A DNA stretch of 64,000 bases from Skeletonema tropicum (Eukaryota > Bacillariophyta > Thalassiosirophyceae > Thalassiosirales > Thalassiosiraceae): contig CM074139.1 in NCBI GenBank assembly GCA_037178625.1, forward strand, positions 1,674,001 to 1,738,000, given 5' to 3'. Of the stretch, positions 1-64,000 are shown piece after piece. Numbering within the stretch: position 1 is the first letter of the stretch; every line of letters begins with the position of its first letter. The notes under the pieces are model-generated. The model had not been told where the DNA came from and did not search any database. It was given only the letters and a program-made list of their open reading frames with translations. A program made the position numbers and the translations under genes.

Positions 1-679
1 TGTGCCTAATTTCTGTTGAACCTCTCGTGAATGAATAAGAATTTCAAGCGCAGTCAAAGTCACAATTTGGCTGTTGTAGAGTTTAACCCTAAATTATACA
101 CGACTTAAAATTGCGTCGGAATTGTCTGTTGGATGACCGCAGCAGTATCTTTAAGGTTACTTCTCCTCAAATAGGGTTAACTTCTTCTCAACTTTGACTT
201 TTGTTCTCACTTTAACCACTGTAGGGACTGGTAACCCTAAAAATTATATGTGATAACCCTAAAAATTGTTCTGGCTCGATTTGAGTGCTTCGATCGAGGC
301 AATTTATTGCAGTACGCGATCTTGCGATCAAGTAGATAGATAGATAGATTATTTTATTCACTACTCCCTAGACACCTGTGTCAGTAGAGAAAGAAGAATT
401 TAAACCTGGAGGGGCTCGGGCTGGTCCCGAAGAAGCCTGTGTAGCCTGCCGGGAACCAACTGGTCGACGGATGTGGAAAGCGAACGCCTTGGTGCAGGCG
501 AGGCCAAACTGTTGAAGGAAGTGGATCTGAGGGGTGGGTGCTGTATAGGAGTGGCCATAGAATCGCTGTGGTAGATACTTAAATAATTGGTACAATAGAC
601 CACTTCTGTGTGTGTTCAATGGCAGAAAGCGATGATTCGCTCAGACACAGATCGATTTGATTCGATGTAAAAGTCTCGA
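1..679. other. no gene recognised; low-complexity intergenic
   Basis: No ORF with protein-like composition is visible. Scattered AACCCTAAA-like words (near 85, 228 and 250) are too few and irregular to be telomeric. A short GATA tract lies at about 331-352. The 20-nt string from about 351 (AGATTATTTTATTCACTACT) recurs near 25682, so this is a dispersed repeat scrap. Confidence 0.5.
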
Positions 680-1194
680 TTGTTAAATTTTTCGCTCTCC
701 ATCTCCAGACGGCCCACTTCTCTGCCAAGATGCTCGCTATTCACCATGCCTTCTCCACAGAAGAAGAAACGAAAGAGATGGCATGGACAGGAAACGAAGC
801 GAAACAAGGTAGCAAGTGCTCCTACTCGCCCTCGGAGTTGGAAGACGACGAAGACGAGCAAGAAAGGGCCACATACACATATATGGACGAAAGAGCAAGG
901 AGATATGTACAAAATGATCTCATCGATCAAGAGGCTCTTGATCCGCAGAAAAGCAGACAGAGGCAGAGGCCAAGAGTACCTCCCTCATGGTCTGCACAAG
1001 AGCAAAGTGGACAAGATTACTGCAGGCACGGACAGGATTGCAGCTGCAGGACTCTAGACGGACTGCCTTGTCTCGAGAGAACAAATTTAGGTCGATCGTC
1101 ACTAATGATTGCATTCCTTCAACACAGTCGACTGCACACTAAAACACTGCTATCTCCATTTCAACCCTTGCCAATGCGAATGATGCAAACGTGA
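680..1194 (+). other. overlapping ORFs of doubtful coding status
   Basis: Two plus-strand frames stay open here. One could start at the ATG at 746 and end at 1057; it would encode a Lys/Arg-rich peptide of about 103 residues. The other runs to 1194 with an acidic middle section. Neither resembles a family I know and no splice structure links them. Either could be a remnant of a real exon or chance; I do not call a gene. Confidence 0.15.
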
Positions 1195-1621
1195 CAGGAT
1201 CCTATTCGGCAACCAGCAAGTTTTCAGCTAGGAAATACTTTTCAGCCAGCGATCCGGCTCTCATTCAGACTTCAGACTCTGAATCTTCGTCAAGATTGTC
1301 ACTATGGAAAACCAACTTCTTTCAGCTATCACATACAAGTGACGGAGATAATGAGAAGAATGTGATGAAGTTGGATCGAAGCAGACGGAGATGAAAAAAT
1401 TAACGGAAATCTTAAAGTACGTCATGGTTGGCCCTCCAGGGGCGAAATTATCTACAATTATCTAGAGCAATGTCACAAGTCTCCGTCTGGATGAAGAGGA
1501 GGATGAAGATAGCGACGAGTATGACACTTGAAAGAGGATGGCTACTGTGACGACATTGTGAATCCAATAACATTTCCATTTCGATGTGCATTGTATAGAC
1601 CTCTGCGATATGTTAGAGTTA

Positions 1622-1967
1622 CTCCCTCTGTCCCAAAAAAAAGTAACGATTTGAAGTTAATCGTAGTCCCACAAAAAAGTAGCTATTTGGGTATTAATTC
1701 CTACAGTACCATCCTACACAAGTGTCCGAGAGGCCCTTTTTTCACACATAAGTAAGGTTCGAATTAGTGTTAGGTTTAAGGTTAATTTAATGTCCTTTAT
1801 CACAATATCATCACAAATAGCCGCTTAACAACCTCCTACCTCGATTCCATTGTAACCGCCGTGAAATAAGCTTTCCAACGATGTGCGATAGCATTTTCCT
1901 CGACGAAAATTGATGAAATTTAAGCCATTCTAATTCAAATCGTTACTTTTTTGTGGGACAGAGGGAG
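1622..1967. mobile_element. Stowaway-like MITE (TA target duplication)
   Basis: The element begins CTCCCTCTGTCCCA and ends with its inverse, flanked by TA on both sides (1620-1621 and 1968-1969). The inverted ends extend through an 'AGTAACGATTTGAA' block, about 35 bp with a few mismatches. It has no coding capacity. A CTCCCTC(C/T)GTCCC terminus plus TA duplication is the hallmark of Stowaway (Tc1/mariner-derived) MITEs known from plants. Assignment to the superfamily follows from ends and target site only. Confidence 0.8.
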
Positions 1968-1969
1968 TA

Positions 1970-2309
1970 GATATGAAGTGTATCACAATGAATGACAAGA
2001 CATTCTTCTCCTGGCGAAATATTTGAGAGCTTTCCTCTAGGCCTTGGATATAGGGGGCTAGCCTACCCTTTATCGGGGGATTTCCCCCGATTTTTCTCCT
2101 GCGAGAAGGGGGGACGGTTAGTTATTAGCTAAACTCCCGTGATTTTCATCTAAATCTAGCCAATTATTGGCTAATATGGACCATTTTACCCCCATTTAGA
2201 CGATTTTGCCACTTGATCAGAACCCTCAATATCGGGGGCTCCCCCTCGCCCCCCTAGATCAAATCTTCGATCTTCACCTTGCTGATCTCTGCTCTCTCTC
2301 TCCTCCCTT
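1970..2309. other. intergenic, G/C-run palindromes
   Basis: No gene. It contains the near-perfect palindrome ATCGGGGGATTTCCCCCGAT at about 2078-2097 and further G5/C5 runs near 2235-2260. Nothing here can be assigned a function. Confidence 0.4.
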
Positions 2310-2821
2310 CTACTGGCGGGAACTAAATCGTACCTCGCCGCGGTACGATTTATCAAATTTTACGCACAAAACACTAACAACATGAAAAGAGTCATAAATT
2401 TGGCCATGATACTCGACGAAAATACTTATAGCAGCCTAAACATAGAATCCCAAACAGTATATATACATTATATGATGCAGAAGAGACTATAGTTCGTCGA
2501 GATGGAGCACCTATCGACAAATTTGGGACCAATAACTGCTATTTCGATCTAGAATGACGCATGTCTACGGCATATCTGCATGCCTGTGCTGCTGCTGCTA
2601 TGCGAGTATACTACATACAACGTTGACCAGTGGTTCTATCGAAAGCTACTTGTCTATACTATCATATTATGGTCGATTATTTGGGATAGGCGTTGACATG
2701 GAGGCTCAGAACCATGATATTAGGGTGTAGAATGCGTCTTTTTTGTGTTTTGTTAGTGATTTGTGTGGAGATTTCTCCGTGGTACGATTTATTTCCGGTA
2801 CGATTTAGTTCCCGCCAGTAG
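2310..2821. mobile_element. MITE-like TIR element upstream of MAT2B-like gene
   Basis: Terminal inverted repeats start CTACTGGCGGGAACTAAATC and continue for about 25 bp, with a second TACGATTTAT-type inverted block just inside each end. A 4-bp CCTT lies on each side (2306-2309 and 2822-2825) and is the likely target duplication. There is no ORF of note. The right end is about 30 bp from the chosen ATG of the next gene, so the element probably supplies part of its 5' leader or promoter (inference). Superfamily not assigned. Confidence 0.7.
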
Positions 2822-2851
2822 CCTTCTCAGCTATTGAATGCAGTCGGGTTG

Positions 2852-4048
2852 ATGGATAGATATCATTCAAGCATGTCAATGATGTCGTCAATATCATCGC
2901 CATCAACCTCACCAGTCGTCCTCATCACGGGTGCATCTGGCATGCTAGGCCGTGCCCTTCATAGGCTTCTACTAAGATGTAACGCTGATGACAGCACCTC
3001 CTCTTACGAAGTGGTTGGCATCGGTCATACTCGTCTCACGGTCACTCACTATCACGAACATTTCCCACCACCCAACAACGTCACTATTCATAGCTCTTCA
3101 TCGTCGGCAGTCTCAGCTGCAGATGACCTCGCAAGAACTGTGAAACTACACAAATTAGATCTTCTTGATCACGATGCTACCACAGAATTTATCCAAAATT
3201 ATCGCCCTGACATCATCATCCATTGCGCTGCCCAGCGTTACCCCGATACATTTGAATCAAAACTAGAGCAATCCATACAGTTGAATGTAGAGAGTACGCG
3301 ACACTTGGCACAACTTTGCACGTCTCAGCCGGATTACAGGCCAACTCTTATTTACATATCGACAAGTTTTGTGTTCGATGGTGGTGTCATATCAAAGGAG
3401 TTTCCTCCCTATGTACCAACTTCGGTTGCTCATCAAATTAACAGTTATGGGAGGAGTAAATGGGATGGAGAGTGTGCCATTCGTGACGTTATGAATGCAA
3501 CAAATAATAGTCATAGTGGGGGGCGAGGGATAATTGTTAGGGTTCCTCTATTGTATGGTGAAGATTGCGTACAGTTGGATGAATCACCTGCGCTGGAGAT
3601 GATGAAGGTGCTACTTCCAGCAGCAGCAGCAGGAGGAGGAGAATCAAAAATCAAACCTAAGATGATTGACAATTGGGCACTACGCTTCCCAACAAGCTGT
3701 GAAGATGTGGCCAAAGCTCTCAAACTTATGATAGATCGGGCTCTCCTTGACAAACAATTCAGTGGAACATATCACGTCTCATCACCATATGGCACCACTA
3801 AATATGGGCTGTTGCAACTCCAATCGCAATTATTGAATGTACCAAAGAGTGAGTTGGATGAACGAGCAGTAGGTAATGATGATAATCCATTAGCAGCAAA
3901 TCCGTCAGCAGCACCCCGACCTCAATGTACACAGTTGAATTGCGAGGACACGTGGGCAGCTTTGGGGTGCCAAGTTGAATTTACTACGCTGCAGGAAGGA
4001 ATGAGAAGAGCATCACGGGGTTTCCCTGGGCGATTTGCCGAATGTTGA
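2852..4048 (+). CDS. NAD(P)-dependent RmlD/MAT2B-like reductase
   Basis: The 398-aa product is an extended short-chain dehydrogenase of the RmlD_sub_bind type. It most resembles methionine adenosyltransferase 2 subunit beta, the regulatory, catalytically inert partner of the S-adenosylmethionine synthetase catalytic subunit in animals. A Rossmann glycine motif (TGASGMLG) lies near residues 26-33, a 'IIIHCAA' strand near 121-127, and the Tyr-x-x-x-Lys pair (YGRSK) at 199-203. The segment 'WALRFPTSCEDVA' and the late 'PRPQCTQLNCEDTWAALG' are MAT2B-like landmarks. The ORF is open upstream to a TTG; the first in-frame ATG (2852) is used and leaves a short Ser/Met-rich leader. No intron is needed. 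Length is somewhat above the ~330 aa of animal MAT2B because of serine-rich insertions. A genuine dTDP-4-dehydrorhamnose reductase is the alternative. Confidence 0.85.
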   Translation: MDRYHSSMSMMSSISSPSTSPVVLITGASGMLGRALHRLLLRCNADDSTSSYEVVGIGHTRLTVTHYHEHFPPPNNVTIHSSSSSAVSAADDLARTVKLHKLDLLDHDATTEFIQNYRPDIIIHCAAQRYPDTFESKLEQSIQLNVESTRHLAQLCTSQPDYRPTLIYISTSFVFDGGVISKEFPPYVPTSVAHQINSYGRSKWDGECAIRDVMNATNNSHSGGRGIIVRVPLLYGEDCVQLDESPALEMMKVLLPAAAAGGGESKIKPKMIDNWALRFPTSCEDVAKALKLMIDRALLDKQFSGTYHVSSPYGTTKYGLLQLQSQLLNVPKSELDERAVGNDDNPLAANPSAAPRPQCTQLNCEDTWAALGCQVEFTTLQEGMRRASRGFPGRFAEC

Positions 4049-4219
4049 TTGAGAAGATGGTTTTGACAGCGTCACATTCTTACTCAGCTGAAGGTGTTGA
4101 AGTGGAGTTCTCATCGTCGAAAAAGATTGTGTTTGCAATTAATGAGTTAAGTCTCAAGCAACAACTACTATTTTTGTCTATCTACTAGATCAAACAATAT
4201 CAATACAAGTTTTAAATTA

Positions 4220-5236
4220 TCAATCTTTCTGAACCAAGGGGACATAGCGTACTCCCAGAACACGGTACACATTGTAATCATCCTCATAGAATCCTTTGGA
4301 CTCATCGACACCAACGACATCTCCTCTATTTCCAACTCGTTCGACCCTATACAAATATTGTGCCCCTCCATCTGGGCCGACGGGTACTACCATAACTCCA
4401 CCCGGAGCTAGTTGCATTAGTAGTTGCTCCGGAAAAGTTGCCGCTGCTGCCCCAACATGAATTGCATTGAAGGGAGCAGCCTCTGGATATCCCTTCCATC
4501 CATCTCGTAGCATGAACTTGACAGTGCCAGAATCAAGTAGATCTCCATCTTCTTTCATTACATTAGTCTTTGACATTTGTACAAGTTCGGGGACAACATC
4601 AATCCCAAAAACTTTGCCTTCATTTAGTGGTGAGGACTTGCGACGGTTCTCCTTTGATTCAACCATTCGACCAAAGACAGCTGTCAAATAACCCGATCCA
4701 CATCCGACATCGAGCACTTTCAATAATTCACCTGGGCTATCCTTCGATGCCTGAAGAAGAGGCGGCAGCAAGTCCTCCAGCACGTGAGCATGCATATGAG
4801 GCGCAGAGATGGTTTGTCCATATCCTAACGGGAGCGGAGAATCTTGATGGGCAGAGTCCATCTGCGTTGCCAGAACATAATTCTTGCGATCGACACGCAG
4901 CAGTGCCTCCTTGTTAATGGCCGACTTGACGATACCAGCTTGAGCTAGCTTGTCGACCATATCACGTTGAGTTTTACCGGAACACATCCATGCACGCATG
5001 AGTGGTTTGGGTTCGTTGTTGGGAGTATTATTAGCGTATCCGCAAGTTATTGATGGGAGAGCAGAAAAGAGAATTAAAAGTAGGAGCACTTTGTTTCGTC
5101 GTAGGAAATGGTGGTATTGCATCATTTCGTTGCTATTGCAGTTTGAATTGAATGCAACAGAAGCGCAGAGGAGCAACAACTTTTGAATGGGATAGCAAGT
5201 AGTGTAGCTTGGTGCTCTCATGTTCGTCTTGTGCAT
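4220..5236 (-). CDS. protein-L-isoaspartate O-methyltransferase with signal-like N-terminus
   Basis: This enzyme family uses S-adenosylmethionine to methylate L-isoaspartyl residues in damaged proteins, starting their repair. The SAM-binding glycine motif (DVGCGSGYLTA) lies near residues 176-186. The family block 'PLGYGQTISAPHMHA' sits at about 136-150, and later 'HVGAAAATFPEQLLMQLAPG' matches the PCMT fold. Length from the first ATG is 338 aa, against about 210-230 for cytosolic PCMTs; the extra is N-terminal. Residues 49-66 form a hydrophobic run ending 'SITCGYA'. If translation starts at Met38 (codon at 5123-5125) this is a classical signal peptide, suggesting an ER, plastid-complex or secreted form. 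It converges on the MAT2B-like gene with a 171-bp gap. Both genes touch SAM biology, but co-function is only a guess. Confidence 0.9.
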   Translation of the reverse strand: MHKTNMRAPSYTTCYPIQKLLLLCASVAFNSNCNSNEMMQYHHFLRRNKVLLLLILFSALPSITCGYANNTPNNEPKPLMRAWMCSGKTQRDMVDKLAQAGIVKSAINKEALLRVDRKNYVLATQMDSAHQDSPLPLGYGQTISAPHMHAHVLEDLLPPLLQASKDSPGELLKVLDVGCGSGYLTAVFGRMVESKENRRKSSPLNEGKVFGIDVVPELVQMSKTNVMKEDGDLLDSGTVKFMLRDGWKGYPEAAPFNAIHVGAAAATFPEQLLMQLAPGGVMVVPVGPDGGAQYLYRVERVGNRGDVVGVDESKGFYEDDYNVYRVLGVRYVPLVQKD

Positions 5237-5598
5237 GCAGGAGGATGATCGGGGTTCGCAAGAACAGCTGCACGTAGAGATGATCGAAAGACCCCTTCAA
5301 ATTTCTTGAAAAATGTACCCTATCTAAATTTATCATCAGATATTATTAGAAACAATTCAACAAACGCATGATCAATAACAACTTACAGTATTTAGAAGTA
5401 GCACCCCGTGATAAATAGATTGATAGAGAGAGAGTAGTAACAAAAATAATCTCTATCACATTATTATGTACCACTGCTGCTGATATCTACTACTACTACA
5501 AAAACAGCAGCCCTACATCCTAAACAACTCTCAAAAATGTTGGCATCCCTTTGATGTGGCTAGTATTAGCCATTTTGCAGCCATCAAATGAAACTTCA
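5237..5598. other. intergenic; nothing recognised
   Basis: This is the presumed promoter region of the isoaspartyl methyltransferase gene and the 3' flank of the next minus-strand gene. Short (TAC)n and AG-rich tracts near 5420-5505. No conserved element can be named. Confidence 0.4.
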
Positions 5599-6120
5599 TT
5601 ATTTCATGCCATCTCTCCTTGCGGAAGGCGGCCCTTTTTTGGCTGCTCTTCGTTTGGGTTCCTCTTCGTCTTCGTCGTCGGAAATGGCTTGGGCTTGGGT
5701 GCTTGCTACTGGGTGGTCAAGCTCTTCCATGAAGTGGCGTAGGAGCAAGGAAGGATGAAGTTCAACAGAGAGCCTCGTCTTGCGCAAATATCCATGCTGG
5801 ACATATCGTGAGGTATTACCTTTCCGACGCTTGGAGGAGGAATCATCTGCATTGCCAAGATGATTGATATCAAGGAGGTCACTCAGGCCTGCATTCCTGA
5901 AGGTTTCATTAATCTTTCCAGCAGCTTCCAAGTCATCAACACCTTCATCTTCTTCGTGACAGAAAAATAAGGCCTTCATTCGGAAGAGGTCGCTTGAATA
6001 ACAAAAGAATGCATCTGCATCTGCATCTGGTTCCCCGACTCGGAGAGGCATAGTAGCGCTGCTGCTACCACCATCATGCTGTTTCGTTGGTACAGTGTAC
6101 GTGAGCTTGGGAACATTCAT
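5599..6120 (-). CDS. unknown protein, copy A of a duplicated pair
   Basis: The 173-aa reading from the first in-frame ATG (6118-6120) begins MNVPKLTYTVPT. The frame is open a further 34 codons upstream, but only from a TTG, so those are probably 5' leader. I recognise no domain. A 'DADADAFFCYSSDLFRMKALFFC' type core is followed by a basic KRRK patch and an acidic DDEDEEE stretch. It differs from copy B (7158-7664) chiefly at the C-terminus, where small indels change the frame and replace B's tail with a basic tail (PKRRAAKKGPPSARRDGMK). That the two copies stay open argues for a real gene, but the duplication is too recent to prove constraint. Confidence 0.45.
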   Translation of the reverse strand: MNVPKLTYTVPTKQHDGGSSSATMPLRVGEPDADADAFFCYSSDLFRMKALFFCHEEDEGVDDLEAAGKINETFRNAGLSDLLDINHLGNADDSSSKRRKGNTSRYVQHGYLRKTRLSVELHPSLLLRHFMEELDHPVASTQAQAISDDEDEEEPKRRAAKKGPPSARRDGMK

Positions 6121-6537
6121 GTTTGAAGGGAGAAAAATATGATACAATGTCAATCGTTGCCGTTTGCTTTTGTGACGGTGACGATCGAAGACCTCAAACT
6201 TTTGTACATTACGTAAGTGCAACTGAGGGCAACGAACGAAAACTGCACAGCTGAGTATTTAGCCTTCTTGATCTACGTTGTTCACAACATCTGCCATCAA
6301 AAGGAGAATCTGCAGTCTGCTTTGTGTCTTCTCGCTGCTATCTGATGATGGGTCGGAGTCGAGCGATCTTTCCGGATAAACTGCTGAGGGCAACCAAAGT
6401 TTGAAGCCTTCTTCATAAATAAGCCTTATCTTACATCATTATTTCCTTGCTTTGTGTCTTCTGGTCGGAGTCGTAACGGAAAAACACTCATTTAGCGAGC
6501 GCTGAAGAGGGATAGCGAGCGTTGATGGGAGGAGGCT
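5626..6537. repeat. direct repeat copy A (~0.91 kb, partner 7164-8089)
   Basis: This segment matches 7164-8089 almost base for base, with a handful of substitutions and small indels, in the same orientation. It contains the small unknown gene and its upstream region as far as 'GATGGGAGGAGGCTG'. High identity means a recent duplication. The 626 bp between the copies are unrelated to either. Confidence 0.9.
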
Positions 6538-6713
6538 GTTCAAGAGAGAAGGCAAGAACGAGAACTCACTCAAAGCGTAAGTACATGGGTAAGTATTGTA
6601 GTGTGAATTTCTTTACAAACAATAAGCCTGCCCGTGCTTTGTGTCTTCTGGTCAGAGTCATACCATATATCGGCGAAACACTGCATGCATTGCATGCACT
6701 CAAAGACGTCACA

Positions 6714-7016
6714 CGCACAAGGAACACCTGGCCGGGATAGCCCCGGCCGTGCGAACCCACCTCCCAGAAACAGAAACCTTGACGTGACGCTCAGTCGTTC
6801 CAATGAACTCTTCCTCGCTCAGGGCTCGATTTGGCCTGCCACAATGATTTGGGCATATTATGCACTTCTATCTCTCTTCCGATGATGACGCTGGGCTTTT
6901 ATTTACCCTGGACGCTGGAGTAATTGTACGCAAATATGAATTAGGTAGAATTTATCTCTGCAACATGTGGGATGTCCGGCATAAAATAAGATTCACTGTA
7001 CATCTCCATAGCCTGC
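6714..7016 (-). pseudogene. fragment of the 18-kb STAND ATPase gene 3' end
   Basis: This stretch matches 17931-18313, which is the 3' flank and the last part of the final exon of the large ATPase gene. Here the coding part has an internal deletion of about 60 bp between 'CACTG' and 'TACATCTCCATAGCCTG', at short repeats CACTG/CATTG present at both deletion edges in the parent. A 23-bp piece around the parental stop codon is also missing. It cannot encode a useful product. It shows that a copy of the gene's tail moved about 11 kb away, landing between the two small-gene repeats. Confidence 0.8.
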
Positions 7017-7157
7017 CCTTTTTCGTTCGGGTATCGGTTACTTCACATTACTACTTCAACGAACACTGCATTGATCCTACACACACAACTCTAAAGAAAA
7101 TTCGCATCACAACCCTTCTGACGGTTCGTGTCCTTGTTATTTGGCATTCGTTTGATG

Positions 7158-7664
7158 TCATCGCTCCTTGCGGGCCTCGTTTGGCTGATCTTCGTCTTCG
7201 GGTTCCTCTTCGTCTTCGTCGTCGGAAATGGCTTGGGCTTGGGTGCTTGCTACCGGGTGGTCAAGCTCTTCCATGAAGTGGCGTAGGAGCAAGGAAGGAT
7301 GAAGTTCAACAGAGAGCCTCGTCTTGCGCAAATATCCATGCTGGACATATCGTGAGGTATTACCTTTCCGACGCTTGGAGGAGGAATCATCTGCATTGTC
7401 AAGGTGATTGATATCAAGGAGGTCACTCAGGCCTGCATTCCTGAAGGTTTCATTAATCTTTCCAGCAGCTTGCAAGTCATCAACGCCTTCATCTTCTTCG
7501 TGACAGAAAAATAAGGCCTTCATTCGGAAGAGGTCGCTTGAATAACAAAAGAATGCATCTGCATCTGCATCTGGTTCCCCGACTCGGAGAGGCATAGTAG
7601 CGCTGCTGCTACCACCATCATGCTGTTTCGTTGGTACAGTGTACGTGAGCTTGGGAACATTCAT
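7158..7664 (-). CDS. unknown protein, copy B of a duplicated pair
   Basis: From the first in-frame ATG this paralogue of 5599-6120 encodes 168 aa. It is nearly identical over its first ~150 residues and ends in an acidic tail (SDDEDEEEPEDEDQPNEARK). The acidic tail flows naturally from the preceding DDEDEEE run, so B may be closer to the ancestral form than A (inference). No known domain, signal peptide or membrane segment is seen. A Lys/Arg cluster (SSKRRKGNTSRY) could be a nuclear localisation signal. Function unknown. Confidence 0.45.
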   Translation of the reverse strand: MNVPKLTYTVPTKQHDGGSSSATMPLRVGEPDADADAFFCYSSDLFRMKALFFCHEEDEGVDDLQAAGKINETFRNAGLSDLLDINHLDNADDSSSKRRKGNTSRYVQHGYLRKTRLSVELHPSLLLRHFMEELDHPVASTQAQAISDDEDEEEPEDEDQPNEARKER

Positions 7665-8089
7665 GTTTGAAGGGAGAAAAATATGATACAATGTCAATCG
7701 TTGCCGTTTGCTTTTGTGACGGTGACGATCGAAGACCTCAAACTTTTGTACCTTACGTAAGTGCAACTGAGGGCAACGAACGAAAACTGCACAGCTGAGT
7801 ATTTAGCCTTCTTGATCTACGTTGTTCACAACATCTGCCATCAAAAGGAGAATCTGCAGTCTGCTTTGTGTCTTCTCGCTGCTATCTGATGATGGGTCGG
7901 AGTCGAGCGATCTTTCCGGATAAACTGCTGAGGGCAACCAAAGTTTGAAGCCTTCTTCATAAATAAGCCTTACCTTATCTTACATCATTATTTCCTTGCT
8001 TTGTGTCTTCTGGTCGGAGTCGTAACGGAAAAACACTCATTTAGCGAGCGCTGGAAGAGGGATAGCGAGCGTTGATGGGAGGAGGCTGA
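7164..8089. repeat. direct repeat copy B (~0.93 kb)
   Basis: Partner of 5626-6537. Relative to copy A it has an extra CTTAC unit near 7972 and one extra G in 'GCGCTGGAAGAGG'. The two segments diverge abruptly after 'GGAGGAGGCTG'. Confidence 0.9.
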
Positions 8090-8108
8090 AACACTAACTG
8101 CTCTCTCT

Positions 8109-8418
8109 CACGGTCTCTCGAGCGTGACAATTTACATGTCAGTTTGTGACGAGACCTGAAGTGTGAGTTTTTCGAGTGATTTTAAATTTTTCGTTCGTCT
8201 CCGCCCGAACTCGTGTCGGCTCTACGGCATGCTACTGGACTGAGTGGGCACTATACACTTGATACGAATGAAATAAAACAGTAAATTTATATAATTATCA
8301 ATCTATTCATCGTACAGTTCCATCGTGTCAAAAAAGGTTTTTTTGAGGTTTTTTTTTTAAATCGAGTCGGCCTCGTTTTCATGTAAATGTCCGTTTGCGA
8401 CCCTCTCGAGAGACCGTG
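8109..8418. mobile_element. MITE-like element, TIR CACGGTCTCTCGAG
   Basis: A 14-bp perfect inverted repeat (CACGGTCTCTCGAG at 8109-8122, inverse at 8405-8418) is followed on both sides by related 'ATTTACATG(T)C/A' blocks. CTCT lies directly outside both ends and is a possible 4-bp target duplication, but the region is CT-rich. It sits one step outside repeat copy B. No ORF. Confidence 0.6.
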
Positions 8419-8959
8419 CTCTTGTGGTGAGGAATAAAGCTCGTGCAAGCCTCAAAAATCTGCCTCGGCGCAAAAAAGCAGATTTTTTCAACACAACTCC
8501 GGAGCCGACGGCATCAATGGTCCAGACTTCTCACCAATACATCAACACCAATAATACATCAATTAATACCCTAATACACTCCCTAGATCAAAATTTTACG
8601 TAGATTCTTATTCTGCCATCGCCCAGTTCATAGCGGCAACGCCTACTACGGAATTTACGCATTACCACGACATACGCGAATTTACACCATTTTGACTTCT
8701 CTGCCGACAAACAAGAGCAACATGGACATTGTGATACCAAAGGTGACAAGGAAGGCAATATCTTCTCCTTTGTGTCTCCGGGTAGAAGAAGCCGGGACGT
8801 GAATGTGGTTTGACTGATCTTGTCTTGTGTCCCACTACGGATGAAAATGGAGAACGCACATACTTCACCTCCCCCATTCAGAGTAATGTATCTGAAGGCT
8901 CCGACATTTGGATCGAAGTTGCAGTACTTGCCAGAGAGCACAATAACTAATGCAATCCG
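8419..8959. other. intergenic; no gene recognised
   Basis: A 117-codon minus-strand frame (8588-8941) is open, but its composition is unremarkable and it has no known motif. I do not call it. 'AATACATCAA' repeats lie near 8535-8575. Confidence 0.35.
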
Positions 8960-9430
8960 ACGCTAACAGGAAGCAATACTCCAACTGTTGTTGCCGTACA
9001 GTCAAGCGAACCCAGACCCAATCCAGATGAGAGAAAGATGGATCAGTTGAGAAGACAGATCAGCAGCATGGAAGTGAAAGAAGTTGCAAAGCTATTGTTT
9101 GATAAAGACAAAAAGATTGGGACACTGAAGCAGCAGCTCTTATAAGAAAAGAATAATACAAGCACAAAGAGAGACGCAACAATAAAGCAATTGGAGAATG
9201 CAAATGATCTTTCAATGAAGGAGTTTACCACTAGCGGGATGAGTAGGACAAGTTAGTGTAGTGATGATTTCTACAAGAGTAGACCCGACATTGCACTTCA
9301 TCTTTATGGTTTGCCATAGGAACAGCGCAAAGAAGTTGGAGATGCACTGTTTGGTATTGATGACGAAGATATTTCTGCTCTGAAAGCAAAGGGATGGGAT
9401 GTTAATGTTGTTACGGGCGAAGAGACATGA
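8960..9430 (+). pseudogene. decayed coiled-coil-like coding sequence
   Basis: One plus-strand frame reads like protein interrupted by several stops: stretches such as 'SMEVKEVAKLLFDKDKKIG', 'DATIKQLENANDLSMKEF' and 'RKEVGDALFGIDDEDISALK'. The first two have heptad-like charge patterns typical of coiled coils. With at least four in-frame stops it is not functional. The parent family is unknown; part of a mobile element is possible given the copia scrap 1 kb downstream. Confidence 0.35.
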
Positions 9431-9790
9431 CTCCATTTGAGAAATACAGCATATGGTTAACGATTTCTAAGCAGGGTTTAAAGAGGAAACAGTTGCAGCA
9501 TTTTATGGTAGAGATCGATCAGTAATCTCGCATTACAAGGACGAATGGATGCCAAAGCCTGGATATGCTGGTGACATATCTCGCAGCCATGGCGGTAGGA
9601 GACTCTGCTATCATAGTGTCATCCTCCAGAGAATAAGTACAGCTATTCTCATCCTCCAAGGCTGTGCTATAGAGACTGCTATCATCATCTTTAGTGTCGG
9701 GTGTAGCGTAACCAATCATTTTAGCAACAAGACTTGGTCTACAAGATGATAATCTGGACTGGTATGTGCGATGGGGCTGCTGCATTCAGA

Positions 9791-9872
9791 ATCCTTGGGT
9801 CCAACGGGAGTATGTCAAATGATATCTGGTCATCCTTGGGTCCAACGGGAGTATGTCAAATGATATCTGGTC
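9791..9872. repeat. two tandem 41-bp units
   Basis: The unit starting ATCCTTGGGTCCAACGGGAG occurs twice head-to-tail with no visible difference. It is a small recent tandem duplication in otherwise non-coding DNA. Confidence 0.9.
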
Positions 9873-10479
9873 TGTAGATCCAAGTGTCGAGGCTGGCGCC
9901 GAAATATGTCACAATGAGGGCACCAGCTTTCGCGACTGGACGACTCCATGAGAGACTGTGCTATAAGGTACACCGTTGGTATTAGACCAGAAATCCATCA
10001 TCCCCGCCTGTGCTTGTAGATCCCAAACAACACCATATATAGAGTGCGAATTCTTTGGAAACGATACTTCCAACATAAAAGCATCTATCATGTGCGTTTG
10101 TCTGTGTTGTTCTGTGGATATAAGGCTGTAGTTTCCAGAACCCAGAAAGTAGATTAGGATATGATTGCATAGTAGTACATAGCAATACCGCAATGTCAGA
10201 TGTCAGGGACTAGTATTAATCTAATGATGTCTCAGTGTTTACCATAGGTCACAACGTATATGAGTTTGATAATCTCAGACTTGCATGTGCTCTAAAACCC
10301 GACTCTCTGCTGAGAAAGTACTTTACCTACCCCAACACCTGTTACAACTTTTCGGAACTTGATTTGGAGCAAAATCACAACATATTCGATGAGGAGGAGT
10401 GTCAGCGCCGACGACTTGTCTGTAATTCCACTTCTTCTTACGCGACTTCCCGTCGAGGTCGCGGTTGAGCAGAACTGTA

Positions 10480-10735
10480 ATTGCTGAAGATTTCTTCTCG
10501 TTGACGTAACATTCGAAGATGATATCCTTGAGACCGAGCTTTTCAAGGATTCTATGAAATGCCTCTCCCTCTGTCGACGATTTCCACTCCGAGAAACTTG
10601 TCTTTATTTCCTTCATCTATCAAGATGAATTCTTCCGATCCTCCTTGCAAAGATTTGATAAATTCGTCGATCTCTTTTATTGACTTTCCAACAATGATGC
10701 AGTCATCCACATAGGTCAAAACAATCATACCCTAG
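10480..10735 (-). pseudogene. Ty1/copia reverse transcriptase fragment
   Basis: The minus strand reads 'VLTYVDDCIIVGKSIKEID', the catalytic YVDD box of copia-type reverse transcriptase (YVDD codons at 10702-10713). It is followed after about 30 residues by 'DKFLGVEI', the next conserved copia block. Stops and frame changes follow immediately downstream. This is an old fragment with no LTRs in view. The adjacent 10740-11360 minus strand has protein-like but broken frames that may belong to the same insertion. Confidence 0.75.
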
Positions 10736-11480
10736 CTACGCAAGACCCAATTGTATCCAATCTTACTCTGACTCTTACAGTATCAGTGACACAATCTATT
10801 CCATCCATCAACACACCAACTTTGTGGAGACCAAGCTCGATAAACCTCTGCGGCATCGCAAAATCTGAAATTCAGTGGACATGCGTTGACCTTGCAATAG
10901 TTTGTGTATGCATTTCTGTAGTAGGCTGAGAAAAATGCTCAGATTTGCACGAGCTCGTTTGCTTGGTTTCTGAAGATGTATTGTATAATCATTGTGGTCA
11001 AGTCTTCTCTGCGACAGACGATGGATTCATGGAGCTTTTTGACTTCATCGTAATCACCCGCAACATCGTCTTGGTATATCTCGTTCGACCTGTTCAAAGC
11101 TTTCATTTGTTTCCTACCACGAGTAGTTCTCCTGCACCTACTTCCTTCATCGAAGGGGGCCGTCCATCAACAAACACTATTAGGCGGCCTTTGGCGCCTT
11201 TATCCAGTACAGATTGAATCTTTGCCATTGTCTTGTCATCAGCATCGTACAGAGAGACCTTGGGCTCCATATCAAATGGTGAGGAATTAGCTAGTTGAAA
11301 GTTAGTTATAGTACCAGTAGTGATGTTATGTAGGTAACAGTGTCTATCTAACACTAGTAACAGTAAAGTTGCAAAGGCCCGCCCACGGCTTCTAAGCCTC
11401 CCGGTCTAAGTTCAAAAGTAGGAGTATCAACGTAGGAATAGTACATACCGTGTGATATGACTATCGCTATGACATTTGTT
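10736..11480 (-). other. decayed protein-like sequence beside the copia scrap
   Basis: An open frame at 11103-11354 (83 codons, containing 'DKTMAKIQSVLDKGAKGRL') runs on, through stops and frame changes, into 'DEVKKLHESIVCRREDLTTM' and 'FRFCDAAEVYRAWSPQSW'. I recognise none of these. Possible origins are another copia gene segment or a captured host gene. Not functional as it stands. Confidence 0.25.
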
Positions 11481-11635
11481 AACCCTTGCAGCCCAAAACA
11501 GGCAAAAATCAATATATTTTCTTGACGGGCTAACTATCGCCAAACACTTTTTCATCTCCACTCAACATCACCAAGAAGAGGAGCACCGGCACCATGGTGT
11601 GTTTGCGTCCTATGGTGATATAATGTCCCATCTTG

Positions 11636-11712
11636 ATATACTGGTGAACTTTTTTGGCAATGAACTCTACACCCATATTGTAGTTCATTATTAAAAAAGT
11701 TCACCAGTATAC
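11636..11712. repeat. long near-perfect hairpin
   Basis: The left arm 'TATACTGGTGAACTTTTTT' and 'AATGAAC' is matched by its inverse at the right (GTTCATTATTAAAAAAGTT..CACCAGTATA). The stem is about 31-33 bp with few mismatches and a loop near 10 nt. It may be a tiny MITE or solo TIR pair; a small-RNA precursor is possible in principle. No gene overlaps it. Confidence 0.65.
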
Positions 11713-13194
11713 AATAACGTCGAATTAATTTTCGTCGACATATTTTATCGCTAGAAATTAAACCTCGACGACACAGTCTGCCGCTGCCGTATATATCCAA
11801 AAGAGAGGCAGTAGGGTGTGCCATCAATCCGCCCTGCCCCTTCCAATTGACAACCAAACATATCTTATTCGTAGGTTATGCTTATCGCCACAGTAATCAC
11901 CGTAATCACCAAGAATATAAGTGATCTAGCCACACCATCATCAACAGCCACCTGTCGCCTTGTCGCGACCAACACTGCCACCAAAGGATGCATCATAGAA
12001 GGAACGAAGCCCCAAAACTTATGCCCCAGTCATAATATGATGTAGAGCGATGATTGGGGGGCATAAACCTGATAAAAAGAGTCTTGTTAACTCCTTGAAG
12101 CGACGAGTCAATAATTACAAAAAACTCGTCTCAAATGGGCACAATATCCACCATCAATTGTTGTATACAGCCACCAATAATGTCCAAAACACATCCAAAA
12201 CAGAACTAACACATCATTGCGGTAATAATATACATTGTTATTGTTTGGAGTAGTGTTTTCAATCGGATAATATTAAATATTATTTGGTACAATAAATTAC
12301 AAAATGTAAGCCTCTACACCATGATAAATAATATGACATCCACCACCTATTTTGCGGCTGCTGAAGCGTGTATACCCCCCAGACATCCTCTGTTATGTTG
12401 AGAGTTGAAGATTTGTGTTTGCATTGTTGTTATGGACTGTTTATATGGTTGATTGTTGCATATTAATTATGTGAAACATCACATGTCCGATCACATGTGC
12501 TCCTAGGTAATAATCAATAGAGGGAGCACTCTCATACGTGGGGCACGACCACGGAAGTCAATATTATATTGCAGATGAGATATGTAAAGTAGGGGACCTT
12601 TTAGTGCAGCGTATCATTGCCAAAAGGATCATACCACAGGTGGACGAAAATGACCAATTATTATATCGTTGATGGCGACTCGAATATCTCAACGACGGCA
12701 TCTACCTCGACAAAAAAACGCCTCCATAATATACCCAATAGTAATTGGGAGCGATATAGGTGCATATATTGGTTATATTTGAAGCGTGTGCATGGTTGTG
12801 GTCGTCGGTAGGAGCGGCAGCTTCATGGTTGATGTCAAAAAGTGCAGCATTACGTGGGACTTATAGGTAGTATGTACGTTCTACGATGATTTGAATTCCT
12901 ACGTAGGCCTTAGAACCCGTGGCGCCCCGTAAGCTCTATTGAGGAGCGAGGAGGATCGAGGACAAGTACACGCACATCGACACGAATGTATACGAAGTTG
13001 AAACACAAAAGGAAATGTATGTAGATGTGTTTAGTAACATCCGATGTCTGCCATCAAGACAAAGCAGGCTGGCCTACTTAGCACATCATAAGAGACGGAT
13101 TATAGACCGATTGTGATACCAAAATGGTTAGTCCTATTGTACATCTATCACATCATCTTAACTTAATTGATCAACTAATTATTTACCTCAGTTA
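11713..13194. other. no gene recognised
   Basis: AT-rich DNA with only short, stop-ridden frames on both strands. I see no tRNA, intron-linked exons or terminal repeats here. Confidence 0.45.
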
Positions 13195-14071
13195 CGATGA
13201 GTCTGTTGCTTTCCTCTTCCTCGACGAAAGATGTAATTCTTTAGACCATGTACTGACTGACCAAGTGCCATGACCCTTCTTTGAAAAGAGAGATGGATGC
13301 TCCTGCTTCAAAGCAGCTTTGGCAGCTTCAAAGGAGTCACTGATGATCTGCGATGATGGAGGCTGGGAAACGGCACAAATAACTCAAGCCAAGAGCATCA
13401 ACATTGATGGGTCGGCCCATGCAATTCCACTGTGTCACCGAACTCGCCCAAATTAGGATCCCACCCGGTGTTCCTTCTTCTATCGCCCACTTAGCTATGT
13501 CCGAATAGAGATCAATTCCAATCGGGTCCGCCTCCTTCTCCTCAATTTGGTTGTTTTGTTTTGCAACGGTTTTCTCTCGTTTCATGCTTTCAATGTTGGC
13601 ATTCATTTCATCACGATACTCTTGACTTACATGAGAGCCCCCGGAGTACTCTGAGCACTTCAATATCGCATCATGGTATTTTCTGATATGCGAAAATCCA
13701 TACTGTTTCGTTTTGGCTTCATCTTTCCACTTCTTTCAATGGCTGCAAAATGCCGTCATAGGCTCGCTAATCAAGCGATCGTAATGAAAGTCCCGTTTTG
13801 CTTTGTAGTAAAAGCGAGATGGATCGGCTTTCATTTCCGGAGTTAAGTTGTACACAACTTCTCTGTAGTAGTCGGGCATATGTTTTTCGAAATAATCTAT
13901 TGTTTCCTCGATTCGATTCCTATATTCAGGGAGATGTTTTATCACATGGCGTCTAGTCTCAAGTACTGCGGCTTCTTGATCTGCACTTAAACGAAAAGAA
14001 GACGCGCCGGTGGATGCAACGTCTGGCGCAGCCGTTTGATGCCGCGACTCTCTTCGTCGACGAGCAGCCAT
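13195..14071 (-). pseudogene. remnant of a tyrosine-recombinase mobile element gene
   Basis: The minus strand reads, in broken frames, an N-terminal segment from an ATG at 14071 (MAARRRRESRHQ) through 'IEETIDYFEKHMPDYYREVV' and 'DPSRFYYKAKRDFHYDRL'. Then comes 'SQEYRDEMNANIESMKREKT' and 'DLYSDIAKWAIEEGT..ASSVTQWNCMGRPIN'. The 'EYRDEM..K.E' and 'W..E.G...A...TQWNCM.R..N' pattern is what I associate with Crypton/Ngaro-like tyrosine recombinases common in stramenopile genomes. The catalytic C-terminal half (R..H..R..Y) is absent and there are at least four stops or shifts. Family assignment rests on remembered pattern, not on a search. Confidence 0.5.
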
Positions 14072-14603
14072 AACCAACCCAGTCGTGATGTTGAAAGTGG
14101 TCCAAGAGTCAGGCAGACACGATAACTGGGAGCCAAAGAAATGGAACCATGTGATGTAAGAGGCGCGCGTGGATGAGTGAGAGAGACGAATCGGAAACGA
14201 GAAACGTGTTGCGCCTTTACAAGACCGCTTCGATTTGAATCTGACTGATACGCACCTCGATCCACAAGCCAATGGAGAGCATGAATGCTCACTTCTTTTG
14301 GAGTCAAAATACATCAACATGGATTCAGTTATGGAACACAACTAGTTCACCGGGGATGGAATCTCAATAGATAGCTTGAGGCGGGCCCCTCGATCAGGGA
14401 CTGCCTGAAGCCCAGTCTATACAGAGATTCTGAGCGTTGCGTTCGATGCACGGGTTTTACCCACTTCGACTTACGCACTCTCTTAACCATCTACTTCTTC
14501 ACCACCCCCGCTGCCATTACATTGCACGGGGGGGCCAGGTTGTTGGTGCGGTTTTTTGTTCTATTCATTTTCATCCGTGGGGGTTGTATTTTAGTTTGAT
14601 TTT
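14072..14603. other. no gene recognised
   Basis: Upstream of the recombinase remnant the minus frame stays open to 14341, but the sequence is unlike protein (Ser/Arg-rich, no conserved block). Nothing else is visible. Confidence 0.35.
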
Positions 14604-14762
14604 ACCGGTGGGGGAAGGACGGATGCCTAGAGGAGAGGGCACCGTCTGTGGAAGTTCTCCATCAAGCTGGAGTGTTAGTCATTGGCGGATGGTTCTCTAG
14701 CCAAGCTGAATATTATGTACAGCTTGTATTGGACCATCCTTTGTGGAAGATATGCTGAGATA
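14604..14762. repeat. degenerate repeat a1 (partner 15273-15434)
   Basis: From 'ACCGGTGGGGG' through 'AAGATATGC(T/G)GAGAT' this segment recurs at 15273-15434 in the same orientation with a few substitutions and a 3-bp indel. One frame reads 'VLHQAGVLVIGGWFSSSQAE', which looks protein-derived, but no intact gene surrounds it. Confidence 0.85.
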
Positions 14763-15101
14763 TCTTTTACTGATGGGGGGACGGGATGATGGATGTTGTA
14801 TCGATGGGCGACCGAGGCTCTGTCCTCCCTACCCGGACCATCGGTGCTACATGTGTGCCTACGCATGCCACCCATCCAACACGTTTTATGCATATGCCAA
14901 CGAGTTCTTCAACAGTTGCCCTACCAATCTGTCCTCCATGGAAGCAACAACCCGGTCACATAGTGAGAGGGTTGCCTACGCCTGCTTACCTATCTTCGGG
15001 GGAAGATGCTGCTGACATGTGCACACTGCACAGTTACTTGCTGCTTTTATGGGACTAGTCAATCAATCAGTCTTCTACCATGTGCTCCCGTACTTACACA
15101 A

Positions 15102-15266
15102 GATGAGAGGTCCGTGCTACCGAGATCCCACTACTGCCCAACAGCTAGTAGAGGGCCTCCATCTCTTGTATATTATGGAGTGACTGTGAAGCGGGAACTG
15201 ATTGTTGCGATGGATCTCCAATGACACCATGCGGTTTGGAACTGCATGGCTTATGTGTACGGAGAT
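15102..15266. repeat. degenerate repeat b1 (partner 15434-15595)
   Basis: The segment starting GATGAGAGGTCCGTG and ending with 'CGGAGAT' is repeated at 15434-15595. Copies b1 and a2 abut, and b2 follows a2. The locus therefore arose by serial direct duplication of an a-b unit, with 340 bp between a1 and b1 but none between a2 and b2. Confidence 0.85.
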
Positions 15267-15272
15267 CAAAAT

Positions 15273-15434
15273 ACCGGTGGGGGGAGGAGGACGGATGCCT
15301 GGAGGATAGGGCACCGCCTGTGGAAGTTCTCCATCAAGCTGGAGTGTTAGTCATTGGCGGATGGTTCTCTAGTAGCCAAGCTGAATATTATGTACAGCTT
15401 GAATCGGACCATCTTTTATTGAAGATATGCGGAG
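15273..15434. repeat. degenerate repeat a2
   Basis: Second copy of 14604-14762; see that entry. Confidence 0.85.
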
Positions 15435-15595
15435 ATGAGAGGTCCGTGTCTCCGGGGTCCCACTACCGCCCAAAAGCTAGTAGAGGGCCTCCATCTCTTG
15501 TGTATGGAGGGACTGTGAAGCGGGAACTGATTGTTGCGATGGATCTCCAATGACACCATGCGGTTTGGAACTGCATGGCTTATCTGTTCGGAGAT
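15434..15595. repeat. degenerate repeat b2
   Basis: Second copy of 15102-15266. A third, shorter repeated block follows: 15669-15730 matches 15849-15914 ('GATGCCG..GGGGGAG.CACCTGCGGTG'). Confidence 0.85.
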
Positions 15596-15914
15596 AGCAC
15601 TGCCTCAACGATCAGCAGGAGTATATAAGTATGAATGTACGATAGTTAAGGTTAGATGTTAGTTTGGATGCCGAGGGGGAGTCACCTGCGGTGTTTGGGT
15701 GACGCAATAAGATCCTCTGCAGTCGTTGATCTAAGATCATGACCTAAGTACTGTTTTCGGAAGATATTGATAACAGTGCTGGCTGGAGCACAGCTTCATC
15801 GATCAACAGGATTAATGCATGGGTGTATGAAAGGATGAATGTTGGTTGGGATGCCGGAGGGGGAGCACCTGCGGTGTTTGTGTGACGCAATGAGATCCTC
15901 TGCAGTAGTTGATC

Positions 15915-17930
15915 CAACAGCTTATTCTGGGATGTTCATAAACTACGATTATTCGGAAGATATTGATACCGTGATGGTGGAGTTGCCATCGCAAGCAACT
16001 ACTGAAGTGGATACTGACGATCACTCTCGTGGGGACGTCCAACCTTGGCGGAAGCTGCTGCACAATGAAGAAGTTGTGTACGACTGATTGAATGCTAGAG
16101 GTACTAAGTCTCGTGTCAGCAGTGATGAGTGATGAAGGCGGGTACCCACTCTAGTACATATTCCGCTTCATCTCTAGTGACTTCCATGCGGTTTGGAATT
16201 GCATGGTATTCGCCATTAGGAGATAGCAGTGTTGCAAACATTCACCACGGCGTTGGGCATCTCCACATCTACCTGCGTCGTCACGCTCATCTGTGATAGG
16301 ATCAGCAACGCATTGGAAATGTAGTGTCATGGTGTCAATTGTACAACTGTTCATTGTTTGTGGGCTGTGGGTAATGACCCCTAGTTATACGTCCAGTGTT
16401 CTCGAGAGGTATGCATGATTTCGACACCTGTCCCTCTTCAAGTCACTACCTTTCTCGAAGACATTGGGAACGGTGGTACAAGGCTAAACGTCGTTCACCC
16501 ATGTGTAATGGTAATGACGTTTTGTGGAAAAGCGTTATGCGGCTCTTGACTTGAGCAAGCTACGAGACTCCTGGAACTTGGTCCCGGATTATGGTAGTCT
16601 AAAGTGAGCTCCTCGAATGTTGATGGATTGAACCTCTGGGGCAAGACTTCCATCGCTTAATTGCTCCTAATGTGGACGAGGGTTATGTTGTACATGCTGC
16701 GACACGATGAGGAAGCGTGCTGCCAAATTCGTGCAACTTGTTGTTGTTCTCACCAGTGCGTACTGGATGAGGCCTCCCTTGGCCTCCTTCACCTTCATCT
16801 GAACGAGCTCAGAATGTAACCGCGGTAATGACACCTTACAGGATATGTTATCACTGGGAGGTAAAAGTCAACTCTGTCAAATTGATTGAGGGGCAAGCGC
16901 AATTTAGCTGTGAGGCGCGATATAGCTGTGAGGGACAGATACATAGCAGTACTGAATGTGGGATCGGTCTGGCGGGTCAATGAGGAAGGATAGATGGAAG
17001 GTTCTTTGTTTGCGAAGATGAACAGAGGATTAGGAGGATGCTGCCATGATGGAAATGGAACTGAGGTACCTGGAGCCGCGAACAATCAGGTGCTTGGGTT
17101 TACCATGGTTGATAAACATGAATAGTCACAGCTTATCTAGCTTTGTGATTACGAGACGACGGCTGTGTAGAGCAAGGTGGCTGATGCCAGCATCGACCTT
17201 GTCAATTTATGGTAAAGAAGGAAAATTGCAAGAATCACAACTCTTGATTACTAACAATGCTTCTTATTGCTGATCAATTTTCTTGCAGGTGAAGGGCTAG
17301 ATACGGTTAGCCGAGCATAGGGCCTGTTTGAAGGGCCAAGCATTCTGTGTACGAGTTTTATCGCGCTGCATTATGGAATCACAACCTCCCCCCTCAACAG
17401 AGGTTAAGGGTGGTTGGCCGCAGGCACAGATTATCTCCTTCACCAAGAACCAAGAAATTAGTCCGCACTATCATTGGCGTTTACATCAATGGTCTGTTTG
17501 ACATCAACGTATTCTTGCGGCATTCCCAGAATCTGTAAGGTCCGGAGGGGTATTGATTCGAAGCTTTCAAGTTCCGAAATTTTATTGGTTGTTAAGCCAG
17601 AGTGAAGGTTAAAACTGATGCTGTAGCATCGGGTTGAGCAGTGAAACACCGGGACGCCCGAGGCGCCCGCCGTAGTTCCTGGAATCACCATCTTCGTGGG
17701 GCTCTAGCCCTTGTGATTTTCCGCGCTACCCTGCCCGGATCACTATTATATGCAAGCCACAGTTTACAGACCTCACTTACTTGCAACCGATGAAAGGAAT
17801 GAGAAAAGCGGGTCGCTTTCCCCAATCGATCTTAGAGATAAAAATGATATATGTAAATGAGAGTTTATGTTTGACGTTGAAGGTTCTCAAGCATGAGGGT
17901 CGCCATGACAGTAACGATCTGAATCGGGAC
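15915..17930. other. no gene recognised
   Basis: Short frames only. One plus-strand frame at 15839-16087 (82 codons from an ATG) and one minus-strand frame at 17458-17691 have plausible composition but no recognised family and no neighbours to support them. From 17931 the DNA is the 3' flank of the ATPase gene, also found at 6714-7016. Confidence 0.35.
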
Positions 17931-18189
17931 CGCACAAGGAACACCTGGATAGCCCCGGCCGTGCGAACCCACCTCCCAGAAGAAACACCAGAAACTTTGA
18001 TGTGATGCCCGGCCGTTCTAATGAACTCTTCCTCGCGCAGGGCTCGATTTGGCCTGCCACAATGATTTGGACATTTTATGCACTTCTATCTCTCTTCCGA
18101 TGATGACGCTGGGCTTTTATTTACCCTGGACGCTGGAGTAATTGTACGTAAATTATGAATTAGGTAGAATTAAGTCCGTAGCATTAAGG

Positions 18190-21100
18190 TCATACTATCT
18201 CTGCAACATGTGGGATGTCCGGCATAAAATAAGATTCACTGCCTTCTAAATACTTTCCCATTGTCTTCGCTTTCGCAAATGCACCCCATTCATTGTACTT
18301 CTCCATAGCCTGCAAGAAGTAATGAAATGATTTCGTCTTTCTACCTGTATCAAGGTAAAAATGACCAGCTAATTCGTTTGCCAATGCTTCTTCGTTCACA
18401 AATGCATGTTCCTTGGAGCTCAAAATAGCAGCATCATACAATTTCTCTGCTTCTTCAAAGTTCCTGTCACAGAATTGTTCCTCTGCTTGGAGAAGGTATG
18501 TCTCTGCGGGGTCACAATCGAGCAAACATTTACAATTAGCATACAATTGAGACAGCAAACCTCGAAAATCATATAAAGATCGACTTACTGTTCTGGAAGT
18601 TCCAAGTAGATGCTGACTTGATCATCTTCTCAATGGCATCCTTACTCTCAACACCCTTCGCTATCCACTCCTGGTCGTCCGTCTCTCTACCGACCCAAAA
18701 TGATACTAAGCCAGAGTAACTAGATCGTGAAACAGAAAAGAATTAGTAATGACAATGGACACAAGTAAAATGAAATGACTCTGTCATGACTCACAATATC
18801 CGATGAAACATGGGTGCCGACATATTGAACCCTGATAGACTCTGCGTTTCCAGCATATTTTCGGCACAATTCTTGGCTTTGTCGAACTCACGGAAAACAA
18901 GAGACTCGTACAGCTTGGCAATGAGAGTTACAACAGTAACAGAGGTGATCTTCCCAGTGACTTCTCCTTCTTCGCGATTTTCGTCGAAGATATCATTCAG
19001 TCCACCCTGGGAAGTGTCATTGTGGCCCATTAAGCGCAAGGCCACTCGATTCGTTGGAAGAAGAAGTGCTCGTGTCAACATATTTTTGTGATATTTCATT
19101 TGCTTCATTGTTGTTTTCATAGACTCCACGACAACATCCAATCGTTTGCCTGACCAAAAGCTGAAACTGTCATAAAGGTAGGAGCTCGCAACGGCATATT
19201 TCGTAGCACCGCTCCTCATGGCTGCCTTGTGTGCGTCAAGATAGTTCTCGACAGCTCTCTGCATTGGCTCGACAACTAACTTTGTATGATTGCTGTAATA
19301 TATGACATCACCATCGTGAGAGCGAGACGGTATATGCTTCATCAGAGATAATGCAAATTTCACGTAGCGGTAACCCTCTTCGAATTCTTCCCTAACAAGT
19401 GCAAGATAATTACCATATTGAGCAAAACCAATAGAGGACAATGGGGTCATGCCGTGTTTCAGCGATATCTGTATCATCTTCAATGGAATGACTGGTAACG
19501 AAGTTGTATCGCCAGAGAAAGTTAAGTTTTCGTGAAGCTTGACACACAACTCCATTGCCATCATCTTTGAACGATCGACCATTAAAGGGTAGCTCAACAG
19601 AGATTCATCTGACATTGAAGCAAGTTTCACTCTTGTACTCTTCAGATAACCTTGAACAAATGATGATGTTATCGCGGCCGGGAATTCTTCGCCAAGGCTT
19701 TTCAAAGTGCTCATTAAAACCTTGATTGCTTCCGGCACATTGATTGACCATGAAAGGAGAGTAATTGAGATGGATATTGCTTGGCATTTATCTTCGAAGC
19801 ATTTGGCATAACGTATAATTTGCCCAGTCAGAATCTTGAGACTGCCATACTCTCCACTAGTGAAGGCGCATTTCGATGCCAGATTGAAAAGTTCCAGGGT
19901 CATGTCATAATGGTAATCCCAATGCCCTTTCCTTAAGTATGAGATGCCACTATCGAAAAATAAATAGGCCGAGACCAAGTGAGACATCTTCATGGCAATC
20001 TTCCCCGCATTTAGATTCAACACCGCAACTTTTACACCTTGTTCTCCATCAGTGACAGCTTGAGGGCCACCGAGATTTATTTGTTCAACAGCAGCGATGA
20101 GAAGCTTGTCGTCCTTTTCTCTCGTGGCAACATTACTAAGTGCTAGTCCATATTTGAAGTGTTCGAGACAGCGCACCTCTGAATCAATGAGATTGTATGC
20201 CACTTCTTGCAGCTTCTCGTGTAGGAAGTAAAAGTTTCCATTCCCTTTGCCAAGAACATTTGCAATGACAGCTGCGTCTAGTTGCTCTATTAGAGATTGC
20301 CTCATCTCAGTTTCCAACTTTTGCACTAAATGGACACCAACACTTGACCCGAAGCAAGATAGCATGGAGAGAGCTGAAAGTACTTCCCTGGGCAACCGAT
20401 TGAATGACTTCTTAATGAACAAATCAACGTTTTGTGGAACCTCCATATCACGAATCTTGTCACATTCCCATATCCAACGACGGCGTGTGAGACTCGGATG
20501 TAGAATGCGTCGTTTGTTCAGCTCGACCATCAACTGAATGGTAAAGAAGGGGTTACCCTTCGCCTTCTGATAAATTAAACTTGCCAATGGTTGCGTCAGG
20601 CGTGGAAGCAATGAGAGCGTAGTTGACACCATCTTGTTCACGGTGTCTTCACTCATTGATGCCAGAGCAATCTTGGTCGTCTTGATTCCAAAATTAGAGA
20701 TAGAGGAAAGCATGAGAGACAATGGGTGCGATTCTCCCATTTCATCGTCACGGCAACAACAGTAGAAGAAAAAGCGGTGGTTCTTCACTGATAAACCAGA
20801 CATCACCAATATCTGATCCAAGAGAGCAACCGATGCAGCATCTATCCACTGGCAGTCGTCAAGGAATAGAATCAGGGGCACTTGATGACATCGTGATATG
20901 ACATCTAGAAACAGACAAAGAAGATACCTTATTCTCTTTTGTGCATCAACAGCACGTTCGTCCTTCTCATCATTCTTCTCGCTGTCCCAGTCGTTGCCAA
21001 GAATCTTTGCTAGATTCGGCATCAGGGCGACTAGACTCACAGCGTCATCCTTGAGATCTGTTCTCAGAGCAGAAGCGACCTTCTCAGCCGTAATCTGATC

Positions 21101-22666
21101 CCTTGAAGAAAGCCACAAACAGTATTGGTCGAACGCACCGCTGATCGCCTGAAACGGTTGGGACTGTTGCACTTTGTCAAACTTCCCTGATAAGAATACA
21201 CAGCCATCACCACGACCAGGTGGAGTAGTGACATACTTAACAAATTCTTGAGAGAGTTTGGACTTCCCAATGCCGGAGGAACCGCAAATCATGGCCATCT
21301 CCCTCTCACCCGAAATACATCGATGATAAGATTCCTTCAATGATTCCAATTCTTCCTCTCGGCCACATAAGGGAGTGTGCTGCCCCTCTCCATCCCCAAT
21401 ACCTTCAAATTGGAGACCAACATTAGAGGCGTGTATGATGTCAATATCTCGGAGGTACAAGTTGGGGGTATCCATTAACATTTTCAAGTCGTTTCGTACA
21501 TCTGTCATTGACTTATAAGTGTCGTCGTCGACATCACGAGGAATGCTTCGGTGATTGGTGGATTCGATCATATTGCTGATCAGGTTGCACAGAGCTGTGG
21601 GCAATGCCAGTGATCTCAGTGGCTCTACAGTCCTCGATTCGGGAGATGCTGATCGGAAGGACTTGTGAAGTGGACCGCCTCCGGAGAAGCCTTCCGACTT
21701 CTTTCTAGTTGGCCGGCGTGAGCAATTTTGTTCACCATTTTGCTGCTCAACGTCGGACATGGAAATGTCCGTGAGGCCGTTATCGTCTTTGCTTTCACCA
21801 TCGAAGGCGCTGCCAAACAATTCGTCATCGTCCCCGAGCTCGTCAATTAATTCCATCGCAGTTTTGAGCTCGCTTTTATCCGTAGTATCATAATCCACTG
21901 GTATAGATAAGGCTCTGTTGGACTTTCTCTCCTCTCTCAGCCTCGATGTGTCTTCAATGGGGAGAGACTGTGAAGATGAATGATGACGATATGGCGTTCC
22001 TGCGTGGGGAACATTGTGTTTGCCACCTGAAAACAGTTCATAAAACACTTCGCCCAATGAATAAATGTCTGAATTCCCTGTGGCCTGATTATTCAAAATA
22101 GCCCCTTGTATGTTCAAATATTCAATCGGTACACTATCCGAGTCAAGCATGGAAAGATGGTTTGCCAAGCTGCTCACGCTACTCATGTCGTCAGAGTGTT
22201 CAGCGACTGGCCAGTTATCGTAAAACATGTCCCCCTCGCCTCCACTATTCACCGCCTCTCTCCCACTTATTCTCACGCCGCAATTTACAGAAACATAATT
22301 AGACCACGATTCGTTCCGCTCACACTGCGGATTAATTATTTCTCCGCCCCGTTCCGCCCCATAGGTCCTCTGCTCTTCTGTGGCGCTGAGTTGATCTGCA
22401 AGGGAGTGAGCTATGATGAACGCACATGACAAATATTCATTTGAGCATATGATCTTATTCTGATTAGTGGATCCTCCCGCATGACCATTATTCTTCTTCT
22501 TCTCTCTCAGTGAACGAATTGCACCGACCATCCATTTTTTCATCGCCGTCTGCCTGTAAGATTTGGCGGCGGCAGGTTGGATTCTTGTTGAGCTCTGCAT
22601 CGCCGCCGCTGTAGTGGTGGTGGGTGATGAGCCGTTCATTTCCCACGGCCGAGGTCTCGAAGACAT
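18190..22666 (-). CDS. large STAND/AAA-type predicted ATPase with kinase-like N-terminal scrap
   Basis: Three exons fit GT-AG rules: 22666-18795, 18719-18589 and 18503-18190, with introns of 75 and 85 bp, giving about 1,438 aa. The first in-frame ATG is at 22666. Residues ~185-216 (NIQGAILNNQATGNSDIYSL..) resemble only the tail of a protein kinase domain (the 'D-x-Y/W-S-x-G' region); the catalytic lysine and HRD/DFG motifs are missing. A predicted ATPase of the COG3899/AAA_16 type follows: Walker A GSSGIGKS at ~462-469 and Walker B 'LILFLDDCQW' at ~598-607, then a helical, TPR-like C-terminal half. In many microbial eukaryotes such proteins continue into GAF, histidine kinase or cyclase domains; this one stops in a helical segment. 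It is probably a signalling scaffold ATPase. A deleted copy of its 3' end lies at 6714-7016. Confidence 0.85.
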
Positions 22667-23040
22667 GAGCAATCGTATTTCAATATAAAATGTAATTAGT
22701 AGGAGTAATTAGTTCTTTCCTTTCCACTTGGACTATTACTACAATATTTATTAGAAGCATTAGCTAGGAAAACAATCTATTATCTTGCTTAAACTCCACA
22801 ATCCACAAGCCACGTGACCATCCAGCCAGCTCATGTCAGTTCGCAGCAGGTTCGCAGCGCCAGGCAGAGGCGAGAAGTACCTAATGTCTCAAACTGTCGC
22901 GGGACGACAACAGCTCAGTTTTAAAACCGTTAGCGAATGAAAGCAGCTGTGAGGTTCTTTTAAAATCTTTTGTTACTTGTGAGTCGTCTTCTAATTCTTT
23001 TTGTGCCCTCTTGCCAGGTTAAACCCTAAATGGCAGGTTC
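22667..23040. other. intergenic upstream of the ATPase gene
   Basis: AT-rich near 22680-22760 just upstream of the ATG and probably contains its promoter, but no element can be named. No ORF. Confidence 0.4.
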
Positions 23041-23816
23041 CAAGGGTATATAAATAAATAGGGTATGACTCGAATTTTGGCGGGAAATTTACACCGCGAC
23101 GATAACGCGTAAAAAAATGAAGTTGGTTTACCGTCTCGTGGTCAAACTCAAATGCGAAAGTCAGTGCCGGTCAACAGGATGATCAGCACCAACCACGCCG
23201 CTCAGGCACGGTAACCATGAGATCACCGATGCCGCCGTTGAAATAGACTAAGTTAATAGCCGTAATATCGACCGAGAGGTGGCTGATCGTTACTATGGAT
23301 TATTAAGTTGGTGTTGAATCCCTGGCCGCAGCCAAATCTGCCGAGGGAAGGCAGCATGGAGGCAATATTAGACGGTGACGTCCGGCGAGCGCCGGTCACA
23401 GAACAGTGCTTATTGAACGTCCCATCGAGCGTTTCTGCTGGATCCAAGCACGACAACATAAACATTATAATCCATAGTAACGATCAGCCACCAATCGTCC
23501 CATATTACGGCTATTAACTTGGTCTATTTCAGCGGCGGCAGTGTGGACCATGGTTGCCGTTGCCTTGGGCGGTTAATGATCAGTTCGAGCTTTCAATGAC
23601 GGGAAACGACGAGGCAAGCGAGACTCAACTATAGGGAACCAAAGTCGTAACGACACTATTACCTAGGAAAAATTGTGTGTGCTTTCTGGACAACGCTGGA
23701 CAGTACTAGGTACAACGTAGGAATACGTAAAAATGGCCTCGTGTCACAGTTTGAGTTTGACCACGAGACGGTAAGCGTCACACTCTTTGTGACATACCCT
23801 ATTTATTTACCCTTGG
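23041..23816. mobile_element. foldback element, long imperfect inverted repeat
   Basis: The ends 'CAAGGGTATATAAATAAATA'/'GGGTATG' (from 23041) are inverted at 23792-23816. Further matching inverted blocks lie inward: 'TTACCGTCTCGTGGTCAAAC' (about 23130 versus 23751-23772) and 'GCTGATCGTTACTATGGATT' (about 23282 versus 23476). Arms are about 270-340 bp with gaps, and the unpaired centre is about 160 bp. It has no coding capacity. Target duplications were not identified. This is a foldback/MITE-type element of unassigned superfamily. Confidence 0.75.
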
Positions 23817-24219
23817 GCAGGTTCAACATAGAATGCGAACTGATACTTATTACACAGCTATCTAGGCCTCTCTCTCATACTCATACTTAGGCCGATCCTT
23901 ACGGTCTGTCACACATGACAATTTTCTTGAAGTAGAAAATAAAATCAGAAAATTTTGACCCTTACGGGCCCCTTTTTTTTGTCTAGTCCTCAACCCAACT
24001 ACACAAAAGGGAAAAAGAGGCCAGAAAACTGTCTAGTTGGATTCCAAGTATATAAATTGTACAGATGATAATACAGTTGATCGAGATGAACCGACGTCTT
24101 CTCATTCCATTTCTTTACTGCCAATGACATCAATTTAAATTACGGCTGCACAATCAATTGAGTTGCCTCGCCATCATCACCACATTTCCTTCAACTAGTT
24201 TTTATTGCTGCTATTGAGT

Positions 24220-25210
24220 ATGGCATCAAGTGCAGTATCAGCCGGGCCTGCACCGGCACCACCACCGGCACCGCCACCACCAAAGAAGAGCACATCAGCT
24301 GAAATCGACAGTCGCAGTCATAAGGAAATACAGCGGTTATGTGCTGCCTTTGCTTTGCATTCCTGCCGAGGAACAACCTACAACAGAAGTACTCTAGAAA
24401 AAGAATTGAAGAAACGTTTCCATGGTGATGCTAACGTGTCATCACAAATTGAAGACTTCATCAAGGGAAAAAATCATTACAAGGTATTACAGAAGAAGGC
24501 AGATGTACATAACACCGGCCTGTCATCTGAATCAGGTTGGGAAACTGTGCTACATGAAAATTTCCGCCGTGGCAACTCTCCTCTTATTTATGGTGACAAC
24601 CTCACAATGGATGTCCTCGCACGATCTGCCAAAACAAATCCAAATTCCACTATCGGGGGAGCGTCGTTGTTCAAGTTTGCCAGGTTTGAGATTGCTGAAG
24701 CATTAAAAATACGTTGGAAATTCCAATGAAGGAAGAGGTCTTGCTTATGGTGCTGCGAGCTACAAAGATCTTGCTGTGGTTGAACAGAACATGAGAAAAT
24801 TGGACCAGCAGAAAGTTGCGGGACGAATTGCGCTTCTCAGTACACTTCTCAAGTCAAAACATGACGGGATAGCAAGTGTACAGAAGGATGTTGATCGATA
24901 CATGCTTCTTGATATGAAATCAGAAGCAAAGGCACTAATGCAGTCTTTGTCTGAAAAACGGGAAGAAATTGCGACACTTGAAGAAGAGCTGTTGAAGTTG
25001 AATAACATTACAAGTGAGAATGAATCAGCGCATACTGAGCAATTCCTGGAGCTAGGAGCAGCGGCAACTAGAATGGGAAAGCGCCTAAGTGGTAAGAAGC
25101 GTGCTGCAGACGAAGTTGATCTTAGTTGCACATCGAATGAGTCAAATGAGGAGGAGGATGAAGATGATGTTGAAATGATTAATGCAAGCGATAATAATAC
25201 ACCAAACTAA
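24220..25210 (+). CDS. unknown protein inside the TTA-flanked element, with 1-nt frameshift
   Basis: From the ATG at 24220 the frame runs to 24729, and a second frame runs on to 25210. Dropping one A from the A5 run at 24705-24709 joins them into a continuous ~329-aa protein. The shift may therefore be a homopolymer consensus error or a recent mutation; a very short intron is less likely. A Pro/Ala-rich N-terminus (~residues 5-25) is followed by a helical, basic region (KELKKRFHGDANVSSQIEDF), a well-conserved-looking block (SGWETVLHENFRRGNSPLIY) and a C-terminal coiled-coil segment (~190-290) with an acidic tail. I do not recognise the family. Its placement suggests the second (non-transposase, often DNA-binding) protein of a Harbinger-type transposon, or a captured host gene. 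No catalytic motif is visible. Confidence 0.6.
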
Positions 25211-25266
25211 ATACTTAATTGCACCTATTGATATGAAAAATGTTACAATTTATTGATCTAATTAGG

Positions 25267-25294
25267 CATCTGGCCTCTTCGTCGAGGCCAGATG
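25267..25294. other. 11-bp stem hairpin after the transposon ORF
   Basis: CATCTGGCCTC pairs perfectly with GAGGCCAGATG around a TTCGTC loop, about 57 nt after the stop codon at 25210. It lies inside the element. It could aid 3'-end formation or be a remnant of nested repeats. Confidence 0.6.
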
Positions 25295-25676
25295 ATTTCG
25301 TTCCTGTCGAATTTGATATTGAAGTGCTCTACTAACTTTGAGCGAAAATAGTCTAAACTCAAGCGTCATTAATGGACATTGCATCGTCCCTCATCTGACC
25401 AAGCAGATCGGCTGCAGCTGCGTAAGACATGGTGGTGGCGGAGGGTGTACTATTGTAGTTGCACAAGATGGAAGTGGCTGCAGCCGAGCGAGGCGAGGTA
25501 AATATTAAATAGAAGAAGAAGGCGTCGGAGGTCTTGGCGCGTGCGACGTGGGACGTGGAACAAATCCAGAAAAAAATCTACACAACACCGTAAGGCTCAA
25601 AAATTGGCACCTAGTAATTTTGTACTTGTAGCTAGAGTACAAAAATATTTTTGACTCACCGTAAGGATCGGCCTTA

Positions 25677-27397
25677 ATAGATTATTTTATTCACTACTCT
25701 ATTTTACTTACAAATCTATCTATCTATCTAGTTATGTATCTACTACGCTTATTTATTTCCCCATTTGTATGAAAATGCGGTACTGAAATAGTTTGACACA
25801 AGATGTCACGATACTCAGACTGTCTTTTCTTGTAGTAGTATCGCAAAGACTGAGACATAAATAAGTAGTCCTAATCACAAAAGCGTCACAACATAGCTGC
25901 GAACCTTGGCTTACTTATGCTATGTAAGAAGTCGTGTTTAAGGTAGAAACAAGTAAAAAACGCTAAGAAAAGTAGCTGTTTATCTAGTGAAGATGGGCCT
26001 GTAGATCTACGATAGGAATTAGTATACCACCATGCGAACTCAAATTCGGCCAAATCCAGTCACGCATCAACCTTTTTGCCCACGGGCATCAAAAGTGACC
26101 GTTGCTTCTCCACACTTTCTCTCACCATTCACCAACCACAAACGGCCAAAGACGCAACCACCATGATGCCATTGTGGACTGCCTAGTAGTACAAAATCGG
26201 CACTTAACCATGTCGGACTTTTGATACTGGAGGCGGAGAAGCTAATTTGTAGATCGCCTTCGAAAAAGTCCGACATGGATCGACATATCCTAGGAGAAAA
26301 TAGCCCTGCCCACAACGTAACGGAAATTGGTCGATGCAACTGATGTTGTCGACTACTGCCTTGGGTAAACATCGTTACCATCATTTACGATGCCAACACG
26401 ACGCAACAATCGATACTATACATCCATAGGGAGGCATCAGTGTCTTAGTAGCCGCTTCTTCGCCCGATTACGTCGTCCGGAACGTCGATTACTTAACATA
26501 TTTTAAATATTTTTTTTCATCAACGCTACTGTGCAGTAAACAAGGGCAATAAACCATTTCCGAAGGCAACCAACCCGCTCCCTCGACTCTAATATGATTG
26601 TAGACGACGGCTTGGCAATCTGGAGTGGAAGGAATGACAGAACGACGTCGCCTACACGGTGCAAAAATTAGACACAACTTGTCGTTTCCGTCGTACACAA
26701 CAATCAACTGACAATTCATGCGAACGACGTAGATATCGTTCAAACAAGCATTGATATATCATTATTATGATTTTATACATCCATGGGAGCAACATTGACA
26801 ATGTTTGTTGAAAGGAACAGCATATTTATCAAGTATTACTTATTTAATAATTTACATAAAATACCACAAATAATAACACAGTATATCTGATATTAAACTC
26901 TACCATGGTGCACCACCAACACATTGAAGTCTTCTGTTGCGGTTGTATGATCGTATGGTACAAGGATAACCACTCATTTGTTGTTATTTGTTGTTATTTG
27001 TTGTTATTGGTTCTTTACAAAGTTGATTATTGCATACACTCTGGCAACAAAAATAGCCAAGTATAATAGGTGTATTTATTAGATGTGCATAACTGTGGCC
27101 ATAGGAGTGGAGGACATCATGGATGGTGAGGGGTGAGGGTGTAAAAGATGATATTTGGAGGGTGGATTTTGAGTGGTACCGGTTAGCGACGGCCTCTGTA
27201 CGAAGGAATCGAGTCCCCTAGCTACGGCCAAAACAGCGATTTAACGGTAGGAATACTACTCAACAACTCTTGTGTTCTACCTTAAGTACCTGGCCTGGCT
27301 TGAAAGATGGCAGGCTTGGGGTACATACTTAGATAACAAGAAGTATGTAGGTGCGATCTGGCTATTATCCCAGCTATCTATATATCTATCGTATAAA
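25677..27397. other. no gene recognised
   Basis: Begins with a (TATC)n tract near 25712-25732 and the same 20-nt scrap seen near 351. A 105-codon minus frame (26067-26384) lacks features of a real gene. Three tandem TTGTTATTTG-type units lie near 26980-27008. Otherwise nothing can be supported. Confidence 0.4.
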
Positions 27398-27917
27398 GGC
27401 CGTGCGCCGCGCCAAAATCTTAGGTTTTTGGAACCGGAGCCTTTTTTCAATTTTTTTTGTTAGTGAAATGCTCTAGCTTTGGGCCACAATGGCCAAAATT
27501 ATATTTTGGGGAGTTGCCGAATATGCTTTTCCGGTATCACCATCCTTTTGTCGACCATGATGGGGGTTCTATACATATGTTGCCTGTAAAATAATTCCAA
27601 TGCCCCGCTGAGAAATGCATGTGAGAGTCCACTAGCTTTTTGCTGCACAAATTTGGCAGGCCATCAGCCATCAAAGCTAGTACCAAGCTAGAGAGCACCT
27701 TCAAATGCATATCTCGACGAAAATATAAGGCTTCACCACCTGCCCCTCAGTATATATACTCTCATAATAGTCACCTAAAGGATAGTATCTCGGGACAAGC
27801 ATGTAAGCCACTTCCCTGAAACTTAATTTTGGCCAACATGGCCCAAAGCTAGAGCATTTCACTAACAAAAAAATTGCGGGAAATGCTCCGGTTCCAAAAA
27901 ATCGACGCGCACGGCAT
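27398..27917. mobile_element. MITE-like element with ~110-bp TIRs
   Basis: Left end 'GGCCGTGCGC', 'GGAACCGGAGC' and 'TTTTTTGTTAGTGAAATGCT' are all mirrored at the right (27830-27917) in reverse order and complement. The match extends to 'GGCCAAAATTA'. Arm identity is high apart from small indels. There is no ORF inside. The target duplication is not clear. The inner 300 bp are unrelated to other sequence in the window. Confidence 0.75.
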
Positions 27918-28992
27918 AGGCTACTTATCTTTAGATAGGTACTTATGTAGGTAGATAGGGTATGTTGGTACCTGTAGGTACCTGAAAGAAGAGAATTGAA
28001 AGAGACAGATCACAGATCAAGGTTCGATAAATAATGTCAAGCAACCGATTGCATTGCACCATTGGATTTAGCGTTTGGTCTCTAGACAGATGTTATGGTG
28101 TTGTTTTTGGTTGTCGTTAAGTGTACACGACTTGCAAATTTTACTCTATAAGAGGTGCCAAGCGGCGTGTGGTGAGTTTATTGGTATTGGAAAAGGCGTT
28201 TTGCGTTACAAGCAAAAAAATCTGACGGACAGAGATCTCTCTCTCTAGCTCTAGAGAGATGTCCTCAGTTCTCAGGTTCATAATCACTATTTGTCTCTCT
28301 CTCTAGAGAGAGAAGTAGAGTACCTATTTACTTATCAAGCATACTTCTTTACTCACACAAAACACCATCCAACACAGGCACAGGGCACACATAAACATAA
28401 AAGAATCCAACATACCCCGGCCAAGCAAACCACATTTGAAATCCTCCTACGGCTCATGCAAAAAATGTCCCAACCCGTCTACCTATTGCACTCTTTTTAT
28501 TTGCGCCTGTCTTAACTCTTCGGCAGAAAAATTTGCTTCGCAAACGGCTTAGCTGGACGAAAGGCTCTCTCCAACCTCTACTGATATACATACAATACAA
28601 CGAACACAATTAATGGTCCCACAGTCCAAATCACCCCGACCAGGCACAACCACCAACACCGACCCCACTCTCTTACTCAACTATGCAGATGATAAGTACT
28701 GACACAATTTTTGTCATCACACCGGGAACAACCTTTTATTCGCCTAACACGTTCCCCATAGATAAACCTATCACATAACCCACGTGCGTAGCAAATAAAC
28801 CTAAAACCACATCACAGTGACTCAGCCACGCGCCACCATCATGTTGTAATTCTTTTACATGTGTACAACACGATACCCTGATGTTGTAGTTGTAACATCA
28901 TCAACACCGTCCTTTGTCTGTACACTGTTTATTGCCTCCTCAGTCGTCGCAGTTAATGCCTGTATGACTGCTTTGGGGCTGCCAAAATAATC
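27918..28992. other. upstream region of the AIF-like gene
   Basis: CT/AG-rich inverted tracts (28232-28312) and no gene. The last 100 bp presumably contain the promoter of the following gene, but no motif is recognisable. Confidence 0.4.
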
Positions 28993-31752
28993 ATGTCGCC
29001 TCACCTGCTCATCAGCCAACTTTCACTTCGCCTACGCAATTCTACCTCACAAGATGTGTTTGCTGCGACGGGTGGTGTCCTCGCAGCAGCTGCAGCTGTG
29101 TCATCGTCGCTTTGGCTTGCCTCTTCGTCAGATGAACAAACAGGGAATGCAGACTTGATACCGCCGCTCATACATTCGCCGTTGAGATCTTTTGGTGCAA
29201 AATTTCCGTCACAGATGAATGTGTTGCCTGCATCAAAGTTGACATTCTGCGAAGCAATGAATAACAGTAGCAATGTTCACCAAAATCAAATAATCATGGA
29301 ATGTGACTACGTCGTCATCGGGGGTCGTGGAAAAGCTGGGCAGAGTGCAGTTAGAACTCTACGAAAGTTGGATCCAAATGCCAATATTATCATCATCGAT
29401 CCAGAGAGGAGTGCCTACGACAATGACTATCAACATAAAACAAGTAAGAGCAGGGGGAACTTAATTCATTTGCAAACTCATGCATCGTATATTGATCATT
29501 CCAACAAATTGATTCGATTGCATTCCAATCCTACCACTAATGTACATAATGTTGTGAACAATAATGCGAGCGATGGCAACAAAACCAATCCAGTAATACG
29601 CTTTCGCAAATCAGCACTCATTGCAACTGGTTCAAGAGGAGCACCACCACCCAATGAATGCATCGACCGCGGTGCTCGAGAGCGTGTGCTCGAATTGAAG
29701 AGTACATCAATTCCACCTGATCAAACAACGTGGATGCAACAGCAGCAACAAGCAGCTTCCATTCCAATATTAGATCCGTCCACTGTTCGTTCTCTCTCGT
29801 TACTGGCAGCATCTCAATCTGCCACTATAGCAGTGATGGGAAGTGGGTTTGAAGCATTGGAATTGGCTGCATCCTTATCTAGAATGCAACAGCCACGAAG
29901 TAACAAGTATGATAACAACAGCGATGAAACCAACAATAAAAAAGTGATACTTTTGTTTGGAAATGCCGGTCCTATGTCGACACGGCTACCTCGCTATCTA
30001 AGTGCTGCAGTATCAAAGAGATTACGTCAATGTGGTATAGAAGTGGAGGATAGATCAATGGTCCGATATCTTTCAATGGAATCGTTGTCATCCGCTGCAG
30101 CAGGAGCAGTTCCAAGGTTGGCGCTATATACAGAGAAGTCATATGATCATCTCGATTCTAGAAGATTGACGACTGATCTGTTAGTAGTGGCTCCCAATGC
30201 GGATGGTAACAATGGTACTTCTGTGATACCAACTGCCACTTCTACCACTAACACCTCCTACAATCCAAATCAACAACAACAGCAGTACCTTCCTTGGTCA
30301 TCACTCATCTCGCCTCCACTCCTAACATGCTACGTCGATGATGGTAGAGTTGCCACCAACACTGAATATCAAGCAGCATCCAACATTTACGCTGCTGGAT
30401 CGGTAACAAGATCTCCTAATCCTAGAAATGGAAGGGCGGATATTGCTGGGGGGAGTTCTGCATGCTCAGCGAGAGTTGGTGAGATTGCTGCAAGGAATAT
30501 GATTCAGGATCATAATGTTAGTGGATCTTGTAGAAGTGATGATTATGATGTTAGTAGTACTGAAGAATCAATCCCAGTGTGGAGATCAGATGTTATACCT
30601 TATCTGAAGAGAACTAATGGCAACAGTTATGGTGATTCGATAGACCAAACACCCAACACTGTAGCCAGCGATGAAACTACCACCCTAGCTCTCTATTCTA
30701 TGGGAATCCACGCACTTTGCGTAGGCAGATGTGACAGTGAAACGTTAGCGACGCATGGATTTTGGTGGACAAATACTAATCAGCAATCGAGCATTAGTGA
30801 TGATAGGAGGATCAGCAATAGTAGCAGTAGCAATTCTTCGCCGAATGCCTTCATGAGAAGGATCACAAGGAAGTCTCCTTCCACAGTCAACGGCAGCAAA
30901 AGCCGTGGTGGCAGTGGTTCGCTCCCTGTTTATGGCAGTGGTGTTATCTATTACTTGGATCGGACGGGTAGCATTTGTGGGATAATGCTATGGGGATTGC
31001 CATTTTCACAAATTCCACAGGATTGTAAATCGGAAATGAATCATCTGATTGTAGAGAGGATGAAGGAGGTGATAAGTTCTAATGGTGCTGTGGCTATTCA
31101 GGATCACTCGGGTAAGATTGCTGACGAACACGCTGGTCTCAATGTCGACTTGAACTTACTAAGCTACCTCCATTTAGTCGAGGAAAGTAAACTGTTAGCC
31201 TCTATGGCTTTGAGTGGATTGAAGTCGAAGGACGATGTCAAAGCTACCGTTACGGGTAAGCCTCTACACAGATACACTCCGATCAAATCTCACGAACTTA
31301 GCAGTCTTGGGAAGTTACGCCGAAGAGAAATGGGATACATTGCCGAGGAAGATGATCTGTTCTACCCAGTAGTGACAACATCTCCAACTGTCGAACAAGA
31401 ATCTATACGTCCACCATCATTGAAAAGAATTTATCCAATGCTCGGAGGTGCGACGACAACCAACATTGAAAAGGAAATGGAGCTGCGGCAGCTACAAATA
31501 GATCGTTCTCGACCGTCGAAAGAAGAGCAACTATGGATACGAAAGTCCGAAGAACAAAGGTACGTGAATTATCGGGAAGCCATGGACCAGAGCTTCTATC
31601 GAAATATTCAGCAAGGAAAGTTCAGCGATGGCACTGATGCTGTGAAGCAAGCTCCAGTACCTCAAGCTTATTTGGAGGCCAAGGAACAGCTAAAATCCTG
31701 GACTGGGACATCGGCACAAGAGGCTAGTGAAGACGAGAGTGGATCAGACTAG
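28993..31752 (+). CDS. AIF-like mitochondrial FAD/NAD(P) oxidoreductase
   Basis: A single-exon 919-aa flavoprotein. Residues 1-45 look like a mitochondrial presequence followed by a hydrophobic anchor (GGVLAAAAAVSSSLWLA, ~27-43), as in AIF, which is tethered to the inner membrane. The FAD-binding strand is at ~105-118 (YVVIGGRGKAGQSA, a variant glycine motif), 'ALIATGSRG' is at ~208-216, the NAD-binding glycine motif VMGSGFEA is at ~281-288, and the late FAD-contact block 'NIYAAGSV' is near 460. AIF family members act in respiratory-chain assembly and, in animals, in cell death. The protein is about 300 aa longer than human AIF, owing to Asn/Ser-rich insertions and a ~170-residue hydrophilic C-terminus. 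Alternative: another pyridine nucleotide-disulphide oxidoreductase of class I. Confidence 0.85.
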   Translation: MSPHLLISQLSLRLRNSTSQDVFAATGGVLAAAAAVSSSLWLASSSDEQTGNADLIPPLIHSPLRSFGAKFPSQMNVLPASKLTFCEAMNNSSNVHQNQIIMECDYVVIGGRGKAGQSAVRTLRKLDPNANIIIIDPERSAYDNDYQHKTSKSRGNLIHLQTHASYIDHSNKLIRLHSNPTTNVHNVVNNNASDGNKTNPVIRFRKSALIATGSRGAPPPNECIDRGARERVLELKSTSIPPDQTTWMQQQQQAASIPILDPSTVRSLSLLAASQSATIAVMGSGFEALELAASLSRMQQPRSNKYDNNSDETNNKKVILLFGNAGPMSTRLPRYLSAAVSKRLRQCGIEVEDRSMVRYLSMESLSSAAAGAVPRLALYTEKSYDHLDSRRLTTDLLVVAPNADGNNGTSVIPTATSTTNTSYNPNQQQQQYLPWSSLISPPLLTCYVDDGRVATNTEYQAASNIYAAGSVTRSPNPRNGRADIAGGSSACSARVGEIAARNMIQDHNVSGSCRSDDYDVSSTEESIPVWRSDVIPYLKRTNGNSYGDSIDQTPNTVASDETTTLALYSMGIHALCVGRCDSETLATHGFWWTNTNQQSSISDDRRISNSSSSNSSPNAFMRRITRKSPSTVNGSKSRGGSGSLPVYGSGVIYYLDRTGSICGIMLWGLPFSQIPQDCKSEMNHLIVERMKEVISSNGAVAIQDHSGKIADEHAGLNVDLNLLSYLHLVEESKLLASMALSGLKSKDDVKATVTGKPLHRYTPIKSHELSSLGKLRRREMGYIAEEDDLFYPVVTTSPTVEQESIRPPSLKRIYPMLGGATTTNIEKEMELRQLQIDRSRPSKEEQLWIRKSEEQRYVNYREAMDQSFYRNIQQGKFSDGTDAVKQAPVPQAYLEAKEQLKSWTGTSAQEASEDESGSD

Positions 31753-31884
31753 ACAGTAATTTTCTCAAAGTGAACTCGTGAAGAATAAGTAATTAACGAA
31801 GGGAATTGTATCGTACAAACAAAATCTTGATTACACTCGTAAATCTTAAAAACTACCGAAGTCTTCCTTCCATGAACATGTAAC

Positions 31885-32547
31885 TCAAACTGCGAGTGCC
31901 AAGAGAGGCACACCAATCGCAGCTGTCATAAGGCTGCGGCACTGAGCAGATGAAGAATCCTTCTCGAAGATATCTGTCAATCCATCTCCATCAGATGTCC
32001 CTTTACCTACTGCAGAAGAAACGAAGTCATCAACAGTGTAGGTGCAGGTAGCTCCAGTGATCTTGGCAACATCATTTGTGATATCATCAATCGCACTATC
32101 AATTTTATCCTTGACATTTGTGTCTCCACACTGCAAGGATACACAATCAAACAGATTGTTGTACAAGAAGATAAAACCCTTCTTACCAATGTCACTTCTC
32201 GGGATTTGCGTCGTGCCATAGTTGCAGTTGATGCTTGCATCAATTTTGACTGCCTTCCCCCCTAGTGCGCCACAAACTTGGAGAAACTCCTCAGAAGAAT
32301 CAAATGTGGAGAAATCAACTTGACAGCTTGATTTGTCGAGCACAGTATCGGAACAAGTGGCCACATCTTCAATCTCCTCTTCAACGGCTCCGTAGGCCTC
32401 CGCCATCAAAGAATCTTCGATGTAACTGTCAGTTTCATCAAGACATTGTTGGTTGACCAAAACTCTGTGACTACGCAAGAAGGATGGAAATGGAAATGCG
32501 CCAGCCCTGGTGGCTAGTAGGATTGCAGTTGCGGCTGAAGCCTTCAT
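31885..32547 (-). CDS. small secreted Cys-containing protein, unknown
   Basis: 220 aa from an ATG, beginning with a signal peptide (MKASAATAILLATRAGAFP). The mature part has about nine cysteines, many Asp/Glu residues, and a final hydrophobic stretch (SLMTAAIGVPLLALAV) typical of a GPI-attachment signal. I do not recognise the fold; it is probably a cell-surface or extracellular protein. It is divergent from the DUF839-like gene 437 bp away, which also encodes a secreted product, so the two may share a promoter region. It converges with the AIF-like gene with 132 bp between stop codons. Confidence 0.75.
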   Translation of the reverse strand: MKASAATAILLATRAGAFPFPSFLRSHRVLVNQQCLDETDSYIEDSLMAEAYGAVEEEIEDVATCSDTVLDKSSCQVDFSTFDSSEEFLQVCGALGGKAVKIDASINCNYGTTQIPRSDIGKKGFIFLYNNLFDCVSLQCGDTNVKDKIDSAIDDITNDVAKITGATCTYTVDDFVSSAVGKGTSDGDGLTDIFEKDSSSAQCRSLMTAAIGVPLLALAV

Positions 32548-32983
32548 GATTGATGTATTGTTTTGTCTTTGACTTGCTTATTATACTCGTAGCCTGAGGT
32601 TGGCAATGAAATGATGTACATCACCAAAACATCTGTATCAGTGTCGTTCGAATTCATGGAGATTCATTTTTGTCTGTGCACTTGTCTTCTCTAAGATTTT
32701 GTGGAATCTACTATCGTACCAATTCCAACCTACAATTGAGACCGACTAGCTTCACCACAAGGACATCACTCATCCATCAACAAACATACCGAATCTTCTG
32801 CTTGATGGCGATCCAAATTATTTCCGAGCCATCTGTCGCCTCCAGAATCTTGGTTTGTCATGTCACAGTAATGCAGATGTAGGAGAGGACAGGAAGCCGA
32901 CATGAGTGCAGTAGCTTTACGAGGAATCAAATCATAATTTTGTATCACAAAGATCCAAAACATCGAAGTGCATTACCATCAAC

Positions 32984-35900
32984 ATGGCTCGTTACAACAT
33001 TGCCCTAGCAACGCTGCTTGCTGCGAAAGCCATTGCGTCTGAAGTGTCCATTGATCCCAACGGAGCAATCGATCGTAGTCTTTTGTCTAAGGTGAGAGTG
33101 AGACATCTTAAATTTGCACATTCATGACATCTGTTGTTTCCTTCATGTAGGTGCGTGAATCTCCTTGCTCATGAATTGGTTGCCTCGTATATTGCCTTCT
33201 TCTGCTTCTTAGATCCCTAACTTGGTTGATGCAGCCACTAAGAGGTTCCTTGAAGTGTTGGGTATTGGCGGACATCCCGTTTGCGTTGATCCTGGATTCA
33301 ACATGACCATGGACGATAACACGCTGAAAATCCTTAGCACCATGGTGGGTTACGAAGCTGTCATCGCTGGACTGCAGCAGTACAAGGCTGAAGGTATTAC
33401 TGTCGGCTCTACCACTCAGCTAGCTTGTGAGGCGTCAGACGCTGCTGTATCTGGAGCCCTCATCGAAGATGGACGCTCTGGAGATGTTGATTTTCCTCAC
33501 GGAAATATCAAGGCCGTCGCAACTGGTGGAGAGCGCAGTGTCTGCGATGACACCTACGGTCTCAAGATCACAGGAACTCCTGACGGAATCGGCGCATATC
33601 TTGCCGACGACAAGACGGTTAGAGTTGTCGTGCAGAGTGAGGGTTATGGACCGTAAGTTACATGTTGCTCTACTATTGTGCCATACTTTGATTCTCCTTC
33701 CCTTTTCTGACATTCTTTTGCTTCGCACACATCAGATTGAGGATCGAGTCTTACGATTGGCCTGTGAATGATGGCGCAGCTACTTTTGGTGGAAGTCATA
33801 TTCAATATGTCGATTATGATAGATCGTCGTTTGCCAAGTACATGGAAACCGCCGCCATGTCAGCTTCGGATATGGTCGTCGGAATGGGAGATATGATTGA
33901 GCGTGTAGTGAATCTCAAGGGCGAACCTGTTGGCAAGAGAAACGGCGAGAGTGAGACGCTCGTAGGAGCTCACTACGGTAACACTGGTACGTCCTTTCCT
34001 AAAAGTTTGTTCATTCATTTCATCTGCCCTGGATCCCTCTCACAAACGCCACCAATTCTCATTCTAGATGCGAGTGGCAAATATACAATGTGGAAGATGC
34101 CAAAGGAAGCAGATTGGTTCCTCCAGTCTCTCTGCAGTGCTCACTTGGAGCAAAAGCATCAATGGGGAGACGGAATTGGACTTGAAGACAACATGTTCAT
34201 CACTAATGAAGAGTGGGCAAACTTTGCACTTGACCAAGAGTTTGTTGGACAGAGCGCACACGCTCTTGATCTCGAGTCCAAAACATTGTACGCAGTAGGC
34301 GCATTCACGAGTAAGAAGCTTTTGATATCCTCATTGAAGAACATGGCTTTGTGCTGCCTAATACCTTTCTAATATCTCTGCTATTCTCTTTCGCTACTTC
34401 TCACAGACGGAGGCTTTGAGAAGAATGTTGAGATCAACGTAAGGCTTGGCCAATGCACTTTTGTTTTATGAACATCATTTGTACATTCGATTTTGATTTG
34501 CCTCTCACATCACTCTCACTGCTATTTGATGCTATCAGCCCCAATCAAAGGACTATGTCATGGTATGTGCCAATTCTCTTCATCTTCTTCCTCGTCGTTC
34601 AATCTCTAACTGTTTGTGTCTGTTTCCACGGCTCTACTACAGATTGCCATCTCAGGATACAATGGAGCCTTTGATAATGGTAACGTTATCCCGTAAGTAT
34701 TGCTCCAAATTTTGTCTAACGAATATATAGCGCTTCTCGTTCTAAGTCCTTGCGTCTCTCCTATTCATTTGATTACAGAGACGAGACGATCTACCCTGAC
34801 CACATTACTGAGTTGAGAAATGAACTTTATGGCCCACGCACAGACGGGATGAACTACACTTGGCCGAAGAACATTGTTCCCTACCGCATCTACGTCGGCA
34901 TCAAGGGTAAGCTTGAGGATGGTTCAGATGCTCCGGCAGACGATTTCTTGGCAAGAAATGGGCTCAAGTATGGCCAAATCTATGGCTTTGCTGTTGATAT
35001 GAATGACAATACTACGGCTCCATATGACTTGTGGCGCGATGCCTACCACAAGACTGCTGTCAATGGCGACAAGGTCGAAGGGAAGTGGATTCCACAAGAG
35101 TGGAAATGGGATGGGGAGGTCAAAAACTTCCAGCACGATGGAGCTTGGGATTATCAGAACAAGCCCCCCAACACCGGCGATGGCTCTGGTATGGAAGGAT
35201 ATGAGGTAAGAACGTCTATGTTATGGCCATTATTGGTTTTACTCGTATAGAAATGAATCTAACATTGACTCTTTCCATATATCAAAGTGGTGGACTTCAA
35301 AGGGGCCTGACGCAGATGGCTGCAAGACGGAACACAACAGTCCCGATCCACGTCAAGGCCAAACTGCCTTTATCCAGTCTTCGACCTGTGGATATTTTGG
35401 CCACCTTTACGTCAAGAATGTTCCCGAGACACTCGCCGCGGCTAATGGTGCCTTCCCTGCTATGTTTGATGGGGACTACTTTGTCTACCAAGGTGAGACT
35501 GATGTTACTCAGCAGATCATGCTCGGAGGCAAGGGTCAGCACACTGAAGGACGCAATGCCACCATGAACTGGGACAAGGATGGCATCAAGAATGGAGGCA
35601 AGGCAACTTTCGAAGATATTGACGGATTTGAAGTCATGGAGGACAACGGGAAGCTTTATGCCATCATTCAAGAGGACTCTGGCAGCAAGCTGGGCGAGCG
35701 TGCGATGATCAGCAGTGCACTTGAGCACGAAGCTGATGGTGAAGATCTCACTTACTACTTCGTTGCTATGTCAGGAGGAGATGATAACTCGAGGATGGTG
35801 GCCGGCGTGGGTATTCCAAAGGGTGTTGCTTGCCATGATGGAGAGAGCTTCGTGTCTGGAGCACACGAATTCAGCGGTGCTTTTGACACTTCCGGGTTGC

Positions 35901-36207
35901 TCCGTAAAGATGAATCTGGCAGCTTCGTAATGAAGGCTTCTGACACTGGGTTGGTGAAGCGTCAACAGGACCGTCTTGTTTCAATCAATGACAAGTAAGT
36001 GTTGTGTCAACCCAATGCATTCTTGACATAGAATTTGATTGCGTCACCTATTTCTCAGCTTCATGCGTCGTTCGTTCTGCCAACTTTTTCAACAGGAATA
36101 TCCTCATGACCTTGCAGACTGGAAAGTATGCGTGTGGAGTCATCGGCGCGTTTGCAACTGACCGCGGTGGACAGTGGTTGTTGTACAAGCCAGACATTCC
36201 CGTGTAA
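32984..36207 (+). CDS. secreted PhoX/DUF839-like protein, ten exons
   Basis: Exons by GT-AG and frame continuity: 32984-33091, 33213-33652, 33736-33986, 34068-34310, 34407-34438, 34539-34562, 34643-34692, 34779-35205, 35288-35994 and 36096-36207, giving 797 aa. Exon 1 encodes a signal peptide (MARYNIALATLLAAKAIAS). Blocks such as 'DGIGAYLADDKTVRVVVQSE', 'LCSAHLEQKHQWGDGIGLED..FITNEEW', 'FLARNGLKYGQIYGFAVD', 'TFEDIDGFEV' and 'RGGQWLLY' resemble DUF839 (PhoX-type alkaline phosphatase) beta-propellers, which act outside the cell on phosphate esters. The match is by remembered pattern, so the enzymatic role is tentative. Exons 5-7 are tiny (32, 24 and 50 nt). The 24-nt exon is in phase 0 on both sides and could be skipped without a frameshift. 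Confidence 0.8.
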
Positions 36208-36857
36208 GCAGCTCTACATCGTAGATATTGATGGCTAGCAGTATTCATCAAGACAATTTTGTGTGAGGCTACCCCATTCAGGTGCTGCCAATGTAGAGGC
36301 AGTCTGAATCTTCTTCTTTTGGATGATCTTCTATGGCAAGATGATCAAGTGATGTGTAACAGTGTCGGTATAGACCTCACAGTATTTTTGTTAATGTAAG
36401 ACCTTCGAGCTTAAAAAGCTTTGTAATTTATCTTCGATCTACTACTTATCTCCCTATCTCTAGACAAGGATGCACAAATATCTTTTGTGTTTTCATGCAC
36501 TATTGTACCTGTTGGCCAATAACAATCTGCAGAGTGAATCAAGTCGTCTGTATCTAGCTGGGCTGCATGGATCATCTGATTCATTCTTATTGCCTGAGGG
36601 CCTGCCTGCCTTGCAAATCATCCTGACGACCGGAGGAGACCGACCGGACAAAGCAAGACAAAGTGACAACCCTAATGTGAAGAATGTCCGAATCTTTGTC
36701 ATCATAAGAACAGGTATTCTAAAGTCTACTTATTCCTCTCTACTAGGTATAATAACTTCAACTTCTTCGGGGTACTCACTTTGAAAAGCCTCCAGACGTC
36801 AACATCGACACACGCACGAAGACAGCAATCACACAAATACAAATCCTATGCAGAACC
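36208..36857. other. intergenic; nothing recognised
   Basis: 3' flank of the DUF839-like gene and 5' region of the DUF1415 gene. A 104-codon plus frame (36470-36784) has no protein-like features. Confidence 0.4.
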
Positions 36858-38816
36858 ATGAGAGCCGCAGCAATATCAACGACGATAATATCCCTCCTCT
36901 CATCGCAGAGCTGCGATGCATTTCTCTCATCAACAGGCCAGCGGACTGTAATTTCAAGCAGCTCCGTAAATTTGCCAGCGACATCTGGAGCGGATAAATC
37001 AAGGAAGCACAACAAATCATGCAGAGTCAAAACTTCTTCTCTCTTCATGTCTGCACCGACTCAGAAGATACCTGACACGATTCATGAGTTAGCTGCTGAA
37101 GCTCAGACAACACCGCAGATGATGCGTGTGTTGTGGCAATTGGCTGCAGAAGCTTGCAAGAATATGCAAAAGGGGGTGAGTTACGATAATATTTAGATAA
37201 GTATATTTCGTTGTGTTGATTTTTGTGTACACAACTCATCTCATCAATACACACACTACTTTTCATTAATAAACCATCAAAACCAATTAATTCATCACGA
37301 CAATAATTCAATTAACATGCAGGACTCGGCCACCATCCTCTTGCCAGGCATGGAACAAAAACTATCCAACCCAAGATTCCTCAACAAACTAATGGGTCAC
37401 TTCGACGCCTGCAAGGACGTCTGTGACAACTTTGGCGTAACCACCATCCTCGTCCCACATGCCTCGGCACAACAAAAACAGCGTATCCTAGGTTTCACTG
37501 TCAAATCGTACCGTAATCCATTCGCTTCTGGATCCTATTCGGCATCCGCTGATGCATCCGATATGAAATTTGCACCCGATCCGTTTTGGGATGATGATGA
37601 GGAATGGGATTTTAGTGGTGTGGATGAAGTGGATGATTACAATGCCTTTGGGGATGTCGATTTGCCGGAAATTGAAGATTTGAGTCCCAAGGATGATGCC
37701 GTTGTGGTGGATATTAGTAAAAAGTGGGTGGAGAAGATGATGGCTGATTTGGCACTCTGTCCATTTACTCAAAGTGCCGAGAAGAGTGGTATTCCCATGG
37801 GACCGGTTCATTATCAGGTGGATAGGGTGATCACTATGGAAGATGCCTATGCTGCGTATTGGGCTGAGGTATGTCGCATTGAGGATGTGGGGCAGGATGA
37901 AATTAGTACGACGTTGCAGATTCTTCCGGAATTTTGCATGAATTATGTTGAGATATTCGAGCAGTGGGCTGATACGTTGACGGGAACTTTGGAGGGGTTG
38001 GAAGTGGAGGAATTGTTACAACTTATCTTCTTCCATCCTCATTGGACATTCCGTGATGGTGGAGACAGGTCTGGATCGGGACTTGCGGCAAATTATGCAC
38101 GTCGAAGTCCTTGGCCCATGGTGAACATTTTACGTACAAAGCAAGTCCGTACAGCGCAGAAGGGTATTCCGACAGGATTGGTTTACCAGCAGAATGAAAA
38201 GACGCTTGGTCGCATTGGGATGGAGAAATTGGAAAGGATGTTACGACTGCGCGATTGGAGTGATGTGGAGGGGATGAAGGTTGACAGGAAAGATATGGAG
38301 GCTCTCCGCGTCGCGACAGATTTGCAGGTGACAGGAGCTGTGAGGGATGAAGATACTTCATTTATGCATGATTCGACTCCTGCTGCGAATAAGGTGGATC
38401 GCTCCCAGATTGATGGGGGCAATATGGTAAATGTTATCTGTCAGGCGTTGGAGATGCGTCTGGGAAAAGATGCTGCAAGTAATGGTGAAGCCAAGGAACT
38501 TGATGGTTCGATGACAAGTGCTGCCATGATGGCATCCGATTTCCTGTTGGAGGAACTGAGACGTATTGAGACAGACTACCCAGGTGATGCACGAGCTCCA
38601 ATTTTGGATGACAGAGGTGATGATAATGGAAGGCCTCAATCCGCGATGGCCAAAGGAGGCTATGCCGCTTCTTACGGGTTTGATGCGACAGAGGAGGAAG
38701 ATTACAATCGACAGGCAGAAAGCGATGAAATGAATGCCCTGTGGGGTGGAGGTGGGATCCCTATGACTAATGATGATGAAAGTATCAGTTCCAAAAATTT
38801 AAATCGGGATTGGTAA
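36858..38816 (+). CDS. DUF1415-family protein, probably plastid-targeted
   Basis: Two exons (36858-37175 and 37323-38816, phase-0 GT-AG intron of 147 bp) encode 603 aa. The N-terminus (MRAAAISTTIISLLSSQSCDAFLSS) has a signal peptide followed by a 'DAF' junction with Phe at +1. That is the ASAFAP-type bipartite signal diatoms use for plastid import. A DUF1415 domain spans ~240-390: the family signature 'WVEKMMADLALCPF', then 'STTLQILPEF', 'LQLIFFHPHWTFRDG', 'YARRSPWPMVNILR' and a final 'NEKTLGRIG'. In bacteria DUF1415 proteins are ~180 aa with unknown function. The C-terminal ~210 residues are acidic and unrecognised. The 3' half of exon 2, with its 3' flank, is duplicated in inverted orientation at 57401-58105. 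Confidence 0.88.
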
Positions 38817-39385
38817 GAGGGCATGCAGTGCTTTTAATCAAATTATTAGATAGATAGACCATTATTATCGTACGTACGATAATCATTACATTTCATTAGC
38901 GTACACATAAATAAGTACCTTGGTTAAATAATACAAAGTTAATCGGATTAGATACTTATTCATGATACTCTAGACATCATGAGGTATGGCGGGAACACAT
39001 GCCTCCTTCCCCAGAAGTGGCTTACCCCAAACCAAACAGGTTTGTTGAATTTGAAGGAGCATCAGAAGCAAGTTGAAACTGAAGGAGAAACTTTTTTTCA
39101 ATGACCGAATCAACGATAAGTATGTAACAAATCGACATTGCCTGGTTTGAACACATAATGATACTCCTATCTCCCAGTAAGCTGGAGAGTAAGCTGGAGA
39201 CACTTACAAAAGAAAGGAGTGAGCCATGGTAGCAGTAACCCAATGCTTCACTTGGACGTAATGATGACCTGTGATCCTGGGTGGGCTGGTAGCTGGTAGG
39301 TAGGTACTTCTAGCAAAAGAGTGTAGGTAGGCAGCATGTAGCATGATGAAAAAATGTATCGTAGTCAGGAGAAGCAAAACGATAC

Positions 39386-39457
39386 CTCCGAGACGGGGAA
39401 TCGAACCCCGGTCTCCCGCGTGACAGGCGGGGATACTAGCCACTATACTATCTCGGA
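39386..39457 (-). tRNA. tRNA-Asp(GUC)
   Basis: 72 nt with a 7-bp acceptor stem (TCCGAGA / TCTCGGA), G discriminator, D-arm, anticodon arm 'CCCGCCTGTCACGCGGG' with anticodon GTC, and T-arm 'GTTCGATTC'. The intronless body with C-rich anticodon stem is typical of eukaryotic cytosolic tRNA-Asp. It lies between the convergent DUF1415 and FAD oxidase genes. An identical second copy is at 56760-56831 in the other duplication arm. Confidence 0.95.
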
Positions 39458-39641
39458 TTAGTTGGGAGTGCTCCACAATAAGAGATATATGAACCATTTC
39501 TACCTAGGTACCTACTTCTACTTCTATGATGTGTATATAAGTACATAGGTAATTTCATGCCAGCACGCACGCACGGGAACCACATGCCAGATGCCAAGAC
39601 AGTGTTGTAGAAGGGGTGGTGGGTGCGCTCCCAGCTTCAGC

Positions 39642-41698
39642 AACAGAGCGAGTCAAAATCTAAAAGAGGAGGATTTAGATCTAAATAGCTCTGACTACGA
39701 GAAAGAGGGTAAGAATCAGGGTAAGAATTTTCTTACCCTCAGGGTAAGAATTCTTACCCTGATTCTTACCCTGCAGGGTAAGAATTCTTACCCTGATTCT
39801 TACCCTACAAATATTTCCCCCCTTGCCTCATCGCCAACTCTTGCCTCTTGCCCATCCACCATGACGATGATACTACTTATCCCTCTGCCTTGTTGCTATT
39901 TCTGACCTCTGGGACATGAACACAGTCTATTACTCGACAACCTGACACTATGGTGACATTCGATGAGGTGATTTCCATTCAAACCGTCTAGAACTGTCGG
40001 CATGGGTCACCTACGCGGGCACTATGGTTACAGCGATTATCCAACGATGCAGTGGCACAACTGATGAGAATGGTGGGAATATTATAACAAAAGAGCGAGA
40101 TGATGGTTCTAATACAGCAATATAGTGGTTTTGATGGACATAGTGGCGTCTCGTCTCCGTGTGGTGCGGTTGAGGTGACAATCTGATCATGAGTGGCTTG
40201 TGTCAGTTAATAATCACGTTGACGTCGTGGGAGGCATTACCCCTTGAAGGGGGATGCTGATCTAGAGGCTATTGCATGCAACAATATAATTTTGAAGTGG
40301 ATATACTTTCAATGGACTGCCACTGCTGTTTTCTTCTGCTGGCACCCTTTCATCATCAATCTCAATACGTACTACGGCTTCAGTGGACACAAAAGCTTAC
40401 AATAAATCTGAGATATTTATCGGGTGACTTCCTACTCAGCTTTAGTAGCAGAGGCAACGTGAGTGTCGATAACTATGTCATCTCTTCGGAAGGATTCGGT
40501 AATTTCCATTGTTATCATCCTATTTGCGGCATTCTGTATTAGAGATGAAGCATCAACCAGGAACGAATCTGCTATGAAGTAAGAGATGAATAGGGTGACA
40601 AACAAACAACGAACAATACATGCAACCACCAGTAGACGGAATCATTTGGATCTAGGGTTGGCAAATGTTTCTTGAGAAGCACTGCACTGGAGGGTCCATG
40701 CGGCAACATTATCTAAGAAGGCTTGTCAGCTAGAGAAAAGATAGTCTATTTGACGCAACCGTGATGCATGTATGTGTCTTCCTGCTGACCCATGCAACAA
40801 TACACATTAAAATGAGAAATAACACACATAATATAAAGAGATTAATAATCCTTATATTCATAATAACATTATCTTAGACGCAACCTACACACAAGCACTT
40901 GCCTTGTCTTCTACAGAGATTACAGAAGTTGATTGTTAATTCAAGGCTGCAACACTGGAAAATAAACAGCACGACGGCTTGCTCTTGAGATATAATGTGG
41001 ACTCTAGTTCATATATTAATAGTTTAGGAGAGTAATTGCAATAAAATGTGTTGCTGTGTATATTACTACCATCCTAATGAGATGCTATGTCCGCACACGA
41101 ATCTGTTCACAAAACCCCCGCAAGACATCGCCTAAGTGGATCAAAATCAGATACCATGGCGTTATGAACACCCCTAGCAGCCATCTATATTAATATGGTA
41201 CTGAGAGTACTACGGGGGCCTTGTGGAACGATTATTGCGTTTCCTCGTCGACGTTATTTGACACCTGCAGCAAAATAGACCAAAAATCGATGCGTTAGAT
41301 ATAGCCGCCGATACGTCTGCAGGCTCTCAATTTCATGACTTCCCGAGTACATCAACGTTTTCTACGTCAAAAACTGATCTAGATCATAGCTTTACAATGC
41401 GTTGGAGTCCTAATTGATTGTGCTATGGCATAGCGGCCCACCATGATGGCTGTGATGCGCTGCTGTGATGGGTTGAAATGTTTTTGGAAAAGTTGGCGAT
41501 GAAATATTTTACCCTGACAGAGAGGGTAAGAATCAGGGTAAGAATCAGGGTAAGAATTCTTACCCTGATTCTTACCCTGCAGGGTAAGAATTCTTACCCT
41601 GATTCTTACACTGATTCTTACCCTGATTCTTACCCTTTCTCGTAATCATCGCCAATTAGATCTAAATCCTAATATTTTAGATTTTGACTCACTCTGTT
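39642..41698. mobile_element. 2.06-kb TIR element with clustered AGGGTAAGAATC repeats
   Basis: Ends are AACAGAG(C/T)GAGTCAAAATC, inverted, with further inverted blocks 'GGATTTAGATCTAA' and 'TTACGAGAAAG'. Next to each end (39708-39808 and 41512-41635) sits a palindromic cluster of about ten AGGGTAAGAAT units in both orientations. The flanks are TCAGC and CCAGC, an imperfect 5-bp (or perfect 4-bp CAGC) target duplication. The right arm shows the empty site at 54614-54618. There is no ORF over 100 codons, so it is non-autonomous. Superfamily unassigned. Confidence 0.85.
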
Positions 41699-41976
41699 CC
41701 AGCGCTCGCAAATAAGCAATAATTTCGGGCAGGTTTTGTTCATATCCTTTCTTCTTCTCACAGAGCGAGAGCAGCTCAGAGAGAGATAGGGTGATACTCC
41801 ATCATTGAAATTCGCATAATAATGTTTTCTTACTCTTAAGCAAACTTTTTATCACACGAAGAACAGCACTAAAACAAGCTCTGGATGCAGCTAGAGCTAG
41901 AGAAAGAAGGAAGTGCCTTTGATAGTTTCTGAAACAACTTGTGTCATGTCAAGAATACCGGTGTGCCCCAGCTATG

Positions 41977-42254
41977 CTACGGCAGCCTCTTAAACAAATA
42001 GGATGAGGAAAAACAAATGAAGCACAGTTGCGGAGATTGCAGCTGCGGCTGCTTTTGAAAGGACGCAACAGATGCACTAGACGGCTCATCAGATGGATTC
42101 GCTGTCATAGTTGTAGGAGGAACCATCTCGTCATCCTGAGAGTGAGATGCCTTGGCCAAATCAAGATTATTTCCGATGCAGTTGTGGCAGTTGAACATGA
42201 AATTGGGGTCAACAGCCATCTTGATTGCCTCAAGACGGTTGAGTAGTTCTGTTC
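41977..42254 (-). pseudogene. 3' end of FAD-linked oxidase gene, cut off by LTR element
   Basis: This is the last part of the final exon of the oxidase described at 48240-50176. It encodes a C-terminus beginning 'ELLNRLEAIKMAVDPNFMFN' and containing 'CHNCIGNN', a typical berberine-bridge-type oxidase ending (VDP...F.C..C). A Ser/Gln-rich tail follows to the stop at 41977. The 5,985-bp LTR element lies between this piece and the rest of the gene; GAACA (gene strand) is duplicated on either side. Confidence 0.85.
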
Positions 42255-42626
42255 TGACAGATGGTGACAGATGGTGTCAAACCCTGACCCCAGCTAAAGC
42301 CCTTGCTAGGAGCTAATTCATGTGTTACCACACTTGGTCGTTTGTTAACTTGCGTTTACTTTAGAATTCGAATTATGAGCTTTCCTTATCTTGGAAAACA
42401 ATCATCCAAGAAACATCCTTATCTTGGATACAATCGTCATTGTTGGAGTTTTCCCTCCAAAATCCCTCTCTCTGATATCTTTTGCTGCCTAAAACCTCTT
42501 CGGAAGTGCCGAGAACTTCTCTGCCCCTCATACGTGTCGTACCTACCCTCAAAGATACATATCTCAATGCCGTACCAGCAAGTACTAGAATCCATATCCA
42601 AGCCTTGTCCAAGCTCCCGTTCGTCA
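42255..42626 (-). repeat. 3' LTR of the retrotransposon
   Basis: 372 bp in TG...CA form. It carries a duplicated TGACAGATGG at its outer edge that the other LTR lacks. The element's ORF ends within it at 42373. Confidence 0.88.
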
Positions 42627-45600
42627 TCCCCCTATGATTCGACGTCCTTGCTATTACATCTCCAATAATCCATCGCGTTCCCTTTCCAAGATAGATCGCC
42701 TTGTAATCATATGGATAAAATTCCCTCCTAATGAATGTCACTCTCATACATTCAGATGTAGCTGTAGCAATCTCACGAATGCGGTAGGTCAGTATGGAGT
42801 GTCTCACGCTGGTCCCAAAACTGGGCTGTATCTTACTAGCCACGAGTGACTCAATATTGCTGGGCAAGATTGGCGTGTCTTGTTGCAGTAGTCCAAGAAT
42901 AACACATTCCGTCATTGTCACGTGTCCTACAATCAACTCTGAGCTTCCACTCTGGAGGTTATCATATCCGTCTGCAATCAATGATGTCTTGCTGCAATTG
43001 CGTGTTCTCAAACTAATCAGTTGCGATAGGCGATCAACTCTGTGTCTTGAGCCCATGGAACAGTTGCTTCCAGTTTCAGCTGACTCAGCGTATCCAATGT
43101 TTTCCGATTGGCACTGATATGACGCTCCGTTCTGCTGAGACATGAGTTGGGTCATTGCCTTTTCCAGATCGGTCCTGACAGAATGGATGAGTGCGATCAT
43201 TTCCTTCTCAAGAACAACGTTCTCCGTCTGCAATGCATCATCATAAAAGAAGTTTGTAAGCTGGTGATTTGGGCCGCTCATTCTACCAGGGATAAAGCCG
43301 CTATCCGCAATGTGTCTCGTCATCATAGCAACGCAGCAGGGATTGTGATCTCTCTCAAATTCATTGCCGTTGTACGTAACGATGTTCCTCAAGTATCTTC
43401 CCCCAGGTTCCCTGACAACAACGTTGCTGCGTGTATCTCCACGTGTGTATCCTACAGAGCTTGAGTGTATTGTCCCCCATAGTAACAGTCGTGTCGCGCT
43501 GTTGTACGTCTGCGTAGGATCATACTCATACCAAACACTGATTCTCCTCAAAGAAGCGGTTGTCACGTCCTTGGCATATCTTTCATTCAATCGCGGTCCA
43601 TTCGAGTTGTGAAAATCATCCCGCTCAGCAAGCTCCTGAACTCTCGCGCCGCCAATACCAATTAGCTTTGACTTTAATCGGCCAATCATCCAATCACTTT
43701 GGAGTTGTCCACCGTTTTCCACATTCAACGTCAACGCTCCCATACAAACCTCATTAAGACTATTGTTGTTGACGTATCGTAGTTCTTCGTTGTCGATGTC
43801 ACCATCACCACAAGGTAATTCAATCCAATGATTCCAATAATAATCCAGAGACGAACTTCTCAACGCATCCAACTTGAGTTTGTGGAGTGTAGCCTTCTTG
43901 TATCCGTCGAGTGCAATGTTGTAGAATGAATTTCTCTCTTCAGCAAATGTCTCCAAGTTGTTACATTTCAGATTCTTCGTATCCTGCCATTTGATCTCCC
44001 CATTGTCTCGATCAATACCTTCGTCTCGTTGATAGTTCCGAGGTACCTGATGTCCAAGAAGATCTCCAACTTTCGCCTTGAGCCCGCTTTGAGAATCCTC
44101 AATGATTTGAACTAACTTCGCAATGGATCCCAAGATAGATGACCCAAAATTCGCAAACCTGATGCAACCAACTGCTACATTCTCACGGATGTAATGGTAT
44201 GATAATACCAAATGCCTCTTGCGATTCTTGAAGTCAGGATTAACTCCACTTGACACTAAAGACTCATTGTCACCCAATAGTAGAATCGGGGTTCCATGCA
44301 AAGGTACTCCGAGGAACTGAAGGAGGGTCTTGTTAGCCCTGATTTGCCTGATAGCTGTTCCCGCTGCGTTGTTCTCGGATCTGTACGTAGCTGTTTCGAC
44401 AGTATTCTGCTTCTTCGAAAACCAATCAAAAGGAGTCTTATTGAGGAAGTGAAGTGCGCCTGTGACAGATTTTCCACTGCGAATATCATGCATTAGGTTG
44501 GCATCCACAAAACTAGTCATCAAGACAGGCTTCCCACAAGCTGGTGGAGGATTCTTGGAGTACTCCTCGCGAGTTCTGGCATAGGGCGTACTGGGCCAAT
44601 CCCTTTTGAGGAAATCGAAACCTGAGATAACAGGCATATCAGTCTTGTACCGAATGTCTCCATTCCTCATCTTGCAGAGATACCCATAGACTCTCTTGAT
44701 CCTATCGAGATGACCTTTCCTTGGTTGTGCACGGAAGCTGGACAACGTCATTACAGCGGTTCCCACAATATTTCTATCATTGTCGTTGACCATACGCTTT
44801 ATCATCATCTCGGTCGGCGTGAAATCTACTCCCCAAGAGTGCTTATCGTACGTGATATCTCCAACGATTTTCTTTCTCAATAACTTTTCCTTGGCCAATA
44901 CCTCCTCCAATAGTATCTTACTATCCCATAATCTAATAAACTTCAACGTTGAGTAGTCAGAATCGTTGCATCCCATCGAACCCATCCAAGGTACCGTAAT
45001 ATTACCAGATGCAGCTCCCCATCGTGAAAGTAGTTTGACAATCAGAGTCCCATCACAACCAGAAGTCTTGTCGTGCTGGCTTTCATGCATGATGTCCGCG
45101 CCAAATGAGTCAAACAGTCTCCGCATCATCTCTCCCCCATCATTACGGGCAACACAGTTGGAGTAATGTATGTTGATGCGAGGCATGACCTGCATATATG
45201 CGGCTCCAGCAGTGGGATCGACGCCCGTCACAAGTCGTCCAAGATCTTCAATAAACTCAATGAACGTCACACTGGTTCCAAAATTACGTGGCTGCAAAGA
45301 GTACTTTCCAAATCCAATCACTGCGGAGCAATAGCCCTTTCGAAATCCAAGCGCCGACGAGCAGTAATCCTGTCCAAATGCTGCAACCGCCAATCGAAAG
45401 ATGCTCCTGTCATCATTATCACTCTTGCGTATCACCACCTTGTCAACCGTTAATGATGACAACACGAGATCCTCTCCACATGCGTGCATAAAAGTAGGTG
45501 CCACCTCGATGTCTTGAATAGAGCAGTCATCGAACTCTGAGTGCCGTTCCACTTGCGAAGCAAGATAATCACCGTCTTCAACGGAAACAGGCGCACATGC

Positions 45601-47403
45601 GTCGCAACGATCAATCAAGGTCACCTCCTGACCAGTATCATCAACGTATCCAACAATATCGATGGCATTATCTCCAAGTTCCACCTCTTTTCGTCCTAGC
45701 TCCCCATCTTTCTTCCCAACTAAATCATCCGTCTCCAATCTTCCACTGACGTTGTTGCTATCAGATATGTAGCCAGTGATATTCCATCCGATCAATCTTC
45801 CCCCATCAGTAATCATCACTATGAAACATCCCCCATCAATATTACCAGCTCTCTTCAAATATTGCACATTTGCCGAAGAAATAAGTACATAAGAACTGAC
45901 AGCAGTCAAGTACACACACTCCCCAACCTCATGAACAGTCTTGTGCTCTAACACTTCATTTGTTGCAAAACCAACATCATTGTGTTTATCGTTGTCATCA
46001 CCAAAGGGAAGGCGGAGAGGCTGACGAAGATCAATTGCTGTTGGAAGGAAGTTGACGGCGCTGTACCACTTGCAAGCAGGCTCATAATTAAATGCACAAT
46101 GCGGTCGTTGCCAACGATGGATGCAAATATCTCCGTCAGTAGCCGTCCCCCAATAGGTGTCCTCTATTAGAACATAAGATGTACCAAGATCAGGATACAT
46201 CGCCTCAAGTCTGATCGTAGTGGGATGGAAGCAGCTGGTAGATAGTAAGGGATAGCCCTTTAAATCTTGACACAGATAGGGATAACCTCCCAGATTCTTG
46301 CGAACCCAACATTGCATTTGTCCGCAACGACAGTTGAAGATGCATCGAGCCTCTTCATGAACCAAACCAGCCTCGGCCAACCCAGTCGAAATCAAGTCTG
46401 TGGATGGATTGCCTCTGTCGAAGAGCTTCGACTGCTCATCAAAGAAATGCTTCGCAGCCATCAGGCTCGCTGGAGAAGCTACGGCTACAGATGGAATCCC
46501 TCTATCAAATGATTGCGCTTCAAATGTTTGCTTTGCTATTGTCAGGCGAGGCACATCAGTGGTGTTAGAAGCGTAGGAAAACAACAAAGAGTTCATGTTG
46601 TCGTGGTTGGAACGTGCATCAATAAAGGCGAAGTTGCGGTCTGTTGTAGTTGTTGAGAAGGTGGACTTTTCTGCCGTAGGAAATCGGTTGCTGCAGTCCG
46701 ATGCAAGATTAGGTGTTGAAATATTGTCCGTGTAGTCGTCAGGAGAAGATGGTTTACATAATTCCACCCCTGGAACGTCATCATCATCATCCAGATCATC
46801 ATCCAAAGAGTAGGAATGATATTGCCCAAAATATCCCGTATGTTGCTGAATTTGAATAAGCCTACGTTGGTGAAGTTTGGCCTTGGCCTCGTCGTAGGTA
46901 ACGAAAGGGACAGCTGCGTCGAACCACTGATCGAAGTCATCGCTGGTTTTCTGCATGAAGTCGTAAACACCAACCTTGGAGATGGGTCCATGCAACATCT
47001 GGAGCTGATTCATGTAGGATAGGACTTCGCTCAACCTCTCCCTAAGTTCATCCGAAATACTTGCTCCTGTTTTGTCTTTGATCAAATTCACCATGTTGGG
47101 ATCGCTGATCAACTGCTTGAACTGCCCCAAGGTTGTGATGCCTTTGGAATCCAAGTGCTCATGCACGATAGTATTGTTGTTCAACCACTGGTGCAGGATG
47201 TGTCTTAGCGTTGGATCCATTTGAATCATCTTCCCACTCCGGTTCTTCACGCTGTTTACCTCGTTTAAATCATCAATAGTTTCTAGAAATTCTCTGAACG
47301 TATTCATGCTACGATCAGCGATGACGTCTCCTACAAACCCATCGTTGTCTAGCTCACCTCGGAGGATGTACTTGAGTATCTCTTCAAAAGTGGCCTTCTT
47401 CAT
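42373..47403 (-). CDS. 1,676-aa chimeric ORF of the LTR element
   Basis: The reading starts at an ATG (47403) and has no break. Near the N-terminus two similar ~45-residue helical repeats occur (around 'DDLNEVNSVKNRSGK' and 'DPNMVNLIKDKTGAS'), possibly Gag-like. A long middle part is unrecognised. At roughly 60% of the length comes a copia-type RT thumb/connection ('VMTLSSFRAQPRKGHLDRIK') and an RNase H with its acidic residues in place ('FVDANLMHDIRSGKSVTGAL', 'TVETATYRSE', 'GDNESLV'). Near the C-terminus a second, degenerate copy of the RNase H end appears ('NIESLVASKIQPSF..RH..L.Y.IRE'), with the catalytic Asp replaced. Canonical protease, integrase HHCC/DDE and YxDD were looked for and not seen. 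The element may depend on another element for mobility. Confidence 0.75.
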   Translation of the reverse strand: MKKATFEEILKYILRGELDNDGFVGDVIADRSMNTFREFLETIDDLNEVNSVKNRSGKMIQMDPTLRHILHQWLNNNTIVHEHLDSKGITTLGQFKQLISDPNMVNLIKDKTGASISDELRERLSEVLSYMNQLQMLHGPISKVGVYDFMQKTSDDFDQWFDAAVPFVTYDEAKAKLHQRRLIQIQQHTGYFGQYHSYSLDDDLDDDDDVPGVELCKPSSPDDYTDNISTPNLASDCSNRFPTAEKSTFSTTTTDRNFAFIDARSNHDNMNSLLFSYASNTTDVPRLTIAKQTFEAQSFDRGIPSVAVASPASLMAAKHFFDEQSKLFDRGNPSTDLISTGLAEAGLVHEEARCIFNCRCGQMQCWVRKNLGGYPYLCQDLKGYPLLSTSCFHPTTIRLEAMYPDLGTSYVLIEDTYWGTATDGDICIHRWQRPHCAFNYEPACKWYSAVNFLPTAIDLRQPLRLPFGDDNDKHNDVGFATNEVLEHKTVHEVGECVYLTAVSSYVLISSANVQYLKRAGNIDGGCFIVMITDGGRLIGWNITGYISDSNNVSGRLETDDLVGKKDGELGRKEVELGDNAIDIVGYVDDTGQEVTLIDRCDACAPVSVEDGDYLASQVERHSEFDDCSIQDIEVAPTFMHACGEDLVLSSLTVDKVVIRKSDNDDRSIFRLAVAAFGQDYCSSALGFRKGYCSAVIGFGKYSLQPRNFGTSVTFIEFIEDLGRLVTGVDPTAGAAYMQVMPRINIHYSNCVARNDGGEMMRRLFDSFGADIMHESQHDKTSGCDGTLIVKLLSRWGAASGNITVPWMGSMGCNDSDYSTLKFIRLWDSKILLEEVLAKEKLLRKKIVGDITYDKHSWGVDFTPTEMMIKRMVNDNDRNIVGTAVMTLSSFRAQPRKGHLDRIKRVYGYLCKMRNGDIRYKTDMPVISGFDFLKRDWPSTPYARTREEYSKNPPPACGKPVLMTSFVDANLMHDIRSGKSVTGALHFLNKTPFDWFSKKQNTVETATYRSENNAAGTAIRQIRANKTLLQFLGVPLHGTPILLLGDNESLVSSGVNPDFKNRKRHLVLSYHYIRENVAVGCIRFANFGSSILGSIAKLVQIIEDSQSGLKAKVGDLLGHQVPRNYQRDEGIDRDNGEIKWQDTKNLKCNNLETFAEERNSFYNIALDGYKKATLHKLKLDALRSSSLDYYWNHWIELPCGDGDIDNEELRYVNNNSLNEVCMGALTLNVENGGQLQSDWMIGRLKSKLIGIGGARVQELAERDDFHNSNGPRLNERYAKDVTTASLRRISVWYEYDPTQTYNSATRLLLWGTIHSSSVGYTRGDTRSNVVVREPGGRYLRNIVTYNGNEFERDHNPCCVAMMTRHIADSGFIPGRMSGPNHQLTNFFYDDALQTENVVLEKEMIALIHSVRTDLEKAMTQLMSQQNGASYQCQSENIGYAESAETGSNCSMGSRHRVDRLSQLISLRTRNCSKTSLIADGYDNLQSGSSELIVGHVTMTECVILGLLQQDTPILPSNIESLVASKIQPSFGTSVRHSILTYRIREIATATSECMRVTFIRREFYPYDYKAIYLGKGTRWIIGDVIARTSNHRGMTNGSLDKAWIWILVLAGTALRYVSLRVGTTRMRGREVLGTSEEVLGSKRYQREGFWRENSNNDDCIQDKDVSWMIVFQDKESS

Positions 47404-47877
47404 GATTCAAAACTGCGCCGAAATCAAACTGTAATAAATTTTTGATATGCCCAATAAGTATTTATCAACCGTTCAATACACTATTAGGAAATTACAGGGT
47501 TGCACTTGCTGATGTGCTTAGGGCAACACGGAGTCACCCACAGTTCACGCTGCAGATTCTGCCTCTCCTCGCTAATGAAGAGTACAGGAATCTTTATTCC
47601 TTATTGCCAACACGGAGTCAGGTTGGGGAATTTCCGAACAAATCTCACCGAAGCTCTTCGGTAGTAATTGAGATAGTCTTGAGCTGATTTACACACTTCA
47701 CCGCTTTGCTACGGTCATGTACTCACTTTGTCCAATAGATCGCTTACAGGGTGCAACGCGGAGTCACACACACGGGGTCCTCAAATCGATGGGAGTAGGG
47801 ATGTCGTAGGTGCGAAGGCAGCAGTCGGCTCACTCGATTCCGTAATGGAATAAAAGTAGAATCCGAGACTGTTAATC

Positions 47878-48239
47878 TGACAGATGGTGTCAAACCCTGA
47901 CCCCAGCTAAAGCCCTTGCTAGGAGCTAATTCATGTGTTACCACACTTGGTCGTTTGTTAACTTGCGTTTACTTTAGAATTCGAATTATGAGCTTTCCTT
48001 ATCTTGGAAAACAATCATCCAAGAAACATCCTTATCTTGGATACAATCGTCATTGTTGGAGTTTTCCCTCCAAAATCCCTCTCTCTGATATCTTTTGCTG
48101 CCTAAAACCTCTTCGGAAGTGCCGAGAACTTCTCTGCCCCTCATACGTGTCGTACCTACCCTCAAAGATACATATCTCAATGCCGTACCAGCAAGTACTA
48201 GAATCCATATCCAAGCCTTGTCCAAGCTCCCGTTCGTCA
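47878..48239 (-). repeat. 5' LTR of the retrotransposon
   Basis: 362 bp, identical to 42255-42626 as far as compared, minus one 10-bp terminal unit. The minus-strand sequence just inside it (GATTAACAGTCTCGG) resembles the stretch at the equivalent place in the truncated element near 54276 (GTTAACAGTCCCGG), and may be a shared primer-binding region. Confidence 0.88.
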
Positions 48240-50176
48240 TGTTCCGTAGGTTGCTTCCTGAGAAGAGATGCACTTTTTCTCGCGCTCCTGAAATGTCCAT
48301 TCTCGAGGACAAGCTTTCGTCCAGTCTTCCTTGAGGGGCCCGGTGAGATAAGGCCCAACATGGTTAGCCCTGAAAGCAGGAGGGAACTTGGTCTTGTTGG
48401 AAATGTCATACATCTTTGGGAAAACATTGCCCCAAAAGTTGGTTTCTCCAGTTTCATTGTGAGGGAAAAAGAAATATGCCATTGCAGCAGCATCGCGCTG
48501 AGACTGGGAAAGTGAATTGGCTTGATCGGAAAAGCTGGCAGTAGTAACTCCATGAGAATAGTATGGGAAATTCCCTTTCTCGAGGAAAAGTTTGATGTTT
48601 TCTTCGCTTTCATTGATCCAAGATTGTGGGACCAACACGAAACCAATTGTAGAATCAACCATCAATGGAGCAGGAGGATTATCTGGAACTTTGCCAGGGA
48701 ATCTGCTTTTTTCTCCCATCAAGATAGTCATAGTCTCTGCAAAGCTCTTGGCATCAGGGGCCCTGACAAGACATGATGAAGATTCTAGGGGCAAGTTGTT
48801 CAGCTCTAGGAACCTTGCCCAAGCTCCCACGACGTCTTCTTTGCCATAACAACATATAATAGTCCTCTCCCGACTCCCAGGAGCTCCACAAGCGAGGCTG
48901 CTCTCCTTAGTCACATTCAAAACTGATGGCGTCGTGAGGTACTGTGCCACAAACTCATTAAATTTTGGGAGAAGGGGAGAGCACTCCTCCACTCTAAATC
49001 CGAATTGTTTGGAAGGAAGATACTCGTGAAGCTGCAGAGACGCAGATGTCACCACACCCCAAGTTCCTCCTCCACCACCTCTGACACAAACCAGAGGTCA
49101 CCAAAATTAATATCAAAGTCTTCGGGGCAGGTCTCCCAGATCCATTTCTCCTCGTCTTCTTCATCAGGGTTGCTTCGGCACACTCCTGAAACAACTGTCG
49201 TGCGAGGGACAATGAATCCATCTGCAGTTGCGTCCTCCCATTCTGTGGGGCCAAATTTGACATGATAACCATTGGGCAGCACCATCTCCACTTGCAGTAC
49301 CTGATCTACGCCCATACCTGATCGATCAAAATGGATGAAGGAGAGAAGAGAGACAGTATTAGGATGAATCAATATGAATAAGGAATGTACGTGTATATGA
49401 TTTGCACGATACATCAAAGGAACAGGAAGTAGGAAGCAGAATGAAACACGTAGCCACACGTACCATACAATTGGCCTCCGTTTGTACCTGCGTGGCCACC
49501 TTGCCAATGCCACCCCACTGCAGTATTAAGAAAATGGTTAAGAAGAAGAAGATCGGCATCTATCAATCTATCAAGATCAAAACTGCAGATACAGCTTACT
49601 CGGAGAAACGGTACCAGCTGCAGCACCTACTAAGTGATACTTGTACTCATCCAATGCTTGATTAGCGGCTACCACCGCGCGGTATACCTTGTCTATTTTA
49701 TTAAGAAAGAATTACATTTGAGGTCAGTGCATAAGCAAAAGGAAGAGCAATAGAGGATTAGGCTGATGAGAACTCTTTTCAGGCATTGTCACATGGCAAA
49801 GTAATTAACTAATCCAAAACTTACCAAAATTCTTGCCTCCGCCAACACGAATTAGACTGGACTTGCCCCTCGCCAATGCCAAAAGGCATGCCTGATTACT
49901 AAAATCATCAGCTACAGCAGTACTCAAGAGGACTGCGTCACAGTCCATGATTCCGTCCAGAGCATAATGAGTGTATCGATTCATATTCAAGAGGAGAGTA
50001 TTCTTCTTGCTTGATGGATGAACCTGAACATAGCCAGAGGGTGATGTTGAGCATAGAGAGGCAATAGTTTCAGTCAGGATGTGTTTTGTGAGTAGTTTGT
50101 TAGTAAAATATTTTTTGTGCGATTTTCCGAGCAATAGCTTGATAGTAGGTAAGTAGGTGCATCCTCCAGCCTCCAC
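48240..50176 (-). pseudogene. FAD-linked (PCMH-type) oxidase, 5' portion
   Basis: Exons on the minus strand: 50176?-49825, 49692-49600, 49517-49464 and 49317-48240 (then 42254-41977 beyond the LTR element). All joins are GT-AG. The reading includes 'SSLIRVGGGKNF|DKVYRAVV', 'GTVSP|MGWHWQGGHAGTNGGQLY', 'MGVDQVLQVEMVLPNG' and 'CRSNPDEEDEEKW', typical of berberine-bridge-like FAD oxidases that oxidise alcohols, sugars or alkaloid-like substrates. Three defects are visible. There is a 1-nt loss near 49081-49090, where the Gly-rich 'RGGGGGTWGVVTS' switches frame. The LTR insertion lies at 48240. No ATG or signal peptide is found upstream of 50176, because the duplicated right arm starts at 50238. 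It is therefore broken, unless the frameshift is an assembly error and transcripts skip the element. Confidence 0.85.
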
Positions 50177-50237
50177 TTTGCAGTGTACCTATTACTAAGT
50201 ATGGTAAAGTATCAACTACTCCATGAGATAAGTATGC

Positions 50238-51772
50238 CATTTCAGGAGCACATGCAAGAAAAAGTGCATCTCTTCTCAGGAAGCAACCTAAGGAACAGAA
50301 CTACTCAACCGTCTTGAGGCAATCAAGATGGCTGTTGACCCCAATTTCATGTTCAACTGCCACAACTGCATCGGAAATAATCTTGATTTGGCCAAGGCAT
50401 CTCCAGGACACATAAAAGAATGGGCTGAACCACAAAATTGAAAAAGAGGTGCCCTCTTTTTTATCTAGATAAATTTCCTTACTTTATGCAACCGTTTAGG
50501 GGGGCGCCCTTTCCACACGCACTTCCACCATTGTCATCAAAATTCTGCACTCAAACCTCCTCAAAACACTTCGATGACCTCTTCACCATGGCGCTGTGCT
50601 AGTAAAAATTATGTCAATGGCTATGCCCATTTTATTTCTCGATCCGACGCAGTGGCCTCCTATCATGCTATTGGACTATGAATCCGCCATTTCGAGAAAT
50701 TAAGGGGCATTCAGTTATTGTGCATTTGATGATGGCAACAGCACATCATCGGATGATCCTCCGACCGATGCATCAAACCATTGCCGACAAGGACGAGCGC
50801 TGCCGTCGACCCAACATCAACATCAGTTCAGGAAATTAATTAAGAGCCCTCGCCATCGTTGGTAATGGCATGTTAAATTATCATCATCACTGTTCATCAT
50901 TTTGTTGGAGCCGATCCACTGAACAAACACATTTATTTTTGTGGAGCCGATCCACGGACACAACCATTTCCGACAAAGACAAAGAACATGACAGAACTGA
51001 TATCAACAATAGCATCTGATGATGAATGAGAGCTGCTGTCGTCGTTGGTGGGATATTTTTGTATTTATTCAGGGTATTATATGACTGCTAACAACACCAT
51101 TAATATCGGATGGCATACGAACAACAGCCGGTGGTTTGACCTACTACTCCATTAATAACTGCATTTGGCAAATAATGAAGAAAGTTGATAATAATAATCA
51201 ATCATTATAACATTAGAAGGAGTCTGCAATGCAACATGGCAATTGAACAACTAATTTTATTAAATATGAGTACATATGGCATGATGTTGCCCGCAGGTGC
51301 AGATTTTATGTCTACGTCGATTGGAGCCGTATACCATCACAGCAACTTCGATTCTACCGCCGCCGCTTACATAATCGGAATCTACGCAAAAAATTGGGTT
51401 AGACAGGGTGTTGTTTATCATGGTTTTGGGTGTGTTGAGCCGATAGTACCATGGTTTGCCGTCAGAATCATCATGATGGGGATGTTTTTTGGGGTCTTAG
51501 ATTTATTTGCTACGCACGTGGGGTAGTAGAATTGTGATGACGATCGTGGTGGTAGAGGCCTTTTTTTGTGGTTCAGCCCATTCTTTTATGTGCCCTGGGC
51601 ATCTCACTCTCAGGATGACGAGATGGTTCCTCCTACAACTATGACAGCGAATCCATCTGATGAGCCGTCTAGTGCATCTGTTGCGTCCTTTCAAAAGCAG
51701 CCGCAGCTGCAATCTCCGCAACTGTGCTTCATTTGTTTTTCCTCATCCTATTTGTTTAAGAGGCTGCCGTAG
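50238..51772 (+). pseudogene. inverted copy of the FAD oxidase 3' end
   Basis: Starts at 'CCATTTCAGGAGC' and follows the gene's last exon to its stop, interrupted by the hAT-type element (50404-51597). Relative to the original, a substitution turns a Tyr codon into TAA at about 50289-50291. Here the LTR insertion is absent: 'GGAACAGAACTACTC' is uninterrupted, giving the pre-insertion site. Confidence 0.88.
50404..51597. mobile_element. hAT-type non-autonomous element, 8-bp duplication
   Basis: Terminal repeats CAGG(A/G)CACATAAAAGAAT continue to 34 bp. GGCATCTC is duplicated exactly on both sides (50396-50403 and 51598-51605). The uninterrupted GGCATCTC is present once in the left arm (42144-42151, complement). 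CAGG(G) ends with an 8-bp duplication fit the hAT superfamily. The element is 1,194 bp, with only a 113-codon frame of no recognised family (51185-51526). Confidence 0.88.
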
Positions 51773-51929
51773 CATAGCTGGGGCACACCGGTATTCTTGA
51801 CATGACACAAGTTGTTTCAGAAACTATCAAAGGCACTTCCTTCTTTCTCTAGCTCTAGCTGCATCCAGAGCTTGTTTTAGTGCTGTTCTTCGTGTGATAA
51901 AAAGTTTGCTTAAGAGTAAGAAAACATTA

Positions 51930-53940
51930 TTATGCATCATTACCGATGACTAATGAAGTGGCATCATCCGCAAAGCGTAACTCAACGTAGCAATCAACTG
52001 ATGGAACCCAAGTTGAAGATTTCCAGAATCCAGTTCCGTGAGAATTATTAGCCAATGGTACGAGATCGTTTGAAGCAGACGGTGCGCAAGACATGCAAGA
52101 ATCATCTCCCCTGAGCAAGATGGCATGATTAGGCCGATGAGTTGGTGCCAATTCCTCTCCATACTGAAAAGAAACGATGTCTTGTGTTTTCTTGTAGAGA
52201 TCGCGGTAGATGTGCACTTGAAGACTCATTGTAATGTCCCAAATAGACGGATGCCGGCAGCAATCGGAAGTTGTAGCAATACATAACCAATTATAGCATC
52301 GATCGACCGCAGAATTATTATCGATGGAGACCTCAGGAAGCACACCCAGCATGTGAGAACGGAAATCATGTGGAGAGACAGCACTCACATCAAAACCTAA
52401 TCGAACCGTAGATGTAAAATCATAGTCAGCAATAGAATATCCTCGACGATGGAAGTAGGAGTTGTTCTCGGCAAATACGCGCTCCCTAATCTCTTTACAG
52501 AACATAGCTTGTGGTGCGTTGACAGAGTGATACTTCATAACGTAGCAAACAATATTGCCCCATCCGTGATAAGTCATGTAGTCATCGCTTGATGCTCCGA
52601 CAATTGCCACCTAAGGAGCGACATTGAACACCCGTACAGTAGTCAGCGATAGATGCTGTGAAGGCAGTAGGAGTAATCGCAGTCAAGATCTTGTGGCATA
52701 CACGGAGGGCAGGGTGTGTCGACTTGTGGCAAGTAACACCATAAACAAGCATGAGCGTCACATTAGAAGATATCTCATTTGTCCATAATGAAGTAACCGT
52801 CGAAGTAGCGAAGACATCTCCCCACACAGTGACAAGATTAATAAGATGATGATCAAGTCGCTGGGTCAAAAAGCGGATGAGACAGTGATGCACGTAGATG
52901 ACTCTAATAAAAGAGAACAGTATCACTCCCCGATCTTGAGATACATGGGTATTGACATGCAATGGCTTAGCTGCATGTAATGACTCAGCTGGATGTGCAG
53001 GGAAAGAGTAATTCTCCCCATTAATAAACCACGTATTGGTATATGAAATCTTGTGCGTGGAAAATTTGCTTGTGGGCCAAACAGGGATCCCCTCAAGATG
53101 AATCATTGCATGCAGCAATAAAGCCTGACAAAACTTCTCTGTCTTCACATATCCATATGCGCCGGAATGATCATGTTCAAGGAAGGTTTGACGATACATC
53201 GCAGAAAGAGCGAGTGAGTAGTACTTGTGAGTGGTGTTGTGCACAAGTCCATTATCGCGAATAGCCATCACATCATCAGTGATTGCTTCACAGCCCCTCA
53301 TCCCAAACAAGACAGGTAGATCGTTAACCACTCCCCATACACGAAGCAAGAATTTGTCGTGTAGTTGATGCGATCTCTGCGTCGATGGAATAAGACAGTG
53401 ATATTCATCCAACTGCGGTGAAGACATTTCCCAAAATTCTCCTCTGTTATCCGTCATATTCACATGTGAGGTAGGGTGATGTACCCCAAGAATGGACATG
53501 GCATGGCTATCCCAACTCTTCCCATGAAGTGTGTGTTTGTAACTATTCACGCCAACTCCATCGATACCAAAGAAGCCATCAGCCAAAATGTCCTCAGTTT
53601 GTAGATAATTTTTGTTGTTGTTGTTGTTGCTGTCTGATTTCAGCAGCTCTAATTTATCCGCATCATTATTGGGTGTCATCCCATCTCTATTCTTCAATGC
53701 GTTGACCTTATTCAAATCCGTCTCCATCATCTTCACAATGGTAGTCCAACTAGCAATTCCATCAACCACCGCCACTATATTGGGGTAATCGAAGAACAGG
53801 TTGTTTTTCTGACAACAATTTATTTGAGCGACCTTCGCCTTCTGAGTTTCAAGGCTCTGGATAAGAAATGGTTTGTCTGCAGGATGGATATTTAAACCCA
53901 ACGAAAGGAAAGACAACGATGGTACGATAATACGTAACAT
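51930..53940 (-). CDS. truncated element ORF, unknown, with +1 frame change
   Basis: The first frame runs from an ATG at 53940 to 52582; a second frame continues from about 52610 to the arm junction, where its stop is provided by flanking DNA. A +1 change near 52615 (TTAGGTGGCA) would join them. Residues 'METDLNKVNALKNRDG' match the helical repeat motif at the N-terminus of the intact LTR element's ORF (DDLNEVNSVKNRSG). The rest, His/Tyr-rich, is not recognised. The frame change could be a programmed shift, a mutation or an error. Confidence 0.4.
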
Positions 53941-54509
53941 TGTGCAGTCGTATTCGGCCTACAGGGCTAAACGCCGGGGTTGTGTTCCACGCCACAGCTG
54001 AGGGAAAACGCTCTTATGGGAGACCTATCTCTAGACTCCAGGATTTCGTGCCCAACTCTTATCTTAATTAGGTTCACAACTACGATCACCTTCACTAAGA
54101 TCTATCTTCAAACTTCATGTATCCTTGTATTCCGACGCGTGGTGTTCGCTCCGTTTCCGGTGTCCTCATGAATCTGACGTGTGCAGTTAACATGCAATTA
54201 CCAGCAACCCAAGTCCCCCTTGGACCAGTGACTGCAGCGCTCAGCTTCGAGAAAAAAAACTCGAATAGCCGGGACTGTTAACCCAACAAAATGGATTGGA
54301 GCAAAGCTCCGGGTCACTTACGTTGTTTGCTTGCAAAGCGAGGTCAGTAGAATAACTACTAGGTTGAGATGTACAATCTGTTTCAATATCTAATTTATCC
54401 ACAACATCGTCCAGATGTGTGATGAATATGTACCTATTTCCCCAAAGGTACTCGTATCTATCGTACTAATAGAGTCCGTATCTACCTGAACTCGTACCCA
54501 GTTTGTCAG
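51937..54509 (-). mobile_element. truncated LTR-type element
   Basis: This sequence interrupts the right arm between positions equivalent to 41800 and 41814 of the left arm, where about 10 bp of target are also lost. In element orientation it begins TGACAAACTGGG and probably has a 5' LTR of about 233 bp (54276-54508). A GTTAACAGTCCCGG stretch follows, then an open reading region cut off at 51937. No 3' LTR exists, so the element lost its end by deletion. Its relation to the intact LTR element rests on the shared post-LTR motif and one shared N-terminal protein motif. Confidence 0.65.
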
Positions 54510-54673
54510 ATGGAGTATCACCCTATCTCTCTATCTCTGAGCTCGCTCTCGCTCTGTGAGAAGAAGAAAGGATATGAACAAAACCTGCCCGAAATTATTG
54601 CTTATTTGCGAGCGCTGAAGCTGGGAGCGCACCCACCACCCCTTCTACAACACTCGTCTTGGCATCTGGCATG

Positions 54674-56630
54674 AGACCTGAGAATCGCTAGCTTTGGCCA
54701 CTAACAAAGTCTGTCCCAAAATTTTTTCACTTTGCCGGAGAATCTCCATTTTTCAAAAAATCACTGAATAACGACCATGATGGCCACATCTCCCCCTATG
54801 CCCCCTCCGCCGCCGATGGTCCGATCAACCCATATCGCCACCTGTAGCCTCATTTAGTCCGTGTCTACCGATGTCAACCGCGGAATAAACTATCTCGTGC
54901 GTCTATCCTCTTAGTTAGCGCCTTGACATATCTTGTGTCCGTTGGTGGAAATAACGATCTCCCCCGCTACACGACAACATCTTCATGGGCTCTGTGATCC
55001 TCTACAATGATATCAATCAACAAAATGTACGGGAAACCGATAGGATGCGAGTAGGCAGCGTGATTGTCGGCCATGACCACCGATATGAGCCATCAATTAT
55101 TATTACAAATACACGGCGTGATTATTCAAAATCGGCACAATTCACGTGGTGAGAGAGGAGAAATAATAATTACAACAGTCTACAGCAGTGCAGAGGGAAG
55201 TCCGAGGTTGATTGGTGATCACAGGTGATTTGTTCTGATATATTTAGGAGTAAATACGGCGTAGGTCAGTTTTTGAATGCGTCAGCTTCGTCGCTGCATA
55301 TGATTTTATAGCCTCCCAACACAATTGAAATCATCACTGTGGGGTGAGCTTGAGAGGTAACACATGGGAGCAACCAATGATAATGATGCAACAACTCTTG
55401 ATTGTTTAATGGCGCAGTGCTGGTCTGGGAAAGCTCGTTCATCGTACGAATAAGTGATACATTTGTGCTACTTGTGGCAGAATTAGTTAGAGGAAAAGAG
55501 GGAGATAGCAACCAGAAGTATTGACAGTGAAGAAGGGTATTCTTTGATGATTAACAACCTTGCAAGCACTATGTGACAAAGTGCAAAGGCGACGATTGAA
55601 TAGGTGGGTAGATTGATACTATCGACGTCATGGCAATCAGGGGACAAGTTTAAGCAGCAAAACGCCCAAAGAATACGGCAGAGAATAAACTAGGTTTTTG
55701 TTTAATTAAGAACACTTTACATGTAAGGGTTATTGGCATTACGAGGATCGCAGGTAGAGAATGCTCGTTCGATCGCAGGTAGAGAATGTAAGAGAACGAG
55801 CCGATGTCTTCTCTGTCTTTGGTGAGTAGGTGCACTTTTCGATAGTGGTATCATTTCCATTTGGAGCAATGAGCCAATCTTTTCCGTCGACAACTACAAG
55901 ACGAGGCATGCCAAGATTGGAGTTGAAGGATATGTATCAGGAAATAAATGGGGAGTCGAATGTAGCTGTTCCATCAGAATCTCTACAAGATAGTGCATTC
56001 TTCTCCTCCATTTCCGACTTCTGCTCTGCTAACATTTCTTTCCATTGATCTGGAGTGCGATCCTGTGCCTCCTGTGCCTCCTTTTCCTCCATCCCCAGTC
56101 TGCTTGCCACCTCTTCAACATTTCGTTTGTGCCGATGTTTTGTGATCTCCCATCATACGTGAATTGTGCCGATGTTAAATTATCACGCCGTGTATTTGTA
56201 ATAATAATTGATGGCTCATATCGGTGACCACGAGCTATAACCACGCCACCCACTCGCATCCTATCGTTGAACCGTCAGTGCTATTGATTTATATTATTGT
56301 AGAGGAGCACAGAGCCAATAAAGATGTTGTCGTGCAGCGGTGGAGATCGTTATTTCCACCAACGGACACAAGATATGTCAAGGCGCTTACTAAGTGCGTA
56401 GACACACGAGATAATTTATTCCGCGGTTGCCATCGGTAGACACGGACTAAATGAGGCTACAGGTGGCGATATGGGGTGGTAGGACCATCGGCGGCGGAGG
56501 GAGCATATCAGGGAGATGTGGCCATCATGGTCGTTATTTTGTGACTTCTTGAAAAATGAGGCTGGTTTGGAGATTCTCCGGCAAAGTGAAAAAATTTTGG
56601 GACAAAATTGGCGGCTCGATTCTCAGGTCT
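54674..56630. mobile_element. 1.96-kb element with ~480-bp TIRs, CATG duplication
   Basis: Both ends read AGACCTGAGAATCG, and the inverted match extends about 475-480 bp inward (54674-55149 and 56156-56630) at roughly 90% identity. CATG flanks both sides; the left arm has a single CATG at 39583-39586. The central ~1 kb holds only short frames (81 codons at 55266-55511 minus; 72 codons at 55830-56048 plus). Very long TIRs with a 4-bp palindromic target do not let me choose a superfamily. Confidence 0.88.
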
Positions 56631-56759
56631 CATGTGGTTCCCGTGCGTGCGTGCTGGCATGAAATTACCTATGTACTTATATACACATCATAGAAGTAGA
56701 AGTAGGTACCTAGGTAGAAATGGTTCATATATCTCTTATTGTGGAGCACTCCCAACTAA

Positions 56760-56831
56760 TCCGAGATAGTATAGTGGCTAGTATCCCCGCCTGTCACGCG
56801 GGAGACCGGGGTTCGATTCCCCGTCTCGGAG
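56760..56831 (+). tRNA. tRNA-Asp(GUC), duplicate copy
   Basis: Identical to 39386-39457 in the opposite orientation, with the same flanks for several hundred bases. The tRNA body is intact, so this copy should be functional if the flanking 5' context is enough for RNA polymerase III (internal A and B boxes are present). Confidence 0.95.
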
Positions 56832-57400
56832 GTATCGTTTTGCTTCTCCTGACTACGATACATTTTTTCATCATGCTACATGCTGCCTACCTACACTCTT
56901 TTGCTAGAAGTACCTACCTACCAGCTACCAGCCCACCCAGGATCACAGGTCATCATTACGTCCAAGTGAAGCATTGGGTTACTGCTACCATGGCTCACTC
57001 CTTTCTTTTGTAAGTGTCTCCAGCTTACTCTCCAGCTTACTGGGAGATAGGAGTATCATTATGTGTTCAAACCAGGCAATGTCGATTTGTTACATACTTA
57101 TCGTTGATTCGGTCATTGAAAAAAAGTTTCTCCTTCAGTTTCAACTTGCTTCTGATGCTCCTTCAAATTCAACAAACCTGTTTGGTTTGGGGTAAGCCAC
57201 TTCTGGGGAAGGAGGCATGTGTTCCCGCCATACCTCATGATGTCTAGAGTATCATGAATAAGTATCTAATCCGATTAACTTTGTATTATTTAACCAAGGT
57301 ACTTATTTATGTGTACGCTAATGAAATGTAATGATTATCGTACGTACGATAATAATGGTCTATCTATCTAATAATTTGATTAAAAGCACTGCATGCCCTC

Positions 57401-58105
57401 TTACCAATCCCGATTTAAATTTTTGGAACTGATACTTTCATCATCATTAGTCATAGGGATCCCACCTCCACCCCACAGGGCATTCATTTCATCGCTTTCT
57501 GCCTGTCGATTGTAATCTTCCTCCTCTGTCGCATCAAACCCGTAAGAAGCGGCATAGCCTCCTTTGGCCATCGCGGATTGAGGCCTTCCATTATCATCAC
57601 CTCTGTCATCCAAAATTGGAGCTCGTGCATCACCTGGGTAGTCTGTCTCAATACGTCTCAGTTCCTCCAACAGGAAATCGGATGCCATCATGGCAGCACT
57701 TGTCATCGAACCATCAAGTTCCTTGGCTTCACCATTACTTGCAGCATCTTTTCCCAGACGCATCTCCAACGCCTGACAGATAACATTTACCATATTGCCC
57801 CCATCAATCTGGGAGCGATCCACCTTATTCGCAGCAGGAGTCGAATCATGCATAAATGAAGTATCTTCATCCCTCACAGAGCTCCTGTCACCTGCAAATC
57901 TGTCGCGACGCGGAGAGCCTCCATATCTTTCCTGTCAACCTTCATCCCCTCCACATCACTCCAATCGCGCAGTCGTAACATCCTTTCCAATTTCTCCATC
58001 CCAATGCGACCAAGCGTCTTTTCATTCTGCTGGTAAACCAATCCTGTCGGAATACCCTTCTGCGCTGTACGGACTTGCTTTGTACGTAAAATGTTCACCA
58101 TGGGC
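57401..58105 (-). pseudogene. truncated DUF1415 gene copy
   Basis: Encodes the last ~230 residues of the intact protein at 36858-38816. Between 'LQVTGA' and 'VRDEDTSF' it has two extra bases (CT near 57880), which put the parts in different frames. It lacks the promoter, exon 1 and the DUF1415 core. Its 158-codon C-terminal section is otherwise identical to the parent. Confidence 0.9.
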
Positions 58106-58107
58106 CA

Positions 58108-58227
58108 ATGTCGATTCGTTTTACATACTTATCGTTGATTCGGTCATTGAAAAAAAGTTTCTCCTTCAATTTCAACTTGCTTCTGATGCTCCTTCAAATT
58201 CATCAAACCTGTTTGGTTTGGGTTTCT
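58108..58227. repeat. third copy of the tRNA-flank segment
   Basis: Just outside the right arm, 'TTACATACTTATCGTTGATT' and the following ~100 bp repeat 57090-57195 in direct orientation (left-arm equivalent ~39025-39135), with more mismatches than the arms show between themselves. It may mark the site whose similarity guided the rearrangement, or be part of an older copy. Confidence 0.85.
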
Positions 58228-58402
58228 AGAGGGACAGGAATCATTTTGTGCAAATTACATCATGCTAATCATATTTTGCACCCAGGCGTCTCAGCCCATT
58301 TTATTCAGTACTTATTTCGTTGCTCCTTTTTTGGCACACTTACTTACTGGGTGGTTCTTACGTTAACCATGCATGGGAAACTTCCACACGGTACAACCTC
58401 AG

Positions 58403-58505
58403 TCAAGGTCAAGCGGGCTTGAAGCGGCCTCAGATTCAAGAAGAGTCTTTTTAGTTTCGAGGGCATCTTTGAAGTATTTGCTTACATCCTCCTTTGACCA
58501 GGCTA
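58403..58505 (-). CDS. possible 3'-terminal exon, unknown protein
   Basis: The minus strand reads 'WSKEDVSKYFKDALETKKTL..ESEAASSPLDLD' and then a stop at 58403, preceded by a TTAG that could be a splice acceptor. Composition is protein-like, but no matching upstream exon or family was found. Confidence 0.2.
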
Positions 58506-58884
58506 AGCCTCAGCTACAGCAACTCAGACTCAGCCTGATACAAAAACAATTGATGCTGCAACGCGCTCTCCTCAAGATCTAGGTCAGTCATATTGAGCTA
58601 AAGCTAAGATGATTCTTCACTATTAGGCGACATACACGTAATGACTTGCGGTAGCTGCTGGTATTCCGTAGAAAGGCGAATGTAAATGATATATGATCAA
58701 TACTTACATGTGTATTTGTAATACACATGTGTATTTGTAATACAAGAGAGAAAACTTCGTAGATTCTTCGATAATTGATTTAGTACGCTATGCCAATTTG
58801 TATACAGTATAGTCTCGGGCATTCAATGGTGATAAGATGCGGCCTCTAGCGCAACGATAACTGTTGTATACATTAAAGTTTTGG

Positions 58885-59076
58885 TCATTCAGGAACGTCC
58901 CAATGTAAGTACAGGATTTCATCGGATGGATCTTGTACAGGGGACACGTCTTTCAATGCCATTCCCATCTCAGCAAAAGCCTTCGAGAGCTCGTCCAAGT
59001 CCAAAAGCAAATTTGTGTGACATTCAAAGTACATCCTTGTGCACCGCTTCACCTTAGCGATAGGCGACAGACTCAC
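58885..59076 (-). CDS. short protein-like ORF, unknown
   Basis: The frame contains 'RCTRMYFECHTNLLLDLDEL' and 'FAEMGMALKDVSPVQDPSDE' and ends at 58885. The apparent first codon is GTG inside a possible splice-donor-like GTGAGT, so it may be an exon rather than a gene. No family recognised. Confidence 0.25.
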   Translation of the reverse strand: MSLSPIAKVKRCTRMYFECHTNLLLDLDELSKAFAEMGMALKDVSPVQDPSDEILYLHWDVPE

Positions 59077-59144
59077 TTGTAGTTTGCATGCTTGCTGGAC
59101 AGGATTGGCAGTGTTCCTTCAACCCATTTTGAGCTACATGATGC

Positions 59145-59342
59145 ATGTTGCATGTCGACGAGTTTCGTGCGGACGGTAGCATCACGCTCACTGGGTATGG
59201 AATAGTAGAGCAAAGGGTCATTCTTTGTGAGAGATATGATACTTGTGCGGAGAGAGAATTGTTCACTTTGACTTTTCGGGGAGTAGGATCAGCTGGAGAC
59301 CTTCCTTGGGAACACATAGTGAGAGTGATATCAGAATATTAA
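59145..59342 (+). CDS. small ORF (65 aa), unknown
   Basis: ATG at 59145, stop at 59342; an in-frame TGA lies just upstream. The reading ('FRADGSITLTGYGIVEQRV', 'LTFRGVGSAGDLPWEH') looks like folded protein, with alternating hydrophobic residues and Gly turns. It may be an intact small gene or a terminal exon. The minus strand is also open here, but with a less protein-like composition. Confidence 0.3.
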   Translation: MLHVDEFRADGSITLTGYGIVEQRVILCERYDTCAERELFTLTFRGVGSAGDLPWEHIVRVISEY

Positions 59343-59536
59343 ATATGCGAAGAATGCATCAGTGCGAACTCTTACGACTTCTGCGCTTGGCGCTTGTGCG
59401 TTAAAGTGAAACAATGTACACTTCGAAATCACAGTCACAGGGAACAGGCCAGGAGTAGAGGGAGCAGGGAACGAGCAGGGAACACGAATTAAAAGTGCGG
59501 TTACTTCCCTACATTAGCTTCAAAATATTACATATT

Positions 59537-59537
<1 letters not shown>

Positions 59538-59573
<36 letters not shown>
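59538..59573. repeat. (CT)n microsatellite
   Basis: About 18 uninterrupted CT dinucleotides. Confidence 0.95.
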
Positions 59574-59576
<3 letters not shown>

Positions 59577-59794
59577 GGTACCCCAGGAGAAGACACACAT
59601 GCCGGGACAGGGTGGCAAGTACGGTAGGCAGGGATGATTTTGAATCTACCCTTCCCCCTATTGCGCAACGGACTCCCCTCACCGATGACCGTAGTGAACC
59701 CCAACTTCCAGGGAGATACTACCACGACACCATTCCCCCCTCCAGCCATTAGTTTCCCCCATTTGCCCTCCAACTCGTCCAAGCCCGCTTGGGA

Positions 59795-61126
59795 TTAGAT
59801 TATCGGTTCAATCATACTAATCGGACGCAAGTCAGTCGAATAAGCTAGATCTTCGGGGAACACTTCCTCATCCTCATTGAAGCTGTGGAATATATCATAG
59901 TCAATTGCTTGTCGTTGATAACCCTCCCATAGTAACTCGTATCTTTCCCCCCCTCGATCTTTCCCGCAATGCTGTTACCCGAACAAGTCGTCCACGAGTC
60001 TTCATGATCATGTAGAAAGATTGATTGTTATCAGAGCCTCCAACTACATCGACGATCAAATCAATCTTACCTCTCCATCGGATGGCATTAAAGGGTGAGA
60101 TGAGATGAGTGACAGCGTGGATAGTTGCGCCAGCATTCGTCGCTAGATTACCCGACGCTACCCAACTGGACTGCCGGAGTCGACAATCAACACGCTCTTT
60201 CCAAAGAGATGACTCCTTTTTAGCTCAGCATCATCCATATTATTTGAAGGACTGGCCTGTACTTCAGCGTCAGCTATCATGTACATCGACAGCAGTCCAA
60301 CCACATCATTACTGTCTGCCTCTTCAGGCAGAGCAATCGCATCCTTCGCATGAATATACTTACTGAGAGCATCCATCTCCATACGGTAGGATGGAAGCAA
60401 TACGCTCGTCCAATAAGGACTTTGCCTCCATTCCTGAACCTGCACGCACGACAGTCCTGGCACCCACACGTCATCCTTTAAGCCTTCGTTGTTGTCACGT
60501 CGGAGTCGTTCGAGGCAGTCTCGTGTAGAGATTACAGTTGCATCTACTCGAATCAGGACTTCATCTTCCGAGAGTTCTGACATTTCGCCATCTTTCCTCA
60601 ATACAAATCCTTCTCCTGGGCTATAACAAGCTTCCTCGAAGTGATGCTGATGAATAAGCGTCTCGACAGCATCAGTGCCAGGAAATAAATCCACCCAACG
60701 GCCCAATACTACGTTTATTTGCGGAGAATCTTTTTGCTCCTCTACTACAATTTCTTCCCCGCCACCGTCATCTTCCTCATGGTTCATCCTCTGTCTGATG
60801 CGGGTCAAAAAATAGTACTATCGTGTCTTCGCCTCATCTCCCTGATCATCACCCTCTTCCTGATCATCTCGACCATCATCACTTTGTACAACCAACGTCC
60901 CACCTTCCTCCTCCTCTTCCTCAACCGGAAGCATGAGATGATGCAATTCCATAGCCATAATTTCATTGGCATCTTTCACACCATCCGGAAAACCACATTG
61001 AAGTTGACAAAACATCGAACGCGTAATCTGCAGCATCATCCATTGGAGATAAAGATAGAATATCGTCCACAAAGTTTGACAGTTCTTCGTCTTCTTCGAC
61101 ATTGCTGTTGCTGTTGCTGCTGTTGC

Positions 61127-61187
<61 letters not shown>

Positions 61188-61697
61188 GGCTGATGCTGAA
61201 TCTTCGGATGCCGATGATTCATTGTCGTTCTCGAGAGATTCCTCAGAGGATGAGATTGACTTGTCATAATTGTCATTGAAGAGAGCACGTGAAAACCTAC
61301 AGTTTCTTTGGAGGCTGTAGACGTCACGTTCAGAGTGAGTGGCGTTCAAAACATCGCATTCAAGTTGGGATGTCGGGCTAGCACTACGTTGCGATGGAAG
61401 TACCATCTCACTACTTACAGTATCTTGCCCTTCCATCTTGACGACACTTATTGCCTTCTTCATCGGCGTCTGCACAACTTCATCAGTATTTGATCTGTCG
61501 GTATTCTGAGAACCGAGCCCACGAAGAGTGACCTCCACACCACCCAACGCAGCAGCACCCACATTTCCGTCGGCCTCAGCTATGGCCAACTTGTACGCTT
61601 GCAGAATCATTGATGACATGGTGACGGAGGCTTCAGCCTCAGCCTCAGCTGACTTGTTACGAGCTGCTCTTCTTCTTCTTGGCCAGGACACCACCAT
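59795..61697 (-). pseudogene. medium-chain dehydrogenase-like gene with Asn-rich N-terminal extension, decaying
   Basis: From an ATG at 61697 (MVVSWPRRRRAARNK) the minus strand encodes a basic then acidic, Ser/Asn-rich section with a poly-Asn run. A frame change near 60990 leads to an acidic section ending at a TAG near 60815. In the same frame an MDR-type catalytic-domain segment follows ('ELSEDEVLIRVDATVISTRD', 'VWVPGLSCVQV', 'KSVLIVDSGSPVG'). Another shift near 60165 and one at the G7 run at 59947-59953 precede nucleotide-binding and C-terminal pieces ('ATNAGATIHAVTHL', 'KIDLIVDVVGGSDN', 'RGRLVRV'), to a stop at 59795. MDR enzymes are NAD(P)H-dependent alcohol/quinone oxidoreductases. The GxGxxG segment is largely deleted. 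Three or four breaks make it a pseudogene unless homopolymer errors explain them. Confidence 0.6.
61127..61188. repeat. (TTG)n trinucleotide repeat coding poly-Asn
   Basis: About 20 pure TTG units (AAC on the coding strand) preceded by mixed TTG/CTG units. They encode a run of Asn in the gene above. The copy at 62857-63471 lacks the run. Confidence 0.95.
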
Positions 61698-61910
61698 CGT
61701 CGTCTTATTGCTGTTTCCATTCAATGTCCTTATTCTGCACCAACAAATAGTTCATCAAATGCTTCGCGTTTATGTTTGGGCGGGCTACCACAAAAAGTGA
61801 GTGTTTTATCATCCATTCTCCAGCATCCAAACGGCATGTAAAGAAGACTTTTCTTGTACTCAAGAATTCAGAAGAACAAAAGAGAAGGCGGGGACGCGGG
61901 CGTTGACATG

Positions 61911-62010
61911 TCGTGCGTCACCTTGGAAATCGTAGATTTGTAGCTGTAACCTCTCATAGATCGATTTCACGCTCACCTCTCTCTATCGACCGACGGCTTG
62001 CACTGACAGG
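61911..62010. repeat. 100-bp direct repeat, copy 1
   Basis: TCGTGCGTCACCTTGGAAAT ... TTGCACTGACAGG, identical at 62318-62417. The 307 bp between copies hold no recognised gene. Confidence 0.95.
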
Positions 62011-62317
62011 TTCATGAGCCCTTTACGGCTCGGACCGGCAGCGGCGCTGCTATCGGCTCTTCCCTTTCTTACTATGCTGGGATGCTGCTTGCTACCTTTG
62101 TCGGCTCTGAGCAACCTCTCCTGCGTTGCGGGCCGTGTGATGTCTCCGGTCATTTCACGTACGTCATCGTCATCATCACCTAACCATCGTCGCATTAATT
62201 GTCTATCTCAGTGGTTCTTTGCATCTTCTCGTATTGCTGGCGTCTCTAGTTCCTGGGCAAGTCCGATATCTCTCGATGGCAAAGATGGGGGATGACAGCA
62301 CAGATATGTGCCACGTG

Positions 62318-62417
62318 TCGTGCGTCACCTTGGAAATCGTAGATTTGTAGCTGTAACCTCTCATAGATCGATTTCACGCTCACCTCTCTCTATCGACCGA
62401 CGGCTTGCACTGACAGG
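62318..62417. repeat. 100-bp direct repeat, copy 2
   Basis: Identical to 61911-62010, same orientation. Confidence 0.95.
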
Positions 62418-62856
62418 CGTCCTTCATTTCTGCTTTCCCACCAACAAGAGAGGATTGTTCAGAGCTCCGATGAACAATGGATGCTCTTCAGACCTCTTCC
62501 CTCTTCGTCTTCCAGCCAGTGTACGTGTCTCCTAACAACTACTGTACGAGAGCGATGCGGTAGCCGAGGGGAAAGAGAAGCGGGAGGGACCTGCTCGTGC
62601 GGGTCAAGTCTCCCGATGAGGCAAGGGGGCAAAGTTGGCGATCACTTCGTGCGTAAGGGGACAAAAACACCACTTTTGAGGACATTAGTTTAGAGTGGGT
62701 TCCAGCGGTGTTACAGTTAGTGTTGGCACATCAAAACTGAGCTAATACCATCGCCTCAAATGTTTGGGTCGATATTTGGTCCCTACCAGTGTTTAATTGC
62801 CTCTATTAGTAGTCGTATGGGCATGATCTGTCATGATCGATGAGTTGTGAAACTCA
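62418..62856. other. no gene recognised
   Basis: Short frames only; a G-rich stretch near 62560-62640. Nothing can be supported. Confidence 0.4.
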
Positions 62857-63471
62857 TCAAAAAAGCCTCAATTTTTTGTCCCCACATGGGGACAATTTAT
62901 CACACACATTATTTGGAAATTCTTCGTCTTCTTCGTCTTCACTGTCGCTGTCGTTGTCGTTGCTGCTGGTTGACGCTGCATCTTCAGATGCCATACAGTC
63001 TCGGCAATACCGTAATCCGCATGCCGTACAGACTAGGCAATATCGTAAACATCGTAGAGTCGATGTTTGGATTGCAGCAGATGTTTCATTGTCGCTTTCG
63101 AGAGATTCCTCAGAGGATGAGGTTGAGTTGGAATAGCTCTTTTCTTGGAGGCTATCGACGTCACGTTCAGAGTCTTTGGAAGTAGTACTTTCAGTATCTT
63201 GCCCTTCCATCTTGACGACACTTATTGCCTTCTTCATCGGCGTCTGCACAGCATCATCAGTATTTGATCTGTCGGTATTCTGAGAACCGAGCCCACGAAG
63301 ATTGATCTCCACATCACCCAACGCAGCAGCATCCACATTTCCGTCGGCCTCAGCTATGGCCAACTTGTACGCTTGCAGAATCATTGATGACATGGTGACG
63401 GAGGCTTCAGCCTCAGCCTCAGCTGACTTGTTACGAGCTGCTCTTCTTCTTCTTGGCCAGGACACCACCAT
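62857..63471 (-). CDS. partial duplicate of the Asn-rich N-terminal gene
   Basis: From the ATG at 63471 this encodes about 204 aa. It parallels the N-terminal part of the pseudogene at 59795-61697 ('SSMILQAYKLAIAEADGNV', 'LRGLGSQNTDRSNTD', 'KKAISVVKMEGQD'). It lacks the poly-Asn run and carries an inserted near-tandem ~30-bp unit (62990-63050: 'CATACAGTCTCGGCAATACC' / 'CGTACAGACTAGGCAATATC') coding a Cys-containing insert. It has no dehydrogenase domain. Homology continues upstream to about 63710 (matching 61800-61905), so the 5' flank was copied too. It is probably a truncated, possibly transcribed duplicate; function unknown. Confidence 0.4.
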   Translation of the reverse strand: MVVSWPRRRRAARNKSAEAEAEASVTMSSMILQAYKLAIAEADGNVDAAALGDVEINLRGLGSQNTDRSNTDDAVQTPMKKAISVVKMEGQDTESTTSKDSERDVDSLQEKSYSNSTSSSEESLESDNETSAAIQTSTLRCLRYCLVCTACGLRYCRDCMASEDAASTSSNDNDSDSEDEEDEEFPNNVCDKLSPCGDKKLRLF

Positions 63472-63934
63472 CGTCGTCTTATTGCTGTTTCCATTCAATG
63501 TCCTTATTCTGCACCAACAAATAGTATGTAAATTATCATCAAATGATTCGCTCGCTTTTAAGTATTTTTGGGCGGGCTGCTACAAAAAGTGAGTGTTTAT
63601 CATCCATTCTCCAGCATCCAAACGGCATGTAAAGAAGACTTTTCTTGTACTCAAGAATTCAGAAGAACAAAAAAGAAGGCTTTGCGCGCGGGGACGCGGG
63701 CCTTTGATGCGCCGAGGCACTCTCCGACGATACGTCCAACTGAGAATCCATCTAACTCATGTCTGGACTCCCATTAATCAAAACGATACTTCTCGCAAAC
63801 TTACGATGCTCTCCTATCCTACCTCTCCACCACACTTATCTCAGGCTGACACTACGATACTGTTGTTTGTTCTCATGTCATTTGTTTCATTGACAACAAC
63901 AACAGAAATATTAAATTAAGCCTGCAGCAACAAC

Positions 63935-64000
63935 ATGGCGACGACTACTCTCAAACAGAAAAGCAATGATGACAATGCTCGACATGCCATCGAGAGATTG
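63935..64000 (+). CDS. 5' end of a gene running off the window
   Basis: The ATG at 63935 has a favourable AACATGGCG context and opens 22 codons (MATTTLKQKSNDDNARHAIE..) to the window edge. Too little is seen to identify it. Confidence 0.4.
   Translation, partial: MATTTLKQKSNDDNARHAIERL

Follow-up and report, generated by a model that had tools for sequence, protein, structure and literature searches.

The 64,000-nt window analysed here (C13:1674001-1738000, from an assembly of 78.4 Mb in 125 contigs) contains two inverse arms, at 38111-48295 (left) and 50238-58108 (right), separated by a spacer at 48296-50237. Self-comparison of the window revealed an inverse match of 1,478 columns, 38111-39586 to 58108-56631, together with shorter matches in the same order; the spacer was single within the window. 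When two inserts in the left arm (inserts 1 and 2) and three in the right arm (inserts 3 to 5) were set aside, the aligned arms differed by 2 substitutions and 5 small indels in approximately 2.13 kb. The first-pass annotation had described two inverse arms of approximately 2.1 kb at very high identity, with a 2.06-kb TIR element and a 5.99-kb LTR element on the left, hAT-type, truncated LTR-type, and long-TIR elements on the right, and no insert common to both. Our self-comparison and arm alignment reproduced these coordinates to within a few bases, and the borders and sequences of all five inserts agreed with that description.

The outer block of the left arm (38111-39586) matched the reverse complement of 56632-58108 over 1,476 bp with no substitutions and a single 2-bp indel, and a substitution-free match of this length cannot be due to chance. 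In the alignment, this block and the adjoining 55 bp occupy 38111-39641; the right outer block (56632-58108, minus strand) holds a tRNA-Asp gene, a short segment that we call a, and a 3' fragment of the gene G1. Further inward, the left arm continues at 41700-42254 (minus strand), assigned to the 3' part of gene B by the alignment and a paralogue comparison, and at 48240-48295 (minus strand), the first 5 bp of which are the second copy of the target site duplication (TSD) of insert 2. The corresponding blocks of the right arm, also placed by alignment, lie on the plus strand at 50238-50403 (3' part of gene B), 51598-51935, and 54509-54672. Between the arms, the island at 39587-39641 differed by one 1-bp indel, that at 41700-41803 by a 1-bp and a 4-bp indel, and the innermost one at 48245-48295 by 2 substitutions and one 4-bp indel; those at 41816-42151 and 42152-42254 were identical. 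The inner islands thus sum to 2 substitutions and 4 small indels, counts that leave out approximately 10 differing bp next to insert 4 (41804-41815). The 1-3 bp gaps at the block ends were a product of the chosen block borders and were absent from the BLAST alignment.

G1 (36858-38816, plus strand) encodes a DUF1415 protein, as indicated by a Pfam match (PF07209, E=1.5e-33) on the frame at 37197-38816, and 475 of 502 residues, up to the last one, were identical to a JGI-sourced protein. Its start codon and first exon were read by eye, as was a plastid-type presequence. Among the 120 relatives listed of 334 matches, MMETSP and other proteins reached 92-95% identity, and the nearest species-named relatives were Thalassiosira and Cyclotella proteins (61-71%). 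G1 is complete at the end of the left arm; its right copy is cut off and carries a 2-bp insertion that shifts the frame. ARAGORN and Rfam (RF00005) both detected a tRNA-Asp(GTC) gene in each arm, at 39386-39457 (minus strand) and 56760-56831 (plus strand). Segment a lies in the left arm at 39026-39140 (plus strand), with further copies at 57077-57191 and, just outside the right arm, at 58106-58222 (a').

Gene B is a minus-strand gene that spans the border between the spacer and the left arm, its 3' part lying in the arm. The spacer was 94% identical to a paralogue at C6:3536876-3538685 up to approximately position 50028, and other paralogues were found on C5, C12, and C16. The close homology to C6 ends beside a dispersed repeat of approximately 103 bp (50029-50131), which has further matches across the genome and is followed by 106 bp of other sequence; the 5' part of gene B has therefore been lost. 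The proposal of two convergent gene ends with a tRNA-Asp gene in the duplicated segment stands, the tRNA gene being present in both arms; in addition, the second gene is 5'-truncated and the arms are not equivalent. By eye, the gene B product weakly resembles a berberine-bridge-type FAD oxidase: the C6 copy gave a BBE match of E=0.0036, under the Pfam cut-off, alongside a similarly weak CPW_WPC match, and no match was found for a 278-aa piece of that copy. Insert 2 splits the coding sequence of gene B near the start of the weak BBE match.

Insert 1 (39641-41699) is a TIR element flanked by a CAG duplication (39638-39640 and 41700-41702). At least 8 other copies of its family, 95-98% identical, cover positions 1-2057 of the 2,058-base query, and all 7 inspected siblings showed a CWG target duplication. 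Insert 2 (42255-48239, minus strand) is a copia-derived LTR element with the TSD TGTTC at 42250-42254 and 48240-48244. Its LTRs are identical at 362 of 362 positions, which fits a recent insertion, and an extra 10 bp are present at 42255-42264. Among the matches listed, relatives reached 100% identity over the 240-bp part searched; at the borders set here, a clear 5-bp duplication was seen in 3 of 7 inspected LTR siblings and none in the other 4. Piece 900-1200 (301 aa) of its frame resembles copia proteins, the best match being 73% identical over 62% and bearing PF07727. With its TG...CA ends, 5-bp TSD, and copia-like piece, insert 2 resembles the CoDi elements, copia LTR elements reported from diatoms (PMC8147415); unlike them, it showed neither a reverse transcriptase (PF07727) nor an integrase domain in its frame in Pfam searches up to E=1.

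In the right arm, insert 3 (50404-51597) is hAT-like, with the inverted ends CAGGRCACATAAAAGAATGGG and the 8-bp TSD GGCATCTC; an 8-bp TSD was also found in all three siblings inspected, and the nearest sibling (92%) was the best of 40 scored among 269 candidates. Since 50404-51597 contains no open frame of at least 150 aa and no hAT transposase, the insert is at best a non-autonomous hAT member. Insert 4 (51936-54508, minus strand) is a 3'-truncated LTR element with one LTR and approximately 2.3 kb of interior kept, and the paralogue comparison indicated that approximately 10 bp of host sequence are gone beside it. The matches listed included two siblings, C3:4516504-4519070 (99%) and C18:1845953-1848537 (98%), both with a second LTR match approximately 3 kb away. 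Insert 5 (54673-56631) is a long-TIR element with inverted ends of approximately 480 bp at 85% identity and an AT on each side. One sibling was present among the matches listed (C13:1972579-1974543, 99%), and at this one inspected sibling the AT duplication was not seen at the borders set here.

In the assembly as it stands, the left arm is the source and the right arm a truncated, reversed copy, because G1 is intact on the left and truncated and frameshifted on the right, and because gene B, which runs across the spacer and the left arm, keeps the order of its C6 paralogue. This paralogue has the same order without inserts and is empty at all four insert sites that could be tested (four of five overall, the site of insert 5 lying outside the C6 homology). 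Compared with C6 and, where alignable, two C5 paralogues, the right arm carries a private G-to-T change and two 4-bp insertions, and the left arm a T-to-C change and a 1-bp deletion, the deletion being scored against C6 only. An inversion with staggered breaks was ruled out by the colinearity of gene B with the C6 paralogue across the left arm and spacer.

At its outer border, the right arm stops within G1 and is joined to a' (58106-58222, minus strand) at CAA, a 3-bp microhomology. This 117-bp copy is 96% identical to 57077-57191 and, with 4% divergence, is what remains of an older copy of the same tRNA-Asp unit. In the right flank beyond it (58223-59389, plus strand), 58372-58579, 58857-59300, and 59353-59389 match a tRNA-Asp/Leu unit on C18 in the same order at 78-81%, and the rest of the flank showed no match to that unit. 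C18 contains five tRNA-Asp genes, each beside a tRNA-Leu gene, in units with sequence like the right flank. The unit that we compared closely contains tRNA-Asp (98.8%, 84 bp), an a-like stretch (68%, E=4e-5), and right-flank-like pieces (79% and 78%). This order makes it probable that the right flank represents an old tRNA-Asp unit and that an inverted pair of tRNA and a preceded the present duplication.

These results make it likely that the locus is a genuine segmental duplication, inverted and of recent origin, in a thalassiosiroid-like diatom, made by two template switches and later hit by five insertions. The copied segment would comprise the last 0.7 kb of the G1 coding sequence, segment a, the tRNA-Asp gene, and the 3' end of gene B (2.1 kb). 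During replication or break repair, synthesis would first have switched at position 50237, where the spacer ends, to position 48295 on the inverse strand; after 2.1 kb had been copied, a second switch would have left G1 at 38111 and continued in a', as suggested by the CAA microhomology. The copy would thus have come to lie at a distance of 1.94 kb, with the truncated 5' end of gene B on one side and the older a' on the other. Five unrelated mobile elements would then have inserted, two into the source arm and three into the copy, one of them losing its 3' part, perhaps with gene conversion also acting between the arms. Template switching, the order of events, and a template on the same chromosome are what we infer from these junctions and arms. 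The C18 order of tRNA-Asp, a-like, and right-flank-like sequence, the target duplications at the inserts and their siblings (hAT-like, 3 of 3; TIR, 7 of 7; LTR, 3 of 7 clear), and similar inverse pairs that also hold tRNA genes (C13:942-969 kb and C18:756-786 kb) all favour this explanation. A recent inverted duplication with unshared insertions, as first proposed, is supported by near-identical arms with no insert in common. That all five inserts post-date it would follow if the template lay on the same chromosome, but not if the segment was copied from an allele without the two left-arm inserts.

With 2 substitutions in 2,127 bp, K is 0.094% (95% interval, 0.011-0.34%), which at the rate reported for Phaeodactylum (4.77e-10; PMC6604790) corresponds to approximately 1 million generations (0.12-3.6 million), an estimate that holds only in the absence of conversion and if this rate applies. 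Several points speak against the template-switch explanation: at a constant rate, five insertions would hardly be expected at such a small divergence; five indels for two substitutions is an uncommon proportion, the ratio given for Phaeodactylum being approximately 1:30 (PMC6604790); and, at the borders set here, target duplications are missing from 4 of 7 LTR siblings and from the one long-TIR sibling. For the excess of small indels, we weighed transposon footprints, slippage, and assembly error, and no single cause was favoured.

We also considered whether two haplotypes had been joined in one contig. Diatoms are diploid, and near-identical duplications occur elsewhere in the assembly, namely two pairs of C5 loci 167-168 kb apart (99.7% and 100%) that could themselves be haplotype artefacts. 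LTR insertions in Phaeodactylum are also described as often confined to a single haplotype (PMC8147415). However, two misjoins would be needed to produce such a haplotype join, the self-comparison showed that the two flanks are not reverse complements of each other, and the right arm terminates inside G1 at a microhomology. Apart from the 94% paralogue of gene B, genome searches found no further near-identical copy of the outer arm, the inner arm with the spacer, or either flank; in these searches, the block at 41700-42254 on its own was compared with selected loci only. The private changes of both arms relative to the paralogue do not discriminate here. Given the unlike flanks, the gene-B loop, and the lack of further copies, the first-pass suggestion of two haplotypes is quite improbable. 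A simple fold-back is likewise disfavoured, since the loop consists of 1.73 kb of gene B and approximately 0.2 kb of other sequence and the flanks are unlike.

The insert load itself was called remarkable in the first-pass annotation. Five inserts in approximately 4.25 kb are indeed dense compared with three other inverse pairs, in which the longest internal gaps were 11, 1, and 50 bp, but those pairs were selected as matches without breaks, a choice biased towards stretches free of inserts, and two of the three overlap. Chance combined with relaxed selection, which is compatible with the template-switch explanation, is a reasonable candidate that we rate at slightly below an even chance: gene B had already lost its 5' part and the right arm, with its frameshifted G1 copy, is pseudogene material, so that insertions would be tolerated, but the right outer block is equally unconstrained and contains no inserts. 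Ongoing copia insertion, often on one haplotype, has been reported from long reads of cultured Phaeodactylum (PMC8147415), so recent one-copy insertions are to be expected in diatoms. A less probable reading is that the duplication is older and that gene conversion keeps the uninterrupted outer 1.48 kb identical while the islands escape, leaving more time for insertions. The islands, which sum to 651 bp (31% of the arm), hold six of the seven differences, and the outer block of 1,476 bp holds the other (P=0.004 for at least 6 of 7 if placed by length, in a test picked post hoc); both substitutions fall in the innermost 51 bp, which the LTR insert separates from the rest. On the other hand, two islands (336 bp and 103 bp) are identical, island substitutions are few (2 in 651 bp), and seven events are a small number in which indels in short repeats may reflect slippage or assembly error. 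Least probable, and in our view very unlikely, is a Ty1-like insertion hotspot upstream of the tRNA gene. The five inserts lie 130, 184, 288, 636, and 738 host bp upstream of tRNA-Asp and none lies downstream (post hoc P of approximately 0.007 if uniform over the arm), but no tRNA gene was found in 42 flanks of 1.2-1.3 kb (52,006 bases) around 21 other copies of the five families. These were 8 LTR, 7 TIR, 3 hAT-like, 1 long-TIR, and 2 truncated-LTR family copies, taken from the upper matches and not at random. On this count tRNA-directed insertion was not supported, and we know of no targeting shared by LTR and cut-and-paste elements.

Other tRNA-bearing inverse pairs were found in the same genome. 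C13:942401-946900 and C13:964801-969300, located via symmetric tRNA positions with 63 matches scored of 2,517 candidates, form an inverse match of 4,463 columns at 99.37%; it extends over at least 4.46 kb and reaches the edges of the compared stretch. At C18:756-786 kb, nested inverse copies (4,008 columns at 99.85% and 6,964 at 98.26%) overlap in one partner. Two further plus/minus tRNA pairs, on C2 and C5, were present among the matches listed. The focal pair, the older a/a' remnant, and the C13 and C18 pairs allow the speculative reading, which we consider rather unlikely, that tRNA units are recurrent seeds of inverted duplication and that conversion homogenises the arms until mobile elements break their pairing and freeze the palindromes. 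The locus offers a sequence-level case of a small algal inverted duplication forming and decaying, polarised by an outside paralogue and a related unit, and it ties tRNA-carrying units to several young inverted duplications within one genome. If conversion acts, arm identity may understate age.

The arms of primate Y palindromes are kept alike by gene conversion. The locus is like them in its long identical stretch with differences beside interruptions, and unlike them in being far smaller and in that conversion is only suggested. It may also resemble ODIRA, a related model (PMC10766186) in which inverted copies are seeded at inverted repeats and rearranged later, but no triplication was seen. 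The closest likeness in structure is to DUP-NML-INV/DUP rearrangements, such as that of human PLP1, which are attributed to template switching (PMC6902434): two inverse copies flank an unduplicated spacer, a short microhomology is present at one junction (CAA, at the outer border), and inverted repeats are involved in some known cases. Unlike the human rearrangements, the present one spans only 2.1 kb, is algal, and was later filled with mobile elements. The locus is present in the assembly and appears to be real, and it is of a known kind.

The copia-derived LTR element inserted in the left arm of the duplication (42255-48239) carries a single open frame of 1,677 codons on the minus strand (42373-47406), in which neither a reverse transcriptase nor an integrase was recognisable by Pfam at E-values up to 1. 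Open frames of 1,681 codons, at 98-99% identity, were found in at least two other copies of the element (28 of the 228 candidates were scored). The insertion is a copia derivative that has kept a long open frame in which no polymerase is detectable.

The TIR element in the same arm (39641-41699) has tandem palindromic repeats around GGGTAAGAATTCTTACCC at both ends (39716-39806 and 41521-41636). On contig C2, positions 4594001-4620000 hold an array, spaced mostly at 3,354 bp, that combines pieces of this TIR element with sequence resembling 58916-59300 in the right flank. Gene B, the minus-strand gene that reads from the spacer into the left arm, has lost its 5' part, and a dispersed repeat of approximately 103 bp (50029-50131) lies at this truncated end.

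Further inverted duplications occur in the genome. One on the window's own contig, C13, includes tRNA genes; its arms (in 942401-946900 and 964801-969300) match at 99.4% over at least 4.46 kb, the match reaching the edges of the stretches compared. Five tRNA-Asp/Leu units of mixed orientation, with nested inverse copies, lie at C18:752001-792000, and an inverse pair on C20 (817 kb and 1757 kb, 0.94 Mb apart) matches at 98.1% over 3,479 columns. Other repeated sequence was also observed: a direct repeat of approximately 940 bp in the window (5602-6538 and 7151-8088; 97%, 0.6 kb between copies), and two near-identical locus pairs on C5 (99.7% and 100%), with members 167-168 kb apart, which suggest that a large segment was duplicated in tandem, or else that the assembly contains a duplicated haplotype.

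The two focal arms (38111-48295 and 50238-58108) differ by five small indels against two substitutions, far from the ratio of 1:30 that a published study gives for Phaeodactylum (PMC6604790).
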